Below, in pieces: positions 1 to 64,000 of a stretch of DNA of 64,000 nucleotides (within the stretch, counting starts at the first letter, position 1; each line of letters opens with the position of its first letter). The position numbers and the translations under genes were made by a program. Source of the stretch: an uncultured Granulosicoccaceae bacterium (lineage in GTDB: Bacteria > Pseudomonadota > Gammaproteobacteria > Granulosicoccales > Granulosicoccaceae). The stretch spans positions 1 to 64,000 of the forward strand of contig CALISD010000129.1 of assembly GCA_938041955.1 (NCBI GenBank). Reading direction: 5' to 3'. The notes beneath the pieces are model-generated. The model saw only the letters and a list, made by a program, of their open reading frames with translations, made no database searches and was not told the origin of the DNA.

Positions 1-254
1 CTCACCTTTAAATACAATTTCAAAGAGCAGGAAGATACAATTTTGGGGGCATCAATTGTGAGTGGAGATTCATTCGGATTTATACCGGCGATATATATTG
101 GTTACGAATTCCACTGATAATTGTTAACTGGCAGCTTAATCAAAATTTACGTGGTGTCCAAAATTCGGCCTCGCTGCCGCTCGACTGTACCGCAATCTAG
201 CCACTGCATAAATTTCAATTGAGCAGGGCGCTGTGTGTAAACAGGAGGCTTCAG

Positions 255-635
255 ATGTCAAAGTTAGCATGTGAATGTGGCGCAATTCTAAGTGATGTAG
301 GGCAGGAAGATAGTGATAAGTACTGGGGTGTTATTTACCCGTGCGGAGAAGAAAACAGTGCCAGGGAAAAGGCATCCCAACAAATACAATCGTTGGTTAA
401 TGCCTTTGTTAGTGGGGAGGTAAGCAAGTGGCTTGAGGAGTATTTTGGCAAAGACTACCCATCTGACATGGAGCTGGCTGGCTGCGTTTCAGATATTCTT
501 CAGGTGTGTTATCAAGAGAAGGGGCTTGCCTACGGGCGTTGTCACCAGTGCAGGTCAGTACTAATTCAAAGTGAAAGGGATTCCAGCCTATACAATAATT
601 ATGCGCCATCAAGTAAAAGTAGTGTGGGTATTTAG
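255..635 (+). CDS. Small zinc-ribbon-like hypothetical protein
   Basis: I chose the ATG at 255 because a perfect AGGAGG (243-248) precedes it; the frame is open from 219 upstream. The 126-residue product has a CEC pair at residues 5-7 and a CHQC pair near residue 100, which together look like a split zinc ribbon. There is no signal peptide or membrane segment. The middle is acidic and probably helical. I do not recognise a named function; small proteins with a CxCG start and a C-terminal CxxC are commonly annotated hypothetical in proteobacteria. It stands alone, with no operon partner visible. Confidence 0.6.
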   Translation: MSKLACECGAILSDVGQEDSDKYWGVIYPCGEENSAREKASQQIQSLVNAFVSGEVSKWLEEYFGKDYPSDMELAGCVSDILQVCYQEKGLAYGRCHQCRSVLIQSERDSSLYNNYAPSSKSSVGI

Positions 636-784
636 CCTTGGTCAACCGATTGGTGTCTTACTGTTATTGTAAAAATATTAGCGAAGCGACTGCTACACCA
701 GTTACGGGATTGTGCATCTTTTAGCGCCTAATGCCGGTTACTGTGGTGAGCTAGGAAATATTAGATCATGTGAGGGGGAAATGA

Positions 785-1171
785 ATGAAGATCTCTTTGG
801 TGAGTGTGCCGGTACAAAGTCCAGTTGAGGCACATGAAATTTATACGACGAAGTTGGGGTTCATTTCCAGGGAGTTCGATGCGAACGCCGGCCTGGCAAT
901 AATTGCATCGCCAGGTGATCAGGATGGGACGGCTATACTATTGGAACCTTGCCACGGAACATTTGCTGAGGATTACCAGAAGTCGGCTTTCAAGGCGAAC
1001 CTGCCGATTATGGTATTTGCGGTTACAAACGTCGAGTCTGAGTTAGATAGATTACAGGCAGCCGGAGTAAAGCTGCGTCCCGAATTAGACAATCCGGATT
1101 GCGGGCTTGAAAATATGTTTGAAGATGGTTGCGGGAATATACTTATGCTGGAGCAGGTACCTTCGCAATAA
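785..1171 (+). CDS. VOC-family (glyoxalase/bleomycin-resistance fold) protein
   Basis: This 128-residue product has the usual length of a single-subunit vicinal-oxygen-chelate protein: two beta-alpha-beta-beta-beta modules, with a C-terminal GNILMLEQ strand supplying a typical metal-ligand Glu. The start ATG at 785 follows a G-rich Shine-Dalgarno (GAGGGGG, about 770-776). VOC proteins include glyoxalases, dioxygenases and antibiotic-binding proteins, so the fold is clear but the substrate is not. It is monocistronic, with about 140 bp before the next gene. Confidence 0.75.
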   Translation: MKISLVSVPVQSPVEAHEIYTTKLGFISREFDANAGLAIIASPGDQDGTAILLEPCHGTFAEDYQKSAFKANLPIMVFAVTNVESELDRLQAAGVKLRPELDNPDCGLENMFEDGCGNILMLEQVPSQ

Positions 1172-1313
1172 AACTGTACATGGCTGAAAATACGCTGGAG
1201 TTGATCGGCGCAAGTTGTTGCCAGCCCTGAATGGATAATAAGGCGGGAAAATTTCCTGTGATAGGGGTTAGAATAGAAGTCGATGTTCTGTATTTACACA
1301 CTGGTACCATAAA

Positions 1314-1913
1314 ATGACAGATCAAAAAACCATTTCTGTTTACGACGAACAGGTAGATAACTACCTGGATGTAATCAACAAGCAGGAAGAAGACATCCTA
1401 TTGTTGAATTTCATAGCGCGCTTTAATCAGCATGATTACGTTCTCGATCTGGGTTGTGGGCCTGCCATATCATCTGCCGCAATGCGTGAGGCCGGTTTGC
1501 GAGTTGATCCGGTTGATGCGTCTAAAGAAATGGTGAATCTTGCGAATGTGACTTTTGATATAGGCGCGCGGCAAGCTGTGTTTAGGGATATTAATACCAG
1601 CCATACCTATGATGGTATTTGGGCCAATTTCAGTCTGTTGCATGTAAGTGTGGAAGAATTTCCAGATATTTTGGGTCAGTTGCGCCAGGCATTGAAACCC
1701 GCCGGAGTTTTTCACCTTGGCATGAAGATCGGTAGTGGATCAAAGCGCGATAAGCTTGATCGATTGTACAGCTACTATTCTCAGGCAGATCTAACCAGGC
1801 ACTTACGCGATGCCGGGTTTGTTATTGATCATGTTGAGCTTGGAGAGGGGCTGGGGCTTGCTGGAGATGTAGAGCCATGGATTGCCGTAACATGTATTGT
1901 TGATCATGTTTAG
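1314..1913 (+). CDS. Class I SAM-dependent methyltransferase
   Basis: The 199-residue protein has SAM-binding motif I (VLDLGCGPA, about residues 43-51), the acidic post-motif region (DPVDAS) and a motif IV-like WANFSLLHV segment before LRQALKPAGVFHLGM. This is the layout of small Methyltransf_11/25-type enzymes. The acceptor cannot be deduced. It has no signal peptide, so it is cytoplasmic. It is flanked by intergenic DNA of 142 bp upstream and 274 bp downstream, so it is probably transcribed alone. Confidence 0.8.
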   Translation: MTDQKTISVYDEQVDNYLDVINKQEEDILLLNFIARFNQHDYVLDLGCGPAISSAAMREAGLRVDPVDASKEMVNLANVTFDIGARQAVFRDINTSHTYDGIWANFSLLHVSVEEFPDILGQLRQALKPAGVFHLGMKIGSGSKRDKLDRLYSYYSQADLTRHLRDAGFVIDHVELGEGLGLAGDVEPWIAVTCIVDHV

Positions 1914-2187
1914 GTAGACGGGTCCGTATCGATAAAAGCTGTTGCAGGAACCGGGACTATCATGAGCGCTGGTTCTTTCGGCCTCAAGTGGCTTTACCAG
2001 TGTACGGCTATAAGCGGGCGCTACTGCGGTCGCCTCACTCATTTGATCTTTCATCGATTGCGTGTAGTTATTTGGGAATGACCCTTGTCGGGACATGATG
2101 ATCCCTCAGGTAGTAGGTGTAATCTCGTTCACATGAAACACTCACGCCATGCGTTGCTTACAGGTGGGCAGAAATTAAGGTGTTGTT

Positions 2188-2610
2188 ATGAATACAGGTA
2201 AAGAAATGATTGATGGTGATCGTAATATAATTTACCCGAAAAATGCTCCAGCATACTATCGTGATTGGAAGTTCTCGCCTGCTGTTGAATGCAATGGATT
2301 TGTTTTTGTCTCTGGCTGTACGGGTACGATGGAAAACGGCACAGTGCCAGAAGGAATAGCCGATCAAACCCGGCAAGCCTTTTTGCGAATAGAAATGTCA
2401 TTGAGAGAAGCAGGGGTTGGTTTTTCAGATATTGTTGATATGACCACATATCATGTTGGCTTAAGAGATCATTTAGCGGAATTCAGATCTGTGAAAGACG
2501 AATTCATATCAGAGCCTCATCCTGCCTGGACCGCGATCGGAGTGTCTGAGCTAGCATCTGAAGGTGCGGTTGTTGAAATTAAGGTCATTGCGATAAGTGC
2601 AGCAGAATAA
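2188..2610 (+). CDS. Rid (YjgF/YER057c/UK114) family protein
   Basis: A 140-residue protein with the Rid chorismate-mutase-like fold: GFVFVSGCTG, then a helix, then TTYHVGLRDH, then a C-terminal VVEIKVIAIS strand. Archetypal RidA enzymes use an Arg in the segment before the last strand (VARLP-like) to bind the imine substrate. Here that position reads VSELAS, so the Arg appears to be Glu. It is therefore more likely a Rid2-7-type paralogue than a classic 2-iminobutanoate deaminase. The downstream MAPEG gene follows closely. Confidence 0.8.
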   Translation: MNTGKEMIDGDRNIIYPKNAPAYYRDWKFSPAVECNGFVFVSGCTGTMENGTVPEGIADQTRQAFLRIEMSLREAGVGFSDIVDMTTYHVGLRDHLAEFRSVKDEFISEPHPAWTAIGVSELASEGAVVEIKVIAISAAE

Positions 2611-2695
2611 TAGTGGTAAAAGTTGCGGCGTTGGATGTTTTACCGGTTGCTCACGTTGGGTGATAGACTCTTACTGGTTTAGAATGGAAATGTAT

Positions 2696-3091
2696 ATGCA
2701 ATATATAGAGTTGGTCGCGCTTATAGCGTTACTCCAGTTTTTATTCTTTGGTTTTATGACTGGACGGGCCCGTAAAAATTCAGGCCTTGCGGCGCCGGCC
2801 GTGACCGGTGATGAGGGCTTTGAACGCATGTATCGTGTTCAGGTTAACACTTTGGAAATTCTGGTGGCTTTTCTTCCAGTCTTATTTATTGCCGGAAAAT
2901 ACTGGTCTCCGCTATTAGTGTGCAGCTTAGGTTTAATATATGTGCTCGGTCGTTTTATATTTTGGCGTGCTTATGTGTCAGAGCCTTCTAAGCGTGGTTT
3001 AGGTTTCATACTGTCAATAGTTCCAACTTTTGCGTTAATGGTTTTATCTGTTGTAGGTATCATTATGTCTCTTGTCGGTCTTAAATCGTAA
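2696..3091 (+). CDS. MAPEG-family integral membrane protein
   Basis: From the ATG at 2696 the product is about 131 residues. In-frame ATGs also occur at 2684 and 2690, and the frame is open to 2597, inside the Rid gene. Four hydrophobic helices are visible: about residues 1-20, 50-72, 73-92 and 105-128. The loop segments FERMYRVQVNTLE and GRFIFWRAYV are characteristic of MAPEG proteins, a family that includes microsomal glutathione S-transferase. The ERxxRxxxNxxE-type pattern is present as ERMYRVQVNTLE. Its bacterial role and substrate are unknown. Confidence 0.8.
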   Translation: MQYIELVALIALLQFLFFGFMTGRARKNSGLAAPAVTGDEGFERMYRVQVNTLEILVAFLPVLFIAGKYWSPLLVCSLGLIYVLGRFIFWRAYVSEPSKRGLGFILSIVPTFALMVLSVVGIIMSLVGLKS

Positions 3092-3408
3092 TCAGTGAAA
3101 GTGGCGATATTGCTTTTAAAAGTACCGTTGTTGCCGAGTATGGCGTAGTGGTCAGGTAGCTGAACGAATTGCTGCGTTTTGGCTCAACCGGGGCGATCGA
3201 ATCAATAGAATCAATTCTCGATTATTCCTGTTCTGGCGTACGCCGGTTTTTTCGAGAACGCTATCCTGTTATTTGCGGCATAAAGCTTGGTCTGCCGTAT
3301 TTTATTTTTCGACTGGACGAGGCCATTGCTGTAGTACCTGAAACCTGATTCTCTTATTGAAAGACGAGTTGGAAATACTTGCTTAGCAGTTTGTCGAGTT
3401 CTAAAACC
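3092..3408. other. Intergenic region without recognisable gene
   Basis: About 317 bp lie between the MAPEG gene and the M28 peptidase gene. I see no convincing open frame with a ribosome-binding site and no strong hairpin followed by a T tract. It presumably holds the promoter of the peptidase gene. Confidence 0.5.
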
Positions 3409-4371
3409 ATGATTATCATGCGCATTGCTACTATTCTAGTTATTCTTATAGGTGCGGTTAGCCTTGCTATTACTCGTCCAATATACGTAAGTAGTGTGAA
3501 AGATGAGACTGATGACTTCGTAGAGGCGGATAACCTGGTACGGCATGTTCGGTATTTGAGTGAAGAAGCTATACCTCGAAGTAGTAAATACCCGGAGAAT
3601 CTGGATAAAGCGGCTGAGTATATTAAGCAAGAGTTATTGAGTTTTACCAACGAAGTCAGTTTTCAGAACTATGATGTGAATAACATAGGTTATAAAAATG
3701 TTATTGCGAGCTTCGGCCCTGATACTGACGAAGTTATTGTTGTTGGTGCCCACTATGATGCGTTTTTGAGGTTGCCGGGGGCTGACGATAACGCGAGTGG
3801 AGTTGCCGGTCTGATTGAACTGGGCCGATTGCTACAGTCTACTGAGTTGCAGCACCAGGTGTTGCTTGTAGCGTATTCATTGGAAGAGCCACCGCATTTT
3901 GCTGGTGAATCCATGGGCAGCTATGTTCACGCGTCATCAATAGAAAATAAAAAAATAAAGATGATGATCTCGCTGGAGATGATCGGGTACTTTAGCGACG
4001 AGCCGAACTCGCAGAGCTTTCCGGTTTCGGTAATGAAACTACTGTATCCCACGCAGGGTAACTATATAGCGATTGTTGATAAGTTTCGTAGTAATGATGC
4101 TGTGGGATTAAAGTCTGCGATCAATAAGTACACTGAATTACCGGCTTATTCTATCAACGCTCCCCGGAGTATTGTGGGTATTGATTTCTCTGACCATAGA
4201 AGTTACTGGGCGTTCGGGCACCCGGCAGTGATGGTTACCGATACGTCGTTTTATCGTAATAAGGCTTATCACACCAAACGAGATACCTACGACAGGCTTA
4301 ATTATCAATTGATGGCCAAGGTTGTTTTTGGTGTGTTTAAGTATGTTCAGGAGCTTTCCCTGTCTCCTTAG
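3409..4371 (+). CDS. M28-family metallopeptidase, membrane-anchored or exported
   Basis: The ATG at 3409 was preferred to a TTG at 3379; it gives about 320 residues. Residues 1-22 form a hydrophobic helix that is a signal anchor or an uncleaved signal. Zinc-ligand motifs of M28 co-catalytic peptidases are present in order: GAHYDA (His), ADDNASG (bridging Asp), SLEEP (general-base and ligand Glu pair) and the C-terminal YHTKRDTYDRL (His). SDHRSYWAFGHPAVMVTDT is typical of the family. The likely role is extracytoplasmic aminopeptidase or peptide cyclase-like hydrolysis. It is monocistronic. Confidence 0.85.
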   Translation: MIIMRIATILVILIGAVSLAITRPIYVSSVKDETDDFVEADNLVRHVRYLSEEAIPRSSKYPENLDKAAEYIKQELLSFTNEVSFQNYDVNNIGYKNVIASFGPDTDEVIVVGAHYDAFLRLPGADDNASGVAGLIELGRLLQSTELQHQVLLVAYSLEEPPHFAGESMGSYVHASSIENKKIKMMISLEMIGYFSDEPNSQSFPVSVMKLLYPTQGNYIAIVDKFRSNDAVGLKSAINKYTELPAYSINAPRSIVGIDFSDHRSYWAFGHPAVMVTDTSFYRNKAYHTKRDTYDRLNYQLMAKVVFGVFKYVQELSLSP

Positions 4372-4732
4372 ACAGCATTATTCATGAGGATTCGTCACTC
4401 CGCGTGAATAGCGCTAAGCAGATCGCATGAGAAATGTGGCCTGCTACGTACTGAGCTTGATCATGCGAGATGTGATGCGATATTTTCGTCTGATGGCGAA
4501 TAGACGCACCGCTATTATCAAAGTAGCCCTCCAATGACAGTTTAGACCTGTGTTTACAAATGTTTGCCTTAGTCTTCCTCGTCGCCTCGTGGAAAATGCT
4601 GGCTAGTGCCGCTGTTATTTTAGCATTACAACCGTGGGTATTGCGGTACTTATATTGTTTAACCTGTGTGTTAAAAATCCATTATCCTGTGGACATAGAG
4701 GGTTATTTCCCTCGTTGCAGGAGGAAGCGGTT
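4372..4732. other. Intergenic region upstream of the MoxR/Bat operon
   Basis: About 360 bp without a convincing gene. A 91-codon frame at 4560-4835 lacks a ribosome-binding site and resembles no family. The region presumably holds the operon promoter. Its last part contains the AGGAGG (4719-4724) that serves the small ORF described next. Confidence 0.45.
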
Positions 4733-4852
4733 ATGGGTTGTCACAAATTCACCTGTCGCACTTGCGGGTGGAAGCAATTGTGGTTATCTGCAGGATTGTC
4801 AGGGGGGCTGCAGTGCTTGTGTGTGCCGGTTTTGAGGTTTCTCGCCTCGTGA
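4733..4852 (+). CDS. Candidate 39-codon cysteine-rich leader ORF
   Basis: An ATG at 4733 follows a perfect AGGAGG at 4719-4724 with an 8-base gap. The frame runs 39 codons and ends in TGA at 4850-4852, which overlaps the GTG start of the moxR gene as GTGA. The peptide begins MGCHKFTCRTCGW and has later Cys residues in a CLC pair, so a small metal-binding fold is conceivable. The strong ribosome site and stop/start overlap suggest a translated leader coupled to moxR. I recognise no family, and it may only be a translational device. Confidence 0.4.
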   Translation: MGCHKFTCRTCGWKQLWLSAGLSGGLQCLCVPVLRFLAS

Positions 4853-5820
4853 CAGATACACAAAATACCTTTCAGGCATTGGTTCGTGCCCTTAATCAGG
4901 CTGTTGTCGGTCAACCTCTTTTAGCGGAACGGCTCACAATAGGCTTGCTGGCAGGTGGTCATGTGCTTATTGAAGGTGCGCCCGGGCTTGCCAAAACACG
5001 TGCGGTAAAGTCACTTGCTTCATTGGTTGATGCCAGTTTTAAACGTATACAATTTACGCCCGATTTGCTGCCGTCAGACATCAGCGGTACAGAGATATAC
5101 AGGCCGGGTGAAGCGAGCTTCGAATTTCAGCGCGGTCCGATTTTTAATCAATTGATACTGGCAGATGAAATTAATCGGGCGCCGGCCAAAGTCCAGTCTG
5201 CTCTGCTCGAGGCGATGGCTGAGCAGCAGGTAAGTGTTGGCAACTCAACGTACCCGTTACCAGATCCGTTTATGGTGGTGGCGACGCAGAATCCCATCGA
5301 GCACGAAGGCACATATGATCTTCCGCACGCGCAGCTTGACCGGTTTTTGTTGCAGGTGAAGGTCGATTTCCCGGGTGTTGCTGATGAGAACCGCATACTC
5401 GAATTGAGTCGGCTGGAAGGCAGAAACAATGTGGTGCATGAGAATGGTGCGCTGTTGTCTCCGGAGGTGATTGCCCTCGCGCAATCTGAGACTGATTCGG
5501 TTTATATGAGTGCGGCGGTTCAGGAGTATATGATTCAGCTGGTGGTGGCGACTCGAAATGCTGCTTTATATGAGATGGGTGGTGCTATAGCGGCAGATAT
5601 TGAGTATGGCGTGAGCCCACGCGCCACCATAGCGCTCGACCGTTGTAGTCGGGCACGGGCCTGGCTTAATGCGCGGGATTACGTCACACCGGATGACGTG
5701 CAAGCACTGGTGCATGATTGCCTCAGGCACCGGTTGGTGCTGAGTTTGCCCGCGCAAAGCCGTGGCAAAACCACAGATACGGTACTTGATGAATTGCTAT
5801 CAATGGTGCCGGTGGTTTGA
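4849..5820 (+). CDS. MoxR-family AAA+ ATPase
   Basis: I chose the GTG at 4849, giving VTDTQNTFQA and 323 residues, the normal length for MoxR proteins. The frame is open to 4738, but the upstream residues do not resemble the family. Motifs: Walker A GAPGLAKTR, Walker B ILADEINRAPA, sensor-1 region VATQNPIEHEGTY and LPHAQLDRFL. MoxR ATPases act as chaperone-like factors with VWA-domain proteins, often for assembly or insertion of cofactor or envelope complexes. It heads an operon whose next gene (DUF58) starts inside its stop codon. Confidence 0.9.
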   Translation: MTDTQNTFQALVRALNQAVVGQPLLAERLTIGLLAGGHVLIEGAPGLAKTRAVKSLASLVDASFKRIQFTPDLLPSDISGTEIYRPGEASFEFQRGPIFNQLILADEINRAPAKVQSALLEAMAEQQVSVGNSTYPLPDPFMVVATQNPIEHEGTYDLPHAQLDRFLLQVKVDFPGVADENRILELSRLEGRNNVVHENGALLSPEVIALAQSETDSVYMSAAVQEYMIQLVVATRNAALYEMGGAIAADIEYGVSPRATIALDRCSRARAWLNARDYVTPDDVQALVHDCLRHRLVLSLPAQSRGKTTDTVLDELLSMVPVV

Positions 5821-6773
5821 GCGACAGGTCTTTACTTGAAATGATGTCAAACGTTGTCACGCGCAGGTCTGGCACTCATAAGATGGCAGACGCCCTCAGC
5901 TCGAAAGAAGTACAAGGCGTTTATGTCTCTGTTGAAACTCTGTTGGATTTACGGCATCGCGCCACTGCACGGTCAAAGAAATATATCGGTCGTGTTCATG
6001 GTGGCTTGCCGGGTGAAATACTCTCCAGTCGTAAGGGACCGGGGATAGAGTTTGAAGACATCCGGCCCTATCTTCCCGGTGATGACATAAGACATATTGA
6101 CTGGCGTGTCGCGGCGCGAACCGGCCTGCCTTACACGCGGCGGTACACAGAGGAACGAGAGCGTTCAGTAATGATTGTCTGTGATCAGCGCGTGAATATG
6201 TTCTTTGGTTCCGGTGCGTATTTTAAATCGTACCGTGCTGCTATTGCAGCGGCCAGGATGGCGTGGATTGCATTTGAACAGAACCACCGTTTGGGTGGAG
6301 TCATCGCATCGGAAACCTTAGAGGCGGTTATTGCCAGTAACCCTAAACGTGCAGTACTTACCTATTGCAATCGTCTGGCTTGTCATAACGGAACGCTCAA
6401 TAGTGACAGTCAAAGCCTGATAACACTGGAGCACATGATCGACCTTGCCGGTAATAACATGACACCCGGAATGGTTGTTACCGTGATAAGTGACTTTAAC
6501 GATCTTAACAGCCGATCAACGCAAACCCTTACTGCAATGGCAAAGCAGGGTGTGTTAACACTGCAGCAGGTGATTGATCCGATTGAAGATGAGATGAAAA
6601 TATCCGGCCGTGTGGGTATTTCAGATGGAGAGCAGATTAAACAAGTAGTAGTGAGCCGAAAGGTGCGTGAAGCGTATCTACGCAAACGTGCTGCGGTAAG
6701 CCAGCGCTTGGAAGATCTTGTAAATCTATCGGGGGCGGAGCTTCTGTCAGATGATTCAGGCTACAGCGCTTAG
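5817..6773 (+). CDS. DUF58 domain protein
   Basis: The 318-residue product carries the DUF58 hallmark segment YLPGDDIRHIDWRVAARTG followed by RRYTEERERSVMIVCD, a degenerate VWA-like fold. It has no obvious membrane helix. Translation probably starts at the TTG at 5817, whose bases overlap the moxR TGA; an ATG at 5841 is the alternative. DUF58 proteins almost always pair with MoxR ATPases and the Bat VWA proteins, as here. They are thought to form a scaffold or client link for MoxR. Confidence 0.85.
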   Translation: MSDRSLLEMMSNVVTRRSGTHKMADALSSKEVQGVYVSVETLLDLRHRATARSKKYIGRVHGGLPGEILSSRKGPGIEFEDIRPYLPGDDIRHIDWRVAARTGLPYTRRYTEERERSVMIVCDQRVNMFFGSGAYFKSYRAAIAAARMAWIAFEQNHRLGGVIASETLEAVIASNPKRAVLTYCNRLACHNGTLNSDSQSLITLEHMIDLAGNNMTPGMVVTVISDFNDLNSRSTQTLTAMAKQGVLTLQQVIDPIEDEMKISGRVGISDGEQIKQVVVSRKVREAYLRKRAAVSQRLEDLVNLSGAELLSDDSGYSA

Positions 6774-6774
6774 T

Positions 6775-7296
6775 ATGTCAGAGTCAGATATCGATCTCAC
6801 TGAGCTAAGCAGTCAGAATCTGTCGATGCATCTGATAGATATCCGTATCCCGGAGTCAATAGGTTGGTGGCCGATGGCACCGGGTTGGTGGATGCTGATT
6901 GCAGTGGTTGCCCTGGTCGTGGGCTGGTCGCTACGAGGTCGAATTGGAAAGTCAAAAAGTGGTGCATTGCGACATGAAGCGACACAAATATTTGATCAGT
7001 TGCAAACTGACGGTGATGTGGCTTCTTATTGTCATCGAATGACCAGTCTGCTCCGAAAGACTGCTGTAAACGGTGATGTTAGCCGTTCTGTCGGATCACT
7101 GCATGGTGCTGAATGGGTGCGCTGGTTGGAGGACTCTGTCGGTGTTGTGTTCTCGACAGAGGCACGTAATCTACTTTGCGATGAATGCTACAGAGAGTCC
7201 CCCGCGTTTGTGCAAACTGCTGTACACGGTGAGTTGGCGAATTGGCTGACGCAATACAAACGTTTGCGTCGGCAACAGGGAAAGACCAGTGCTTGA
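6775..7296 (+). CDS. DUF4381 domain membrane protein
   Basis: From the ATG at 6775 (just after the DUF58 stop) the product is 173 residues; an upstream ATG at 6751 would overlap DUF58 by 23 bp. The short N-terminal segment with IPESIGWWPMAPGWW precedes a single transmembrane helix (LIAVVALVVGWSL), and the rest is a soluble helical domain. The IGWWPxAPGWW pattern is diagnostic of DUF4381, a standard member of MoxR/Bat operons. The downstream gene starts inside this one's last codons, implying translational coupling. Confidence 0.85.
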   Translation: MSESDIDLTELSSQNLSMHLIDIRIPESIGWWPMAPGWWMLIAVVALVVGWSLRGRIGKSKSGALRHEATQIFDQLQTDGDVASYCHRMTSLLRKTAVNGDVSRSVGSLHGAEWVRWLEDSVGVVFSTEARNLLCDECYRESPAFVQTAVHGELANWLTQYKRLRRQQGKTSA

Positions 7297-8257
7297 ATGG
7301 CAGTGGCCATGGTTGTGTGTATTGCTGCCGTTGCCGTGGCTGGCTCGCCGTTTTCTGCCTTCTTACGCTGCGCAACGAGAATCCATTCGCGTACCCTTTT
7401 TTACCGATCTTGCTTCGTCGTCTGAAGATAATAGACGGCCCTCTTTAGTGCCGGTATGCCTCGCATCTGTGCTGTGGGGCTTTCTTTTAATGGCGGCTGC
7501 TCGACCGGTCTGGTATGGCGAGCCGATCAATATAGCAAGCAGTGGTCGTGATCTATTGTTAGCGATCGATATATCAGACAGCATGCGAATAGATGATATG
7601 AAAATTGATGATTCATCGGCTATGCGTATTGATGTTGTTAAGAAATTAGCGGCCGAGTTTGTTGCTGATCGCAAGGGGGATCGGGTGGGATTAATTCTAT
7701 TCGGCCAGCAGGCCTATCTACAGACACCTCTCACGTTTGATCGCAGCGCAGTAGTCAGCGAGCTCAAAGAAGCGTTACCAGGATTTGCCGGGTCATCTAC
7801 TGCGATCGGAGATGCGATGGGGTTAGCCATCAATCTACTCAGAGATCGGCCGGCTGAAAGCCGGGTCCTGATATTGTTGTCTGATGGCTCAAATACCTAT
7901 GGCAGTGATCCATTAGGTGCCATGCTGGTGGCTCAGGAGGCGGATATCAAAATTCATACTATTGGCTTAGGGGCGCTTTCCCATATAGGTGCAGATGTCA
8001 CAGGTAAAAAGAAGCTGGTGAATCCGTCGCGTGACCTTGATGAGCAAGCATTGTTAAGCATCGCGGAAACGACCGGTGGGCAATTCTTCCGGGCGCACGA
8101 TCCTGATGAGTTGTCTGGTATTTATAAAAAAATTGATGAGCTTGAACCGGCGCCGGCTGATGAGTTTATGCGCCCGCAAAAAAGCCTTTACCAGTGGCCT
8201 CTTGCGGTAAGTTTGCTGTGCGGCATCATGTTAGTTGTTCTGAAGGAGCGACAATAA
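7289..8257 (+). CDS. batA: VWA-domain membrane protein, BatA-like
   Basis: The GTG at 7289 overlaps the DUF4381 stop by 8 bp. The 322-residue protein has two N-terminal transmembrane helices (about residues 5-20 and 55-75). A von Willebrand A domain follows, with the MIDAS motif DISDS (AIDISDSM) plus a conserved downstream Thr and Asp (LTFD and LLSDGS). A C-terminal helix (LAVSLLCGIMLVVL) completes the BatA topology of domain outside or below the membrane. MIDAS metal binding suggests protein-protein interaction with the DUF58 and MoxR partners. Confidence 0.85.
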   Translation: MLEWQWPWLCVLLPLPWLARRFLPSYAAQRESIRVPFFTDLASSSEDNRRPSLVPVCLASVLWGFLLMAAARPVWYGEPINIASSGRDLLLAIDISDSMRIDDMKIDDSSAMRIDVVKKLAAEFVADRKGDRVGLILFGQQAYLQTPLTFDRSAVVSELKEALPGFAGSSTAIGDAMGLAINLLRDRPAESRVLILLSDGSNTYGSDPLGAMLVAQEADIKIHTIGLGALSHIGADVTGKKKLVNPSRDLDEQALLSIAETTGGQFFRAHDPDELSGIYKKIDELEPAPADEFMRPQKSLYQWPLAVSLLCGIMLVVLKERQ

Positions 8258-8272
8258 TGGTGAGTATCGAGC

Positions 8273-10159
8273 ATGGGTGATAACGGATTGCATGCCTGGT
8301 CTGGTTTATTGGCGGGGTTTCATTTTTTGAGGCCGTGGTGGCTGTGTCTTGTGCCGGTGATCGGGCTGGGGATTTGGTTTGTCATATCGCGACGTACCTC
8401 TGCAGGTTGGTCCGGTAGTATTGATAAAGATAAACTCGTTCATCTTGGGGTTCATTCTGGAAGTAGTAAGGTCTATTACTATTTTGGCCTGGCATTGATT
8501 GTCGCCACTGTCGCTTTAGCCGGGCCCAGTGTCTCTTCACTGCCTGGTAAAACAGGGCACTCAAGTCAGGCACGTGTATTTGTATTGGACCTTTCCCCTT
8601 CGATGTTGGCGCGTGACATCAGTCCGGACAGGCTCACGGTAGCGAAGTTGAAGTTGATCGACTTGTTACGTTTACAAACAGATCACCAGTCGGCATTAGT
8701 AGTCTATTCTGCAAAGGCCCATAAGGTAACGCCGCTGATTGATGATCCGCGTATCACCGAGTCGCTTGTCGACGTGCTGCACCCGGGTATCATGCCGCAA
8801 CAAGGAAGTAACGCAGAAGCGGCCGTCGCTTTGGCTTCCCAATTGATTGCCGATGGCGGGTACTCACAAGGGGATATCGTTTTAATTACAGACGGATTGC
8901 ATGATGACGCCCTTGCTGCAATCAGGGGCAGCTGGCAGCAGTCGCTACGTTTGTCAATTCTTGCGGTGGGTACTGAGGCAGGGGCACCAATCCCGGATGC
9001 TGACGCCGGTAAAAACGGGTCTTCGGCCACAGCTTTTATGCATGACAGTGAGAACAATGTTGTAAGGGCGTCATTAAAAGTTGAGCCGTTAAAGGTCCTG
9101 GCAGCGGAGTTGGGTGGGCGATTTTCAGAAATAACCAGCGATTCAACGGACGTTAAATACCTCACTGATCTTGCGTTGTTTACTGGTTCGGCAGACGTAC
9201 ATGAGGCCACGGCCACCTACGATCAGTTTCATGATTCGGGTTACTGGCTGGTTCTGGCACTGCTGCCCGCAGTGTTGCTTGGTTTTAGAAAGAATGTGCT
9301 GTGGGTGATTGTGCCGCTTGTGATGGTGGCGCCTGATAGTCACGCATTCGGCTGGGCAGATTTGTGGCTAACAAAAGATCAACAGGCCCAACGTGCAGTG
9401 GATCGTGGGGATTTCGACACGGCCTCCCGCTTGTTTCAAAATAAACCATGGCTGGCGGTCAGTCTGTATCGACAGAAGCAATACATAACGGCCGTTGATG
9501 CGCTGAGTTCACCTGAATATGCTGATGATCTTTTCAACCGCGGTAATGCACAGGCTTTGTCCGGTGATCTGGACGGTGCCTTGCTGAGTTATCGTATTGC
9601 TCAGCAGCTTTATACCACTGAAGAAGAAAAACAAAATACCGAACATAATATTCGACTGGTAAGACACTTGTTAGACAGACCGCAAGATGAAGAGGAAAAC
9701 TCAAATGGAAACGGGGCAGGTGGTGATGCTATGCAAGGCGACACTAAATCAGAACAGTTGAGCGAAGCTGCGGGGGATAATGAGCAAGCACCTGTTGGTG
9801 GTGTTGCGGGTGGCGTCGGTACACTACAGCAACAAGCGATGGATGAAGGGGCCAGCGGCGGTTCTGTTGATCACGAACTGGCGCTTGATCTTGTACCCAC
9901 CGATGCCAATAAATCACGAGAAGGTCAAGCGCCGGATACCCGCCTGGGTATTGAAATACGAAGTAGTGATGCAGACGGTAATCCCGTTATTGCAGAGGAA
10001 AATGCCAATCTGGTGTTATCACCCTACAGTGAGCAGTGGTTGCGTGAACTCCCCGCAGACCCCGGTGGTTATATGAGGCGGAAATTTGCCTATCAGTCGC
10101 AGTTACGTGAAAGCCTTACACCTGATTCTGAACAAACGCGCGGCAAGGTTCGTTACTGA
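8273..10159 (+). CDS. VWA and TPR membrane protein, BatB-BatC fusion-like
   Basis: The 628-residue product has N-terminal membrane helices, a VWA domain with MIDAS DLSPS (VLDLSPSM, about residue 105), a second membrane segment (about residues 325-355), a TPR-like helical region (about 370-460) and a low-complexity acidic/Gly/Gln tail. In many bacteria BatB (VWA) and BatC (TPR) are separate; here they form one chain. It starts 15 bp after batA and ends on the A of the batD start codon (TGATG), so it is in the same operon. It likely assembles with BatA and BatD in the inner membrane. Confidence 0.8.
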   Translation: MGDNGLHAWSGLLAGFHFLRPWWLCLVPVIGLGIWFVISRRTSAGWSGSIDKDKLVHLGVHSGSSKVYYYFGLALIVATVALAGPSVSSLPGKTGHSSQARVFVLDLSPSMLARDISPDRLTVAKLKLIDLLRLQTDHQSALVVYSAKAHKVTPLIDDPRITESLVDVLHPGIMPQQGSNAEAAVALASQLIADGGYSQGDIVLITDGLHDDALAAIRGSWQQSLRLSILAVGTEAGAPIPDADAGKNGSSATAFMHDSENNVVRASLKVEPLKVLAAELGGRFSEITSDSTDVKYLTDLALFTGSADVHEATATYDQFHDSGYWLVLALLPAVLLGFRKNVLWVIVPLVMVAPDSHAFGWADLWLTKDQQAQRAVDRGDFDTASRLFQNKPWLAVSLYRQKQYITAVDALSSPEYADDLFNRGNAQALSGDLDGALLSYRIAQQLYTTEEEKQNTEHNIRLVRHLLDRPQDEEENSNGNGAGGDAMQGDTKSEQLSEAAGDNEQAPVGGVAGGVGTLQQQAMDEGASGGSVDHELALDLVPTDANKSREGQAPDTRLGIEIRSSDADGNPVIAEENANLVLSPYSEQWLRELPADPGGYMRRKFAYQSQLRESLTPDSEQTRGKVRY

Positions 10160-11454
10160 TGCGAATAGTGTTTGCCATAGGGCTATTACTTTTATCCGCC
10201 TTTCCTGGTTTACTTTATGGTGAAAGTTCATTGCCCCGGTTACTGGCAACCCTGGAGCTGGATAGGCAGGAAGCGTTTGTTAAAGAGCAGATTCTGGTCA
10301 CCCTGCGACTCGGATACCCAAAGGAGGCCTTTGGTATGTCTCCGTCCACTCTGCAGGTTAGCAATGCAGATCTTTACCCGTTGGATAAAACCGAATGGGA
10401 GGAATCAGTCGATAATTTGCCTTACCGTATGATTGAAACTAAGTATGCATTGTTCGGAAATTCAATGGGTGCTATCAATCTTTCGGCAACGATCTCAAGT
10501 GCGTTGCTACCCGTTTCATCTGGCGGTGATAACAGTACGGAAAACCCCAGAATACTAGCGTCAGTTCCAGCGCAGACAATTGCCATTAAGGCCGCTCCTG
10601 CCATGAGTGATAAGGGTGGCACGACGCGCTGGCTGGCTGCATCGATGGTGAGTTTATCTTCACACTGGGAAACCATAAGCGGTACGTTGCATCCGGGAAC
10701 ACCGTTAACGCGCAATATTGTTGTCGATGTACTGGGGCAGCACGCAGCAGCGGTTCCGCAAAGGGTAAATTTAAATTTGCCGGATAATGTGCGCGGGTAT
10801 CCTACGCAAGTGGTTGTGAGCACAAAAAAAACACCTGAAGGGTTACATGGTTCCGTTGTCTTGCCGGTCACGTTGGTCGCAAGTGAAAGTGGTCATTATC
10901 GTTTGCCTGAAATCATTGTTCCCTGGTGGGATATAAACAATAAGCAGTGGCGCGATGCCATATTGCCTGCAGAGATTTTGGGCGTTGCAAGGTTGAATTC
11001 GCCCGGGGGTATTGGTAACTACAAGTATATAAGTGTAGCGCTCGGCTTGCTGGCGGCGGTACTGGGGGTGTGTTGCGCTGTCCTATGGAGACTGAGGGTT
11101 AAGCCTTATGTAAATAATAGCCAGGTAAGCTCTGAAAAGCATGCATGGCAACAGCTGAGAATATCCGTTAAGTACGGTAACCCGGCAGAGTTGCGTGGCA
11201 AGTTACTATTATGGCTTCGTGTGTTGTATCCGGAAGAAATAAACTCTGGGTTGGAAACGTTACTGCTCAGGCACCCTCAGGCGCGTGAGATGGTAGGCAC
11301 GCTTGAGCAGGGTTTGTATGGTAGGCAAGCGAACGCTGAAATAGATAGAAAGCAATTGATGCTGACGCTGCTGGCTGTACGGCGCAAAGGAATGATAGCC
11401 AGAAAGTCTCAGCAGCCAAAGAACGGTTTGTACCCGGAATCTATAAGTTGGTGA
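10159..11454 (+). CDS. batD: BatD-like protein
   Basis: The start ATG at 10159 overlaps the previous stop. The 431-residue product has an N-terminal signal peptide (hydrophobic to about residue 20, with GES following), then a large extracytoplasmic beta-rich region beginning LLATLELDRQEAFVKEQILVTLRL. That opening is the classic BatD pattern of an oxygen-tolerance or VWA-partner protein. A membrane helix (about residues 292-312) and a helical cytoplasmic tail complete it. It is the last gene of the MoxR/Bat operon; a strong terminator lies about 180 bp downstream. Confidence 0.8.
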   Translation: MRIVFAIGLLLLSAFPGLLYGESSLPRLLATLELDRQEAFVKEQILVTLRLGYPKEAFGMSPSTLQVSNADLYPLDKTEWEESVDNLPYRMIETKYALFGNSMGAINLSATISSALLPVSSGGDNSTENPRILASVPAQTIAIKAAPAMSDKGGTTRWLAASMVSLSSHWETISGTLHPGTPLTRNIVVDVLGQHAAAVPQRVNLNLPDNVRGYPTQVVVSTKKTPEGLHGSVVLPVTLVASESGHYRLPEIIVPWWDINNKQWRDAILPAEILGVARLNSPGGIGNYKYISVALGLLAAVLGVCCAVLWRLRVKPYVNNSQVSSEKHAWQQLRISVKYGNPAELRGKLLLWLRVLYPEEINSGLETLLLRHPQAREMVGTLEQGLYGRQANAEIDRKQLMLTLLAVRRKGMIARKSQQPKNGLYPESISW

Positions 11455-11630
11455 CGTTAAGCAAGGGCACAGCGTTCGATAGTAGTTCGATATTGATTGA
11501 ATTCAACGTACGAACACTTTATTAAACCCGTCAATTTTGAATGGCCGCTTGGATGGTAACGCCATCCGGAAGTTTCTTGTTTGAAGGTTTCGATTGTGTT
11601 GCGGCTTGCATTGTGTTCGGCTTGCAGGTA

Positions 11631-11659
11631 ATCCGTGCGCAGTACGCGCACGGATTTTT
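11631..11659 (+). terminator. Intrinsic terminator downstream of batD
   Basis: A 10-bp GC-rich stem (ATCCGTGCGC / GCGCACGGAT) with a 5-base loop is followed by TTTT on the plus strand. It fits termination of the MoxR/Bat operon. Opposite-strand transcripts of the collagen-like gene could also pass it. Confidence 0.7.
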
Positions 11660-11715
11660 GGAGTGGAATGGTTTGTATTGCTGGCTCTATTAGTTAGCCA
11701 GGTATCGAACGGTGG

Positions 11716-13248
11716 TTATTCATCGCCGGAGGCTTTGGCACCACCTTTCACCATATCGTCATTGCTTGCAGAGGAAATTGAGTCTTTCATCTTTCCAATT
11801 TCATCAACCATTTCTGCGTTCGACACTTGTGGTGAATACGATCCTCTTTCAGATCTTGCTGATTCGGCAATATCCATGCTGCGACCAGAGTCAGATTTAG
11901 CAGCATAGCCTCCGGCACTCGCGGCCATCTGTGATTTTATCGCTTCAAGCAAAGCCTGGATTTTTTGCATCAAACCGTCGTCAAAACGAGGCATTCCGGA
12001 AGCCTGCTTACGTTCCGGAGCGTGTCCGCGTTCAGCGCCGTATCCTCGCGACGCGCCACGCCCACGTTTGCCACCGCGTCCTCGTTCTGAAGCGTAGCCT
12101 CCTTCACTGTTATACCCACTGTCGCGCCACTGTCCGCGGTCGCTGCCACGCCCACGTTTGCCACCGCGTCCTCGGTCTGAAGCGTAGCCTCCATCACTGT
12201 TATACCCACGGTCGCGCCACTGTCCGCGGTCGCTGCCTCGACCTCTGCCTCGTCCACCACGGTGGCCGGCATCAGCACCATCCATTCCGGCAGGACCCGT
12301 ATCGCCTTTAGGGCCGCGTGATCCATCGATGCCGTCCTTACCGTCATGGCCACGTGGGCCGCGAGCCCCGTCTTTGCCATCGATACCGTCCTTACCGTCT
12401 GCGCCATCCTTGCCGTCGATGCCATCTTTACCATCGATACCGTCCTTACCGGCAGGGCCCGCAGGTCCGGTGTCACCTTTAGGGCCTTGAGCACCGTCTT
12501 TGCCATCAACACCATCCTTTCCGGCAGGACCTGCAGGTCCGGTGTCACCTTTAGGACCTCGAGCCCCGTCTTTACCATCGATGCCGTCTTTGCCATCAGC
12601 GCCATCCTTGCCATCGATACCATCTATGCCGTCGTGTCCTGCGGGACCGCTGAAGGCCGCAATGAGTTCGGCTCGATCAGCCTTGCCATTGCCATTGGTA
12701 TCAAATCCTTCCCGAGCAAACACTTCGTCGAAACCGATGCCGTCTTTTCCGTCTGCCCCTGCGTCGCCTTTATCACCCTTCGCACCGGTATCGCCCGTCG
12801 CTCCGGTTGCACCGGTATCGCCCTTAGCACCGGTTGCACCAGTATCGCCTTTCGCCCCGGTATCACCTTTGGCACCGGCTGGACCTTGTGCGCCGTCCTT
12901 ACCATCTTTGCCGTCATGTCCTGCTGGACCAGTATCCCCTTTGGGTCCTTGAGGTCCTGTATGTCCGGTATCGCCTTTAGGTCCTTGCGGTCCTTGAGGT
13001 CCTGTGTGTCCGGTATCTCCTTTAGGCCCCTGAGGTCCGGCTGGTCCTTGCTCGCCACCCCCTTTGCGACCGTTAATCAGTTTCAGATCGCGCTTTAACA
13101 GACTATCATCAGAGGTCTTTTGTGAGCCTCGATTCGACTGACGAGACGCGTCCGACTGCGAAGGTTTACTTGTATTTGTACGTGATGAATTGGCATCTTG
13201 AGTACGCTGTTTAGTGGTTCTATTTGCGCTGCCTATTTTAATAGCCAT
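11716..13248 (-). CDS. Collagen-like / EF-hand / RG-repeat protein, candidate T3SS-associated extracellular protein
   Basis: The 510-residue product is cysteine-free, with no signal peptide or membrane helix. Domains: a polar Ser/Thr/Gln/Asn-rich N-terminus (1-60); Gly-X-Y collagen-like repeats (about 66-171); a helix plus a perfect EF-hand loop with ligands D183, N185, N187, D191 and E194; a second Gly-X-Y block (about 201-325) rich in GKDGIDGKDG units; two near-identical 30-residue RG-rich repeats (335-394); and a helical C-terminal region (421-510). The polar N-terminus resembles type III secretion signals. The gene lies on the same strand as, and downstream of, the sctV/sctU arm. Function is unknown; an extracellular fibre or adhesin is plausible. 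Confidence 0.8.
   Translation of the reverse strand: MAIKIGSANRTTKQRTQDANSSRTNTSKPSQSDASRQSNRGSQKTSDDSLLKRDLKLINGRKGGGEQGPAGPQGPKGDTGHTGPQGPQGPKGDTGHTGPQGPKGDTGPAGHDGKDGKDGAQGPAGAKGDTGAKGDTGATGAKGDTGATGATGDTGAKGDKGDAGADGKDGIGFDEVFAREGFDTNGNGKADRAELIAAFSGPAGHDGIDGIDGKDGADGKDGIDGKDGARGPKGDTGPAGPAGKDGVDGKDGAQGPKGDTGPAGPAGKDGIDGKDGIDGKDGADGKDGIDGKDGARGPRGHDGKDGIDGSRGPKGDTGPAGMDGADAGHRGGRGRGRGSDRGQWRDRGYNSDGGYASDRGRGGKRGRGSDRGQWRDSGYNSEGGYASERGRGGKRGRGASRGYGAERGHAPERKQASGMPRFDDGLMQKIQALLEAIKSQMAASAGGYAAKSDSGRSMDIAESARSERGSYSPQVSNAEMVDEIGKMKDSISSASNDDMVKGGAKASGDE
12067..12246 (-). repeat. Two tandem 90-bp coding repeats
   Basis: Two 90-bp units with only a few differences encode residues 335-394 of the collagen-like protein. 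Each carries RGRGSDRGQWRD, then GYNS, then GGYAS, then RGRGGK. Recent tandem duplication is likely. Confidence 0.85.
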
Positions 13249-13487
13249 GATATTCCACCTGTTAAGTTGTTGAAGGAAAATGCATTTACAAACTGAAGTT
13301 AAATTGTACGAACAGGCGGTGTAGAAAAATAGTTGGGATTGTTACTTAGAGAGTTCGTGTAACTACTTACCGTGGTTGGATATATAAGCCGGTGCTCTAC
13401 ATGATTCTACACGTTGGATAGGCGGATACCGTATCGTCAAGTATGCAACCATCTAATAATATGGTCTTGTAAAATGGTATAGGTAAA

Positions 13488-13674
13488 CCCTGGTGTTGCA
13501 TAAAATTTCGAGTCCAGAAGCGTATAGAGAGGTATAAAAGGCGCTGCACGTAATTTTTACTGGATGAGCCTAGTCCTTCTTAAGTGAGAATCAGGAAAAA
13601 CGAGTACAGCGCCTTAGATGCTGCTATAGAAGCAGCGCAGCGGTTCTGGGCCGGTATTTAATGCAACACCAGGG
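13488..13674. repeat. 187-bp imperfect palindrome, MITE-like element
   Basis: Terminal inverted repeats CCCTGGTGTTGCAT (13488-13501) and ATGCAACACCAGGG (13661-13674) are exact. Inner paired segments AAGGCGCTG (13538-13546) and CAGCGCCTT (13607-13615), and CCAGAA/TTCTGG, extend the palindrome towards a centre near CTTAAG. It has no open frame. It could be a non-autonomous mobile element or a structured transcribed repeat. No clear target-site duplication is visible. Confidence 0.65.
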
Positions 13675-13760
13675 TAGACAGTTTGTTATTGCTTGCAGTG
13701 GGGGAGGGTGTGTGAAGCACATTAAGCGGCTTTATGTATCTTAAGCAGGTAGTTTTTAAC

Positions 13761-13797
13761 AAAAAAACATTCGCCTTGTGTGTGCAAGGCGAATGTT
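13761..13797 (-). terminator. Intrinsic terminator after the left T3SS arm
   Basis: A 13-bp perfect stem (AACATTCGCCTTG / CAAGGCGAATGTT, loop TGTGTG) is preceded on the plus strand by seven A residues, which gives a T run on the minus strand. It lies about 60 bp beyond the end of the harpin-like gene and should end the sctV-sctU-fliO-like transcript before the collagen-like gene. Confidence 0.85.
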
Positions 13798-13854
13798 AGT
13801 GAACGAAAATATTTTACCAGTAAGCCAAGGTGACGAACCACTGTGCGCTGTACA

Positions 13855-14550
13855 TCACTGCTTACGAGCCACTGACGACATACCTTCACCTATGCTCTTG
13901 ATCATAGTGCCGATAGCCTCCTGGAACATCTTAAATATCTGTGCCTGCGCTTGAAACTCTGCTTGAGTTTCAGCGAATGCTTCCGGGTTTTCTTTGCTAT
14001 CTATTGCACCCATTTTTTTGCCTAAGTCAACCATGTTCTTTAAGGCTTCACCCGCTGTCTTTCCCAGTGCCTTGGCAAGGATAGCCAGCCAGTTACCGTT
14101 GCCACCTGAGCCGCTGTTGTTTTTTGACGCTTGTTCGGTCTCGTCCTGCATTGATTTTTTTACCATGTCCATCACCCCGGACGTGACCTGTGAACCTGAT
14201 TTTTGAGAAGCGCCGCCACTTTTTTGTGCCGGATTCTGAAGTACTTCGTTTACGCCTTCCTGAGCGCCGCCCGGGGTTTCCGATTTAAAGTTGCTGCCAA
14301 CAAGACTCACTTGGTTTTTGGCATCGTCTGCCAAAAATTCTGGCATGCCCATGCTTTCAATAAGTTCGTTGAGTTCCATTTGCAAGTAGTCGGCGGCTGC
14401 ATTAGTTACCGACTTCAGCACATTGTGCACGCCATATTGCTTAAATAACTGGCTAGCGAGTTCGTTGTTACTGGCTGACTGAAAGGATTGTTGCGATAGC
14501 GCTTGCATCGCCTGGTTCTGGTTGTTCGCTGAAAGGGCTGCGTCACTCAT
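13855..14550 (-). CDS. Cysteine-free, helical T3SS-linked protein (harpin- or translocon-like candidate)
   Basis: The 231-residue product lacks Cys and any signal peptide. It is rich in Gln, Ala, Ser, Asn and Gly. The N-terminus is polar (MSDAALSANNQNQ); residues 100-150 are a Ser/Gly/Gln linker; and the amphipathic C-terminus runs from NWLAILAKALGKTAGEAL through GTMIKSIGEGMSSVARK. These traits fit harpins or EspA/SseB-type secreted helper proteins, but I recognise no family. It follows the FliO-like gene on the same strand, about 160 bp away, and ends at a strong terminator. A secreted or translocon role is inference. Confidence 0.6.
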   Translation of the reverse strand: MSDAALSANNQNQAMQALSQQSFQSASNNELASQLFKQYGVHNVLKSVTNAAADYLQMELNELIESMGMPEFLADDAKNQVSLVGSNFKSETPGGAQEGVNEVLQNPAQKSGGASQKSGSQVTSGVMDMVKKSMQDETEQASKNNSGSGGNGNWLAILAKALGKTAGEALKNMVDLGKKMGAIDSKENPEAFAETQAEFQAQAQIFKMFQEAIGTMIKSIGEGMSSVARKQ

Positions 14551-14714
14551 AGCAATTTCCTGTGTTTGTCAGTATTAGAAGAAATGGTGGTTTCGTACAA
14601 CGATCACCTCATCAGCATTTGAACTTATTCGTCTGGCCTTGTACATAATGAATAACACTATTAGTAGAAGTACGTATCGCAATATTGGTGTTATGAATTC
14701 ACCTCTTTCTTGTT

Positions 14715-15047
14715 TCATGAATGGTTTGTGGAATCATTTGCTGGTTGGGCAGTGGAAGCTGTCACGTTAGATTCAGTATGGGAAATAGGCTCTGGAAACT
14801 TATCGATGACATCAACACGATCAGACGTCACACTCAGAAAATAATCTGTTCCCCGTAGGTTCACAATATAAAGTTGTAGGCGTGTGCTCAGCGCGTAGGT
14901 AGAGCGAACTTTAATTTCACCGTTGGAATCTCGCGCTGAATAGATGCGTGCAAGAAATTTAATAACAACCCATGCCATGATCAAGGTCAGGCACAGCGCC
15001 AACATCGTGAACAGAATAGAGACCGGCAAACTTGACACTGTTTCCAT
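14715..15047 (-). CDS. FliO-like membrane protein in the T3SS arm
   Basis: The 110-residue product has one transmembrane helix (about residues 9-33), then a short basic linker. A compact domain follows, with the sequence STYALSTRLQLYIVNLRGTDYFLSVTSDRVDVI, which matches the FliO layout (ALGPRERLVLVEV...LLGVT...I). The tail is polar. FliO assists assembly of the FliPQR export gate in flagella and is normally absent from injectisomes. The gene lies 31 bp downstream of sctU with an AGGAT ribosome site, so it is in the sctVU operon. The assignment rests on pattern, not on alignment. Confidence 0.65.
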   Translation of the reverse strand: METVSSLPVSILFTMLALCLTLIMAWVVIKFLARIYSARDSNGEIKVRSTYALSTRLQLYIVNLRGTDYFLSVTSDRVDVIDKFPEPISHTESNVTASTAQPANDSTNHS

Positions 15048-15078
15048 GTTTTATCCTGTAAGTTTCTCAGTGGAAAAT

Positions 15079-16224
15079 CTAGTGATAGGCGGTTAAGTCT
15101 TCACCCGGTGGGAGAATTGCAGAATGTCGGTTAAGTGTCACAGGGCCTGGCGTCGTAGCGCGACTACCTTGGTCATTTGGTCTTACAGACTTCGCCCACA
15201 AAATGACTTCTGCAATGATATCGAAAAGTGCTTTAGGTACATAGTGCCCCTCGGTGCGGTCTGCGAGCAAAGCTCTGGCTAGTTGTTCGTTGCGCAGTAT
15301 TGGTACACCTGCTCTTGCTGCTGCTTGTCGCATCTCTCTGGCAACGTTTTCCTCCCCTTTGCCAGTGATAACAGGTATTTTCGTTTTTTCACGATCATAA
15401 ATGATCGCAATTGCTACATGTATCGGGTTAACTACCAGTACATTCGCTTCGCTTGCGGCTTCGGCCGGTGCTTGCGCCCAGTCATATCCCAGATCTTTTC
15501 GGGCTCCCTTTAGCATCGGGTCACCTTCGGTCTCTTTCAATTCATCGCGGATGTCACGGACACTCATTTTCATTTTTTTTGTAAATGCGTACTTTTGATA
15601 AATGGCATCAAAAAACATGATTATTAGAAAGGCGGCTGACGCCCAGCCTAATATGCGTACAGCCAGGTACCAGATGGCGTCAATGATGCTCTCTTCTTCT
15701 GCACCTGGAAGTAGCAGGAGTTCCTGTATCAGTGCTGTGATCGTTAAGTAGAAAACAAAAGCCAGAATGAGTGTCTTGAACACTGATTTAAACAGTTCTA
15801 CCAGATTGTCCGGTCCAAACATTTTTTTCAAACCCTCTGCAGGATTTAAATTAGACATTTTTGGTTTGAACTTTTCGGCAGTTATCACCGGGCCGATAAT
15901 CATGAATTCGACAATTAAGCTAAAAATTGTCAATGGCACTAACACCAGTGCTGATACTCCTACAAATACTTGTATGCCGATCCGGGTGTGTGACCTTAAC
16001 GCTTCATTAAATGTTTTGGTGGGTGAAGAAACTGCCTGTTCCATGATAATAATCAGGCCCTCTGTCATGTAATTAAATACCAGCCAGAGCAATAGGAGTG
16101 CGAATATAAAACCCACCGTAAGACTCACATCAGCTACTTTGGCTACATCGCCCTTTTTTCGAGCGTCTCTGAGTTTTTTGCTGGTGGGTAGTTCAGTTTT
16201 ACTACCCTTATCCTGTTCTGCCAT
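15079..16224 (-). CDS. sctU: T3SS export-gate switch protein SctU (FlhB/YscU family)
   Basis: The 381-residue protein begins with the family's polar N-terminus (GSKTELPTSKKLRDARKKGDVAKV), then four transmembrane helices, then the cytoplasmic linker DIRDELKETEGDPMLK. The autocleavage site, normally NPTH, reads NPIH at residues 266-269 (15418-15429). The tail after residue 345 is longer than in many homologues. SctU controls substrate switching from needle to late substrates. It sits 45 bp downstream of sctV on the minus strand and is followed by the FliO-like gene. Confidence 0.95.
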   Translation of the reverse strand: MAEQDKGSKTELPTSKKLRDARKKGDVAKVADVSLTVGFIFALLLLWLVFNYMTEGLIIIMEQAVSSPTKTFNEALRSHTRIGIQVFVGVSALVLVPLTIFSLIVEFMIIGPVITAEKFKPKMSNLNPAEGLKKMFGPDNLVELFKSVFKTLILAFVFYLTITALIQELLLLPGAEEESIIDAIWYLAVRILGWASAAFLIIMFFDAIYQKYAFTKKMKMSVRDIRDELKETEGDPMLKGARKDLGYDWAQAPAEAASEANVLVVNPIHVAIAIIYDREKTKIPVITGKGEENVAREMRQAAARAGVPILRNEQLARALLADRTEGHYVPKALFDIIAEVILWAKSVRPNDQGSRATTPGPVTLNRHSAILPPGEDLTAYH

Positions 16225-16269
16225 CGGTTATTCCCTTCATACATTGCATATACAAACAAACTGCCAATC

Positions 16270-18276
16270 TCACTGGTCGCTCTGTGAATTATTCGGTATT
16301 ACCTCAATGCGGCTTATCATGTTGAGTAAAAATGGTTTTGCGATCTCTGGATACGACAACACAGGTGTATTGAAACAGGATTCTTTGATCATTCTGCGAA
16401 TGTGTCTTCTTATGACCACCGGCACAACAATTACGGTGGGGTTCAGTGAATGTATGGCGCTCTGCAGTGCATGAGAAATACTGTCTGAATATTGTGGACT
16501 GAGACCGAGTTCGCTGGTGCCGGTATTTTCGCGGACCATTCCTAATAATTCCTCTTCCAGTGTGATCGAGAGCCCTATGGCCTCAATGACCCCCTCTGTA
16601 GCGTATTGGTGGCATAGTTGCCGACCCAGTGCAATGCGCGCATATTCGGTTAAATTCGCAAGGTCCTTTTCCTGTAAGCTGGCGGCGGCTACCGCCTCAA
16701 GTGCGGCAGCAAGGTTTCTGATCGGGACTTCTTCTTCAACCAGATTCTTTACCACGGTAGAGATTGACTGTAGCGATAGCGCTCGTTGAACCTCCTTAAC
16801 AACCTCCGGTGAATGCTCAGACGTCTGCAACAGTAGTCTGTTGGTTTGTTCAAGACCGATGAATAAGCCGATGTTTTTTCGAATAGCCAGCATGCTTTTA
16901 AGCGCTATGTCATCCAGGTCGTTAGGTGTTTCTGCAACTCCTGTGATGACTGGCACATCAAACACATCAAGCGACCAGCGTGTTGTTTCCTCTGTTGACC
17001 AGGTAAAGGTTAGGATCGGTAGTGTTACCCCGGTGCGTTCATGATGGTTATCCAGAAGTTCCTGCATTGTGTGTTGAATGCTGGTGTCTCCACCGTAGTG
17101 GGAGAGCTTGTGTGGTAAGTTGAAAGTAAGTGGTGATGAGTCTTTGAAACTTACCACGTTGGTATTTTTCACCAGGCTTACGCGCTGGTCTGCGCGGCGT
17201 TGTAATACCGTATCAAAAGCGGGAGCAGAATAGGAGTGGACAATCAAACTGAAGGCTGGCACCAGCATCGCGCCGGCGAAGAAAAGTACGATGCCTAAAC
17301 CGGTAAATATTGCGCTTGGAAAACCCGGAACCAGTGCGAAAAAAATACACATGACTCCGGCTACAATCAAGACACGGGGAATAGCAGAAAATTGCTGTTG
17401 AATGGCATCACCCAAATGATCGTCTGATCCGGCGTCGCTGACACGGGTGACAATAAGGCCGGCCGCCATGGCACCGAAGAGCGCTGGAATTTGCGCGACT
17501 AGACCATCGCCAATGGTGAGTATGGAATACTTGTTAATGGCATCGCCGCTTGACATTCCCAGCTGAAAAACACCGACAGCGAGCCCGCCGAGCAGGTTGA
17601 TTATAATAACGACAATGCCTGCGATCGCATCACCTTTTACAAATTTCATCGCGCCGTCAAGGCTGCCATGCAATTGGCTTTCTTTTTCCAGATCGGATCG
17701 TTTCTGTCTGGCTTCGGTTTTATCAATCAGGCCGGACCTTAAGTCTGAATCGATTGAAAGCTGTTTGCCCGGCATTGCGTCAAGGGTGAACCTTGCGCCT
17801 ACCTCAGCGACCCGTTCTGAACCTTTGGCTATTACCAGAAACTGCACTAGTGTGATGATTAAAAACACCACTAAGCCGACTACGATGTTGCCGCCGGCTA
17901 CCATCGCGCCGAAGGTTTCAATGATGTTGCCGGCATCTCCCTCAAGTAGAATAAGCCGGGTAGTGGCTACAGAGAGTGCGAGTCTGAAAAGTGTAGATAT
18001 CAATAATACACTTGGGAACGCCGAGAACTGCAATGCGGAGTTAACGTATATAGCCATTAAAACAAGCATCACACCCAGCGCTATGTTCATTGCCACCAGT
18101 GTATCAATTAGTACAAGCGGCAACGGCAGGATCATCAGGCCAATGATGGCAATGATAAGAAACGCTAGAATTACGTCGCTACTGTTGCTTGATATTCTGC
18201 TGGCACCGTCGAGAAACATCTGCAGATAATTACTGTTCGCTTTGAGGTTCGGGTGTGCGTTGTTGTGTGTGGACAT
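16270..18276 (-). CDS. sctV: T3SS export apparatus protein SctV (FlhA/YscV family)
   Basis: The 668-residue product has about eight N-terminal transmembrane helices. The highly conserved FHIPEP segment is present (MPGKQLSIDSDLRSGLID, then GSLDGAMKFVKGDAIAGI). A large cytoplasmic domain (about residues 350-668) follows; in homologues it forms the nonameric ring that receives chaperone-substrate complexes. Length is normal for an injectisome SctV. It is the first gene of the minus-strand arm, divergent from sctC across a regulatory region of about 760 bp. Confidence 0.95.
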   Translation of the reverse strand: MSTHNNAHPNLKANSNYLQMFLDGASRISSNSSDVILAFLIIAIIGLMILPLPLVLIDTLVAMNIALGVMLVLMAIYVNSALQFSAFPSVLLISTLFRLALSVATTRLILLEGDAGNIIETFGAMVAGGNIVVGLVVFLIITLVQFLVIAKGSERVAEVGARFTLDAMPGKQLSIDSDLRSGLIDKTEARQKRSDLEKESQLHGSLDGAMKFVKGDAIAGIVVIIINLLGGLAVGVFQLGMSSGDAINKYSILTIGDGLVAQIPALFGAMAAGLIVTRVSDAGSDDHLGDAIQQQFSAIPRVLIVAGVMCIFFALVPGFPSAIFTGLGIVLFFAGAMLVPAFSLIVHSYSAPAFDTVLQRRADQRVSLVKNTNVVSFKDSSPLTFNLPHKLSHYGGDTSIQHTMQELLDNHHERTGVTLPILTFTWSTEETTRWSLDVFDVPVITGVAETPNDLDDIALKSMLAIRKNIGLFIGLEQTNRLLLQTSEHSPEVVKEVQRALSLQSISTVVKNLVEEEVPIRNLAAALEAVAAASLQEKDLANLTEYARIALGRQLCHQYATEGVIEAIGLSITLEEELLGMVRENTGTSELGLSPQYSDSISHALQSAIHSLNPTVIVVPVVIRRHIRRMIKESCFNTPVLSYPEIAKPFLLNMISRIEVIPNNSQSDQ

Positions 18277-19035
18277 TTTAGCTACCTAAAACGTTAGTAG
18301 TAATTGTTGTGCAGTGTCTAAACTGCGTGTTGATATGTTGATATGTTGATGACAACAATTCGAATAATAAGTAAATAACCAGGAACAATGAATGCAATCT
18401 ATTATTGCATTTACCGGTTCCTATGCGTTGTTATCGTAACGTGAAAAGAAATTTCAGTGCCAGTGGACGGATTCGACCATGTGGTTCTCCTGCTAATCAG
18501 AAATAGGTTTCCCTTGGATGAATAATTAGTACGGTTAGTGAATTAACAACTGACGTAACTGATTTTCTAACACTTATTGAAGTATCAAACAGGGATCACA
18601 TTAGTTCATAATCGTAGGCATAGCGATTAAAGTGAAGGGAATAAAAATAGTAATAATTTTTTCTGTTAGTAAAAATACGTATACCGTTTATTTCTTGCAA
18701 TAGGGAAAATGTGATTGTTGAGAAATTACCCATACGGCATAGAACAATGCGCTTCTCTAAAGAAGACGGATATCGTTATCACAGATTTAGCGTGTTGGAT
18801 CAATCAGAAATGTAGTTCGTATGGTGTATTGGTGGAGCATCAATAATCCGTTACTCTTCGCTCAGAATTACGACAACATGCAAGAAAAATAAAAAAAATG
18901 CATTACTTTATGTCGGTAATTATGGTTGTGTTTCTCTTATGGTGGAGATGTTGTATTTCTCTGACAAAAATAAAAACAAACGCGGAGATTTGAAGTGAGA
19001 GTTTGAGGTGGGGATTTGAGAATAAGGATATTCTT
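18277..19035. promoter_or_regulatory. Divergent AT-rich control region of the two T3SS arms
   Basis: The gap separates sctV (minus) from sctC (plus), so promoters for both arms should lie here. It is clearly AT-richer than its neighbours. Visible structure: three near-tandem TGTTGATA units (about 18329-18351) and a long dyad (18381-18422). I could not assign specific -35/-10 elements or an alternative-sigma box with confidence. Confidence 0.55.
18381..18422. promoter_or_regulatory. Inverted repeat in the sctV-sctC control region
   Basis: Outer arms AGGAAC/GTTCCT and inner arms AATGCAAT/ATTGCATT around CTATT form a 42-bp dyad. No T tract follows. It lies about 105 bp upstream of sctV, so it could be an operator, perhaps for the LuxR/FixJ-type regulator encoded in the cluster, or a 5' UTR hairpin. 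Confidence 0.45.
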
Positions 19036-21036
19036 ATGGCTGGTTGGTCTTTAGGTTTATTTTTTATTGGCGCTGTATGTATGGCTGTCCTGGTCAGTGT
19101 TCCAGTACACGCAGCCAACGTTCCGAACTTTGAAAAAAGCGTTGACTTTAATGTCAGAGAGCAACCGGTAGAGGAATTTCTAAACGCTTTATTTCAGGAA
19201 ATAGATGTTCCGGTTGCCATCAATTCTTCATTGATAGGTAATGTTAACGGGCGATTTCGCGATTCCGCCCGTAGTGTTTTTGATGAAATCTCAGGTGCTT
19301 TTAATGTCGTTGTTTATTACGACGGTGCCGTGGCGCAGGCCTATAGAAAAAACGAAATCAGTAGACGGTTAATACCCGCAAGCAAAACCGAAGCGGGGAG
19401 GGTGGCGTCTATTGTCGATAAAATGGGTTTACCTGATTCATTGAACAAGATTGAGCTGGAAGACAGTGGTGTGGTGGCCACTGGTTTTCGACGATTCCAG
19501 GAGCAACTTGATGAAATCATTACTTCGGTAAAGGAATTGCCAGTTCCGGTAGCTAAGAAAAAAACTGAGCCGGAGGTGCAGATTGCGGTTTCGTTTCCGG
19601 AAGAATCGCCGCTGGTCTACCAGGTTTTTAAATTAAAACATGCATGGGCAACTGATACTAATTTCCCGGTTGCTGGCCAGACTATTGTTGTTCCGGGTGT
19701 TGCTACGCTTCTCAATCAGTTGCTATTGCAAGATGGGGCAGGCGGAGGTGATTTAAGTTCGTTTGAACACAATCGTACTCTTAGAGATCTTAAAGGATTA
19801 GGTCTATCGAGTCGTAAAAATTCGCTGCAAAACGACAGTCAATCAGTTGCTGAAGTCAGCGCTGATGATCTTACCACGACGCCTAGAATTGTTGCAGACT
19901 CGAGACTGAATGCCATCGTAATTCGGGATAAAGAAAATAAAATGCCCGCCTACCGGAGGTTGATTGATAGTCTGGATGTGGAATCAGAAATGGTAGAGAT
20001 CGAAGCTACCATCATTGATATTAATACGGATAAAACGCGAGAGTTAGGGGTCAATTGGCGGTATCGGGACAATGATGCTGATGTGTTGTTAGGCGATGGC
20101 TCATCAGCAGACCAATCTCTGATAGCGGGTAATGGACTTATAACTCCGCAGGGACAAGGCGGAATACTCTCTTTCAGTTTGGGTGAGCCGGCAAATTTTC
20201 TGGCTAGAGTTCGAGCGTTGGAGCAAAAAGGCGCGGCCCGTGTAATTTCAAAGCCACACGTCATCACGCTATCAGATGTAGAGGCGGTGTTAGCGGCCAC
20301 CACTGAGTTTTTTGTGCGAGTGGCCGGTGAAGAAGAGGTTGATTTATTTAACGTGCCCGTCGGTACAACACTCAGGGTCACCCCGCATATTTTTACGGAT
20401 GGGGGGCAGAATCGAATAAAGCTGTTGGTCAATATTGAGGATGGTTCGCAAACCTCCGGTACGCCGGTAGACAACATTCCCATTGTAGAGCGAGCAAATA
20501 TTAGTACGCAGGCGGTGGTCAATGACGGTGACAGTCTGTTAGTGGGCGGTTTGGTCAGGGATAGCTATCGGAACGCAGGGTATCAGGTGCCGGTATTGGG
20601 TCGGATTCCGTTACTGGGTGGGTTGTTCCGTTCCAGATCGAATCAGGTGGTGCGTGTAGAAAGGTTGTTCATGATTACGCCACGAGTAGCGAGTGGTATT
20701 GGTTTCGGTCCGGGGAAATATTCCGCGACGCTATCGGGAGATCAGAATCAGATCGTACAGGACTCCACCAAGAGGATAGACGCTATCGACACCCCTTATC
20801 GAGCACCGATTTCTTATTGGTCAGAGGAGTCAAGAACCCGAGGTGTGCAAGAGTTTGTTTCACAGACTGCAGGTACTCCACAGGCTGGTGTCGCGGGATC
20901 TAATAAGCAAAAAATACTGACAGCGTCGGCTGACCAGGCCGCCGTGGGCGCTTCTGGTGATGGTAGCTACGCCATTATTCAAGGCAATGTGTTTAGAACT
21001 CCGTTTAAGGTTGAAGAGTGGGTGACGGGCAACTAA
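19036..21036 (+). CDS. sctC: T3SS outer-membrane secretin SctC
   Basis: I chose the ATG at 19036 (AAGGAT at 19024-19029) over a TTG at 19003; it gives 666 residues with a signal peptide ending near VPVHA-AN. An N0-like domain (about 30-100) and N1/N3-type domains follow. Then comes the secretin core with VEIEATIIDIN, the VGTTLRVTPHI segment and the GGLVRDS, RIPLLGGLFR and LFMITPR motifs. SctC forms the outer-membrane ring of the injectisome. Its presence shows this is not a flagellar system. It is the first gene of the plus-strand operon. Confidence 0.95.
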   Translation: MAGWSLGLFFIGAVCMAVLVSVPVHAANVPNFEKSVDFNVREQPVEEFLNALFQEIDVPVAINSSLIGNVNGRFRDSARSVFDEISGAFNVVVYYDGAVAQAYRKNEISRRLIPASKTEAGRVASIVDKMGLPDSLNKIELEDSGVVATGFRRFQEQLDEIITSVKELPVPVAKKKTEPEVQIAVSFPEESPLVYQVFKLKHAWATDTNFPVAGQTIVVPGVATLLNQLLLQDGAGGGDLSSFEHNRTLRDLKGLGLSSRKNSLQNDSQSVAEVSADDLTTTPRIVADSRLNAIVIRDKENKMPAYRRLIDSLDVESEMVEIEATIIDINTDKTRELGVNWRYRDNDADVLLGDGSSADQSLIAGNGLITPQGQGGILSFSLGEPANFLARVRALEQKGAARVISKPHVITLSDVEAVLAATTEFFVRVAGEEEVDLFNVPVGTTLRVTPHIFTDGGQNRIKLLVNIEDGSQTSGTPVDNIPIVERANISTQAVVNDGDSLLVGGLVRDSYRNAGYQVPVLGRIPLLGGLFRSRSNQVVRVERLFMITPRVASGIGFGPGKYSATLSGDQNQIVQDSTKRIDAIDTPYRAPISYWSEESRTRGVQEFVSQTAGTPQAGVAGSNKQKILTASADQAAVGASGDGSYAIIQGNVFRTPFKVEEWVTGN

Positions 21037-21075
21037 TGGCTACGCACACAAGATTCACTTCACGGGAGAACTTCA

Positions 21076-22266
21076 ATGAATAGGAAAATTGATATAAAAC
21101 TTACTGACGAACATACCACTGGTAAGTTTATTGTGACGTCAGGTATAAATGCAGGAGCAGAATATACCATCCGTGAGGGCGATACAGTAACGCTAGGGGC
21201 GAGCATTGATAGTGATATTGTGGTTCATAGCTCAAGTGTTGAGCAGTGGCTGGCCAGCATAGAAAATCGTTCTGGTGTGCTCTTCCTCACGGTGATTGAA
21301 GGCACGATTCTCCGCGATGGCGAACTGTTGGAAGCTGCTGTACCAGTGCAGATTGATGAGCGCAATATATTTGTTGTTGGTGATACCGAGTTTCGGGGGG
21401 CTTACGAGCGTAATCTTATCCTATCTGGAAAGCTCGGAAAAATACACCAGTCGCCTAATGAAGATAGCAAATCATCCAGCCGGATAGGGCCCTTGGTGCC
21501 TGGCCCCGGGCCATTGAATCCCGGGCAATTGCGAAAAGGAATTGATGAGAAAAGAAATAGTGTGCGCTCGGGCGTAAAGTACCTGTTGCTGGGGTTTTCA
21601 ATTTTGTGTGTGGCAGTGGGTACTCTTTCAGCGATTTATGCTTTGACTGGCAGTGTGATCATGGTCAATGCAGCGCCCGGGCCTTCTTATTCAGCTTTTG
21701 AGGAGAAAATCGAAGCTCTGGATCTTGATACGTTCAATTTTGCAAGGGACGGCGATAAGTATCTGATTACCGGTATGGTGGATACACGTGAGCAGAAAAA
21801 TCAGCTGCTGGGTATTGCAAGTGAAACTGACACTGTCGTGACGCTTGATCTACAGGTAAATGATGAACTAATCGAATCCATCGAAGACATTTACCGGGTC
21901 AATGGTATCAAGGCAAAGGCGCAGGTGCTTGAACCGGGACGTGTACGAGTTAACACCAAAACCAATGATGTCGACAAGCTGGATCTGGTGGAGCTGTCTG
22001 CCACGCAAGATATCCCGTCCCTGCAGCAGTTGGAGGTAATAAATGAACCTCCAGGAACAATAATGGAGCCGGCTAAGCCTGTCAGGCAGGATCCTGATAA
22101 ACGAGTGACTTTGATTGCCGCTGGCACGAACGCTTATATCATGACACAGGACCAATCAAGGTACTTTGTTGGTGCGCTTTTACCTTCGGGGCATTTAGTT
22201 GAAAGTATCGAGAATGGCATTGTCATTGTCAGCAGGGGAGGGATGAAAGAAACACTGAAGTATTAG
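21076..22266 (+). CDS. sctD: T3SS inner-membrane ring protein SctD
   Basis: The 396-residue product has an N-terminal FHA-like cytoplasmic domain (about 1-110; TLGASIDSDIVVHS), a Pro-rich linker, one transmembrane helix (about residues 169-192; YLLLGFSILCVAVGTLSAIY), and a periplasmic part with ring-building-type beta-alpha modules. This is the usual SctD layout, and it lies directly downstream of sctC as in Ysc systems. SctD connects the secretin to the SctJ ring. Confidence 0.9.
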   Translation: MNRKIDIKLTDEHTTGKFIVTSGINAGAEYTIREGDTVTLGASIDSDIVVHSSSVEQWLASIENRSGVLFLTVIEGTILRDGELLEAAVPVQIDERNIFVVGDTEFRGAYERNLILSGKLGKIHQSPNEDSKSSSRIGPLVPGPGPLNPGQLRKGIDEKRNSVRSGVKYLLLGFSILCVAVGTLSAIYALTGSVIMVNAAPGPSYSAFEEKIEALDLDTFNFARDGDKYLITGMVDTREQKNQLLGIASETDTVVTLDLQVNDELIESIEDIYRVNGIKAKAQVLEPGRVRVNTKTNDVDKLDLVELSATQDIPSLQQLEVINEPPGTIMEPAKPVRQDPDKRVTLIAAGTNAYIMTQDQSRYFVGALLPSGHLVESIENGIVIVSRGGMKETLKY

Positions 22267-22304
22267 TAGCAATTCATTTATAGAGAATATAGGGGAGAAT
22301 ATTA

Positions 22305-22601
22305 ATGTCAGAAATCACAACAGCACAAGTAACTTCGATGTTGTCGGCTAATTCCACCGGGCGTGGTAAAAACTCGAACAGCTGGTTTGAGGAAATGGCT
22401 GACGCATGGGGTTCTGCATTAAATGCTCAGGCCACTCGCATTGTGGAAAAAGCAGATGAGGTGGCCGGTGGTTTTGATACACCGGCAGAAATTACAGAGC
22501 TCACAGCTGAATCACTGCGTATGAACTTTATTTCTAATAGCTCACATACGTCATTGACCAGTGTCGGCTCAGCCTTGGAAACACTGGCGCGCAAGCAATA
22601 G
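22305..22601 (+). CDS. sctF: Probable T3SS needle subunit SctF
   Basis: A 98-residue, Cys-free, helical protein with no signal peptide. It follows sctD by 38 bp with a GGGGAGAA ribosome site. The C-terminal half (ITELTAESLRMNF, then ALETLARKQ) resembles the polymerising helix of needle and rod subunits, and shares the TPAEI...LT..S pattern with the next gene, the inner rod candidate. The position (D-F-I-J) and length support SctF. Swapping of the F and I roles between the two genes cannot be excluded by eye. Confidence 0.75.
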   Translation: MSEITTAQVTSMLSANSTGRGKNSNSWFEEMADAWGSALNAQATRIVEKADEVAGGFDTPAEITELTAESLRMNFISNSSHTSLTSVGSALETLARKQ

Positions 22602-22670
22602 TTGATGGAATATTCTATTTCCACTATGTGATTTGTGAAGTGCTTTGTATTGAATTGGAGGGCGTATTAA

Positions 22671-23048
22671 ATGGAACCTATTACATCAAGTTCAACCACA
22701 GTCAGGCACACTGTTCAGGAGCCAATGGATATTGCCTATGGTGCTACTCTGGCTGAAGATGCAGAAGCCTTTGAAGCGAGTATGGCATTAGCCGAAAGGC
22801 GACTATCTGAGCCGGTAAGTGAAATAGCAAAAGCGGCCTTTGAGCCATTAAATTATATTAACCAGGAAGCAAAGTCATTAAGTGACTATGCCAGCTCGGC
22901 TGTTGCGTCCGGTAATGAATTAACTCCTGCAGAAATTGTTAATCTGACAGTTCAAAGTCATAAATTTCTGTTTCACAGCCAGTTGACGGCCAACGTTGCA
23001 AACAGATCTGCAGAAGGAATTCAGCAATTGTTCCGGCAGCAAGGATAG
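22671..23048 (+). CDS. sctI: Probable T3SS inner rod protein SctI
   Basis: The 125-residue, Cys-free protein ends in LTPAEIVNLTVQSHKFLFHS followed by a terminal helix with FRQQG. This is the typical C-terminal signature of YscI/SctI rods, immediately before sctJ. There is no signal peptide. The start ATG at 22671 follows GGAGGG at 22658-22663. The rod links the export gate to the needle. Confidence 0.85.
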   Translation: MEPITSSSTTVRHTVQEPMDIAYGATLAEDAEAFEASMALAERRLSEPVSEIAKAAFEPLNYINQEAKSLSDYASSAVASGNELTPAEIVNLTVQSHKFLFHSQLTANVANRSAEGIQQLFRQQG

Positions 23049-23052
23049 CGTG

Positions 23053-23802
23053 ATGAAAATGCCAATTGCATTGCTGTTCGTCATTCTATTTCTCACCGGA
23101 TGTGAGTCACAGGTGTTATTTTCTAACCTTACTGAAAGTGAGGCGAATGAAATAGCAGCAGCTTTATATTCTGCCAACCTGCCGGCTGACAAAGTGGCTG
23201 ATAAAAAAGGCGGCAGCTATAAAATATTCACCAATCAATCTTCATTCTCGGATGCGGTCACGGTTCTGCAATTACGAGGTTTGCCGCGTGAGCGCTTTGC
23301 AAGTGTTGGTGAGGTGTTTGAGAAAGATGGCTTTGTATCTTCACCGCTTGAGGAGCGAGCCCGTCTCAACTTTGCTATAAGTCAGGAGCTCTCCCGAACT
23401 ATTTCAAATATAGATGGTGTGGTGATGGCGAGGGTGCACTTAGCGGTGCCGAAAAAAGCTCACCTGGCAGAATCGGTGGAGCCATCGAGTGCTTCCGTTT
23501 TTGTAAAGCATCGTGCAGATGTAGATTTGGCCGGCAGTGTAGGAAAGATAAAGTCACTGGTCGTAACAGGTCTTGAGAATCTGCCCTATGACAATGTCAC
23601 TGTGGCATTGTTTCCCGCACAACACGAGCCCACTCCGTTGAACGGCGCGACTGCAGCCGCACAGATAAGTAAGGCATCAATGGGAGAGATCAGCCCTACC
23701 ACTATTGTTACCGCGCTAATTGTATTTTTTCTGTCGATAGCGGGTTTAAGGTTGATTTCGTTTATTAGAGCTCTGATTTTTTCTTCAGAAGAAAAGGATT
23801 AG
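23053..23802 (+). CDS. sctJ: T3SS lipoprotein ring component SctJ
   Basis: The chosen ATG at 23053 follows AAGGAT (23041-23046), which overlaps the sctI stop, and gives a 249-residue lipoprotein. The lipobox LTGC falls at residues 14-17. YscJ/FliF domain features: LSESEANEIAAALYSANL-like start, GLPRERF, SPLEERARLNFAISQELSRT and a C-terminal transmembrane helix (TTIVTALIVFFLSIAGL). SctJ forms the inner-membrane ring with SctD. The open frame upstream to 22996 overlaps sctI and is not needed. Confidence 0.95.
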   Translation: MKMPIALLFVILFLTGCESQVLFSNLTESEANEIAAALYSANLPADKVADKKGGSYKIFTNQSSFSDAVTVLQLRGLPRERFASVGEVFEKDGFVSSPLEERARLNFAISQELSRTISNIDGVVMARVHLAVPKKAHLAESVEPSSASVFVKHRADVDLAGSVGKIKSLVVTGLENLPYDNVTVALFPAQHEPTPLNGATAAAQISKASMGEISPTTIVTALIVFFLSIAGLRLISFIRALIFSSEEKD

Positions 23803-23806
23803 TACG

Positions 23807-24376
23807 GTGTCTGCTGTCAACATGGAAGAGGCCAGAAGTAGCCGACTGTTTGCCGCTCGCGCAGCAGCACACATAGATTTGCTGAGCCGCCAGACAGGTA
23901 TTGCAGTGGACGGTGTCCCGTGGCAGGTATTGTCAGCGTTACCGGACTGGTGTTTGACTACTAAAAAGGGCCGACAGGAATTGCTACGGGTATGTGGTGC
24001 TTTGTATCTCAGTCCGTCTATTCGTGTTTCGATTGATGGGCTGATATTGCGTAAATTGAGACACTTTGTCGGGTCGAATGTGTTTCATCACATTCGCTCT
24101 GCAGAGAAGTTGAATCATGATGTAGCGGTTAGCTTGGCGGCAGATGAGATTGAGATACAAGTAATGTCGTCTGGAACGTCTGTTCTGTTAGGTACGCTGC
24201 ACGATAATAACCTCATCAGTCTTTACAGAGAATCTATTTTTGGTCTTCACACTCATGGTGTTAGCGCCGAGTTGGCGCATGATATTTATTCACAGGCGGC
24301 TTCTCTGGTAAATGAGAAATCAAGTAAAAATGATGTAGAAGGTACATCAATAGTGGACGAAATATTGGATTGTTAA
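23807..24376 (+). CDS. sctK: T3SS accessory protein SctK
   Basis: A GTG start at 23807 lies 4 bp after sctJ. The 189-residue soluble protein has the pattern LPDWCL, then LLRVCGALYLSPSIRVSIDGLILRKLRHFVG, which is typical of YscK/OrgA-like proteins, including the conserved GA..lsP.lr..idG segment. SctK joins SctQ pods to the SctD ring. Its position between sctJ and sctL is canonical for Ysc-family clusters. Confidence 0.8.
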   Translation: MSAVNMEEARSSRLFAARAAAHIDLLSRQTGIAVDGVPWQVLSALPDWCLTTKKGRQELLRVCGALYLSPSIRVSIDGLILRKLRHFVGSNVFHHIRSAEKLNHDVAVSLAADEIEIQVMSSGTSVLLGTLHDNNLISLYRESIFGLHTHGVSAELAHDIYSQAASLVNEKSSKNDVEGTSIVDEILDC

Positions 24377-24412
24377 GATTGCGCTTCTATGTCACAGGTC
24401 GGTGGATAAATC

Positions 24413-25027
24413 ATGGCGTTAATTACATTTATTAATAATGAGCGACTCACTATGGGTTCGAGCCAGCTTGTGTACGGACCTGAAGAAATAAATTCTCTAT
24501 ACAGTGTGATTGAGCAAGCGGAACTGTTGCAAGACATTTTCTCGACTGAAATAGAAAAGACAGAAGCTGCTTGCAAGGCAGGTTATGAAGCGGGTTACGA
24601 AGAAGGGCAGACTGAGGGGTATGAGGCGGCTCTTGAGCATATCGCTGTCAAGCTAGTGGTACTCGCCAAAGAGGCAAGCAGCGCTCGAGATGAATTGGAA
24701 GAAAGCGCTGCCAAAATCGCTTTAAAGATTGTTGAAAAGATCGCTGGTGAAGTAGGTACAAAAGAGATGATCGCCGCGCTTGCTCAATCTGCCGCTAAGG
24801 ATATGGTGTCGCGTGAACCTGTGGTACTGCGAGTGCATCCTGAAAATTTTGAATACATGAAACGTGAAGGGATACGGCGTGATCAGCCGGCATCCCGAAT
24901 TGTCGAGGTAGTGAGTGATCCCGGGTTAAGTCAGATGGATTGTGTTCTGGAGACTGAGTTCGGCCAGATTAAGGCCGGTCTACAGACCCAGTTAAAAGTG
25001 TTGTCAGAGAGACTGTATGGAGACTGA
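24413..25027 (+). CDS. sctL: T3SS stator protein SctL
   Basis: The 204-residue protein has an Ala/Glu-rich helix with GYEAGYEEGQTEGYEAAL repeats (about 55-80), a coiled coil, and a C-terminal HrpE/YscL domain with VVLRVHPENFEYM and SDPGLSQMDCVLETEFGQI. That closing segment matches the FliH/SctL/V-ATPase E-type end. SctL is the peripheral stator that regulates the SctN ATPase. Its last 11 bp overlap sctN. Confidence 0.92.
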   Translation: MALITFINNERLTMGSSQLVYGPEEINSLYSVIEQAELLQDIFSTEIEKTEAACKAGYEAGYEEGQTEGYEAALEHIAVKLVVLAKEASSARDELEESAAKIALKIVEKIAGEVGTKEMIAALAQSAAKDMVSREPVVLRVHPENFEYMKREGIRRDQPASRIVEVVSDPGLSQMDCVLETEFGQIKAGLQTQLKVLSERLYGD

Positions 25028-26417
25028 ACAGCGGGATAATGCATCGGCCGGTGTGTTGAACTTTGAGCATGTACCGGTGAATAATGACTCTGGTGACATC
25101 ACAGATAGTAGAAGAAGTCATAATTTTGATGCGCTCCTAAATAGTGTTGGCAGTTCGGTTGAAGAGATAGGGCGGATCGTTCGTGCTTACGGTACCGCGG
25201 TGCACGTGTCAGGTATTACAGCCTATGTAGGGCAAAGATGCGTAGTTGATAATCCCGATACCGGGCGCAGAACCTATGGGGATGTAGTGGGTATTAAGGA
25301 TAATCACGTTATTCTCTATTTGCTTGGGACACTTGAAGGTATTTCCAATCGTTCGGAGGTCAGGGTATCTCATAGAGGCAAGACAATTCCGTTTTCAGAA
25401 TCACTGGCTGGCTGCATTCTTGATGGTGCAGGCAATTTTATTTATCAGCCGCATGATCAGTTAAACGTTAAAAACGTGTCTATTGATCGATCGGCTCCTG
25501 ACCCGTTAACACGCAAACTTGTTGATACCATTTTCGCCACCGGTGTTAAGTCGATAGATACGCTTTTAACGGTGGGTGAGGGTCAAAGGCTTGGGATCTT
25601 CGCTTCAGCGGGTGTAGGTAAGTCGACTCTTCTTTCAATGTTCGCTCGTCACGCGGATACAGATGTAATTGTTATCGGGTTGATAGGTGAGCGGGGCCGG
25701 GAAGTACGGGAATTTATAGAGCATAACCTGGGTAGTGATGGTTTGGCCAGATCGGTGATGGTGGTGTCAACCTCTGATCGACCTGCAATGGAACGGGTTT
25801 CTGCAGCACTGACCGCGACCACTATAGCGGAAGGCTTTCGCGCGCGTGGAAAGCGGGTGTTACTTTTGATCGATTCCGTGACGCGATATGCGCGAGCACT
25901 GCGTGAAATTGGATTATCAGTAGGCGAACCACCGAGCCGCCGGGGTTTCCCACCCTCGGTTTTTGCCGAGTTACCACGACTACTTGAAAGGGCAGGTAAT
26001 GACGATACAGGGTCCATAACAGCGTTCTACACCGTTTTAGCTGAAGATGAAGAAACCACTGACCCAGTCTCTGAGGAGGTGAAGTCAATACTCGATGGTC
26101 ATATTGTATTGTCTCGTGCGTTGGGTGAGAAAGGGCAATACCCACCGATAGATGTATTAGCCAGCACCAGCCGGGTGTTTCGTCGCATCGTGACAGAGTC
26201 GCATCTAAATAATGCAACCCGTCTACGTTCACTGCTTGCTAAGTATCAAGAAAACGAATTACTACTGGCTATGGGAGAGTACAGCGAGGGCGTCGATGAG
26301 TTGGCAGATAAGGCAATAAGTAATAAGCCGTTGATAGACAACCTGTTAAGTCAGAAGCCAGACGAGGAATATTCTTTGGATCAATCTCTTGATCTACTGG
26401 CGGAGGTGATTCAATAG
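25017..26417 (+). CDS. sctN: T3SS ATPase SctN
   Basis: The 466-residue protein is an F1-beta-like hexameric ATPase: Walker A ASAGVGKST (about 197-204), GERGREVREFIE, Walker B VLLLIDSVTRYARALREIGL and the catalytic segment GEPPSRRGFPPSVFAELPRLLERAG. A polar N-terminal extension of about 45 residues precedes the usual start. SctN dissociates chaperones and unfolds substrates at the export gate. The start overlaps sctL by 11 bp. Confidence 0.97.
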   Translation: METEQRDNASAGVLNFEHVPVNNDSGDITDSRRSHNFDALLNSVGSSVEEIGRIVRAYGTAVHVSGITAYVGQRCVVDNPDTGRRTYGDVVGIKDNHVILYLLGTLEGISNRSEVRVSHRGKTIPFSESLAGCILDGAGNFIYQPHDQLNVKNVSIDRSAPDPLTRKLVDTIFATGVKSIDTLLTVGEGQRLGIFASAGVGKSTLLSMFARHADTDVIVIGLIGERGREVREFIEHNLGSDGLARSVMVVSTSDRPAMERVSAALTATTIAEGFRARGKRVLLLIDSVTRYARALREIGLSVGEPPSRRGFPPSVFAELPRLLERAGNDDTGSITAFYTVLAEDEETTDPVSEEVKSILDGHIVLSRALGEKGQYPPIDVLASTSRVFRRIVTESHLNNATRLRSLLAKYQENELLLAMGEYSEGVDELADKAISNKPLIDNLLSQKPDEEYSLDQSLDLLAEVIQ

Positions 26418-26418
26418 T

Positions 26419-26901
26419 ATGGACTGCAACATTCATTCACTTCAACAATTGGCAGCGGTATACCAATATAAGCTGCGGGTCGCGCGTCGTGAGTTTGAGC
26501 AACAGCGCGGTTTAGTGGAACAATCTAAGGCAGAACTGACCGATGTCACCGCAGCGGTAGTGAGATTGGAAGCTAATCTTCACGATAATGCAACGTATAT
26601 GCGTGTTGATGAGGTTTGCTCAAATGCCGTAAAAATGGTCTTCGCACTAAAATACAAGGCTCAGCTTGAATATGACGTTGATCGGGAGTCCTATTTTCTG
26701 GAGCTTGCCGAGGCCGATGTGCGGGAGCAATTGCAAGTGCTCTCCGATAAACGCAGGTTAATCGAGAAGTTCGAAACCAAGATTAAGGCAGTCGCCAATA
26801 TAGTCAAAAGGGTAAATCGATCAATCGAGGTTCTGGAGGAGATATCGCAAGAAGAGGATTTTGAACAAACTTACTATTTGAGGGTTGCAGAGAATGTCTA
26901 A
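26419..26901 (+). CDS. sctO: T3SS central stalk protein SctO
   Basis: The 160-residue protein is almost entirely heptad-rich helix, with two long antiparallel coiled-coil arms, as in YscO/FliJ. It is located directly after sctN (start 2 bp after its stop, GGAGGT at 26402-26407). SctO sits in the pore of the ATPase ring. Sequence alone does not identify YscO proteins well; the position decides the call. Confidence 0.82.
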   Translation: MDCNIHSLQQLAAVYQYKLRVARREFEQQRGLVEQSKAELTDVTAAVVRLEANLHDNATYMRVDEVCSNAVKMVFALKYKAQLEYDVDRESYFLELAEADVREQLQVLSDKRRLIEKFETKIKAVANIVKRVNRSIEVLEEISQEEDFEQTYYLRVAENV

Positions 26902-27637
26902 TCTCAATAGCAGAGTGAGGTCCCAGAAGACACCTATTGCTCGAAATACGGCGAACGTTGCGTCTGGTCGAAGGAAAGTCACGGCGCAAATTGCAGCGAG
27001 TGATACGGATATAGAAAAATTCAATGACTTGCTGCGGGAGAAAAAACGTCTGCACAATAGAGTGGGTGAGCAGCGAACTGTGGAAAAAAAATCTGCTGCG
27101 AGTGTTATTGCGCAGCGCGCTTGTGTAGATGAGATAACAGTGAGTAACTCTGGAAATGATCATCGTCCACATGGGGGGGTGTTGGCAAGCAAAGGTCAAT
27201 CGAATGGCGACGCTGATATTCAAACCGCCACACACGCAGACTATAGCCTTCGAATCTCATTGGGCTCAAATGCAACCGGCGCCAAGGTGGATACCAATAT
27301 GGGAGGCATGGAATCAAAAACAGTAGAGTCAATTGTTGCTGTTATTCAGAGAATCGTAATGAACCAGCGGGGCACCAGTGAGAAAAAAAGATGGTCGATT
27401 CAGTTAGGTCTGCCCGGACAGGCAGTAATAGATATAGCGCTTGAGTATTCAGGGAAAGACGAATGGCAGCTAGGTTTTAGTGAGCACGATCGTTCAGGCG
27501 GTAGAAGAGACAGGCAGTTCGTTGAGACCGGTGGTAACCCTGTAGCAGTGGATGATATGGAGGCTCTTTACCATTGTGTAGAGGCGGGATTAAAAATGGC
27601 GCTTCCCCGCTTACGTATTACTGAACTGCACAAGTAG
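26894..27637 (+). CDS. sctP: T3SS needle-length/substrate-switch protein SctP
   Basis: The ATG at 26894 overlaps the sctO stop (ATGTCTAA); a TTG at 26885 is the alternative. The 247-residue protein has a basic, low-complexity N-terminal half. A globular C-terminal domain (about 145-240) contains RWSIQLGLPGQAVIDIALEY and LYHCVEAGLKMALPRLRI, consistent with the T3S4 domain of YscP/SctP. Ruler proteins vary strongly in sequence; the position between sctO and sctQ supports the role, though a kinase/regulator pair intervenes. Confidence 0.72.
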   Translation: MSNLNSRVRSQKTPIARNTANVASGRRKVTAQIAASDTDIEKFNDLLREKKRLHNRVGEQRTVEKKSAASVIAQRACVDEITVSNSGNDHRPHGGVLASKGQSNGDADIQTATHADYSLRISLGSNATGAKVDTNMGGMESKTVESIVAVIQRIVMNQRGTSEKKRWSIQLGLPGQAVIDIALEYSGKDEWQLGFSEHDRSGGRRDRQFVETGGNPVAVDDMEALYHCVEAGLKMALPRLRITELHK

Positions 27638-27649
27638 GGTGGTAGTGTT

Positions 27650-28831
27650 ATGTCAACCGCTGACTTTACCCTAGAGACTCTGCCGCAGCAGATCGCAGCG
27701 GGTCACCCCCACTTCTCATTGCAGTCGATCGATTCCGTATCTGTGCAAGAGCTTGAGGGTGTATTAGATGTCATTACGGAGGAAATTATTCTCGTTCAAC
27801 GGTCAACCGGTGATATCAAGTGGATGTCCAGCACTTGCAGAGGGGTATCGCATAAGTTAGGGGGCACAAAAAACATTGATGAATTTCCTTCTTTGCAAAA
27901 AATGATTAATGACGCGCTCCCCTTGGATGCTGGTATCAAGGTTCAATCGCGGTGGCATACCATTGACGTACAGTGGCAGCAGTACATCGGAGATAACCGC
28001 AAGTCTTCAATCTCGCTGTTGGTGCGCCCTGAGTATTCAGATCATATCTGGGTTCGTTTCTACCGGAGCAATGATCGTGAGGACTATGTTAGGCAGTCTC
28101 TCGCTGACCATGAGAAATTATTCAGTACCTCGCAAGCGATCTCTGTATCTGAAATGGTAACAACGCTTGCGCATGAATTAAACCAGCCGCTGGGTACACT
28201 CGTTAACATAGTAAACGGTATCAAGTCACGATTGAAATCTGATGATAAAAATAATCAGGAAATATTCGACGTACTAGAGTTGGCTCAAAAACAAGGGCAA
28301 TTTGCCTCAGATATTTTGTTGAGGTTACGAGACTTTGCTCAGTCAAAAAAACCAGTCGTTGTGAAATGCAACGTTAGTGAATTGATTAGCAATACGCTGG
28401 CGTTACTGGACTGGGTTTTTGTTGCTGAGCAAGTCAATGTGAATTTTCACATTAAAGATACTGAGATTGTATTGGCTGGAGATGAGACTCTTCTGCAGCA
28501 GGTGTTAGTGAACCTGCTGAGGAACTCGGTCGATGCGATGGCAAAGCTCGACAGTGAGGAAAGAAGAATCGATATTACGGTGAGTAACACTGAGGAGAAA
28601 GTGGCAATAGCGATCTCTGATACCGGACATGGCATAGATGCAGATCATGAAAAGACCTTGTTTACCCCTTTCCGATCTAAAAAAGCCAATGGTATGGGGG
28701 TGGGTCTTAATATTTGTCGATCTTTTATTGAATTGCATCAGGGGCAGTTCTGGTTTACTCAAAACGAGACTCGTGGTTGTACAGCAAACATTCTGATACC
28801 TAATGGACTGGCAAATGAAACAGGAAAATAA
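27650..28831 (+). CDS. Soluble sensor histidine kinase within the T3SS operon
   Basis: The 393-residue protein has no membrane helix. Residues about 35-140 look PAS-like. The HisKA dimerisation helix carries the phospho-acceptor His175 in LAHELNQPLG, a pattern typical of FixL/DctB-type kinases. The HATPase domain shows NLLRNSVDAM (N box), DTGHGID (G1) and GMGVGLNICRSFIE (G2). It overlaps the next gene, encoding its likely partner regulator, by up to 29 bp. It presumably senses a cytoplasmic or secretion-status signal to control the T3SS; this is inference. Confidence 0.92.
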   Translation: MSTADFTLETLPQQIAAGHPHFSLQSIDSVSVQELEGVLDVITEEIILVQRSTGDIKWMSSTCRGVSHKLGGTKNIDEFPSLQKMINDALPLDAGIKVQSRWHTIDVQWQQYIGDNRKSSISLLVRPEYSDHIWVRFYRSNDREDYVRQSLADHEKLFSTSQAISVSEMVTTLAHELNQPLGTLVNIVNGIKSRLKSDDKNNQEIFDVLELAQKQGQFASDILLRLRDFAQSKKPVVVKCNVSELISNTLALLDWVFVAEQVNVNFHIKDTEIVLAGDETLLQQVLVNLLRNSVDAMAKLDSEERRIDITVSNTEEKVAIAISDTGHGIDADHEKTLFTPFRSKKANGMGVGLNICRSFIELHQGQFWFTQNETRGCTANILIPNGLANETGK

Positions 28832-29465
28832 GGTTTTCGTTGTAGATGACAACGATGATTTTCGGAGTTCGGTAGCCTGGATGTTAAGGGGAGGAGGTTA
28901 TAGGACGGTTGAATTCGTGGACGGTGAAAAGGCAATAACCGCATTAAGGTTGGCTGAAAAATCCGACCTCTTTCGATCGTGCCTATTGCTTGATGTACGT
29001 ATGCCACGTATGAGCGGTATTGAGTTTCATGAGCTCTTGAACCAGGCGCATATTCGAATACCTATCGTATACATGACGGGGCATGCCGATGTTCCATTGG
29101 CGGTGGAGGCAATGAAAAAGGGGGCGGTTACTTTGCTGGAAAAACCGCTGCAACCGGAGCAGTTAACCAAAGCAATTGAATCGGCGATTAATTCGTCTAT
29201 AGCAAGCAATTCGAATTTGTTCCATTCTGATGTAGATGACGCCGATTGTGGTGAATTCATGACTAAGTTGAATCTATTAACGCCGCGCGAGAGGGATGTT
29301 CTAAACGGTATGGTAGAGGGTCAGGTCAATAAAATGATAGCGGTCAGTCTGGATATAAGTGTACGAACGGTTGAGGTACACAGGGCAAGGCTGATGAAAA
29401 AATTGGGAATTAGAACCGCGTCAGAAGCGGTAAAGCTGGTATTTCTATGTCAAATGAAAAGATAA
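28803..29465 (+). CDS. FixJ/NarL-type response regulator within the T3SS operon
   Basis: The 220-residue protein has a receiver domain with VVDDND acidic pair, phospho-acceptor D64 in LLDVRMP and the conserved Thr and Lys (MTGHAD, LEKPL). A LuxR-type helix-turn-helix follows (LTPRERDVLNGMVEGQVNKMIA, RTVEVHRARLMKKLGI). It starts inside the kinase gene (ATG 28803 or 28815) and ends overlapping sctQ, so kinase, regulator and sctQ are translationally linked. It is the most likely local activator of the T3SS promoters. Confidence 0.92.
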   Translation: MDWQMKQENKVFVVDDNDDFRSSVAWMLRGGGYRTVEFVDGEKAITALRLAEKSDLFRSCLLLDVRMPRMSGIEFHELLNQAHIRIPIVYMTGHADVPLAVEAMKKGAVTLLEKPLQPEQLTKAIESAINSSIASNSNLFHSDVDDADCGEFMTKLNLLTPRERDVLNGMVEGQVNKMIAVSLDISVRTVEVHRARLMKKLGIRTASEAVKLVFLCQMKR

Positions 29466-30343
29466 TGATCGCTAACAACACTATGGATAGGTTGCAGAAG
29501 CAGACGCCCGGCGTTTTAACCGATGATGGTGTTAATGGGGGTTTGGAACAGAATATAACTTCTATTTACTATGAGGCGCGTACCGTCGTTGGGGCTTTGG
29601 GTTTATCTATCACTACAAACGTTTTAGAACGTGGCTATATGTCACCGTTACAGTACAGATTGGAACTAAGTCGAATAGAACCTCTGGTACAACGCCTTGA
29701 GGATTGGCTCAGTGCCGCACTTTATTTCGAGCCAGCTGTAGAAATCACTGCGCCGCAAGTACTAAATATATTGATGTCAGATGATAATCGAAGCACAAAA
29801 AAAATCGGTGTTTATCTGCCGGTAGAAAATTGGCAATTAGCAGAAGTAGGGGATGATGGTTTTGATTTGGGGGTCTTGTCGTTTGAGTGGCTGGATTATT
29901 CCACTGAACTGGTACTGGCACGCTTCAATCTTTCCCCTGAAGAGCAAAACACAATACAGGCTAAAGCCACTGTACTATTGCCTCAATCGTTCGAGCCCTC
30001 ATGGTGCTCAACGCTTTATGTGCCTGCCATAAATGGATGTCTGGACGGTCGAATTGCCGAGACCGGGCTGACATGGTTTCCTGGGAAAACCCTTGCTGTG
30101 GCATCCTCGCAGGAATACAACGATTGCCGGATTGATTGTGATGAAGTGATTAGTTTTTGCTCTGTATCTGCAAAAACGTTTTTCAATCATGAGAGATCGA
30201 ATTTAAGTGAAATAATCAGCAGGCGGTTTAGTGAGCATGGATGTGTAATACGATGCAGTAATGGTGTGGAGGCGTTAGGCAGCCTTATAGCGATTGGAAA
30301 GGGTATGGGGCTTCACATTAGCCGAGTAAACGGCCATTTATAG
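29447..30343 (+). CDS. sctQ: T3SS C-ring/sorting platform protein SctQ (divergent)
   Basis: The 298-residue product (ATG 29447, or 29465 in TAATG with the regulator stop) lies exactly at the sctQ position before sctRST. The C-terminal part (about 225-298) matches a SpoA domain: a proposed FCSVSAKT strand, CVIRCSNGVEALGSLIAIGKGMGLHI. The rest shows little recognisable similarity by eye. SctQ forms cytoplasmic pods that bind SctL, SctK and substrates. The call depends heavily on gene order. Confidence 0.75.
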   Translation: MSNEKIMIANNTMDRLQKQTPGVLTDDGVNGGLEQNITSIYYEARTVVGALGLSITTNVLERGYMSPLQYRLELSRIEPLVQRLEDWLSAALYFEPAVEITAPQVLNILMSDDNRSTKKIGVYLPVENWQLAEVGDDGFDLGVLSFEWLDYSTELVLARFNLSPEEQNTIQAKATVLLPQSFEPSWCSTLYVPAINGCLDGRIAETGLTWFPGKTLAVASSQEYNDCRIDCDEVISFCSVSAKTFFNHERSNLSEIISRRFSEHGCVIRCSNGVEALGSLIAIGKGMGLHISRVNGHL

Positions 30344-30364
30344 GGATATTAAAACGACATTGTT

Positions 30365-31021
30365 ATGGATCTTACTTCCTTTACGCCATCTTCAGCACTG
30401 CTTACGGTCATTCTGATCGCGTTAGCACCATTCGTTGCGGTGATGGTTACATCGTTCACCAAAATAGTGGTGGTGTTATCTCTGTTGAGAAACGCCTTGG
30501 GTGTGCAGCAGGTGCCACCGAACCTTGTTATTAATGGTTTGGCCATGGTGCTGACAATTTATGTTATGTACCCCGTAGGTCATCAGATGATGGATAATAT
30601 CGCTAATACTGATCAGGTGGCCACCACAACCGAAGGGCTTCTTGAGATGGCAGATGTTGGAAAAGAACCGGTGAGGGAGTTTTTGCTTAAGCATTCGCAT
30701 GAACTGGAAAGGGCGTTTTTTCATAATACTGTACAAAAAATGAATGAAGGTGAGAATCTTCCCGATGTGCAGTCGAGTGATTTTGTGGTGTTGCTGCCGG
30801 CGTTTACCGTTAGTGAGTTGTCAGAGGCGTTTCAGATTGGTTTTTTGATCTATCTGCCATTTATAATTATAGATCTTGTTGTATCTAATATATTGATGGC
30901 GCTGGGGATGATGATGTTATCGCCGACTTTGGTTTCTCTTCCGTTTAAGTTGCTGTTGTTCGTTATGGTTGATGGTTGGGCTAAGCTATCCCATGGTCTT
31001 GTTATTTCGTACTTAGTGTAA
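30365..31021 (+). CDS. sctR: T3SS export gate protein SctR (FliP/YscR)
   Basis: The 218-residue protein has the FliP-family signature: an N-terminal helix with ALAPFVAVMVTSFTKIVVVLSLLRNALG and QQVPPNLVINGLAM; the middle FVVLLPAFTVSELSEAFQIGF, with the canonical P-F-selective phrase; and the closing LPFKLLLFVMVDGW. Unlike FliP it has no signal peptide. Five copies form the core of the export gate. Its TAA overlaps the sctS ATG. Confidence 0.97.
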   Translation: MDLTSFTPSSALLTVILIALAPFVAVMVTSFTKIVVVLSLLRNALGVQQVPPNLVINGLAMVLTIYVMYPVGHQMMDNIANTDQVATTTEGLLEMADVGKEPVREFLLKHSHELERAFFHNTVQKMNEGENLPDVQSSDFVVLLPAFTVSELSEAFQIGFLIYLPFIIIDLVVSNILMALGMMMLSPTLVSLPFKLLLFVMVDGWAKLSHGLVISYLV

Positions 31022-31296
31022 TGCTGAGCTCAGACATTATCCAGTTAACCCAGCAGGCTTTGTGGCTGGTGCTTTACCTTGCGGCACCACCGGTTCTGGC
31101 TGGTGCCGTTTTCGGTTTGCTGGTGGCTTTTGTACAGGCGGCAACACAGCTACAAGAGCAGACCTTTCAGTTTGCAGTAAAGTTGTTTGCTATTGTAATC
31201 ACCCTGTTTATTACAGCTTCTCTGATGGGTGCAACCCTGTATCGCTATACAAATCGCATATTCACTGAATTCCCATCGATGGTTGCAGGTGGTTGA
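31021..31296 (+). CDS. sctS: T3SS export gate protein SctS (FliQ/YscS)
   Basis: The 91-residue protein has two transmembrane helices joined by the loop AATQLQEQTFQFAVKLFA, which contains the QEQT motif found in all FliQ/SctS proteins. The start overlaps the sctR stop as TAATG. Four copies complete the SctRST gate. Confidence 0.97.
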   Translation: MLSSDIIQLTQQALWLVLYLAAPPVLAGAVFGLLVAFVQAATQLQEQTFQFAVKLFAIVITLFITASLMGATLYRYTNRIFTEFPSMVAGG

Positions 31297-31318
31297 ATAG
31301 GTGTGCGGAAAATAGAAA

Positions 31319-32116
31319 ATGGAAGACTCTGTTTTATACGGGCTGTTGTCAGAAAAAGTATTGCTTGTCGGGTTGTCAACTCTGAGGCTTATGGTTGCAC
31401 TGCTGGTAATACCTGTTTTCTCTGATGAAATTGTACCGCCTCTGGTGCGCAATTCTTTGTTTGTGACACTGGCGATTGTGGTGGTCTATTTACAACCAGA
31501 TAAAGATATAGATACGCTAAGTGTTTCGGGTTGGATGGCATTGGTTGGAAAGGAAATATTTATTGGTTTGGTGATCGGTTTCTTCTTAGGTTTGTTTTTA
31601 TGGGCGTTTGAAGCGGCAGGAACGGTTATCGATACCCAGATTGGCGCTTCAATGGCGACAGTCTATGATCCAATTTCCGGGCATGATGTAACACTGTTTG
31701 GTGATTTTCTCGGACGATGGGTTAACTTTGTTTTTGTCGCATCGGGAGGGCTTTTGTTTCTTGTTTTGGCGGTTCTTGAAAGCTATATGATTTGGCCTGT
31801 ATATGAACCTATACCAAATTTAAGGGCTGCGACGGTGGTGTTTTTTGAGAATGAATTCGGTCGGTTTATTAAGCTGGTGCTGATGATTTCATCTCCCATC
31901 GTTGTGGTTATATTTCTTGTTGATATGTCTATGGGAATGATTAATCGCTTTGCAAGGCGGCTGGACATATTATTTCTATCGCTTGCGATAAAAGGGTTGG
32001 TCGCGTTGGTGATGATGTTGATACTAATCCCGACAATGATCGAGATATTACACATGCAGCTAGATCTACACAGAAGTGGGCTTGTTAATATTACGGATAA
32101 AATTATTGGCATATAA
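31319..32116 (+). CDS. sctT: T3SS export gate protein SctT (FliR/YscT)
   Basis: The 265-residue protein has about six hydrophobic helices with the family motif GEIFIGLVIGFFLGLFLWAFEAAGTVIDTQIGASMATVYDP (here broken into shorter parts: KEIFIGLVIGF and AGTVIDTQIGASMA). It follows sctS by 22 bp. One copy sits at the gate's tip with SctR and SctS. It is the last clear Sct gene of the right arm; sctU, which normally follows, is in the divergent arm. Confidence 0.95.
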   Translation: MEDSVLYGLLSEKVLLVGLSTLRLMVALLVIPVFSDEIVPPLVRNSLFVTLAIVVVYLQPDKDIDTLSVSGWMALVGKEIFIGLVIGFFLGLFLWAFEAAGTVIDTQIGASMATVYDPISGHDVTLFGDFLGRWVNFVFVASGGLLFLVLAVLESYMIWPVYEPIPNLRAATVVFFENEFGRFIKLVLMISSPIVVVIFLVDMSMGMINRFARRLDILFLSLAIKGLVALVMMLILIPTMIEILHMQLDLHRSGLVNITDKIIGI

Positions 32117-32210
32117 AGTCATTGTCAGATAGCGGTAAGCGTTTAATGATTCTAAGGCGTGTTGTTAGGCTGCTTCAGCTGAGTATGGTGTTAAGACAGG
32201 AGGTAAAGTC

Positions 32211-33041
32211 ATGGTAACTTCGCAAGTTTTAATGAAATATGGTGCTGTTTTTTTGGTTTTGTTGTTGCAAGCGTGCGCGAGCAATAATGTAGACAATAAA
32301 GTACCAGATGCCGAGAACATAGAAGCTGGTGAGATCCTCAGGGTAAAACTAGGCAGAAAGGTCGATCAGCCATTGATGCTGATAGCTACCGATCTGGTCG
32401 GTGCACTGTCGCAAATTTCACAGTTTGATACTGAAACAATCACTATTGATATGCCGGTGGCTATGTCTTATTTTGGCCGGGCGGTTCGAAAAGCCCTGAA
32501 GTCAAAGGGGTATGACGTAAGGGAGGTAAGGACGAACGCGGCGGGAAACTTGTTGCTTACTTCAGTTGAGAGAAAAACCAGTGCTGAGACTGATGATATA
32601 TTTACCTATGTAATCAAAGTGAATGATGTCGCCCTGAAAAGGTCTTACTCGATTCAAAATCGAGTAGTAGTGCCTGTTTCTTCTTTGTACGTGCGTGGTG
32701 CAAGTCCCCGTTCTATCGTACTAGATGACAGGATTTTCGTTTCGGAAGACTATTGGCGCACAAGCTATAAGGCGTCTGACACTAGCAGGCAAGTTGCTGG
32801 TAATAGCAGTGCTTCCGAGATATCTGGACCAGATGAGTCGTATCTTTGTACGCCCGAGGGTAAAGGCAAGAACACAGACGGTTGGGTTTGTTGGAAGCAC
32901 AAGTCCGGTAAACAATGGATTGATGCCTCGACGAGGTCATCGCTGCTTAAGTCTGGAATGGTTGCCTACTCTATTCAGTGGGATGAATTGAATGCAATGC
33001 CGGATGTGGAAATCATTGATGTTGTTTCGGGCGTGAACTAG
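32211..33041 (+). CDS. Lipoprotein at the end of the T3SS operon, pilotin candidate
   Basis: A very strong AGGAGGT (32199-32205) precedes the ATG at 32211. The 276-residue protein has a lipoprotein signal (LLLQAC, Cys at about residue 22). The first globular part (about 40-130) resembles an N0-like alpha/beta fold (LIATDLVGALSQIS, AMSYFGRAVRKALKSKGY), followed by a domain with four Cys-spaced aromatic segments. It lies 94 bp after sctT. It could be the SctG/pilotin or a secretin partner; no family was recognised. Confidence 0.6.
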   Translation: MVTSQVLMKYGAVFLVLLLQACASNNVDNKVPDAENIEAGEILRVKLGRKVDQPLMLIATDLVGALSQISQFDTETITIDMPVAMSYFGRAVRKALKSKGYDVREVRTNAAGNLLLTSVERKTSAETDDIFTYVIKVNDVALKRSYSIQNRVVVPVSSLYVRGASPRSIVLDDRIFVSEDYWRTSYKASDTSRQVAGNSSASEISGPDESYLCTPEGKGKNTDGWVCWKHKSGKQWIDASTRSSLLKSGMVAYSIQWDELNAMPDVEIIDVVSGVN

Positions 33042-33139
33042 TTCGTGCCTGCATAAGATGGTGTCAATATCTTTACAATACATCGTCAATAATAAGTTGA
33101 TTGGAAAATTGATGCTGAAATGGTGAGAAGTTATTGCGT

Positions 33140-33155
33140 CCGAAAGCGGTTTCGG
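33140..33155. promoter_or_regulatory. LacI-family operator
   Basis: CCGAAAGCGGTTTCGG is a palindrome fitting the LacI-family consensus GAAAnCGnTTTC with its central CG. It lies 51 bp upstream of the lacI-type start codon, so it is probably the operator for autoregulation of the regulator and control of the sugar-transport operon. Confidence 0.65.
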
Positions 33156-33205
33156 GATAGCATCCTCCAGATGACTGACACAGTAATTCACATCAACCTG
33201 GCTTA

Positions 33206-34246
33206 ATGAAACGCACAACGCTAAAAGATCTCGCCAGATCCCTTGATCTGACGGAAGGTACTGTCTCAAGGGCGTTGAACGGCTATGCAGACATTAGCCC
33301 CCGCACGGTAGACCGTGTTCAACAGGCAGCGGTAAAGCTTGGCTACAAGCCGAATCAAAACGCGCGGTTGCTAGCGACAGGTGGGGTTGCTGAGGCGGTG
33401 GCCTATGTTATTCCTCAAAACCATAGTTCTCTTGCTGAACCGTTCGTTGCACAGTTGCTGCGTGGTCTGGATGATTCGCTTTCAAGGCGTGGTTGGGATC
33501 TATTGGTGTCTCATTCCCGCAGCGCAGAAGACGAGGCGGAAAAAATAAGCCGTCTGATTACCTCCGGGCGCGTCAGTGGAGTGTTGCTTACCAGACCGTT
33601 TCGCAACGATGCCAGAATCAAGCTTTTGCAGGAGGCCAAATTTCCATTTGTGGTGCACGGTCGCTCCGCGCACTGCGAAAACTATGCGTGGTATGACATA
33701 GATAATGAGCTGGCAATCAAAACCGCGACTTTGCATCTTATTGAGCAGGGCCACAGCCGGATCGGTTTTATCGGTGCGCCGCTTTATTATAACTTTGCCT
33801 ACCAGCGTTTGGAGGGATACAAACTGGCGTTGCAGGAAAGCGGCATTGACTATGATGAAACAATTGTAGAGATCACCGAGATGCGGGATGACGCCGGTGA
33901 GAGTGCTGCAGCAAATCAACTCGATTCAGATCATCCACCTACTGCGTTCGTCTGCGTATCTGATACTCAGGCGCTCGGTGTACTTGCCGCTGTCAGAACG
34001 CGTGGTTTGACAGCAGGTGCAGATGTTTCAGTAATTGGCTACGACGGTCTTAAAATCGGACGTCATGCCAATCCGCCATTGACCAGTATGGCGCAACCTC
34101 AGGTTCAGTCAGGTCGTGAACTCGGTGATATGCTTTTGGCTATCATCGATGGAGACGACCCGACCAAACATCAAGTTCTAAAACGTGCAGAATTGCTTCT
34201 GCGTAATACCGTCGGTCCTGTAGTTAAGGATCGCAATTACCATTAA
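33206..34246 (+). CDS. LacI-family transcriptional regulator of the sugar transport operon
   Basis: The 346-residue protein has an N-terminal helix-turn-helix (LKDLARSLDLTEGTVSRALNG) with the hinge helix (NARLLATG). A periplasmic-binding-protein-like sensor domain follows (about 60-340: FVVHGRSAH, GHSRIGFIGAP, PTAFVCVSDTQALGVL, VIGYDG). It is the first gene of a sugar ABC operon and probably represses it until the sugar binds. An operator-like palindrome lies just upstream. Confidence 0.93.
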   Translation: MKRTTLKDLARSLDLTEGTVSRALNGYADISPRTVDRVQQAAVKLGYKPNQNARLLATGGVAEAVAYVIPQNHSSLAEPFVAQLLRGLDDSLSRRGWDLLVSHSRSAEDEAEKISRLITSGRVSGVLLTRPFRNDARIKLLQEAKFPFVVHGRSAHCENYAWYDIDNELAIKTATLHLIEQGHSRIGFIGAPLYYNFAYQRLEGYKLALQESGIDYDETIVEITEMRDDAGESAAANQLDSDHPPTAFVCVSDTQALGVLAAVRTRGLTAGADVSVIGYDGLKIGRHANPPLTSMAQPQVQSGRELGDMLLAIIDGDDPTKHQVLKRAELLLRNTVGPVVKDRNYH

Positions 34247-34266
34247 CGCTAAACAAGGATTTATCT

Positions 34267-35607
34267 ATGTTTAAAACCAAGTTACTTTCGGCCGCTGTGA
34301 TTGCGTCGGCGATGGCGATTCCAGTCAGCCATGCCGATACCATTAAATTCTGGACGATGGAAATACAGCCGGAGAGAATGGCTATTCAGGAAAAGCTGGC
34401 TGAAGGTTTTAAAGCTGCCAGCGGGCACACTGTTGAGGTGATTCCTGTTGAAGAAGCAGAAATTTCAACCCGAACTACTGCTGCATTTGCGGCGGGTGAT
34501 TTGCCGGATGTTTTAAACCATACAGTTCAGCACCTTCTGCCATTTGCTGAAGCGGGTATCCTTGATACTTCTGCTGCCACGGACGTAGTAGAGAAGCTTG
34601 GCGTTGATACCTATGCAGCGGGTGCTGTGAATATGGCTAAGTCAAACGGTGAGATAGTATCTGTTCCGACCGATGGCTGGACGCAGTTGGTTGTCTACCG
34701 TGCTGACCTCTTTAAAGAAGCGGGCCTTAGCGCACCGAAGTCATTCGCAGACATTGAAGCGGCTATCGCTAAATTGCACAATCCGCCTGAAATGTATGGT
34801 TTTGTTGCTGCAACCAAAATTGATGAAACCTACATGATGCAGCTCATTGAGCACATCTCACTTGCAGCGGGTTATTCACCTGTTAACGCTGATGGTTCAA
34901 TCAATGAAGATACTGCAGCGCTTAAAGAAGTGCTTAAGTTCTACAAGGTTATTGCTGATGCCTCCCCTGAAGGTGAGCTGTTCTGGAAGCAGTCTCGTGA
35001 ACAGTATTTAGACGGTAAAGCGGCGATGATCATCTGGTCGCCTTCCTTGCTTGATGAGTTGGGTGGTCTGCGTGACAGCGCGCCTGTCACTTACGCATCG
35101 GACACCACTTCAAAAGAGCTTGCTGAGAAAACCGGTTTTGTCACAGTGTTCTCCGGTCCGGGTAATGATGCCGGTGCGGCGTATGCAGACGTTCGTTATC
35201 TTGGTATCACTGCAGATGCCAATACTGATGTTGCAGCAGCATTTGTTGAGTATGTTGTTTCAGAGGGCTATGGCCACTGGTTGAGCCAGGCGCCTGAAGG
35301 CAAGTTCCCGGTTCGTCGTGGTGATGCTGCTGGAAGCACCCTGTACGAAGAGCTTTGGGCGACATTGCCAGTCGGTGTTGATCGTAAAGCGCCATTGGGT
35401 GATATCTATCCCAAGTCTGTGATAGACGATATTGTTGCTGGTCTATCTGTGGGTAATCGTTGGGGTGTTGAGTCTGGTAACCTGGCTACTGCTTCGAAGA
35501 TCGTCAATGCCCGTGTTATGTCTCAGGTGATTCGCCAGTTTGTTGATGGTGAGCTATCCATAGACGACGCAGCGGCAATGATAGTAGAGAAGCACAAAGC
35601 ACTTTAA
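34267..35607 (+). CDS. Sugar ABC transporter substrate-binding protein (family 1, MalE-like)
   Basis: The 446-residue protein has a Sec signal peptide (cleavage after VSHA, about residue 23) and a mature family-1 solute-binding fold: IKFWTMEIQPERMAIQEKLAEGF, then FAAGDLPDVLNH, then VPTDGWTQLVVYRADLFKEAGL. It lies 20 bp after the regulator gene and is followed by a terminator-like hairpin, a common way to give the binding protein higher expression than the permeases. The likely ligand is a disaccharide or glucoside, judged from the MGH1 hydrolase neighbour. Confidence 0.9.
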   Translation: MFKTKLLSAAVIASAMAIPVSHADTIKFWTMEIQPERMAIQEKLAEGFKAASGHTVEVIPVEEAEISTRTTAAFAAGDLPDVLNHTVQHLLPFAEAGILDTSAATDVVEKLGVDTYAAGAVNMAKSNGEIVSVPTDGWTQLVVYRADLFKEAGLSAPKSFADIEAAIAKLHNPPEMYGFVAATKIDETYMMQLIEHISLAAGYSPVNADGSINEDTAALKEVLKFYKVIADASPEGELFWKQSREQYLDGKAAMIIWSPSLLDELGGLRDSAPVTYASDTTSKELAEKTGFVTVFSGPGNDAGAAYADVRYLGITADANTDVAAAFVEYVVSEGYGHWLSQAPEGKFPVRRGDAAGSTLYEELWATLPVGVDRKAPLGDIYPKSVIDDIVAGLSVGNRWGVESGNLATASKIVNARVMSQVIRQFVDGELSIDDAAAMIVEKHKAL

Positions 35608-35636
35608 CTTAGTGCTTTAGTCTTCTACTTGATATA

Positions 35637-35665
35637 AACGGCGGGGTAATCTCCGCCGTTTTTTC
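35637..35665 (+). terminator. Intra-operon terminator/attenuator after the binding protein gene
   Basis: AACGGCGG/CCGCCGTT forms an 8-bp stem followed by TTTTC on the plus strand. It lies between the binding-protein gene and the first permease gene, so partial termination would lower permease expression. Confidence 0.75.
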
Positions 35666-35683
35666 TTGTCAATAAAGAGCTAC

Positions 35684-36994
35684 ATGAACTCATCAAGACA
35701 GGTGCATTTACCGAAAGCAGTTCCTCCCAAAGGGCGTGGCCCGCTTGGTTCCGGGGAAATGCGATTGGCTTACACAATGATATTGCCAACGCTGCTGATA
35801 GTGTTGTCGATAGTGTTGTTGCCGTTGCTTGCCAACTTCTGGATTAGTTTTAAACCGGTCGAACTTGGAGATTTGCGGCCACCTACGATTCTCTCTAATG
35901 AACGACTTAAGCCTTCACCAAAAGCCGTGGGTGAGCAGGCAGAGATCAGCTATCGCTTAAGAAACACCTCTCAACGTGGAGTCGTGGCGGATAGCATACT
36001 CACAGATACCATGCCTGATGGTTTAGTCGTCAATGGTGAGCTTGATAGTCGATGCCAACTTGATGGCAACCAGCTTAAATGTGATCTTGGAACATTTGTT
36101 CCCGCCAAGCGTGAAACACTGAACATTGCCGTGACGGCTACCCGTGAATACCTGGATAACCCGATCAATCCCAGAGCCAGCAAGCCTGTAATTTCAGGGG
36201 ATCCTGATAATATCCTGACCAATAGTGTATTCAGCCTGAAAAACTACAAGAAGGTTTTCTCTGGTAGTGAATTCTGGAAAGTACTGCGTGTGTCGTTGTA
36301 CTACACCATCTTCGGAACGATTGGCGCGCTGTTGTTCGGGTTATTTGCAGCACAGTTGCTCAGTACAACATTTCCCGGGCGGGGTGTATTACGAGGTTTC
36401 TTTCTATTCCCCTATGTGGCACCGGTAATTGCAGTGGCATTTGCCTGGGTGTTAATACTGGATGCAGGGCCTGGTGGTACGTTAAACGCTATTCTGATGA
36501 AAATTGGTGCGACCGACGGCCCGATTAATTTTCTCGGACGAAGGGCCACACCGATATCATTCTTTGGCCTTACATTTGATTTTCCGGTGGCGTTGACGAC
36601 GGTTATTTCCTTTGAGGTGTGGCGGTATTTTCCTCTGTCGTTTCTTTTTATACTGGCGCGCATGCAGTCAATGTCGAGTGAAACATACGAGGCGGCAGAA
36701 ATTGACGGGGCCACTCCGCTGCAGCAATTCTGGTATATCTCTCTGCCTCAGCTGGCGGGCATATTAGCGGTGATATTCCTGTTACGTTTTATCTGGACCT
36801 TTAATAAGTTCGATGACATCTTCCTGCTCACCGGCGGAGCTGCAGGTACCAGGACATTAACCGTCGATATTTACGAACAGGCGTTTGCGGTGTCGAACCT
36901 TGGGGCAGGGGCGGCGGTGGCAGTGGTGGTATTTTTTGTGCTGCTAACCTCTGCGTTGTTGTTATTTAAATTCTCACCACAAGATGATGGCTGA
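35684..36994 (+). CDS. Sugar ABC permease (MalF-type) with DUF11-like insertion
   Basis: The ATG at 35684 was chosen over a TTG at 35666; it gives 436 residues. After a first transmembrane helix (about residues 30-52) comes an extracytoplasmic domain of about 100 residues. It has the DUF11 pattern: a repeat-like EISYRLRNTSQ, TDTMPDGLVVNG, a Cys pair (SRCQLD, KCDLG) and LNIAVTATRE. Five further helices carry the permease motif EAAEIDGATPLQQFWYISLP. E. coli MalF has a different loop at this position. It ends overlapping the next permease start (TGATG). Confidence 0.9.
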   Translation: MNSSRQVHLPKAVPPKGRGPLGSGEMRLAYTMILPTLLIVLSIVLLPLLANFWISFKPVELGDLRPPTILSNERLKPSPKAVGEQAEISYRLRNTSQRGVVADSILTDTMPDGLVVNGELDSRCQLDGNQLKCDLGTFVPAKRETLNIAVTATREYLDNPINPRASKPVISGDPDNILTNSVFSLKNYKKVFSGSEFWKVLRVSLYYTIFGTIGALLFGLFAAQLLSTTFPGRGVLRGFFLFPYVAPVIAVAFAWVLILDAGPGGTLNAILMKIGATDGPINFLGRRATPISFFGLTFDFPVALTTVISFEVWRYFPLSFLFILARMQSMSSETYEAAEIDGATPLQQFWYISLPQLAGILAVIFLLRFIWTFNKFDDIFLLTGGAAGTRTLTVDIYEQAFAVSNLGAGAAVAVVVFFVLLTSALLLFKFSPQDDG

Positions 36995-38214
36995 TGCGGA
37001 TCGGTAATACATTTTTTATCACGCTTGTTATTGGCGCCTTGTGGGGAGCAATCTACACGGTTGTGTTTAGCGTATTGGCGATGCTGATATCCGGTGAGAC
37101 GATCATCCCTGATGTTGGTGTCGCGCTTTTCAGCGGGGTGGCAGGCGCGGCCAGTTATATATTGCACCCTGCAAAAGGCCGGTCGTGGTATTGGGTGTCT
37201 GTGTCAGCGGCTCTTGCGTTAGTGGTCTACGTGGTAGTAACCGGAGTGATGGGTAGTTCAAATGAGCTTACTGTATTAACTTTTGGTACCGCTGTGGTGA
37301 CTTTTCTGATTGCCGCCGCCAGTTGGCATTTGTGTTTAAACGGCATGGGCTCAGAAAGTCAGGTGCGTTACCAGCTTGAAGTAATATTTCTACGTGTGAT
37401 GAAAGGCCTGGGGTTTGTATTTTTCAGCATCATAGTCGCGTTGCCGTTTTATGTGATGCTAATGACAAGCTTAAAAAGCCAGCAGTCTCTGCTGGCTAAT
37501 CCACTTGACCTATCAATTGACCTTACTCAAAACCCGCAGCAATTATTCCGAAGTTACATTGAATTGTTTACCAAATATCAGTTTGGGCAATTTCTTTTGA
37601 ACTCAACAATTGTGTCTGTTGTAACGGTGATCATTACCTTGTTGTTTTCAATACCGGGTGCTTATGCAGTATCGCGTTTGCGTTTTCCGGGAAAAGAGGT
37701 GATGGCTCGGTCGATCTTACTGATCTATATGGTACCGGCGATAGTGCTGGTCATACCGTTGTATGCAGTATTTTCTCAACTCGGGTTGCGTAACTCGCTG
37801 CTTGGCTTAATTATCGTCTACCCGGCCACCACCATTCCAGTGGCGGTATATATGTTTCAGGGATATTTCCGTGGCCTGCCTTATGAGCTTGAAGAGGCCG
37901 GTTTGATGGACGGGTTGACTCGCGTTGGGGTGATACTGAAGATCACCCTGCCGTTGTCGCTTCCGGCAATAGCTTCTGTTTCTCTGTATATTTTTATGAT
38001 CGCATGGAATGAATTTTTGTTCGCGTTCATGTTTCTGGACGACCCTTCAATTTTCACACTGTCCAGAGGGGTGCAATCATTAAATACATCAGAGATCCCC
38101 AGGCAACACCTAATGGCCGGTGCGGTAATCGCCACGCTGCCAGTGCTGGTATTGTTCTTGTGGTTTGAAAAATTTCTAGTTGCCGGTCTGACCGCCGGTA
38201 GTGTGAAAGGATAG
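36994..38214 (+). CDS. Sugar ABC permease (MalG-type) with N-terminal membrane extension
   Basis: The 406-residue protein is about 120 residues longer than usual MalG. The extra N-terminal part (about 1-115) has four hydrophobic segments. The core (about 130-400) is a standard permease with PFYVMLMTSLKSQQSLL, and EEAGLMDGLTRVGVILKITLPLSLPA as the EAA loop (short form: EEAGLMDG...LPLSLP). It overlaps the previous permease gene by one base. The extension could be a subunit-interaction or regulatory module; its function is unknown. Confidence 0.88.
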   Translation: MRIGNTFFITLVIGALWGAIYTVVFSVLAMLISGETIIPDVGVALFSGVAGAASYILHPAKGRSWYWVSVSAALALVVYVVVTGVMGSSNELTVLTFGTAVVTFLIAAASWHLCLNGMGSESQVRYQLEVIFLRVMKGLGFVFFSIIVALPFYVMLMTSLKSQQSLLANPLDLSIDLTQNPQQLFRSYIELFTKYQFGQFLLNSTIVSVVTVIITLLFSIPGAYAVSRLRFPGKEVMARSILLIYMVPAIVLVIPLYAVFSQLGLRNSLLGLIIVYPATTIPVAVYMFQGYFRGLPYELEEAGLMDGLTRVGVILKITLPLSLPAIASVSLYIFMIAWNEFLFAFMFLDDPSIFTLSRGVQSLNTSEIPRQHLMAGAVIATLPVLVLFLWFEKFLVAGLTAGSVKG

Positions 38215-38218
38215 TAAA

Positions 38219-39517
38219 ATGTCAAAGCTTGATGAACAGGCCATAGCCATTCTGCAAAAGAACGACCGTGGTGGATATACCGTACCCACTGCACGGTTGT
38301 ACCCTTATCAATGGAATTGGGATTCCGCGTTTGTCGCGTTGGGGTTTCTAACCTTTGATCGAGATCGGGCGTGGCGGGAAATTGAGCTGTTGTTGGAAGG
38401 GCAGTGGCATAACGGCATGATTCCGAGCATTATCTTCCGTCGTGATGACCCGGATTATTTCCCCGGGCCTTCTTCGTGGCAAACGCAAACTGCGTGTGAT
38501 CCTGTACCGTCAATACCTTCAACAGGTATATCGCAGCCGCCGGTATTGGCAAGCATTCTACTGACTATGGTAGAGACCGGTGGTGAAGAGGATAAGCGTC
38601 GTGCCAGTGCTGTATTTGATCAAGTACTGAAGTCACACCGTTGGTTTCAGTCGGAAAGGTTGTCACCTGTGAGTAATGCGATTACCACGGTGCACCCATG
38701 GGAGACAGGTCGTGATAATTGTCCCGATTGGGAGCTTGGGCTGAATACCATGCAGATTGATCCGAACCTGGAGTCGTATGTAAGAAAAGACATTGAGCAT
38801 GCGAACCCAGATCAGCGCCCGAGTCATGAACAGTATGACAAATACCTGACCATGGTGAAGTTCGGCAGAGATCAAAACTGGAATCAAAAAGTGATTACTG
38901 CGGACGGGCCGTTTACCATGGCTGATCCCGGTATTCACTTTATCTTATTGCGTGCGAATAAAGATCTGTTAAAGCTCGCTAAGAAGATGGGTAAGGAAGA
39001 TGCGGCAGCTGAACTTGAAGGGTTTGTCGAACATGGTAATAGCGCCAGTGATTATTTCTGGAATGAGTCACTCGGTGCATTTACTGCCCGCAATCTGATC
39101 AACGGGGAGTTCTCTAACGGGTTCAGCAGTGCCAGTGCACTGTGTTTTTACGCTGGTGCAGGATCAGAACAACAGCACAGTAGAACCATTGACCACATGA
39201 AAAGAATTGCTTCCAAAGTGAAGTTCATGATGCCAAGCTGGGATCCGGATGCAGATGATTTTGATCCGCAGCGTTATTGGTGTGGTCCGGTGTGGCCGCA
39301 GATGAACTACATTATTGCTACCGGCCTTGAGGAGCACGGTCACACGCAAATGGCTGACAACATTCGTCGAAATCTGGGGCAGGTGATTGAACAGTCCGGC
39401 TTTAGAGAGTGCTTTAATCCGGTTAGCGGTGAAGGATGCATTGGCACTGACTTCTCATGGACGGCAGCTATCTGGTTAGCCTGGGCGTCGCCCAGTAAAC
39501 AAGAGTTGGCTGCTTAG
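38219..39517 (+). CDS. MGH1-like (GH63-type) glycoside hydrolase
   Basis: The 432-residue protein is an (alpha/alpha)6-barrel hydrolase of the type that includes mannosylglycerate/glucosylglycerate hydrolases and glucosidase I-like enzymes. Motifs: YPYQWNWDSAF near residue 30, WHNGMIPSI, PWETGRDNCP, YWCGPVWPQMNY and SWTAAIW near the end. It is cytoplasmic, with no signal peptide, so it hydrolyses an imported glycoside. It lies between the permease and ATPase genes, with 4 bp before it and 1 bp after it. Confidence 0.85.
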   Translation: MSKLDEQAIAILQKNDRGGYTVPTARLYPYQWNWDSAFVALGFLTFDRDRAWREIELLLEGQWHNGMIPSIIFRRDDPDYFPGPSSWQTQTACDPVPSIPSTGISQPPVLASILLTMVETGGEEDKRRASAVFDQVLKSHRWFQSERLSPVSNAITTVHPWETGRDNCPDWELGLNTMQIDPNLESYVRKDIEHANPDQRPSHEQYDKYLTMVKFGRDQNWNQKVITADGPFTMADPGIHFILLRANKDLLKLAKKMGKEDAAAELEGFVEHGNSASDYFWNESLGAFTARNLINGEFSNGFSSASALCFYAGAGSEQQHSRTIDHMKRIASKVKFMMPSWDPDADDFDPQRYWCGPVWPQMNYIIATGLEEHGHTQMADNIRRNLGQVIEQSGFRECFNPVSGEGCIGTDFSWTAAIWLAWASPSKQELAA

Positions 39518-39518
39518 A

Positions 39519-40571
39519 ATGGGCGCTATAAGACTTGAGAAAGTAGAAAAGTGGTTTGGTGATGTTCAAGTCATCAAAGGTGTTGATATAGAGATCAATG
39601 ATGGCGAGTTCGTTGTTTTTGTCGGGCCATCCGGTTGTGGTAAATCTACCTTGCTGCGAATGATAGCCGGACTGGAAGATACCAGCCGTGGCATCATATG
39701 GCTCGATGACAGAGATGTCACCGGTCTGCCTCCGTCTGGTCGAAAGTTATCAATGGTGTTCCAGTCCTACGCTCTGTACCCGCATATGACGGTAGGCCAG
39801 AACATGGGCTTCGGCTTGAAAACTGCCGGGGTAGATAAGGCGATTATCGATCAGAAGGTGGAGCAAGTGGCAGACGTGTTAGAGCTGCGCTCCTATCTTG
39901 ATCGTAAACCTAAAGAGCTATCGGGTGGCCAGCGACAGAGGGTCGCTATTGGTCGTGCGATTGTACGGGAACCCGTCGGGTTTCTGTTTGATGAGCCATT
40001 GTCTAATTTAGATGCTGCGCTGCGTGTACAGATGCGCTTTGAGATTGCTAAGTTACACACCACGCTAAAGACCACCATGGTCTATGTTACCCATGATCAG
40101 GTAGAGGCCATGACGCTGGCCGACCGGATTGTTGTTCTAAAAGATGGTTTGGTGATGCAGGTGGGGTCACCGGCTGAACTTTATAAACGACCGGATAATC
40201 TATTCGTAGCACAGTTCATTGGTAGTCCTAAGATGAATATTATGCCGTGTACAGTTGACGGTTCGTTATTTCAACTGCCTTCGGCAAGGACGGGGCATTA
40301 CAGCGGCACCAGTTCATCGGTTGCGCATGTGGGAGTCAGGGCTGAGCACGTGAGTGTGGTTGATTACGGGCAGGGTGAATGCGATGCCACTGTAGAAGTT
40401 GTCGAGTATCTTGGTGCAGATACATTCTTACTGCTGGATAGCGGCCAATTGGGCCAGTTATCTGTGCGCATACCGGGTGATAGTTCATTAAAACCGGGTG
40501 ATATCGTCGGGCTGTCGTTTGATGCCGCCCATACCTTGTTTTTTGATGACCAGGGATTTGCGGTCAGTTAG
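39519..40571 (+). CDS. Sugar ABC transporter ATP-binding protein (MalK/UgpC family)
   Basis: The 350-residue protein has Walker A GPSGCGKST, Q loop FQSYALYPHMTV, signature LSGGQRQRVAIGRA, Walker B FLFDEPLSNLDA and H loop VYVTHDQ, then a C-terminal OB-fold (TOBE) regulatory region from about residue 240. It is the last gene of the operon and energises the two permeases. Confidence 0.95.
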   Translation: MGAIRLEKVEKWFGDVQVIKGVDIEINDGEFVVFVGPSGCGKSTLLRMIAGLEDTSRGIIWLDDRDVTGLPPSGRKLSMVFQSYALYPHMTVGQNMGFGLKTAGVDKAIIDQKVEQVADVLELRSYLDRKPKELSGGQRQRVAIGRAIVREPVGFLFDEPLSNLDAALRVQMRFEIAKLHTTLKTTMVYVTHDQVEAMTLADRIVVLKDGLVMQVGSPAELYKRPDNLFVAQFIGSPKMNIMPCTVDGSLFQLPSARTGHYSGTSSSVAHVGVRAEHVSVVDYGQGECDATVEVVEYLGADTFLLLDSGQLGQLSVRIPGDSSLKPGDIVGLSFDAAHTLFFDDQGFAVS

Positions 40572-40771
40572 GCTATGGGGTCCTGACGCAGTTAATTCAA
40601 TTGTTATAGTGATCGCAAACTATAGACGAACCCCCATCACCGGTTCACAAATGACTACCTGGGTTTCAGCAAAACAGCGCTTGGGCCACACAATAATCAC
40701 TACGGTGTTCATCTTTCGCTGAGTTAAGCAGATACAGCCAGTGTTCTTAGAGAAACGGTTGGTTGTAAGTC

Positions 40772-42994
40772 ATGGAAGTTGTGAAGTCGTACAAGCCTTT
40801 AGTCGGGGTAATATTTGCCGTCCAATTTGCGTTGATGGCCGGATGTGATTCTGCCAAGGTGGCGCCGGATGGCAATGACACTGCGGAGGTGGAAAATGGA
40901 CCTACAGCCGGTTCACAGATACCTATTGGCGCTGCCCAGAGCTCTACAACTCTTCCAGAATCATCACCGGTGCAAACACCAGTAACGGCACCCGTGGAGA
41001 CGTCACCTGCGGAAATAACTGCTCAGGCGATCGATGGGTATATCGTAGGTGGCGATGTATTTTGTGATGGGCAGATGGTTGGCCTGACGACAGCGGGAGG
41101 GTGGTTGGCTTGTCCTTTTGGCACCTCACTAATATCCGTTGTGGGTGGTCAGGATGTTGGCTTTGATGTGTCTGCCACAGATGGTGGAACTGTATTCATG
41201 GGTACGCTGCAGGCGCCCGGAGACGCACGCTACGTTACTCCTTTAACAAGTCTTGCCACAAAAATGGCCTCGACAAACGGAGTGTTTGACAAAAGCAAGT
41301 ACATTGATTCAGTTAATGTGATTGGTGACCGACTGAATATCGCTGGCCTGGATCTGAACAACAGTCCAGTAAATGATGTGGTGTTGGCACGGGTAAATAC
41401 TCAATTGAATCTACTGGTAAGCCAATTTGCAACTACCACGGATGACTATGCTCTGGCGATGCAAGCAGTAGGTGATCTGTTTGTCGAGAACGCTGCTATC
41501 AATCTTACAGACAGTGCAGCAAGCATTAGTGCACTTAATGAGGTGCTTATATCCAGTGCTCCACATCTGGCATTGGAACCAGCAGCGCAAGTGGATGTGA
41601 CTGATAGTATTGAGCCTGTTGTAACAGGAGTTGAAACGGCGCCATCAGTTGCTGATATAGATGAAGTGGTTGAGGAGCTGCAAGTTGCACCAGTGGCGTT
41701 TTCTATCGATAGACTTGCAAGCGTGTTCAGTTTCTCGGCTTATCATGCTACTTACTATGGCCCAGATAGACAGTATAGTCAGTACTATGACATTGACAGC
41801 TATAGCCTGGCAGATTTTGAAGCTAAAAACATCAGCCTAAAAGTTGATGGCTGGGAAAGGCATGTGGGATTCTACGCGAGCGCCTTTACCGTCGAGAGAA
41901 CGGTGGTTGATGCCAGTGTTGATGTCGCGGTAGATATTGAATCTGTTTCTGATGATCGTCGATTGTCCGTGACAGTGAAAGGTGTGAAGATATCAATGCA
42001 GGAAGGTGATTTCCGTAGTATAGAAATTAATACGCCTCAGCAGGCTGTGATGAACGCTAGATATATTGACCTTAATGGGGTTGTCACTGATGTTAGTGAA
42101 AATGCTGATGAAGATCTTATAGCTTCATCTGAAAATCGATTCTTTTCCATTAATCTTGAGAGAGTCGAAAACGTCCTGCATAAGAATGGCTATTCGAGCT
42201 TTCTGAGAGAGGTGGGGGACTACCGTGTCACAATGGTTATTGATGGCATAAACTTCCATATCACTGACACTGGTGTTGTGAGGCAGCCTGCTGTATTCAC
42301 AGTCGATACAGCTTATGAGAGTATTTCCGGGTTGGGTTTGCAGGGATACGTATCGCTAATACCGGGAGAGCAGCCAAATACTGTGCCTGATACAACTTCT
42401 ACAGGGTTGCCAGATACTGACTATACAGATTATCCAGACGTGAGTTACCCGGACATAAGTTATCCGGATTATCCAGCGCCTGTGGATGCTACGCCTGATG
42501 TCCCGGCACCATCTCCTGAAGGCAGTAACAACATTGTTGATGAAGCTGCCAACGTAGGGTGTGAAGCGGGTAGTGCAGAGTTTCGTGTGGCCATGCTCGA
42601 ATCGATTAATGCTTCGAGAAGAGAAGCGCGCATGTGTGGCACTTCCGAGCATGCGCCTGTATCTGTGGTTGGGTGGAATGAGTCCCTAAGCGAGGCGGCC
42701 TTAGCACACGCCAACGACATGACATCAAGTAACTTCTTCTCGCATAGCGGTTCAGATGGTTCGTCTGTTTCGAATCGTGCTGATACGGTGGGATACCCAT
42801 GGCGTGCTATTGGTGAAAACATCGCTGCTGGTCAGTTGGATGTGGCTGAAGTTCATAACGGGTGGCTGAATAGCCCCGGTCATTGCAGAAACATAATGAA
42901 TAACCTTTACTCAGAGGTGGGAGCTGCCTGTGTCAGTGACTCCGGCACTGATTTCGGTACTTACTGGGTGGTGGTATTTGGTTCATCTAGATAG
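40772..42994 (+). CDS. Large lipoprotein with C-terminal CAP (SCP/PR1) domain
   Basis: The 740-residue product has a lipobox (LMAGC, Cys25), then a Pro/Thr/Ser/Ala-rich linker, beta-rich middle regions (about 80-540), a repeat-like linker with DYPDVSYPDISYPDYP-type units (about 545-575), and a CAP domain (about 600-740). CAP features: WNESLSEAALAHANDM, FFSHSGSDG, IGENIAAG, GWLNSPGHCRNIM. The active-site-like His and Glu are present. CAP proteins bind lipids or act in host interaction; the exact role is unknown. It is cell-surface or periplasmic. Confidence 0.85.
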   Translation: MEVVKSYKPLVGVIFAVQFALMAGCDSAKVAPDGNDTAEVENGPTAGSQIPIGAAQSSTTLPESSPVQTPVTAPVETSPAEITAQAIDGYIVGGDVFCDGQMVGLTTAGGWLACPFGTSLISVVGGQDVGFDVSATDGGTVFMGTLQAPGDARYVTPLTSLATKMASTNGVFDKSKYIDSVNVIGDRLNIAGLDLNNSPVNDVVLARVNTQLNLLVSQFATTTDDYALAMQAVGDLFVENAAINLTDSAASISALNEVLISSAPHLALEPAAQVDVTDSIEPVVTGVETAPSVADIDEVVEELQVAPVAFSIDRLASVFSFSAYHATYYGPDRQYSQYYDIDSYSLADFEAKNISLKVDGWERHVGFYASAFTVERTVVDASVDVAVDIESVSDDRRLSVTVKGVKISMQEGDFRSIEINTPQQAVMNARYIDLNGVVTDVSENADEDLIASSENRFFSINLERVENVLHKNGYSSFLREVGDYRVTMVIDGINFHITDTGVVRQPAVFTVDTAYESISGLGLQGYVSLIPGEQPNTVPDTTSTGLPDTDYTDYPDVSYPDISYPDYPAPVDATPDVPAPSPEGSNNIVDEAANVGCEAGSAEFRVAMLESINASRREARMCGTSEHAPVSVVGWNESLSEAALAHANDMTSSNFFSHSGSDGSSVSNRADTVGYPWRAIGENIAAGQLDVAEVHNGWLNSPGHCRNIMNNLYSEVGAACVSDSGTDFGTYWVVVFGSSR

Positions 42995-43033
42995 TACTCA
43001 TAAGATTCTTTAGTCTGTCGCGATAGTCTTGCG

Positions 43034-43065
43034 CAAGCTGTTCTTTGTTCAAGCTGTTCTTTGTT
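43034..43065. repeat. Tandem 16-bp duplication
   Basis: CAAGCTGTTCTTTGTT occurs twice head to tail at 43034-43049 and 43050-43065, in the short gap between two genes. It is most likely replication slippage. Confidence 0.8.
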
Positions 43066-43131
43066 GCTGTGTTGTCAAAAGCTGGAATTAAGGATCCCTT
43101 ATTCAGCTGTTTGTATTCTATGGGTTGAAGT

Positions 43132-44223
43132 GTGTTCTGTTTAAAGTGGCTCGTAGTAATTTCATTGGCGTATTCACCGTCCATTCTGGGTTCGGCTTTG
43201 TCAGATAGTTTTGGCAATTCGCCAGATAATACGTATATAAACCTCAGCATTCAGTACAGATCCGTTGGCAAGACGGTCGGCTATTCACCGAATCTTCCCG
43301 ATGGTGGCCAGGCGGAGCCTGTGAGGCGCACACGCTTTAACGAGCGTTTGGCCGAAATCTCATGGAGTAACGGGCATGCTCTGTCTGTTCGTGGTGTGAT
43401 ATCAGAACGGCGGTTCACATCACTGCGTGATAACTTCGAATTTAATGGTACCGGATTGGGCGTGAGGTACCGTTTCAAGTCAGGCAGCAGGGGAGACACC
43501 GCTTTAACATTTGATTTTCATTCAAATCGTTCAGATAAGATAGATAAAAACTCATTTACCACTGTTGGAAACACTGTTATAAAATCGATGGCAGTCCATC
43601 ATCCTTCCGACAGTCTATGGGGTATTGGTCTTGCGCGTGAAGTGTTGCTAGATGGTGCTACCCGCTTGGAAGTCTATGGTGGTGTTGGCCGAACAGATAG
43701 TAAACACTCCGGGATTAGCGGGCAGCTTGATCGTGGAAATTGCAGTTACCGGTTTGATTTTAATGCTCAAGGCGGCACGGTGAGTCAGATCGACCAGTGT
43801 GGTTCCGTAAGAGCACTTACCAGAACGTATCCCAGTGATTTCTCTGTAGAGCAAGATTTTGGTGTATCACCTGTACTCGATATGAGAAATAAGTCAGTGT
43901 TCTTTAGGGTGGGCGGGTCTGTCCGTAAGCGCTTTAACAAATGGACACTGTCGTCCAGTTACAATTTTCAGCGATACTCACGGTCCGGGTTGGATGATCG
44001 CATACTTGATGCGGGTGGCGGCGTGTATGATACCAGTCACGCATTATCTGCCGGTGTTGCCTATCAGTACGACAGGAAGCTGTCATTTGATGCTGAAGCT
44101 CTGTATCACAAGCACAGGTATCTTGATCAGGTGCCGGTTCTATACACTCGTGTGACATCGCATCGGTTTGACAAGCCGGCAATCTTTTTATCCCTGGCGG
44201 TAAATTACCGATTTTCCCTTTAA
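43132..44223 (+). CDS. Outer-membrane beta-barrel candidate protein
   Basis: A GTG start at 43132 gives 363 residues with a signal peptide (hydrophobic residues 5-20, cleavage near LGSA). The body shows alternating amphipathic strands such as INLSIQYRS, GLGVRYRFK, LTFDFHSNR, FRVGGSVRKRF, AGVAYQYDRK and LSLAVNYRFSL. The last ends in Phe/Leu, as BAM substrates do. Two Cys in the mid-region may form a loop disulfide. No named porin family was recognised. It lies 137 bp downstream of the CAP lipoprotein gene. Confidence 0.7.
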   Translation: MFCLKWLVVISLAYSPSILGSALSDSFGNSPDNTYINLSIQYRSVGKTVGYSPNLPDGGQAEPVRRTRFNERLAEISWSNGHALSVRGVISERRFTSLRDNFEFNGTGLGVRYRFKSGSRGDTALTFDFHSNRSDKIDKNSFTTVGNTVIKSMAVHHPSDSLWGIGLAREVLLDGATRLEVYGGVGRTDSKHSGISGQLDRGNCSYRFDFNAQGGTVSQIDQCGSVRALTRTYPSDFSVEQDFGVSPVLDMRNKSVFFRVGGSVRKRFNKWTLSSSYNFQRYSRSGLDDRILDAGGGVYDTSHALSAGVAYQYDRKLSFDAEALYHKHRYLDQVPVLYTRVTSHRFDKPAIFLSLAVNYRFSL

Positions 44224-44624
44224 CCTGATGCTGTCAATACCACTCAGGTAATCGAATAGCGTCTATATTAAGGCCACAAATATTCCCTGTTAATTTGCAG
44301 TGGACAGAACATTCCGGCTGATTGTAGTACTCGTCGATCTAGTCACCAATATGTCTTGCCCGAAATGCCATGCCGGTATCCGCCCGTTTTCACACAGTTT
44401 AAGAAAGTAGAGCAGGTGTATCGCTCTATTGATCTGTTGAGACAGTGCATGAAAACGTTACTGGACTAGGATTCCAGGGTTGAATCTCGGTAACTTGTTA
44501 GCGTTGTCGTTGCGCCGGACATATCATTGCACTGGCTACTTTTACAAGGCCTGCCAGTTCGAGTTGTTGTCTGTCGTCGTTCAAAGTATTCTGATGGTAC
44601 ACATTGTGAATATCGGAATAACAA
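44224..44624. other. Intergenic region, no convincing gene
   Basis: A 401-bp gap. The only item of note is a 19-codon frame at 44351-44410 that begins Met-Ser-Cys-Pro-Lys-Cys-His. It might be a zinc-ribbon gene remnant, but it has no ribosome site. Confidence 0.4.
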
Positions 44625-45029
44625 ATGGCATCAATATATCGCGGTAGTTGTCTTTGCGGGCAAGTGAGTTTCGAAGCCAGTGGGTTCAGCGATAAAGCTG
44701 CGGCTTGCCATTGCACCATGTGTCGCAAGTTTCACGGCGCGGCATTCGGTACTTTAGTAGAGGCCATGCAATTTAAATGGGTATCTGGTGAAGGCTTGCT
44801 GCAAGACTATAAAGCCGACAATGGCACGGTCAGAACATTCTGTAGAAATTGCGGTTCCAGCCTGGGCTTTCGATCAGAAGGTGCAGGTTTTGATGCGTTT
44901 GAGGTGGCGATAGCGTGTTTTGATGATGATATTCCAGTAAAAATAGACGCTCATATCTATACCGCCAATAAAGCCTGCTGGGTTGAACCAGACGGACAGG
45001 TGCCTAATCATGCTGAAGGCAGACCGTGA
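44625..45029 (+). CDS. GFA-family (CENP-V/glutathione-dependent formaldehyde-activating-like) protein
   Basis: The 134-residue protein has the zinc motifs of the family: CLCGQVSFEA, ACHCTMCRKFHGAAFG and FCRNCGSSLGFRS. Length and spacing are typical. Substrates of most GFA paralogues are unknown; the name reflects homology to S-(hydroxymethyl)glutathione synthase, and no formaldehyde genes lie near. The isochorismatase-like gene follows at 18 bp, so the two may be co-transcribed. Confidence 0.88.
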   Translation: MASIYRGSCLCGQVSFEASGFSDKAAACHCTMCRKFHGAAFGTLVEAMQFKWVSGEGLLQDYKADNGTVRTFCRNCGSSLGFRSEGAGFDAFEVAIACFDDDIPVKIDAHIYTANKACWVEPDGQVPNHAEGRP

Positions 45030-45047
45030 GTAATCGAGCTTATTGTG

Positions 45048-45608
45048 ATGACTGACTTAAATACTTCTGTGTTGTTGGTGATTGACGTGCAGGTGGGTAT
45101 TGATGCTCTATTTTCGAGTGAAAGAAACAACTTGGACGCAGAATCAAACATACAAAAGCTAATCAATAACTGGCGTGAGCGAGGGGTGGAGATTATCCAT
45201 GTTAAGCACAACTCCACTGCTGCAGATTCACCTCTACGCCCCGGGCAAGCGGGAAACGACTTTAAGCCGGAAGGTTTGCCATTGGCGACCGAGCAGTTAT
45301 TTGAAAAAACGGTAAACAGTGCATTTATAGGTACGGGTCTTGAAGCCTATCTGAAGGAAAGAGGTGTTACTGATCTCGTGATTGTGGGGCTGACCACAGA
45401 TCACTGTATATCGACTTCAACCAGAATGGCCGGCAACCTCGGGTTTGACGTTTCCCTGGTTTCAGATGCGACTGCGACCTTTGGTCGTACTGCACCTGAT
45501 GGTGAGACTTACTCCGCAGAGCAGGTCCATAAGGTCAATCTGCTAAGCCTTCACGATGAGTTTTGTCGGGTGGTTACCACTGAGGAGGTATTGCAGCGTG
45601 TAACGTAG
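45048..45608 (+). CDS. Cysteine hydrolase, isochorismatase-like
   Basis: The start is probably the ATG at 45048 (a GTG at 45045 is adjacent). The 186-residue protein has the catalytic triad context: LVIDVQVG (Asp), IIHVKHNS (Lys) and GLTTDHCISTS (nucleophile Cys). These residues define the superfamily that includes nicotinamidases and isochorismatases. The substrate is unknown; ureidoacrylate or nicotinamide-type amides are possible. Confidence 0.88.
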   Translation: MTDLNTSVLLVIDVQVGIDALFSSERNNLDAESNIQKLINNWRERGVEIIHVKHNSTAADSPLRPGQAGNDFKPEGLPLATEQLFEKTVNSAFIGTGLEAYLKERGVTDLVIVGLTTDHCISTSTRMAGNLGFDVSLVSDATATFGRTAPDGETYSAEQVHKVNLLSLHDEFCRVVTTEEVLQRVT

Positions 45609-45663
45609 AAGGATCATTTCTACATATTTACGTTGTTAGCGCTTCGGCGCAGGTGAGGAAGTT

Positions 45664-45978
45664 ATGAGAGTTGTTTTTTGTGCTGTGCTATTGCTGTTTT
45701 CATTTCAGGTTTCTGCGAATGATTATACCTACGAGAAGATTGCCAGCAGATATTCTCAAGTTGCGATGAGCCAGAAAGACGTTTTAAATTTCAAAATGCA
45801 GGGCGAGTGTTTGGTTGGTTTGAAGGAACTTAATTTCAAGAAGAACAAAACGTTTGATCCGATAGCCGAGTGGACAAACTATCGCAGTAAGTCTCTGTTG
45901 GAACAGTTCCCACCGTGTGAGGTGTTAATCATCATGCAGTTGGCGAAAAAGAAACTGACAGATGCCGGGACAAATTAG
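45664..45978 (+). CDS. Small exported hypothetical protein
   Basis: The 104-residue product has a clear Sec signal peptide (MRVVFCAVLLLFSFQVSA, cleavage before ND). The mature part, about 86 residues, is basic and helical with two Cys residues (GECL, PPCEV) that could form a disulfide. An AGGTGAGGAAG ribosome site precedes it. No family recognised. Confidence 0.6.
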   Translation: MRVVFCAVLLLFSFQVSANDYTYEKIASRYSQVAMSQKDVLNFKMQGECLVGLKELNFKKNKTFDPIAEWTNYRSKSLLEQFPPCEVLIIMQLAKKKLTDAGTN

Positions 45979-45999
45979 ATTGCCTGAGTTGGTCAGCTT

Positions 46000-46159
46000 G
46001 TGGCTGTGCGGGAAGTTCGGTAACAAACTTTCCACTGCCACAGTCGTCAGAGCAAGGCGGAAAAATGCAGGCATAGCATTGGCCTAGGTCGAATTTTCCT
46101 AACGCAGCTAGGGCGGTTGTGGCTTCGATCCATGTTACCGAACTTTCCAAACAGCCCAC
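46000..46159. repeat. About 160-bp imperfect palindrome between convergent genes
   Basis: Arms AGTTCGGTAACA (46014-46025) and TGTTACCGAACT (46133-46144) are exact; flanking GTGGCTGT and CAGCCCAC extend the pairing outward, and GCCACA/TGTGGC extend it inward. It lies between the 3' ends of two convergent genes and could be a repeat element or act as a terminator. Confidence 0.55.
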
Positions 46160-46183
46160 TAACGCCGGGGTTCTAACTGTTGC

Positions 46184-47092
46184 TTAGCTTTTAGGAGCCT
46201 CAGCCACAGCGAATTTTTCAGCCAGTAATATCCCGCCAACCACCATCACCAAGCCAACGGCGTGAAACCACTGGAAGCGTTCACCGAGAACCAGGATCGC
46301 TAGCAGCGATCCGAAGATGGGTACCAGGTTAATAAATTGCCCGGCGCGGTTTCCACCGATGAGCTCGACGCCGCGGGCGAAAAATATCTGAGCCAGTATG
46401 GTCGGGAAAATAATAATATAGGCTATCACTGCCCAGCCCTTAATCGGTGGAAAGCTAAAACCCTTCTGGCCTAACTCCCACCATACGAAGGGTATGGTGA
46501 TGGTAAATGCACAAATTGATATCACCCACATAAACGTCAGCCAATGGACTTTCGGGCGCCAGCGTAAACCGATGGTATAGCCTGCATAAAACAGGCATGC
46601 GACCAGCATAATTGCATCACCGAAGTTTAAGCCTTCAGTAAAAAACAACCATGGTCTTCCACTGGTAGTGGTCACGAGAACGCCGACTATAGAGCAGATC
46701 AGGCCTATGACCTGGAGCGTCGTTGTGCGTTGAGAAAATAGGAAGAAATTAGCCAGCATTATCATCACCGGCATCGATGCTTGTTCGATGGCCACATTGA
46801 TTGCAGTGGTGTAGTTCAGCGCTTGATACATACAAAGATTAAATAGCGCCATGCCGAGTGACAATCCCGCGAAGATATGCCAATGGCGTTTGAGTATGTC
46901 TTTATCTTTTTTTAGATGTGCCCACGCAAAAGGCAGTAACAACATAGTGGTTAAGAACCATCGAGTGGCAGTGATGGTGTATGGCTGCCAGTCAAAGCTT
47001 GCGAGCTTTCCCGCAACCGCATTGCCGCCCCAGAACACTGTGGTGAGTGTTAACAGAACGTAGGGATTGCCAAACAGGGAGCGCAGGTTCAT
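46184..47092 (-). CDS. DMT-superfamily (EamA) transporter
   Basis: The 302-residue protein has ten transmembrane helices in two EamA repeats, with the opening WGGNAVAGKLA and the second-half ending PIFGSLLAILVLGERFQWFHAVGLVMVVGGILLAE (short: PIFGSLLA...LGERF). EamA proteins export amino acids or metabolites; the substrate is unknown. A terminator of the upstream DUF6524 gene lies just before its start, so it has its own promoter. Confidence 0.9.
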   Translation of the reverse strand: MNLRSLFGNPYVLLTLTTVFWGGNAVAGKLASFDWQPYTITATRWFLTTMLLLPFAWAHLKKDKDILKRHWHIFAGLSLGMALFNLCMYQALNYTTAINVAIEQASMPVMIMLANFFLFSQRTTTLQVIGLICSIVGVLVTTTSGRPWLFFTEGLNFGDAIMLVACLFYAGYTIGLRWRPKVHWLTFMWVISICAFTITIPFVWWELGQKGFSFPPIKGWAVIAYIIIFPTILAQIFFARGVELIGGNRAGQFINLVPIFGSLLAILVLGERFQWFHAVGLVMVVGGILLAEKFAVAEAPKS

Positions 47093-47110
47093 AAGATTTC
47101 AGGCAAAAGA

Positions 47111-47132
47111 AAGGGCAGCGTTTGCTGCCCTT
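47111..47132 (-). terminator. Intrinsic terminator of the DUF6524 gene
   Basis: AAGGGCAGC/GCTGCCCTT forms a 9-bp stem with a 4-base loop. On the minus strand it is followed by TCTTTTG. It lies between the DUF6524 gene and the EamA transporter gene. Confidence 0.7.
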
Positions 47133-47162
47133 ATAATAGGTTAATTGCTGGTTGCTTGTTAA

Positions 47163-47588
47163 CTAAACGTCGTCGGCGTCATCTACCACAACCTGGCCAG
47201 TTGCACGGCGCCATATAATAGCGCCTGCCAAACCAACACCGAGGTATATGCTGTAGAGAATCAGTGCCAGCCATTGTACTGAATCACTGTTTTCACCGAC
47301 CCAGTTCTCTTGAAAAGACAGGTAGACCAGTGCTCCAAACAGAATTAAAACGATGGTAGTGCCAAGAAAGCCAAGTGCTTTCCATGCAGCGATAAGCAGG
47401 GCTATATTCAGGAGAATGGCGATAATTGCTACCAGTATTACCCAGGCATCCGTCATATTTTCATGACCGGTGACCCAGTGATACACAGACTTTCCGGTTG
47501 GGTTGTAGCTGCCAAAGACTACAATTGCAGCGACGAGGATTCGTGTAATTAATACGCCCGGTGAGGAGCCTTGTAGTGCTTTTATCAT
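47163..47588 (-). CDS. DUF6524-family membrane protein
   Basis: The 141-residue protein has four transmembrane helices, the motif SYNPTGKSVYHWV in the first loop and a C-terminal IIWRRATGQVVVDDADD. The YNPxGxSxxHWV and RRxTGQVxVDD patterns are characteristic of the family now called DUF6524. Function unknown. Confidence 0.75.
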   Translation of the reverse strand: MIKALQGSSPGVLITRILVAAIVVFGSYNPTGKSVYHWVTGHENMTDAWVILVAIIAILLNIALLIAAWKALGFLGTTIVLILFGALVYLSFQENWVGENSDSVQWLALILYSIYLGVGLAGAIIWRRATGQVVVDDADDV

Positions 47589-47690
47589 TCGTAGTTAATT
47601 CCGTTGATAGTTAAAAATTTGGTAGAACCGAAGCTATCAAATCAGCCTGTTTTCGTCAGCGATTTGCCAATGTTGTAACAACGGCGCCGG

Positions 47691-48605
47691 TTAGGGGCGC
47701 TCTGCAAGATCTGCCGGTGGAAATATTCCAGCCTTCATGACCATTCCCGGAACCGTTTTGCCAAGCTGTTGTTCAATCCATTCGGCGGTCTGAATGGCGA
47801 GTTGCAGAGACATCCCGGTATCAATATTTGAGCGATGCAACATATAAAGTAGATCTTCGGTGGAGATATTGCCAGTCGCCCGTGGTGCAAAAGGGCAGCC
47901 GCCCACGCCACCAAAGCTTGCATCAAGTGTAGTCGCTCCTGCCTGTACTGCGGCCCAGGCATTGGCAATGCCGGTATTGCGGGTATCGTGAAAGTGCAGT
48001 CGCAACGGGATATCAGGGTAACGCTGTCGAATGGCGTCGACGCGTTCGGCTACGTCTGCCGGTGTGGCAACACCAATGGTGTCAGCAATACCAATTTCAA
48101 ATGGTTCGGTCTCTATACAGCGACTGACCACATCTAACAGTCTGGAGAGGGGAATTTCACCGTCAAAAGGGCATCCGAATGCGGTAGTGATGGTGACTCC
48201 CGTCTTGAGATCTGTGGATGCGTGCGACATGATTTCTGCGAAGTTGCGTATGGTGCCTTCTGTATCAGTGCCCTGGTTGCGTTTGCCAAAGGTGTCACTG
48301 GCACTCACTACTATATTGGCCTCATCAAGGCCTGCGGCGACCACCCCTTCATACCCGCGTTTGTTGAGTGCCAGGCCGATATAGCTGGTGTTGGTGTCTC
48401 TGGGTAAAAGTGCTGCTACTTCGGCCGCATCTGCCATTTGCGGTACTAATTTTGGATTAACGAAGCTGGTGACCTCTATGCGTGGCGCGCCAGCCTCTAC
48501 GGCTCTTTTGATTAACTCGACTTTCACTTCAGTTGAGAGGATTTTCTTTTCGTTTTGAATGCCGTCTCGTGGCGAGACTTCTACAATTTCGATTGCTTGA
48601 TTCAT
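47691..48605 (-). CDS. Hydroxymethylglutaryl-CoA lyase
   Basis: The 304-residue protein is a TIM-barrel aldol-type lyase of the HMGL-like family: VEVSPRDGIQNEKKIL (metal-binding Asp and catalytic Arg), GCPFDGEI, LRLHFHDTRNTGIANA (metal His pair) and the loop Cys in GVGGCPFAPRATGN. It cleaves HMG-CoA to acetoacetate and acetyl-CoA in leucine catabolism. No other leucine-degradation gene lies in the window, which is unusual for this normally clustered gene. Confidence 0.9.
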   Translation of the reverse strand: MNQAIEIVEVSPRDGIQNEKKILSTEVKVELIKRAVEAGAPRIEVTSFVNPKLVPQMADAAEVAALLPRDTNTSYIGLALNKRGYEGVVAAGLDEANIVVSASDTFGKRNQGTDTEGTIRNFAEIMSHASTDLKTGVTITTAFGCPFDGEIPLSRLLDVVSRCIETEPFEIGIADTIGVATPADVAERVDAIRQRYPDIPLRLHFHDTRNTGIANAWAAVQAGATTLDASFGGVGGCPFAPRATGNISTEDLLYMLHRSNIDTGMSLQLAIQTAEWIEQQLGKTVPGMVMKAGIFPPADLAERP

Positions 48606-49025
48606 TGGCCGCTAGCGCTTGTTAATTGCCCGATAGTTTAGCTGAAACAGGTGAGTAAATCTTACCGGCGCATCAGCTGGATTAGCTTAGGTGTCATTGT
48701 ATTTTATCGGTTAATTATGGTTTTTCTCTGATTGCTATCCGGAAGTCGTCGTCGAGGGGGCATTAGAGAAAGCGCATACCCGTTGGTATACAGCCTGTCA
48801 GAGCGACCGGTAAGGATCGCTGCAGACTGGCCACTCACTGACGCGTGGTTTCCCAAAAGCACCGGTGTGCTCAGGTGTCGGGAACCCCGACACGTCAGGA
48901 GTGGCATGTCGCAGTGTGTGTCCTTTCGTCGGAGTTTTTTGTATCAGCCCAAAGGTTATGCATCTTCTATGCGCTGTAGGAATGCTGGATGTGCTTTCCT
49001 GCGGTGCAGGTGTACGCAGCCGGAA
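48606..49025. other. Intergenic region with repeat and hairpins
   Basis: A 420-bp gap between two minus-strand genes. It contains a copy of the dispersed repeat (48830-48870) inside a larger dyad to about 48905, and a strong hairpin at 48875-48893. No credible gene is present. Confidence 0.6.
48830..48905. repeat. Dispersed repeat copy 1 within a dyad
   Basis: GCCACTCACTGACG (48830-48843) pairs with CGTCAGGAGTGGC (48893-48905), around a tight hairpin GTGTCGGG/CCCGACAC (48875-48893). The left half (48830-48870) resembles copies near 51480 and 56086 (shared pattern CCACTCnCTnACGCG then GGTTTCCC). Confidence 0.55.
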
Positions 49026-50183
49026 TCAGGGCCATTTCCACGGGGGCTCATCAAGTAGCCCTTGCCCTGCGATCTCTGTTTGCCCGAGATTCTTTTCAAG
49101 CCGTATGGAATGGCAGGTTTCCTCTTCTTCAAGTGCTGCGATCAATCTGTTGGCGTGCGACACCACACAGACTTGCGTGTGTTTTGCCACTTGCAGAATC
49201 AGGCGCGCAAGGGATGGCAGTAAATCCGGGTGCAGGCTGGTTTCCGGTTCGTTTAAGACGATCAGCGGTGGAGGCCGTGGGGTGAGTAATGCGGCAACCC
49301 ATAGCAGATAGCGCAATGTGCCATCTGATAGCTCAGCACCTGACAATGGCCTTAGCAAACCGTCCTGAGTGAACTGCAAGGTGAACAGGCCGTCTTCAGA
49401 TTGTTTTACGTCGAGTCTTGCTCCCGGAAAAGCATCACTCACGGCGATGTCTAACTGCTCGGCATCACCGACTTCACGAATGGTTTGTATTGCCGCCGCC
49501 ACATCGCGACCGTCATGATGAAGTACGGGTGTTCGTGTGCCCAGTTGTGGTTGCCGTGCCGGTGCATCGCGATCGGTTCGAAAGTGATCGTAAAAGCGCC
49601 AGCCGCGAATTGATTCGCGCAACGAATAGATTTCCGGTGTGGTAATTAAGTCACTGCCATGATCAAACAGGCTATCACTGCTGTGCAGGTGTTGGTTGAT
49701 CACCTGCCAGTTTCGCTCGCGTCGGATTTTTAGCGCGGGTCCTTCACGGTCTGTGAGTGCGCTGGCTGGTCGGTAACTGTTTCCAGCCCAGATGCACTCA
49801 CGTTTTATTTCAGGGTCAAGCGTAAAAGCGCTGGGCGAGGGAGTAGGCAAGCCCAGTGCGATGGAATAGCTGAGGTCTTCGGTGGAAAATCCCAACTGCA
49901 GCCGCACTCGATCCTGGCGAGGGCTGCCTTGCACCGGTACATGGCCTTTTCGCATAGCGCGAGAGATTTTTTCCGGCCCGGCCCAAAAGGTAGACTGCAA
50001 GCCTCCCTCCGCGGCAATGGAGTTGATCACGCCACCCCGTGCGGTATCAGCCAGCAGGCGCAATGATCGATACAAGTTCGATTTGCCGCAGCCGTTTGCA
50101 CCGGTGATCACGTTAAGTTGTGCCAGCGGTGCGACCAGCGTTTGAATAGAGCGGTAGTTATAGATGGCGAGGGTTTTCAGCAC
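49026..50183 (-). CDS. AAA-family ATPase (RecF/OLD-like, DUF2813/AAA_21 type)
   Basis: The likely start is the GTG at 50183 (VLKTLAIYNYRS), giving 385 residues; the open frame extends upstream to 50417 with no similarity. Features: an N-terminal FRS-like beta strand, Walker A GANGCGKSN, signature LSDGTLRYLLW, Walker B LIVLNEPETSLHPDL and H-loop SHANRLI. It resembles stand-alone SMC-like ATPases of unknown function. No endonuclease gene lies next to it, so an anti-phage pair is not supported. Confidence 0.85.
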   Translation of the reverse strand: MLKTLAIYNYRSIQTLVAPLAQLNVITGANGCGKSNLYRSLRLLADTARGGVINSIAAEGGLQSTFWAGPEKISRAMRKGHVPVQGSPRQDRVRLQLGFSTEDLSYSIALGLPTPSPSAFTLDPEIKRECIWAGNSYRPASALTDREGPALKIRRERNWQVINQHLHSSDSLFDHGSDLITTPEIYSLRESIRGWRFYDHFRTDRDAPARQPQLGTRTPVLHHDGRDVAAAIQTIREVGDAEQLDIAVSDAFPGARLDVKQSEDGLFTLQFTQDGLLRPLSGAELSDGTLRYLLWVAALLTPRPPPLIVLNEPETSLHPDLLPSLARLILQVAKHTQVCVVSHANRLIAALEEEETCHSIRLEKNLGQTEIAGQGLLDEPPWKWP

Positions 50184-50726
50184 AGATTGATTGTAGAGCG
50201 GTGGCGTGAATCGATCAATGCTGCTCTTGTGGCTTTCACGGCAAGCAGTAATCTCAATGGTGATATTACTGGAAGAGCCCGCGATCAAAATACCGATGTG
50301 GTAGCCACTGAACTGATGGGAGATGTTTGACCTGCTGCCCAGCCGGGAGAAGATTCTGTGTTGTAGGTTCGTGTGGAACTTGCGCCACGAGGTGCTTTTG
50401 AAGCCCGCAGCATGCAAACATTTTCGCTAACCTTTTTGGTGGGCCGTTATTTGGCTGCTACAGGGATCCATGTTCACTGTATATATAACGCACGTATGAC
50501 CGCTTTTTTCCATCGCTATGCGCTGCTAAGAAAGAACGTCGGAGCTCTATAGTGAGAGCGCGTGCGTTAATGGACAGCATCTGGCGGACCCGGTGGTGTA
50601 CGGGCTGCGTACATTGGCAATGCAGATGCTGTTGATCAACCGAATCTCTATGCTGGTAATGACTATTGAACGCTGATAGCCTCGTGAAGTCTGACAGACT
50701 CGGGTTTGTGCTACTTACTAAGGTTT
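50184..50726. other. Divergent intergenic region
   Basis: About 540 bp separates the divergently transcribed AAA ATPase and LysE genes. It holds no convincing gene. Promoters for both are expected here. A 9-bp inverted pair (TAACGCACG / CGTGCGTTA) is weak and may be chance. Confidence 0.45.
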
Positions 50727-51341
50727 ATGATGACTTTCGAATTTCTGCTTACCTCACTTATTCTTGTGTTGATGCCCGGCACCGGCGTTCTCTACACCGT
50801 CGCTATAGGTCTCGGGCAAGGCTTTAAACCTAGTGTCGCAGCTGCTCTAGGCTGTACTTTCGGGATCGTTCCAGCCGCGCTTGCAAGTATATTAGGACTG
50901 GCAGCGGTGTTTCATACAAGCGCAATGGCGTTTATTGTGATCAAGTATCTTGGCGTCGCCTATCTTCTGTATATGGCGTGGAGCATGCTCAACGACAATG
51001 GCATTTTAGGTGTGGAAGCAGAGAACAATAAAAGTTCATATTTTCGCACAGCAATTAATGGCACGTTACTCAATGTATTAAACCCCAAGTTGTCATTATT
51101 TTTTCTCGCATTTCTCCCTCAATTTGTACCGGTGGACCGCACTGGATCACTTGCCTATATGTTTTATCTGGCGGCGGTATTCATGCTGATGACATTTGTT
51201 ATTTTTGTCCTGTACGGTGCGTTTGCATCTGCTGCGCGCGTGTACATTATTGAATCTCCCCGTGCGTTAGCGTGGCTGAAAAGAGGGTTTGCCGGTGTTT
51301 TTGGGTTACTGGCTGTCAGGCTGGTGATGGCTGAGCGATAA
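50727..51341 (+). CDS. LysE-family exporter
   Basis: From the ATG at 50727 (TAAGG at 50719-50723; next ATG at 50730) the protein is about 204 residues with six hydrophobic helices. The motif LVLMPGTGVLYTVAIGLGQGFKP is the family's conserved first loop (short form: LMPGTGVLYT...GQG). The NPKLSLFFLAFLPQF segment is also typical. These export amino acids such as threonine, homoserine or leucine; the substrate is unknown. Confidence 0.88.
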   Translation: MMTFEFLLTSLILVLMPGTGVLYTVAIGLGQGFKPSVAAALGCTFGIVPAALASILGLAAVFHTSAMAFIVIKYLGVAYLLYMAWSMLNDNGILGVEAENNKSSYFRTAINGTLLNVLNPKLSLFFLAFLPQFVPVDRTGSLAYMFYLAAVFMLMTFVIFVLYGAFASAARVYIIESPRALAWLKRGFAGVFGLLAVRLVMAER

Positions 51342-51479
51342 AAGACCGACAGGTTTGTGTTGAAAGGGATTGACACGCAGTGCAGCGACGCAAGCTGCAT
51401 GCAACGTAACCGATATATTGGTTGTCGTTTTTTTACACCGAGGGTTATGCGGCCAGATCGCATGGGACTGTGTATGCGT

Positions 51480-51522
51480 GCCACTCGCTCACGCGTCGGG
51501 TTTCCCGAAGCTACCAGCCTGC
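51480..51522. repeat. Dispersed repeat copy 2
   Basis: GCCACTCGCTCACGCGTCGG followed by GTTTCCCGAAGCTACCAG is closely similar to copy 1 at 48830, in the convergent gap between the LysE and NUDIX genes. Confidence 0.5.
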
Positions 51523-51616
51523 GGAGATATCTCCATAAATATTTTGTCGGGTTAGTTACTTTATCTCAGATCAATTTGAAATGGAGTCAGAGTGCGGACT
51601 CTGACGCGCTGTGTGG

Positions 51617-52183
51617 CTATTGCTCTGGATAGAGCTTTGCGAGAAAGCGGCGCATATGTGGATCAGTGTGTTCAATTGGTACGTCATCTTTGTGGAACCA
51701 CTTAATTCCTCGGAACTCAGTCTGGTCAATACGGTATTTTGAGTTACGAGATCCACGCAGTGCATACCAGATGCACACGTCTGTATGGCCGGCAGTTTTT
51801 CCAACTGTATCCACTGTTGACAGGAACAATGGCCTTTCGTATAGAAATTCCCCCTGTATTGAAAGTTCTTCGTTCGCCTCTCTAAGCGCTGTTGCTTTGG
51901 GGTGTTCACCCTGCTCAACATGACCACCGGTTGGCAGCCATAGTTCAGCGTTTATATGATCAACCAGAAGAATATGTTCATCGTCGACAAGCACGAAATA
52001 ACTAATGAGATGCTTAGGAGGGGTGGCGGGTTTTGATATTCTGCAAATTTCAACACCGGAATCTATCCACGACAGAACCTCGCGCCTGGTTGTTTTTTCA
52101 AGCGTATCCCGTGGCTCTATCAGCGCTATTTCGTTTCGAATGTCCGCCCGCGTTCCAGGCTCTGTATCAAACAATATGGCCAT
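51617..52183 (-). CDS. NUDIX hydrolase
   Basis: The 188-residue protein has a NUDIX box G(x5)E(x7)REANEELSI, read as GHVEQGE...REANEELSI; the usual Gly near its end is Ser. A helical N-terminal extension of about 60 residues precedes the domain. The substrate is probably a nucleoside diphosphate derivative. It is transcribed in the same direction as the eboC-eboE unit downstream of it, with a 67-bp gap. Confidence 0.88.
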   Translation of the reverse strand: MAILFDTEPGTRADIRNEIALIEPRDTLEKTTRREVLSWIDSGVEICRISKPATPPKHLISYFVLVDDEHILLVDHINAELWLPTGGHVEQGEHPKATALREANEELSIQGEFLYERPLFLSTVDTVGKTAGHTDVCIWYALRGSRNSKYRIDQTEFRGIKWFHKDDVPIEHTDPHMRRFLAKLYPEQ

Positions 52184-52250
52184 GTGAGCTGACTGAGATA
52201 ATGGATTTATGGTCTAACATGGTATGGTTGGCCGGTTGTACCTTTACTGA

Positions 52251-53126
52251 TCAAGTACCTGCTATGTATCGTTGTAAAAACAGTGTCACCAAGAATGCAG
52301 CGAACGCGAATGTCATTATCAAAAGACTACTGGTGGAGGCGATAAAAATGGCATCGACCAATGCAATGCCTGCGATCAAAGACACGACGGCTTTGGGTAT
52401 ATCTCCCTTTGCTTTTCTTTTAATAAGGTACAGGCAAAATATTACCCATGCGATGAATGCAAGCAGTGCAATCCATATTTGCGTATCACTAAAAAATGCA
52501 TATATGCCGTAAATTGCCGGAACAGCCAGGCACGCTACCGGCCACAGGTTTTTGACTTCACCAAGGTTCTCTTGCTTGGCAACGTAGGTGAGTCCGATCA
52601 GGTAGGCGAGCATGACTACCGCACCGATATACACCATGACTGATGGGCTTGCTGTAGCGGTAAATGCAGCGCAAAGATAGACGAGCATGCGGCACATGCC
52701 CATAACAATCGGGCTTAAAGGGTTGTTTTTGTGCCACGCGTTGTAAAGCGTGATCGCGGCACATAGAGCCAGGGCCAGTAACGTGGTGATAAACACATTG
52801 CTACCCCAACCATAGGCGGCCAGAAAAGTGAAGAAAACGGCACCTGCGAGCAAGGTGAATCCCGCGGCGAATACTTCTGCGGCTTTCACTTCACCAGCGG
52901 GTATTGGCCGCTCTGGACGCTCTTCTGCATCAATCTTTCGATCGAAGGCATCATTGAGGAACATGCCGCCTACATAGGCAAGAGACATTGCAATGACTAG
53001 CGTGGCTATATTTAAGTTGAAGGGGCTGACGCCGGCAAGTACGACCCCTGCCAGCGTGTTGCTCCAAACGGTGGGCAGGTTTGAAACTCTGCCAAGCTTT
53101 AAGATTGTTTTGGTGTTCCAGCTCAT
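52251..53126 (-). CDS. eboC: EboC, UbiA-family prenyltransferase
   Basis: The 291-residue protein has eight or nine transmembrane helices and the two Asp-rich prenyl-diphosphate motifs of the UbiA superfamily: NDAFDRKID (about 60) and, later, the second region. SNLPTVWSNTLAGV is a typical start. It ends the minus-strand pair with eboE: the eboE TGA overlaps this ATG by 4 bp. Ebo-cluster UbiA proteins prenylate an unknown acceptor; no ubiquinone genes are adjacent. Confidence 0.88.
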   Translation of the reverse strand: MSWNTKTILKLGRVSNLPTVWSNTLAGVVLAGVSPFNLNIATLVIAMSLAYVGGMFLNDAFDRKIDAEERPERPIPAGEVKAAEVFAAGFTLLAGAVFFTFLAAYGWGSNVFITTLLALALCAAITLYNAWHKNNPLSPIVMGMCRMLVYLCAAFTATASPSVMVYIGAVVMLAYLIGLTYVAKQENLGEVKNLWPVACLAVPAIYGIYAFFSDTQIWIALLAFIAWVIFCLYLIKRKAKGDIPKAVVSLIAGIALVDAIFIASTSSLLIMTFAFAAFLVTLFLQRYIAGT

Positions 53127-54325
53127 GATAATTGTTCACGTACCCAGTTGAGTTCGCGTGCTATTGCGTCTTCGATTGACTGGTTTTTATATTGATCGGG
53201 TAAGACGTTCCAGGTGTAGGTTTCTACTTCGAGGTGTTTGCTTATTGGATCTTCTTTGTGCAGCGCGAGTGCTTCTCGAATAAAAAACTGTGTTGACGAA
53301 AATTCACCCAGATCATCAAGAAATATCGGTACATGGAAATGTACTCTCCATTCGCGTGGCTTTTTATCGTCGGTGAGGTTTGCAAAAGCTTCCGGAAGGT
53401 CGGTATAGCGGTTGATTGTGCCGTCGTGATTTTCAATCACCTGGTGCAGGTACACCTGATCAACAAACGGTCGCAGAAGCTCTGCGCGTTCAGGGGTTAC
53501 CTGTTCAAGGCGCAAACCTGCACTTATTTGTAACTTACCGATTTGTACGTTGGCGTTTTTAAGCGAGCTTATGCAGGCCTTTGCATCTTCGAATTCTACT
53601 GCGGCGTGACATAGGTCGAGGCATAGCGTGAGGTGCTTTTGTAATAAAGCCTCTGCTTGTTGTGAGTTGACATCAATCTCTGCCTGCAGTTGTTTGACCG
53701 ATGCTGCGCTGAACAAATGATCTTGAAAAAAGGCAACTGATTCAGCGATGGTTTCAAGAAAACAGCAGGGTTCCGGTTCGAGCGCAAGCACGATGTTGAT
53801 GCCACGTGACTGCTCAAGTTTAGCCAAATGAATGCAGTGGCTGACCATTGTGCTTCTGATCAAATCGATGTCATCATCGTGGGTGACGCAGGCTTTAAAA
53901 GCACCGGGTACTGTGCTGATGCTGCCAGTTTGTCCTTCGGGCAAAAATTCTGCGAATACGTCCGCCAGTTGATTGGTGTAGCGTAGTCGCTCCGGATCTT
54001 TCCAGTCAGGCAGGTAGACGTCTTCTTTTACGCGTGTGCCGTGGAACGGTCCATAGGGGAAGCCATTGATCGTAAATACATAGCTTTGGTGTTCATCCAG
54101 CAGCTTTTTGAACTGCTCGAGTTGATCCGGCCGGGCAAGGTCCGATACTGCGGCGGCCGAGAGCCTTAGGCCAATGCCGAAATCATCGGTGCAGTTAAGT
54201 GCGTCACGAACCAGGGGAATGTATTTTTCTACGTTGCCGAGCACCTCCGCCCAGCTTTCACCCGGATGGATGTTTGAGCAGTAGGTGAGGTGGTCTGTTG
54301 CGCCGTGGCTATGTTGCAATTGCAT
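53123..54325 (-). CDS. eboE: EboE, TIM-barrel metabolite traffic protein
   Basis: The 400-residue protein belongs to the xylose-isomerase-like TIM-barrel group with the diagnostic EboE opening LTYCSNIHPGESWAEV. Later come VFTINGFPYGPFHGTRVK, LALEPEPCCFLET and WRVHFHVPIFLD, with metal-type Glu/His positions. It overlaps eboC by 4 bp (ATGA). The Ebo cluster is needed in cyanobacteria for exporting the scytonemin monomer and, in Pseudomonas, is linked to an anti-grazer trait; the reaction is not known. Confidence 0.9.
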   Translation of the reverse strand: MQLQHSHGATDHLTYCSNIHPGESWAEVLGNVEKYIPLVRDALNCTDDFGIGLRLSAAAVSDLARPDQLEQFKKLLDEHQSYVFTINGFPYGPFHGTRVKEDVYLPDWKDPERLRYTNQLADVFAEFLPEGQTGSISTVPGAFKACVTHDDDIDLIRSTMVSHCIHLAKLEQSRGINIVLALEPEPCCFLETIAESVAFFQDHLFSAASVKQLQAEIDVNSQQAEALLQKHLTLCLDLCHAAVEFEDAKACISSLKNANVQIGKLQISAGLRLEQVTPERAELLRPFVDQVYLHQVIENHDGTINRYTDLPEAFANLTDDKKPREWRVHFHVPIFLDDLGEFSSTQFFIREALALHKEDPISKHLEVETYTWNVLPDQYKNQSIEDAIARELNWVREQLS

Positions 54326-54410
54326 AAGTGGTTAACTTGCTGTTGATCATATCGATAGTGAAGCACGAATACGGTTGCAATAAAACATCCTTGCTCAGTA
54401 TTATGGTCAG

Positions 54411-55793
54411 ATGGAGAAAACACTTGTAATTTTAGTCGTCGGCCTAAGCCCGGCACTCGTGGGCGAGCATACCCCTCATCTTCAAAAGCTGGCTCGCAAG
54501 GGAGGTATGCGTGCACTGACTGCAGTGACGCCAGCCGTGACCTGTACGGCGCAATCGACGCTACTGACAGGAGAATTGCCTGCAGAGCACGGTATCGTCG
54601 CCAATGGCTGGTACTTCCGTGATCTGTCTGAGGTGTGGCTGTGGCGCCAATCAAATAAGCTGGTCGGTGGAGAGAAAATCTGGGAGGCCGGTAAAGCCAA
54701 AAACCCTGACTTCACCTGTGCAAAGATGTTCTGGTGGTACAACATGTACTCAACTGCCGACTGGAGTGCGACACCGCGCCCTATGTACCCTGCAGACGGT
54801 CGTAAAATCCCTGATCACTATGCTTATCCTGCAGAGTTGCACGATGAGCTTGATGCCAAATTGGGTCAGTTTCCGTTGTTTAAGTTCTGGGGGCCTGCGG
54901 CGGACATCACTTCCAGTAAGTGGATAGCGGATGCCACCCGTCATATGCTGGAAACACGTGAACCGACGCTTACGCTCACCTATCTGCCGCATCTTGACTA
55001 CAATTTGCAGCGTCTCGGGCCAGACCTTGAACACGCAGATATCCAACGTGATCTACATCAGATAGACGAACTGTGCGGCCAGCTAATTGAAACGGCTGAG
55101 AGCCAGGGTCAGCATGTCATTATTGTGTCTGAATACGGAATTACCCCGGTGACTGATGCAGTGCATATCAATCGGGCGTTGCGTGAGGCAGGCTTGCTGA
55201 AGGTAAGGGTTGAAAAGGATCACGAACAATTTGATGCGGGTGCGTCAGATGCATTTGCGGTTGCTGATCATCAACTGGCGCATGTGTATATCAATAATTC
55301 TGAATGCTACGAACAGACGCGTTCTATTTTACAACAGCTGGATGGCGTTGAGCATGTGCTGGATGAGCAGGGCAAAAAAGAGTGGGGTTTGGATCACCCG
55401 CGGGCGGGGGAGTTGGTGGCGATCTCGCACGCTGATAGATGGTTTAGCTACTACTACTGGTTAGATGATGAGCGCGCACCGGACTATGCCAGAACGGTTG
55501 ATATCCATCGCAAGCCTGGATATGACCCGGTCGAGCTGTTTGTTGACCCGGAAATAAAAATGCCAATGGCAGCGATCGCTTCACGGGTAGCCAGAAAGAA
55601 ACTCGGATTTCGAACCTTGTTGGATGTTATATCGTTAAAAGATACCAAGCTGGTTAAAGGTTCTCACGGCAGGCCTACTGATGACCCGCAACATGGGCCG
55701 GTTTTGATCAGTTCATCAGCGCAGCATTTGCCATCAGGAGATGTGCACTCGACTGAGTTTAAGGCGTTGGTGTTAAAGCATATCTTCGGCTAG
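54411..55793 (+). CDS. eboF: EboF, alkaline phosphatase/nucleotide pyrophosphatase-like protein
   Basis: The 460-residue protein is a type I phosphodiesterase/nucleotide pyrophosphatase-fold enzyme. It has an N-terminal GLSPALV, the catalytic Thr region PAVTCTAQSTLLTGELPAEHGIVANGW (short: VTCTAQST...AEHG), LPHLDYNLQR, VSEYGI, and late metal His segments (ADHQLAHVY, KGSHGRP). No signal peptide is visible. It is divergent from eboE across about 85 bp, so they probably share a promoter region. Its stop codon overlaps a palindromic element. Confidence 0.9.
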   Translation: MEKTLVILVVGLSPALVGEHTPHLQKLARKGGMRALTAVTPAVTCTAQSTLLTGELPAEHGIVANGWYFRDLSEVWLWRQSNKLVGGEKIWEAGKAKNPDFTCAKMFWWYNMYSTADWSATPRPMYPADGRKIPDHYAYPAELHDELDAKLGQFPLFKFWGPAADITSSKWIADATRHMLETREPTLTLTYLPHLDYNLQRLGPDLEHADIQRDLHQIDELCGQLIETAESQGQHVIIVSEYGITPVTDAVHINRALREAGLLKVRVEKDHEQFDAGASDAFAVADHQLAHVYINNSECYEQTRSILQQLDGVEHVLDEQGKKEWGLDHPRAGELVAISHADRWFSYYYWLDDERAPDYARTVDIHRKPGYDPVELFVDPEIKMPMAAIASRVARKKLGFRTLLDVISLKDTKLVKGSHGRPTDDPQHGPVLISSSAQHLPSGDVHSTEFKALVLKHIFG

Positions 55794-55958
55794 GAGCTTG
55801 TCGGAGAACTAGGGGGTCGTAGCGAGGTTGTGAGATTTTAGGTCAGATATTTCGATCGATTAGAGGCGAATAATCATTCTTCTTTTAACGATATGGATCG
55901 AAATAGCTGGCCAAAAATATCGCGACCGCCGTAGATCATAGTTCTTGGACAAGCTCCT
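55792..55958. repeat. 167-bp imperfect palindrome, MITE-like, at the eboF stop
   Basis: Near-perfect 20-bp arms AGGAGCTTGTCGGAGAACTA (55792-55811) and TAGTTCTTGGACAAGCTCCT (55939-55958) flank further pairing, such as TATTTCGATC with GATCGAAATA. The left end uses the last two bases of the eboF stop codon. It could be a miniature mobile element or a bidirectional terminator. Confidence 0.65.
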
Positions 55959-56169
55959 TGGGGGCGGCGCTATTGTGAGATAGCGTTCCAATAGGCGACC
56001 GCAGTAGCGGTTCGTCTATGGATGGTCCTGGCTTTGTTTGCAAAGTTATTTATCGATTAATTAAATGGCAGAGCGAGCCAGATATCCCACGCTCACGCTT
56101 TGGGTTTCCCCGAAATTGATGCTGACCAATGTCATTCATTGGTCGATAGGTTGTAGCGTCGTATGAAGG
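55794..56169. other. Convergent gap with two repeats
   Basis: The gap between eboF and the cytochrome gene contains the palindromic element above and, at 56086-56123, a third, diverged copy of the dispersed repeat (CACGCTCACGC then GGGTTTCCCCGAA). No gene. Confidence 0.6.
56086..56123. repeat. Dispersed repeat copy 3, diverged
   Basis: CCCACGCTCACGCTTTGGG then TTTCCCCGAAATTG matches the copies near 48830 and 51480 at most of the conserved positions. Confidence 0.4.
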
Positions 56170-56916
56170 CTATGGAGAAAATTGATTGCTTTGTACGTAC
56201 GCGACAATGGCTTTACGTTCTTCCAGTGTGAATACGCTTTTCCACGCTGGCATCTTTCTAAAACCGTCGGTCACTCGATTAAAAACAAACTCTGGTTTGT
56301 AACGAGCCGGAGTTAATTTCGGTGCCTTACCGGGGTAGGCAGAGTTTCCGTGACAGTGCCGGCATTGTTTGGCCCACAGTTCGCCACCAATGGTTATTGC
56401 CTCAGCGTTTGCAAGGTATTCTTCATCGAATGTTGGGGTTTCCTCTTCTTCCTCTTCTTTTAACACTGGCAGCGAAACAGTGGCGATAGCCTCAGCGCTA
56501 ACAACGCTGCTTGATTCAGGCTCGTAAGCAGGCGAAAAGCTAATCAGATAGGCGAGCAGGTCTTTTATTTCCTGTTCTTTGCGTAAGCCTTCAAATCCCA
56601 TGATGGTACCCGGGATATAACGTGCTGGGCCTGCAAGAAAAATATACAGACTTTTTTCATCCCAAAGCAGTTGTTCGTCTTCGCCTTTGGCACGCATAGC
56701 ATCTGAGTAGATGGTGTATCCATCAGCTTTGCCAGCGATTCGACCGAATACGTGGTTTAGAGTCGGCCCCACGGTATGGCTTGCACCTTCTCCAATGGCG
56801 TGGCAGCTGGAGCATTGTTTAAATAGCTCTTCGCCTTTGACCGGATTGGGCGCGGAGGAGGCCTGTTGTGCGAAAAATGTAGCGAATAACAGGGTGCTAA
56901 GGACGACAGCTTTCAT
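56170..56916 (-). CDS. Di-haem cytochrome c, periplasmic
   Basis: The 248-residue protein has a signal peptide (about 1-21) and two haem-binding motifs, CSSCH (residues 35-39) and CRHCH (185-189). A Glu-rich linker (LKEEEEEETP) separates them, suggesting two class I cytochrome c domains in tandem. The first domain has the GPTLNHVFGR and IPGTIMGFEG (axial Met) segments. A likely role is accepting electrons from the PQQ sugar dehydrogenase encoded 120 bp upstream on the same strand. Confidence 0.88.
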   Translation of the reverse strand: MKAVVLSTLLFATFFAQQASSAPNPVKGEELFKQCSSCHAIGEGASHTVGPTLNHVFGRIAGKADGYTIYSDAMRAKGEDEQLLWDEKSLYIFLAGPARYIPGTIMGFEGLRKEQEIKDLLAYLISFSPAYEPESSSVVSAEAIATVSLPVLKEEEEEETPTFDEEYLANAEAITIGGELWAKQCRHCHGNSAYPGKAPKLTPARYKPEFVFNRVTDGFRKMPAWKSVFTLEERKAIVAYVQSNQFSP

Positions 56917-56984
56917 ATTTTTCAGCTCGCGATTAGTGTCTAATCGTTAGAGATAGTGCAGGAGTTGGAGTCAATTTGTGTGTA

Positions 56985-57012
56985 CAAAAACTGCCCACGT
57001 ATTGTGGGCAGT
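56985..57012 (-). terminator. Intrinsic terminator after the sugar dehydrogenase gene
   Basis: ACTGCCCAC/GTGGGCAGT forms a 9-bp stem with a 5-base loop; on the minus strand it is followed by TTTTTG. It lies between the dehydrogenase gene and the cytochrome gene, so the cytochrome is either read through or separately promoted. Confidence 0.75.
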
Positions 57013-57036
57013 CATACACATTGCTACTTGTTGGTC

Positions 57037-58341
57037 TTATTCTGCGGGTACGACCTTATAGATCGTATCCAGTGAACCAACCGGGCCTGTAGTGATTGAA
57101 GTCAACGCGTAGACTTCACCATCGTTGTCCTGTGCAAAAGCCAGGATGTAAGGTCGATCACCAGGCATGTTAACCACCTCGGTCTCACTCATTTCCCATT
57201 TGCCGTCATCACCAGGTGAACCTACAAATACCTGGCCTTTCATTGAAGCGAAAGACTGACTCCAGTCGCCAAAGATATACTTGCCTTTCCAGGCGTCTAC
57301 AGCACCACGATATACGTAACCACCAGTGACTGATATGCCCTTACAACCGTCAGGCTGTGCAGTACAGTTGTTGTATTCCATGACAGGTTCAATCAAGCCG
57401 GCTGTATCACACGCTGCTGGATGATCATCAGGAGTAGTGTATTCGAAGCAATGCTTGCCTTCCATCATACGCCAGCCGTAGTTGCCGCCTTTTTCGATGA
57501 TATCAATTTCTTCAAAGCTGTTTTGCTGCACATCACCACACATCAGCTTGCCGTCTTCCATATCGAAAGAACAACGCCACGGGTTACGTAAGCCATACGC
57601 CCAGATTTCTGGCTGCGCGTCATCTCTGCCAACAAACGGGTTGTCAGAAGGGACGGCATAGTTTTTACCATTCTCTGATTTGTTAACGTCAACGCGTAGA
57701 ATTTTACCAAGGTGAGTGGTTAGATCCTGTCCGTTGCCTTCAGTAACGTTGTGGCCGATACCCCAGTCATTTGCATAACCGCCGTCACCCATACTGATGT
57801 AAAGCATGCCGTCAGGACCAAAGCCGATCCAATGACCGTTGTGGTTGAATTGTGGCCAGTCAGTGGCAGTAATGATTCGCATTGATGCAGGGTTTGCAAC
57901 GTTTGGATCATCTGAGGAAACTGTGAATTCAGCTACTGTGTTGGTGTGATCCCACCAGAATTCTTTACCCAAATCAGCGTCGAAATCAAGGTGGCCGCTA
58001 TAGGCGACGTAGAACTTACCGTTTGATTTGAATTCAGGATGGAAAGCCAGGCCAAGTAGACCGCGCTCGTCAAAATCTGAGAATTGATTGACGATGAGGT
58101 TTCGAATATCTAGAAAAGGGGTAGCTTCGAGTTCGCCTTCAGCGTTAATTACTCTTACGCGGCCAAACTGTTCGATAACGAATTTGCGGTCATCACCAGT
58201 TGGCTGAACCATCGCCAGTGGTGCGTTGACACCGGTGACATAAGGTTCAAGTTTGATTTTTACAGATTCGGCTTGAGCAGGGGCTACAGCGATAAGGGCT
58301 GTACTCAATGCGGTTGCCATCAACAGTTTTTTCAACTGCAT
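57037..58341 (-). CDS. PQQ-dependent sugar dehydrogenase (Gdh/Ylii-like)
   Basis: The 434-residue protein has a signal peptide (cleavage after APAQA, about residue 24) and a six-bladed propeller of the soluble aldose/sorbosone dehydrogenase type: FVIEQFGRVRVINAEG, DERGLLGLAFHPEFKSNG, NHNGHWIGFGPDGMLYISMGDGG (short: FGPDGMLYIS, MGDGG), YGLRNPWRCSFD and GGNYGWRMMEG. The family oxidises sugars in the periplasm using PQQ. It sits inside the ebo locus but does not belong to the known set. Confidence 0.9.
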   Translation of the reverse strand: MQLKKLLMATALSTALIAVAPAQAESVKIKLEPYVTGVNAPLAMVQPTGDDRKFVIEQFGRVRVINAEGELEATPFLDIRNLIVNQFSDFDERGLLGLAFHPEFKSNGKFYVAYSGHLDFDADLGKEFWWDHTNTVAEFTVSSDDPNVANPASMRIITATDWPQFNHNGHWIGFGPDGMLYISMGDGGYANDWGIGHNVTEGNGQDLTTHLGKILRVDVNKSENGKNYAVPSDNPFVGRDDAQPEIWAYGLRNPWRCSFDMEDGKLMCGDVQQNSFEEIDIIEKGGNYGWRMMEGKHCFEYTTPDDHPAACDTAGLIEPVMEYNNCTAQPDGCKGISVTGGYVYRGAVDAWKGKYIFGDWSQSFASMKGQVFVGSPGDDGKWEMSETEVVNMPGDRPYILAFAQDNDGEVYALTSITTGPVGSLDTIYKVVPAE

Positions 58342-58400
58342 GGGATTCTCCTCCGGGTTGTTGGGCTAATGCACGTGCATGCATTTGCAGCTGCGCTGGT

Positions 58401-58433
58401 AAAAGCGCGGTATGCGAAGAACATTCGCATACC
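58401..58433 (-). terminator. Intrinsic terminator after idi
   Basis: CGGTATGCGAA/TTCGCATACCG is an 11-bp stem with a 5-base loop. Reading on the minus strand, TTTT follows shortly after. It marks the end of the eboD-eboA-eboB-idi operon. Confidence 0.75.
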
Positions 58434-58541
58434 GTAGGAAGTTATCACATGATTGCACTGAAGAATAGAAAAATGAATACGACTGCAGCCCGCGGAGTAT
58501 TTTGGTAATAATTGAGTGCAAAACGTGGAGCGAGGAAGGGC

Positions 58542-59117
58542 TTAGACCAGCAGCTCGCTTATCATTTGCCGGTGATTGCACATGTAGATTTTAAACCATT
58601 CAGTGAAGGTTTCAGGTCGCTTACTGATCTGATCCAATATTTCAGAGATGGTGAGCCATTCAATGGAATCGACTTCTGCAGGGTTAAAGGTTTCCACATT
58701 GTTCTTCGCATTGTGGCTGCCATGGAAGCAGTGAACATGTTCATTTTCAAACAGTTCTCCAACCTTTGCGGCGTAATCGATCGACCCGAATCTTTGTAAC
58801 GGAACTTGCCAGCCGAGCTCTTCATTCAATCGACGCTGGGCACAATCGTATACCGTTTCATTCCAACGCGGGTGAGAACACACTGTGTTAGCCCATAGGC
58901 CTGCCGAGTGATATTTTGTTTCAGCGCGGCGTTGCAGTAACAGGCGGTCTTCGTGAAAGACGAAGATGGATATCGCTACATGGGGAATATTTTTTATATG
59001 CGCTTCCAGCTTGTCTATGGCGTAAAAGCTCTTGGCAGACAGGCTTTCTATTGCTGTTATTTGCTCATGCAGACCAATATCTCGTAAGGCGCTTTCTGGT
59101 GCGGAACAGTTATTCAT
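58542..59117 (-). CDS. idi: Isopentenyl-diphosphate delta-isomerase, type 1
   Basis: The 191-residue protein has the type 1 fold with a NUDIX-like core: LQRRAETKYHSAGLWANTVCSHPRWNE contains the catalytic Cys and a metal His, and RRLNEELGW holds the Glu ligands. It converts IPP to DMAPP. Its ATG overlaps the eboB stop by 4 bp, so it is translated with the ebo genes. That supplies the allylic substrate logic for the UbiA-type EboC, an inference. Confidence 0.92.
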   Translation of the reverse strand: MNNCSAPESALRDIGLHEQITAIESLSAKSFYAIDKLEAHIKNIPHVAISIFVFHEDRLLLQRRAETKYHSAGLWANTVCSHPRWNETVYDCAQRRLNEELGWQVPLQRFGSIDYAAKVGELFENEHVHCFHGSHNAKNNVETFNPAEVDSIEWLTISEILDQISKRPETFTEWFKIYMCNHRQMISELLV

Positions 59118-60040
59118 TCGATGATTAAGTTATTGGCATTCCGTTTGACTGCTGCGTCCTCAACCAGCGGTTCACGACCGCCGCGTAATATTGAGTTGCC
59201 CTCGTAGACTGTGCGCTGGTCAATAGCGGTGGGATTTAACCAGTGGTCTTCGCTCATTTGCCCGCTTTGACCATAGGCACTGAGTGCATTTTGATAGCAG
59301 ACCATACGCACCTGATCTTCAGGTATTCCGCGTTCCAATGCAAGACGCGCCGTTTTCGCAACCCCCAGCGGTTCTGAGATACCCCAGTCACATGCGGAGT
59401 CAACCATGATTCTTTCCGCGCCGTATTCGGTCAGTATATCAACCATGCGGGAATTACCCATTTTGGTAGACGGGTATATTGAAAACGCTGCCCAATAGCC
59501 CCGGTCCAGCACTTCACGAACGGTTTCTTCGTTGTTGTGGTCAACGATAATTTTTGATGGGTCCATGCCGTGCTCTTCACAAACATCCATCGATCGCGAG
59601 GTGCCTCGTTTTTTATCACGATGAGGGGTATGGATCATGACAGGCAGGTCCAGCTCTTTCGCCAGTTCCAGCTGTAACCGGAAGTATTTGTCTTCCAGCT
59701 CTGTTTGCTCGTCGTAGCCAATTTCCCCGATCGCGACCACGCCTTCCTTGAGTGCGAAGCGCGGTAATATTTCCATCACCGCTTCTGCTAATTCGGCGTT
59801 ATTGGCTTCCTTGGAATTAAGACCCACGGTGCAGTAGTGTCTGATACCGAATTGACCGGCACGAAAGCGTTCAAAGCCTATGATCGCAGACAAGTAATCT
59901 ATGTAGGTGCCGACGTGCGTTCTGGGTTGCCCGACCCAAAACGAAGGTTCTATTACGGCCACTACGCCCGCAGCGGCCATCGCTTCATAATCGTCCGTGG
60001 TGCGCGAGATCATGTGGGCATGCGGGTCAATAAACATCAT
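59114..60040 (-). CDS. eboB: EboB, TatD-like metal-dependent hydrolase
   Basis: The 308-residue protein starts with FIDPHAHMISR (His-x-His metal pair), has GEIGYDEQ (Glu), VMIHTPHRDKKRG (His), IVDHNNEETV (His) and MVDSACDWG (Asp), so all TatD-type metal ligands are visible. The substrate is unknown. It overlaps eboA upstream and idi downstream by 4 bp each. Confidence 0.9.
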   Translation of the reverse strand: MMFIDPHAHMISRTTDDYEAMAAAGVVAVIEPSFWVGQPRTHVGTYIDYLSAIIGFERFRAGQFGIRHYCTVGLNSKEANNAELAEAVMEILPRFALKEGVVAIGEIGYDEQTELEDKYFRLQLELAKELDLPVMIHTPHRDKKRGTSRSMDVCEEHGMDPSKIIVDHNNEETVREVLDRGYWAAFSIYPSTKMGNSRMVDILTEYGAERIMVDSACDWGISEPLGVAKTARLALERGIPEDQVRMVCYQNALSAYGQSGQMSEDHWLNPTAIDQRTVYEGNSILRGGREPLVEDAAVKRNANNLIIE

Positions 60041-60942
60041 AGTGAGTTACCTGACTGGTGCTGTTGGCGCTGGTAAATGACATCCCACGTGATATTGCCG
60101 TTGGCTATTTCAGCCATGGTCTCAGGGTAGGAAGCAGTAAGTTGTTGGGCGCGTTGTTGTACATTGGGGTCTGTACACTGGCTAAGTGCCAGCACCCCGG
60201 CTTGATGCTCTGTGGCAACAGTGGACTCGGCAGTTTGCTGTAGGTCGTCAATCATTGCAGCAGTAGCGTGTGGGCCGACACAACGCCACAGCTCTGATGT
60301 GACCGGTCGCCCGGCAGCTCTGCGTTCATGTGCGTAGTCGCGTAAAATAATGGCTAGCTCTTTGTTGCTGCGGCTATCGATACCGTAGATGGGAGCCAGT
60401 GTGCTGTCGATGAATAGCGCCTTCAGCACCATATGATTCCAACGGTTTTCGTCAAAATGATTTGCCGGGTAGGGGTTGTTGTGGGCGATCGCCTCAAAGA
60501 CGGCGCGCATGTTGGTTCGAAGTCCTTCGGCCACTTGCTGATCTAGCTTTTCGCTTTTCGGAAAAAGCGCCATTCCGCTGTAGAGCGCAATTGACTCCGC
60601 GAGGTCAGCGTTGCGGCAGAGATCGGTTATTGTGTCGCCGAAGCCCTGTGTGTCGTGCTCTGCAAGTCGGCACAGTACAGCAATTCGAGCAGCGCAATCG
60701 ATGCTCCAGCCACCGGGGTTCCAGCCGCTTATCGCGTTGTTCGCGTCGGCAAGTTCTGTGTCAGACAGGTTGAGGTCTTCGCGGCCTAGTTTGCGGGGTA
60801 TTAGACCCAATGTGATGTGTAGTTCGCGGTCAGAATTAGATGTTAGAACCTTTTTTAGCTGCGATTGTAGCCAACTTGAATGTTCGTCACTGAGTCGATG
60901 ACCGAGCCATTGCTCTAGCAGATCTACTGCTTTACTTGTCAT
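60037..60942 (-). CDS. eboA: EboA domain protein
   Basis: The 301-residue helical protein matches the EboA domain: a beginning with VDLLEQWL, LHITLGLIPRKLG, GGWSIDCAARIAVLCRL, FDENRWNHMVLKALF and YAHERRAAGRPV. No catalytic motif is known for the family. It lies 39 bp after eboD and overlaps eboB by 4 bp. Confidence 0.88.
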   Translation of the reverse strand: MTSKAVDLLEQWLGHRLSDEHSSWLQSQLKKVLTSNSDRELHITLGLIPRKLGREDLNLSDTELADANNAISGWNPGGWSIDCAARIAVLCRLAEHDTQGFGDTITDLCRNADLAESIALYSGMALFPKSEKLDQQVAEGLRTNMRAVFEAIAHNNPYPANHFDENRWNHMVLKALFIDSTLAPIYGIDSRSNKELAIILRDYAHERRAAGRPVTSELWRCVGPHATAAMIDDLQQTAESTVATEHQAGVLALSQCTDPNVQQRAQQLTASYPETMAEIANGNITWDVIYQRQQHQSGNSL

Positions 60943-60981
60943 AGTGATCCCGCGGTGCGTATGTTGTTAGGCGGAGGTCTT

Positions 60982-62205
60982 TCAGTCGCCGCGCTCTTTG
61001 AGCCATTGTATGCTCTGCAGCACCAGTTCGTCATCCATCTTGTGCACTTCCAGGCCACTCCCGAGCTTTTCCAACAGGGTGATGGTAAGCGCACCTCCCA
61101 GGTGTTCGCGAAATTCTTTGAGTCCCTGCAATACAGCAAACTGACCTTCCGCAGATTTGGTCAGCAGGCCCGGATGCCACAATTTAAAACCAAGGTGTTC
61201 CAGTAAAAAGCAGACCCTGTCTTCCTCGCCTTCTGCAAGCAGCCCGCAAAGCACGGAGTAGCGCGTATCCAGCGCAAGGCCAATAGCCACCGCTTCGCCG
61301 TGTCGCAGGTGATAGCGAGTGATCGTCTCAAGTTTATGCGCTGCCCAGTGACCGTAGTCGAGGGGTCTGGCACTACCGGTTTCAAAAGGGTCGCCGCCGT
61401 GAGCGATCTGTTGCATGTGCAGTTCAGCACACCTTTTGATCATGTATTTCATCGCATCTTCCTGGAAAACCGCCAGGGCATCAGCGTTATGTTCCAGCCA
61501 CTGGTAGAAGGCTGAATCGCGAATCAGTGCAACCTTCACCGCTTCTGCCATACCGGCAATCTTGTCGCGTTGAGAAAGTGAGCGTATGTAGTCGTAGTCG
61601 TTTAACACTGCAAATGGTGGCGCAAAGGTGCCGATATAGTTTTTTTGCCCGAACAGATTAACGCCATTTTTTACCCCAACGCCTGAGTCGTTTTGAGACA
61701 GCACGGTGGTGGGTATTCTTATGTGTCTAATGCCGCGATGAGAGGTCGCGGCCGCAAGCCCGACGGCATCAAGCAACGCGCCCCCGCCAATGGCCAACAC
61801 ATAAGAGTGGCGATCAATATGGTAGTCGGCCAGCGCTTTCTGCATTTGTTCGATAAAGTGCAGTTCTGCTTTTATCTTTTCGCCTGCAGGCATTGCAATG
61901 GCGGCAGTAACCAGTTCAAGTGAGTCACTGTGGAAATCAGCGTAGGCCTTAATCTCTTGCGGGAGTTGCGGTCGTACGTCAAGCAGGCCACCGTCGACAA
62001 AAACGATGATTTTATGTCGCTTGTCTGGCTCGAACCGCTTGACGGTCTCAAGTAGAACCGGGTTCTGAGGCTCAAATAAACTCTCTGTAAAATAAACCGG
62101 ATATTCAAAGGGTACGGAAAATTTTTGCCACGACACACTTGAATCAGATTGATTTTTTTGATGCGCAGAGGTTTGAATGTCGTTCGGCTGAGTATTTTCT
62201 GGCAT
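60982..62205 (-). CDS. eboD: EboD, 3-dehydroquinate synthase-like protein
   Basis: The 407-residue protein has the sugar-phosphate cyclase fold: IGGGALLDAVGLAAATSHRG (NAD site, short form), PTTVLSQNDSGVGVKNG, KNYIGTFAPP, GMAEAVKVALI (metal Glu), GHWAAHKLE and HGEAVAIGLALD (metal His). EboD is a paralogue of AroB/2-epi-5-epi-valiolone synthase and probably makes a cyclitol, not dehydroquinate. It is first in the operon, 39 bp before eboA. Confidence 0.9.
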   Translation of the reverse strand: MPENTQPNDIQTSAHQKNQSDSSVSWQKFSVPFEYPVYFTESLFEPQNPVLLETVKRFEPDKRHKIIVFVDGGLLDVRPQLPQEIKAYADFHSDSLELVTAAIAMPAGEKIKAELHFIEQMQKALADYHIDRHSYVLAIGGGALLDAVGLAAATSHRGIRHIRIPTTVLSQNDSGVGVKNGVNLFGQKNYIGTFAPPFAVLNDYDYIRSLSQRDKIAGMAEAVKVALIRDSAFYQWLEHNADALAVFQEDAMKYMIKRCAELHMQQIAHGGDPFETGSARPLDYGHWAAHKLETITRYHLRHGEAVAIGLALDTRYSVLCGLLAEGEEDRVCFLLEHLGFKLWHPGLLTKSAEGQFAVLQGLKEFREHLGGALTITLLEKLGSGLEVHKMDDELVLQSIQWLKERGD

Positions 62206-62402
62206 GATTATGATCGTGCTTCGTAGTTGTTATAGCTTAAGATATATAACCAACAGGTAGTTGCTGTCAACTTGCATGTATGGAGTCTGTGCGGAAGCGA
62301 GGAAACAAACGTACAGCCGCTTGCCCAGAAACGTTTGTATGACATTACATCTTATTGCTGAAGAGCATCAATGGGTAAGAAATTAATCAGGGCTAGAAGA
62401 CC

Positions 62403-62771
62403 ATGCGAATAGTAAATATTGTTTTGTGCTTGTTAATGCTCCTTTTTATCGGGGTGCAATATAACGATCCTGACGGCACAATGTGGATGGTGATATATGC
62501 GATTCCCGCAATCTGGACAGCTATCGTTATTTTTCGAAGACAAATACTGGCAGACAAAATGACGCATTTGCTGCTGTTGATGTGCATTGTGGCCGCGGTG
62601 GCCGGCATGCTCTTCTACTGGCCTTCAACACCTGGTTGGTGGCGACAGGAAATCTGGTGGGAGGTAGAAACAGCGCGTGAGGGTATGGGGCTTATGATCG
62701 TGGCGATCGTGCTCGTGGTTGTCTGGTTTAGCAGGCCGCGAAAGTCACTGGCGTCTGAGTTGTCGAATTGA
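62403..62771 (+). CDS. TMEM220-family small membrane protein
   Basis: The 122-residue protein has four hydrophobic helices and begins MRIVNIVLCLLMLLFIGVQYNDPDG (short: IGVQYNDPDG). The QYNDPD motif after the first helix is diagnostic of the TMEM220 family. Function unknown. Its TGA is followed at once by the GTG start of the next gene, so they are probably coupled. Confidence 0.85.
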   Translation: MRIVNIVLCLLMLLFIGVQYNDPDGTMWMVIYAIPAIWTAIVIFRRQILADKMTHLLLLMCIVAAVAGMLFYWPSTPGWWRQEIWWEVETAREGMGLMIVAIVLVVVWFSRPRKSLASELSN

Positions 62772-62772
62772 T

Positions 62773-63582
62773 GTGCGATTTTTTACGCTTCTAATATTAT
62801 TCGCGGTCTGGCCGTTTGCATTGACGGGAGTAACGGCTGCCGATGGTACCTTTAACCAGAGTGACTTTGCAGACTTAAGCACTGCGCAGAAGGGACAGAT
62901 CTGGGATCAGGCAATCCACATTCTTGGTGGCAACGCGAATGTGACCAGTCGGTGGGTGGATGATGTGCGTTTTACTATAGTCGCCGATGATGCTGCTCTT
63001 GAAGATTATGCACATGGTGTGTTGAAGCGAATTTCGACGCTTACTTCTCTTCCTGTGGCATTGGTTAGTTCTGAATTCAGCTCAGTGGTAAATTACGTTC
63101 GTGCACTGGAGCAAGCAGGTCCCTATCAACTCATGCCGTGTTCAACAGATAGTGCATGTGCAAATTTAGTTGTTGTTGTTTCTGATATTGAAACAATGAG
63201 TCAGATAGCGCGCGCTGTACCGTTGAGGGACGTATACCAAAACTCACTTGAAGAAGGCGAGCTTGATTCAGAGAATAGAGCAGTGTGCTTTTTCGCGCCT
63301 TTTCAGCGTGCTTCTGTAATACGTCAGGCGATGGTTTTTGTACGAGCCGATTTGCCTGTTGGTATGCTCCGTACCTGTTTGCAGGAAGAGATATATCAGT
63401 CATTCGGATTGTTCAATGATTTTACTGATTCCGAATATTATTCATTTAATAACCGAGTGGAAGAAAAAAAGATAACCGGTTTTGATCGTGCGTTACTAAG
63501 GGCAGTCTACGAATTTCCTGCCGGTGCTCCTGCATTTAAGGTGGCCAAGCGGCTGTTAACAAACCTTGAAGATATGCACTGA
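62773..63582 (+). CDS. DUF2927-family exported protein
   Basis: The GTG at 62773 lies one base after the TMEM220 stop and gives a clean signal peptide (VRFFTLLILFAVWPFAL, cleavage after VTAA). The open frame upstream to 62719 would add a polar stretch before it. The 269-residue product has DUF2927 features: CFFAPFQR-like middle, LRTCLQEEIYQSFGLFNDFTDSE (short: QEEIYQSFGL) and FDRALLRAVYEF. It may be a degenerate peptidase-like extracytoplasmic domain; function unknown. Confidence 0.85.
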   Translation: MRFFTLLILFAVWPFALTGVTAADGTFNQSDFADLSTAQKGQIWDQAIHILGGNANVTSRWVDDVRFTIVADDAALEDYAHGVLKRISTLTSLPVALVSSEFSSVVNYVRALEQAGPYQLMPCSTDSACANLVVVVSDIETMSQIARAVPLRDVYQNSLEEGELDSENRAVCFFAPFQRASVIRQAMVFVRADLPVGMLRTCLQEEIYQSFGLFNDFTDSEYYSFNNRVEEKKITGFDRALLRAVYEFPAGAPAFKVAKRLLTNLEDMH

Positions 63583-63891
63583 GCAGGTTTTTATACTGGT
63601 ATACAAGTAATTTTTACCCTGGCATTTACTGCGCGATAGCGGCATACGTCTATTTCGGCTAATCCAACTTTTAAGTTTACGAGCGGCTTGGTTATGCGAT
63701 GTCGGAATACTATGTGTGAAGGTATGAATGATAATTGATACTGAATGACCTGCCAAAGTTGAGGGTTTTTGATTTAGAGTAATTCTGACTTCACAATGGA
63801 CTCGTACCCTATACCCTTGGGTGCACATCGGTTCCTTGTATTTAGGTCTTTGCTAACCGTGCAAAGAGCAAGGAAATAAGGAGGAAGGCTC
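63583..63891. other. Intergenic region, no gene seen
   Basis: About 309 bp; no convincing frame. Its last bases hold AAGGAGG, a ribosome site for the next start. It probably contains a promoter. Confidence 0.5.
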
Positions 63892-64000
63892 GTGACGTGC
63901 AATCATTCGTTTAGAACCAACAATCCACTCAAGATATTGCGTGCGATCTACAATGAGCAGTGCAAAGTTAATGCGGCACCTGAGGAAGAGTCTGATTTCT
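63892..64000 (+). CDS. Start of a further gene, truncated by the window
   Basis: A GTG at 63892 follows AAGGAGGAAG with good spacing, and the frame is open to the window end (36 codons). It begins VTCNHSFRTNNPLKILRAIY. Nothing can be said about function. It may be a small Cys-containing protein. Confidence 0.4.
   Translation, partial: MTCNHSFRTNNPLKILRAIYNEQCKVNAAPEEESDF

Follow-up and report, generated by a model that had tools for sequence, protein, structure and literature searches.

A gene on the minus strand of the window, by which we mean the whole 64,000-nucleotide stretch of DNA analysed here from an uncultured Granulosicoccaceae bacterium, encodes a collagen-like protein (COL, positions 11716 to 13248) whose anatomy includes a conserved EF-hand-like unit; genes with this unit are rare in the sets that were searched, and two of the three known ones adjoin type III secretion systems (T3SSs) of different types. 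From its sequence and surroundings we infer, giving this reading about even weight, that COL may be an accessory, calcium-assembled, collagen- and harpin-like extracellular fibre exported by the T3SS. The more specific idea that calcium binding by the EF unit is a trimerisation switch, the exported collagen chains leaving the cell unfolded and locking in extracellular Ca2+, is put forward tentatively, as something that we would sooner doubt than assert.

The COL frame has 510 codons, an ATG start and the ribosome-binding-like sequence AGGTGG immediately 5' of it; the protein is free of cysteine and, when compared with its own 6.18-Mb draft genome, matches only itself. A polar N-terminus lacking any hydrophobic stretch (residues 1-62; 13063..13248, minus strand, as for all parts of COL) is followed by a first Gly-X-Y block (residues 65-169; 12742..13056), by the conserved EF unit (residues 172-199, with the loop at D183-E194; 12652..12735) and by a second Gly-X-Y block (residues 201-326; 12271..12648). 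Both Gly-X-Y runs are uninterrupted, with 35 and 42 triplets, and COL passes the Pfam family PF01391 with 108 bits against a cut-off of 27.2 (E 2e-31). Two RG-rich repeats of 90 nt each, 97% identical (12055..12234; copies at 12055-12144 and 12145-12234), lie in a block (residues 326-425) with a pI of 11.1, and a C-terminal helix is predicted at residues 424-445 (11914..11979). The preliminary description of this DNA had the coordinates, the strand, the 510 residues and the absence of cysteine exactly right; its two Gly-X-Y blocks and two 30-residue RG-rich repeats agree with the triplet counts, the HMM search and the nucleotide repeats.

The two ends of the protein also conform to that description, which had proposed a polar N-terminus without signal peptide and a helical C-terminus. 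Residues 2-51 of COL contain 52% S/T/N/Q and 8% hydrophobic residues, respectively the highest and the lowest values among 58 coding sequences of the window, a hand-listed set outside which a few short ORFs remain, e.g. sctS; in the ranking of N-terminal polarity COL is first, the neighbouring ORF231 second and the needle protein SctF fourth. Within the first 60 residues the hydropathy of 11-residue segments peaks at 0.06, against 1.94-2.85 in five window proteins that we took to carry Sec-type leaders. Judged from composition and hydropathy, neither COL nor its relative in Neomegalonema (locus L068, see below) has a leader; the N-terminus of the other relative (L050) is cut off. At the C-terminus, helix 424-445 was predicted with block pLDDT values of 77 and 83 and is the only usable part of the single-sequence model of full-length COL, which is otherwise unreliable (mean pLDDT 43.4); the prediction for L050 is similar, and short hydrophobic-patterned helices within Gly/Ser-rich C-terminal parts are found in all three proteins. 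The hydrophobic moment exceeded that of shuffled sequences in three of five helices tested (shuffle fractions 0.000, 0.013 and 0.000) and was not significant in the window helix (0.121) or in the first helix of L050 (0.059). The C-terminal part of COL found nothing in the PDB better than E 0.099, and its profile has no relation to that of SctF (0.07%).

COL is located at the end of the minus-strand arm of a T3SS gene cluster, whose order is sctV (16270..18276; PF00771, with TIGR01399 below its cut-off), sctU (15079..16224; PF01312 5.1e-92, with TIGR01404 below its cut-off), a gene for a FliO-like small membrane protein (14715..15047; PF04347 5.1e-7, over the cut-off), ORF231 (13855..14550) and then COL, on the same strand and 606 bp past ORF231. 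The rest of the system (sctC, D, F, I, J, K, L, N, O, P, a histidine kinase, a response regulator, Q, R, (S) and T) is encoded on the plus strand at 19003..32116; profiles support SctC (TIGR02516 4.2e-109) and SctJ (TIGR02544, over the cut-off), SctI scores below the cut-off of PF17001, and the labels D, F, K, L, N, O, P, Q, R, S and T depend on gene order, on the sequence by eye and mostly on conservation in sister clusters. The histidine kinase and the response regulator (27650-29465) are placed within the sct run between sctP and sctQ, and the same is seen in sister clusters. A lipoprotein-like protein encoded 3' of sctT (32211-33041) has a weak TrbH-like match below the cut-off, and weak homologues of it lie near T3SS genes in the sister loci L026, L027, L094 and L100.

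The earlier view of COL as the same-strand neighbour of the sctV/sctU arm is right as to strand and position, but a terminator-like hairpin intervenes, with a 13-bp stem followed by a T run, 3' of ORF231 (13766..13797, minus strand); the region has 6 terminator-like sites against 4.1 in shuffled sequences, and the stem at 13797-13766 is by far the longest. Between COL and ORF231 there is moreover a MITE-like element of 189 bp with 20-bp inverted repeats (13487..13675). Since the hairpin and the element intervene, COL is probably not in one operon with the T3SS arm; it forms the outer end of the T3SS region and probably has its own promoter. No common upstream motif rose above shuffled sequences, and nothing in 11300-19100 reached an Rfam gathering threshold. 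The next gene outward of COL is convergent and appears to be the last of a MoxR/VWA-type gene set. In line with the earlier statement that the window lacks recognised translocators, none of their families matched the 21 different window proteins that were given to Pfam and NCBIfam. Copies of the 189-bp element, 86-87% identical, also occur in another genome, G011 (L054 11344-11533; L059 11889-12080), 51 and 205 bp downstream of one Gly-rich and one collagen-like gene, an association that is biased because these loci were fetched for such genes.

The EF unit of COL is strictly conserved. Loops of EF-hands have 12 residues with ligands at positions 1, 3, 5, 9 and 12, and position 8 is usually hydrophobic. 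The COL loop D183-E194 is DTNGNGKADRAE, with Asp, Asn or Glu at loop positions 1, 3, 5, 9 and 12, and this pattern is kept in all three known copies (window, L050 and L068), which all have Ala at position 8. The loop had been called perfect, which holds for the filled ligand positions but not for position 8, nor for the Pfam EF-hand scores, which are 12-13 bits with whole COL and at most 18.5 bits with the isolated unit, below cut-offs of about 25. The 28-residue consensus is GFDEVFAREGFDTNGNGxADxxELxxAF. Between the window and L068, 27/28 residues are identical but only 9/28 third codon positions (0.32), with a nucleotide identity of 0.74, which argues for an old divergence under strong selection at the protein level and not for a recent transfer. 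The helix-like stretch N-terminal of the loop is conserved as strongly as the loop itself, beyond what Ca2+ binding needs, and this points to a protein-protein contact, for example the association of chains. In each of the three proteins Gly-X-Y sequence adjoins the unit.

The three carriers are the window genome, a second genome of the same genus (G004) and a Neomegalonema MAG (Rhodobacterales, Alphaproteobacteria). In G004, a draft about 93% complete, the gene (L050) is on contig C30, and its product is identical to COL at 77% in the EF unit and at 48% in the C-terminus; the contig start cuts the gene, at the end that in the window faces the T3SS. A search of the G004 genome detected no T3SS sctV or sctJ; the sctV and YscJ matches that it has come from a single contig and appear to be flagellar genes (FlhA, FliF). 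The Neomegalonema gene, L068, is the only confirmed relative among the matches listed in a scan of contigs from a collection of 84,980 species, in which at least 591 stretches matched. It encodes 750 residues from its likely start at 9839, and there the EF unit is placed between a 7-triplet Gly-X-Y stretch and a run of 146 triplets; the C-terminal part common to the window and G004 is not recognisable in it by eye. L068 is divergent to, and 257 bp from, a secretin-N0-like gene (PF21304 21.9 bits, below the cut-off of 27), the first gene of a T3SS cluster of a different type, in which sctJ, L, N, Q, R, U, D and V are over the Pfam cut-offs and sctT was identified by blastp. By our estimate chance alone would seldom give such a position in a genome of 3.3 Mb (a neighbour slot corresponds to about 2 in some 3,000 genes). 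Two of the three carriers thus adjoin T3SSs, of two types and in two classes, and the contig of the third is cut; the Neomegalonema adjacency suggests that the T3SS may export a calcium-assembled fibre.

In the sampled genomes the EF unit is rare; a wide occurrence of the gene away from T3SSs, which would have spoken against the earlier proposal of a T3SS-secreted protein, was not seen there. It was matched in 2/48 genomes of the family, in 1/398 of a phylum sample (the window genome itself), in 2/293 of a class sample, where one match is an unrelated cytochrome-like protein, and in 5/390 genomes of the Neomegalonema order, where four matches are weak and unrelated; the family, phylum and class samples overlap in the window genome. 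Among the candidates that were rejected, the match in G894 comes from a similar short loop of a cytochrome-like protein, that in G558 belongs to an ordinary EF-hand-like protein whose start resembles a leader, and for G555, G736 and G666 the ORFs listed over the weak match have nothing COL-like. The search with whole COL gave some match in 15/17 family genomes, many of them unrelated collagen-like or low-complexity genes; one match of that set, in G004, has both the EF unit and the C-terminal part in common with COL.

As to whether genomes with the same T3SS also carry the gene, COL is missing from the sctU flank of all eight other window-type clusters (G012, G027, G032, G033 twice, G057, G061 and G067:C50), read from 1.7 kb (G067, contig end) to about 20 kb past the FliO-like gene; a ninth cluster, G067:C295, ends before this flank. 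The only sequences flagged there were a Gly-Gly-Thr run in the ORF231 homologue of G057 and an RTX-repeat protein of the same genome. SctJ exceeds the TIGR02544 cut-off in 11/48 family genomes, some of which have other T3SS types, and sctV is found at E 1e-120 in 11/380 genomes of the Neomegalonema order, the carrier included. At ten other T3SS loci of that order, read for up to 20 kb on each side and less at contig ends, no PF01391-like protein was flagged; the triplet screen gave only a GHH-triplet protein in G555, and the Gly-rich screen gave two further flags in G469 (a protein of 348 aa, and an ORF that is apparently in the wrong frame), an ORF of 114 aa in G555 and one with PGGV repeats in G638. 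In the class sample the window-type sctV reached E 1e-120 in 1/293 genomes, the window's own, so that this T3SS type was not traceable outside the family. Because none of the eight sister clusters carries the gene on its sctU flank and G004 shows no T3SS sctV or sctJ, COL is to be seen as accessory; the original suggestion of a T3SS-secreted fibre, plug or adhesin gains from the linkage of L068 in another class, but COL is not a core fibre or plug of this T3SS. G011 has a different T3SS and encodes Gly-rich proteins in which short helices rich in Leu and Gln occur (L059 8223-10214 and 10429-11838; L091 8535-8870); one of these proteins adjoins an sctD-like gene at a contig end.

This accessory distribution is what would be expected if COL were an ordinary collagen-like surface or biofilm protein that leaves the cell by another leaderless route, e.g. 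type I secretion, and merely shares an island with the T3SS. Such an origin, which we regard as unlikely and place first among the alternatives, would also fit the probable separate transcription unit, the frequency of EF-less collagen-like or low-complexity matches in the family and the relative in G004, a genome with no detectable T3SS. It accounts poorly for carriers that directly adjoin T3SSs of two types in two classes, and COL lacks a leader and no transporter gene was noticed beside it in the window, where sugar ABC genes lie past sctT.

The basic RG block, the polar N-terminus and the T3SS neighbourhood would be compatible also with an effector that is injected and acts inside the host cell, its RG repeats binding host nucleic acid. 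We consider this improbable, as the repeats were not seen in the sequences of either relative and Pfam found no enzyme domain in COL; moreover, Gly-X-Y blocks of such length are a typical trait of extracellular fibres.

Descent from a phage tail fibre appears very improbable. PHROGs tail-fibre families match COL (40 families, best 4e-60), and in E. coli O157:H7 the collagen-like proteins are prophage-encoded according to PMC3368898, but among the best 25 of the 40 families the matches fall mostly on the Gly-X-Y and RG sequence and some over the EF unit or the N-terminus, and with the C-terminal part and the EF unit alone no PHROG family was matched, for which reason the prophage fibre reading was rejected. 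By tblastn the EF unit had no match in phage records (E 0.01) and the EF region none in plasmids, none of 147 pattern matches in viral contigs was confirmed as a relative, and no phage structural gene was noticed near COL. That COL is a non-functional, repeat-driven ORF or an assembly oddity, as its internal repeats and the contigs of other genomes that begin or end inside such genes might suggest, is hardly credible in view of an open 510-codon frame with a ribosome-binding-like sequence and of the strong purifying selection on the EF unit across classes.

An accessory T3SS-exported fibre is therefore the reading that we favour, because the linkage of L068 is independent, the EF unit is constrained, a leader is missing, the N-terminus is polar, calcium-linked proteins recur at other T3SSs and the MIIA domain discussed below offers a precedent. 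Counted against it are the accessory distribution, G004, the probably separate transcription unit, the low Pfam EF-hand scores, the moment of the window helix (0.121), the lack of a common upstream motif and the lack of a recognisable shared C-terminal part in L068. In the mechanism that we propose, COL, Cys-free and leaderless by sequence and by its composition probably disordered, would be exported through the T3SS with its N-terminus first; its folding would be held back in the cell and triggered outside by calcium, which on binding to the EF unit would pack three chains and nucleate the flanking triple helices. At the collagen rise of 0.286 nm per residue their lengths would be about 30 and 36 nm. 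Membranes, polyanionic polysaccharide or other surfaces may then be bound by the C-terminal helix, helped in this strain by the basic RG repeats, and in this way the fibre could bridge the secretion apparatus and a target cell. If this is true, the exit route of leaderless bacterial collagens would become testable in one small protein, as would T3SS delivery of a fibre that is too rigid for the needle once folded; the 28-residue unit offers a compact candidate nucleator of collagen under calcium control.

ORF231, the nearest T3SS-arm gene to COL, is best read from its sequence as an N-terminally extended paralogue of the needle protein SctF. In fact, hhalign aligns its residues 148-231 with residues 21-98 of SctF (96.3%, E 1.8e-9), nearly the whole needle core; as a control, the inner-rod SctI profile gave 0.6% with ORF231, and the SctF and SctI profiles match each other at 68.6%. 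Homologues follow the FliO-like gene in 5/8 sister clusters, found by blastp in L022 (17140-17775), L023 (1491-2225), L093 (1180-2079) and L095 (695-1390), and by eye and alignment in L025 (18630-19370). The C-terminal half of the family is SctF-homologous and ends in ARKQ in four of six members, the remaining two having ASKQ or SRK there; the N-terminal half is variable, polar or hydrophobic. ORF231 is thus a possible filament or tip subunit of the window-type T3SS, and plausibly a partner of a fibre such as COL. It is not called EspA-like on structure because its single-sequence model is poor (mean pLDDT 52.2) and the PDB gave no match, neither for the model at E <=0.001 with Foldseek (best 0.22) nor for the profile above chance level (best E 0.73). 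FliO is usually regarded as specific to flagella. A FliO-like gene lies directly 3' of sctU in all nine window-type clusters with this flank read (window 14715-15047; L022, L023, L024, L025, L027, L093, L095 and L097), over the PF04347 cut-off in the window and in all seven homologues tested, with the eighth, L093, recognised by blastp only.

Calcium-linked proteins are found at 2/18 other T3SS loci (eight sister clusters and ten of the Neomegalonema order), a theme rather than a rule. The sctU flank of G057 encodes a PF00353 RTX-repeat protein, and G555 has, between sctV and sctU, a Gly-rich protein with PF07481 (DUF1521) and PF00094 (VWD), a relative of which is present in G469 with its VWD match below the cut-off. 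These RTX-repeat and DUF1521/VWD-type proteins (L093 4441-5598; L105 3608-4774; L107 3364-4410) have no obvious leader.

In the titles and abstract openings of the literature searched there is no description of a collagen-like T3SS substrate, and no paper in that literature joins type III secretion with Granulosicoccus, the genus that we take the window family to be. Several known systems resemble COL in part. Harpins are helper proteins, rich in Gly and poor in Cys, that plant pathogens secrete through T3SSs, and COL is likewise Cys-poor, leaderless and Gly-rich, with hydrophobic-patterned helices and a T3SS linkage, but unlike harpins it combines true collagen triplets with an EF unit; no harpin family appeared among the Pfam matches of COL (to E 1) or of its isolated parts and relatives (to E 5), nor in NCBIfam. 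With Scl1/Scl2, Lcl and the Burkholderia Bucl set (PF01391) COL shares long uninterrupted Gly-X-Y blocks, and its NCBIfam matches are SclB, SclA and Lcl, all far below their cut-offs (131.5 bits vs 325 for the Scl adhesin); unlike these proteins it has neither leader nor LPXTG, and it has an EF unit between the blocks and a T3SS in its neighbourhood. In PMC4565658 the T3SS link is Bucl4, described as an inner-membrane Bac_export_1 protein with a collagen domain and not proposed as a substrate. NopE and VIC_001052, with the MIIA domain (DUF1521), are T3SS-linked and disordered until Ca2+ is bound, as COL may be, according to PMC6506597; there, MIIA of a protein titled type III-secreted is disordered and folds on Ca2+, the authors propose that its unfolded state is adapted to secretion, and a reference title names DUF1521 a metal-ion-inducible autocleavage domain. 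The domain differs from that of COL, and MIIA cleaves itself and has no collagen, but as a precedent its Ca2+-induced folding comes closest to the mechanism that we propose for COL.
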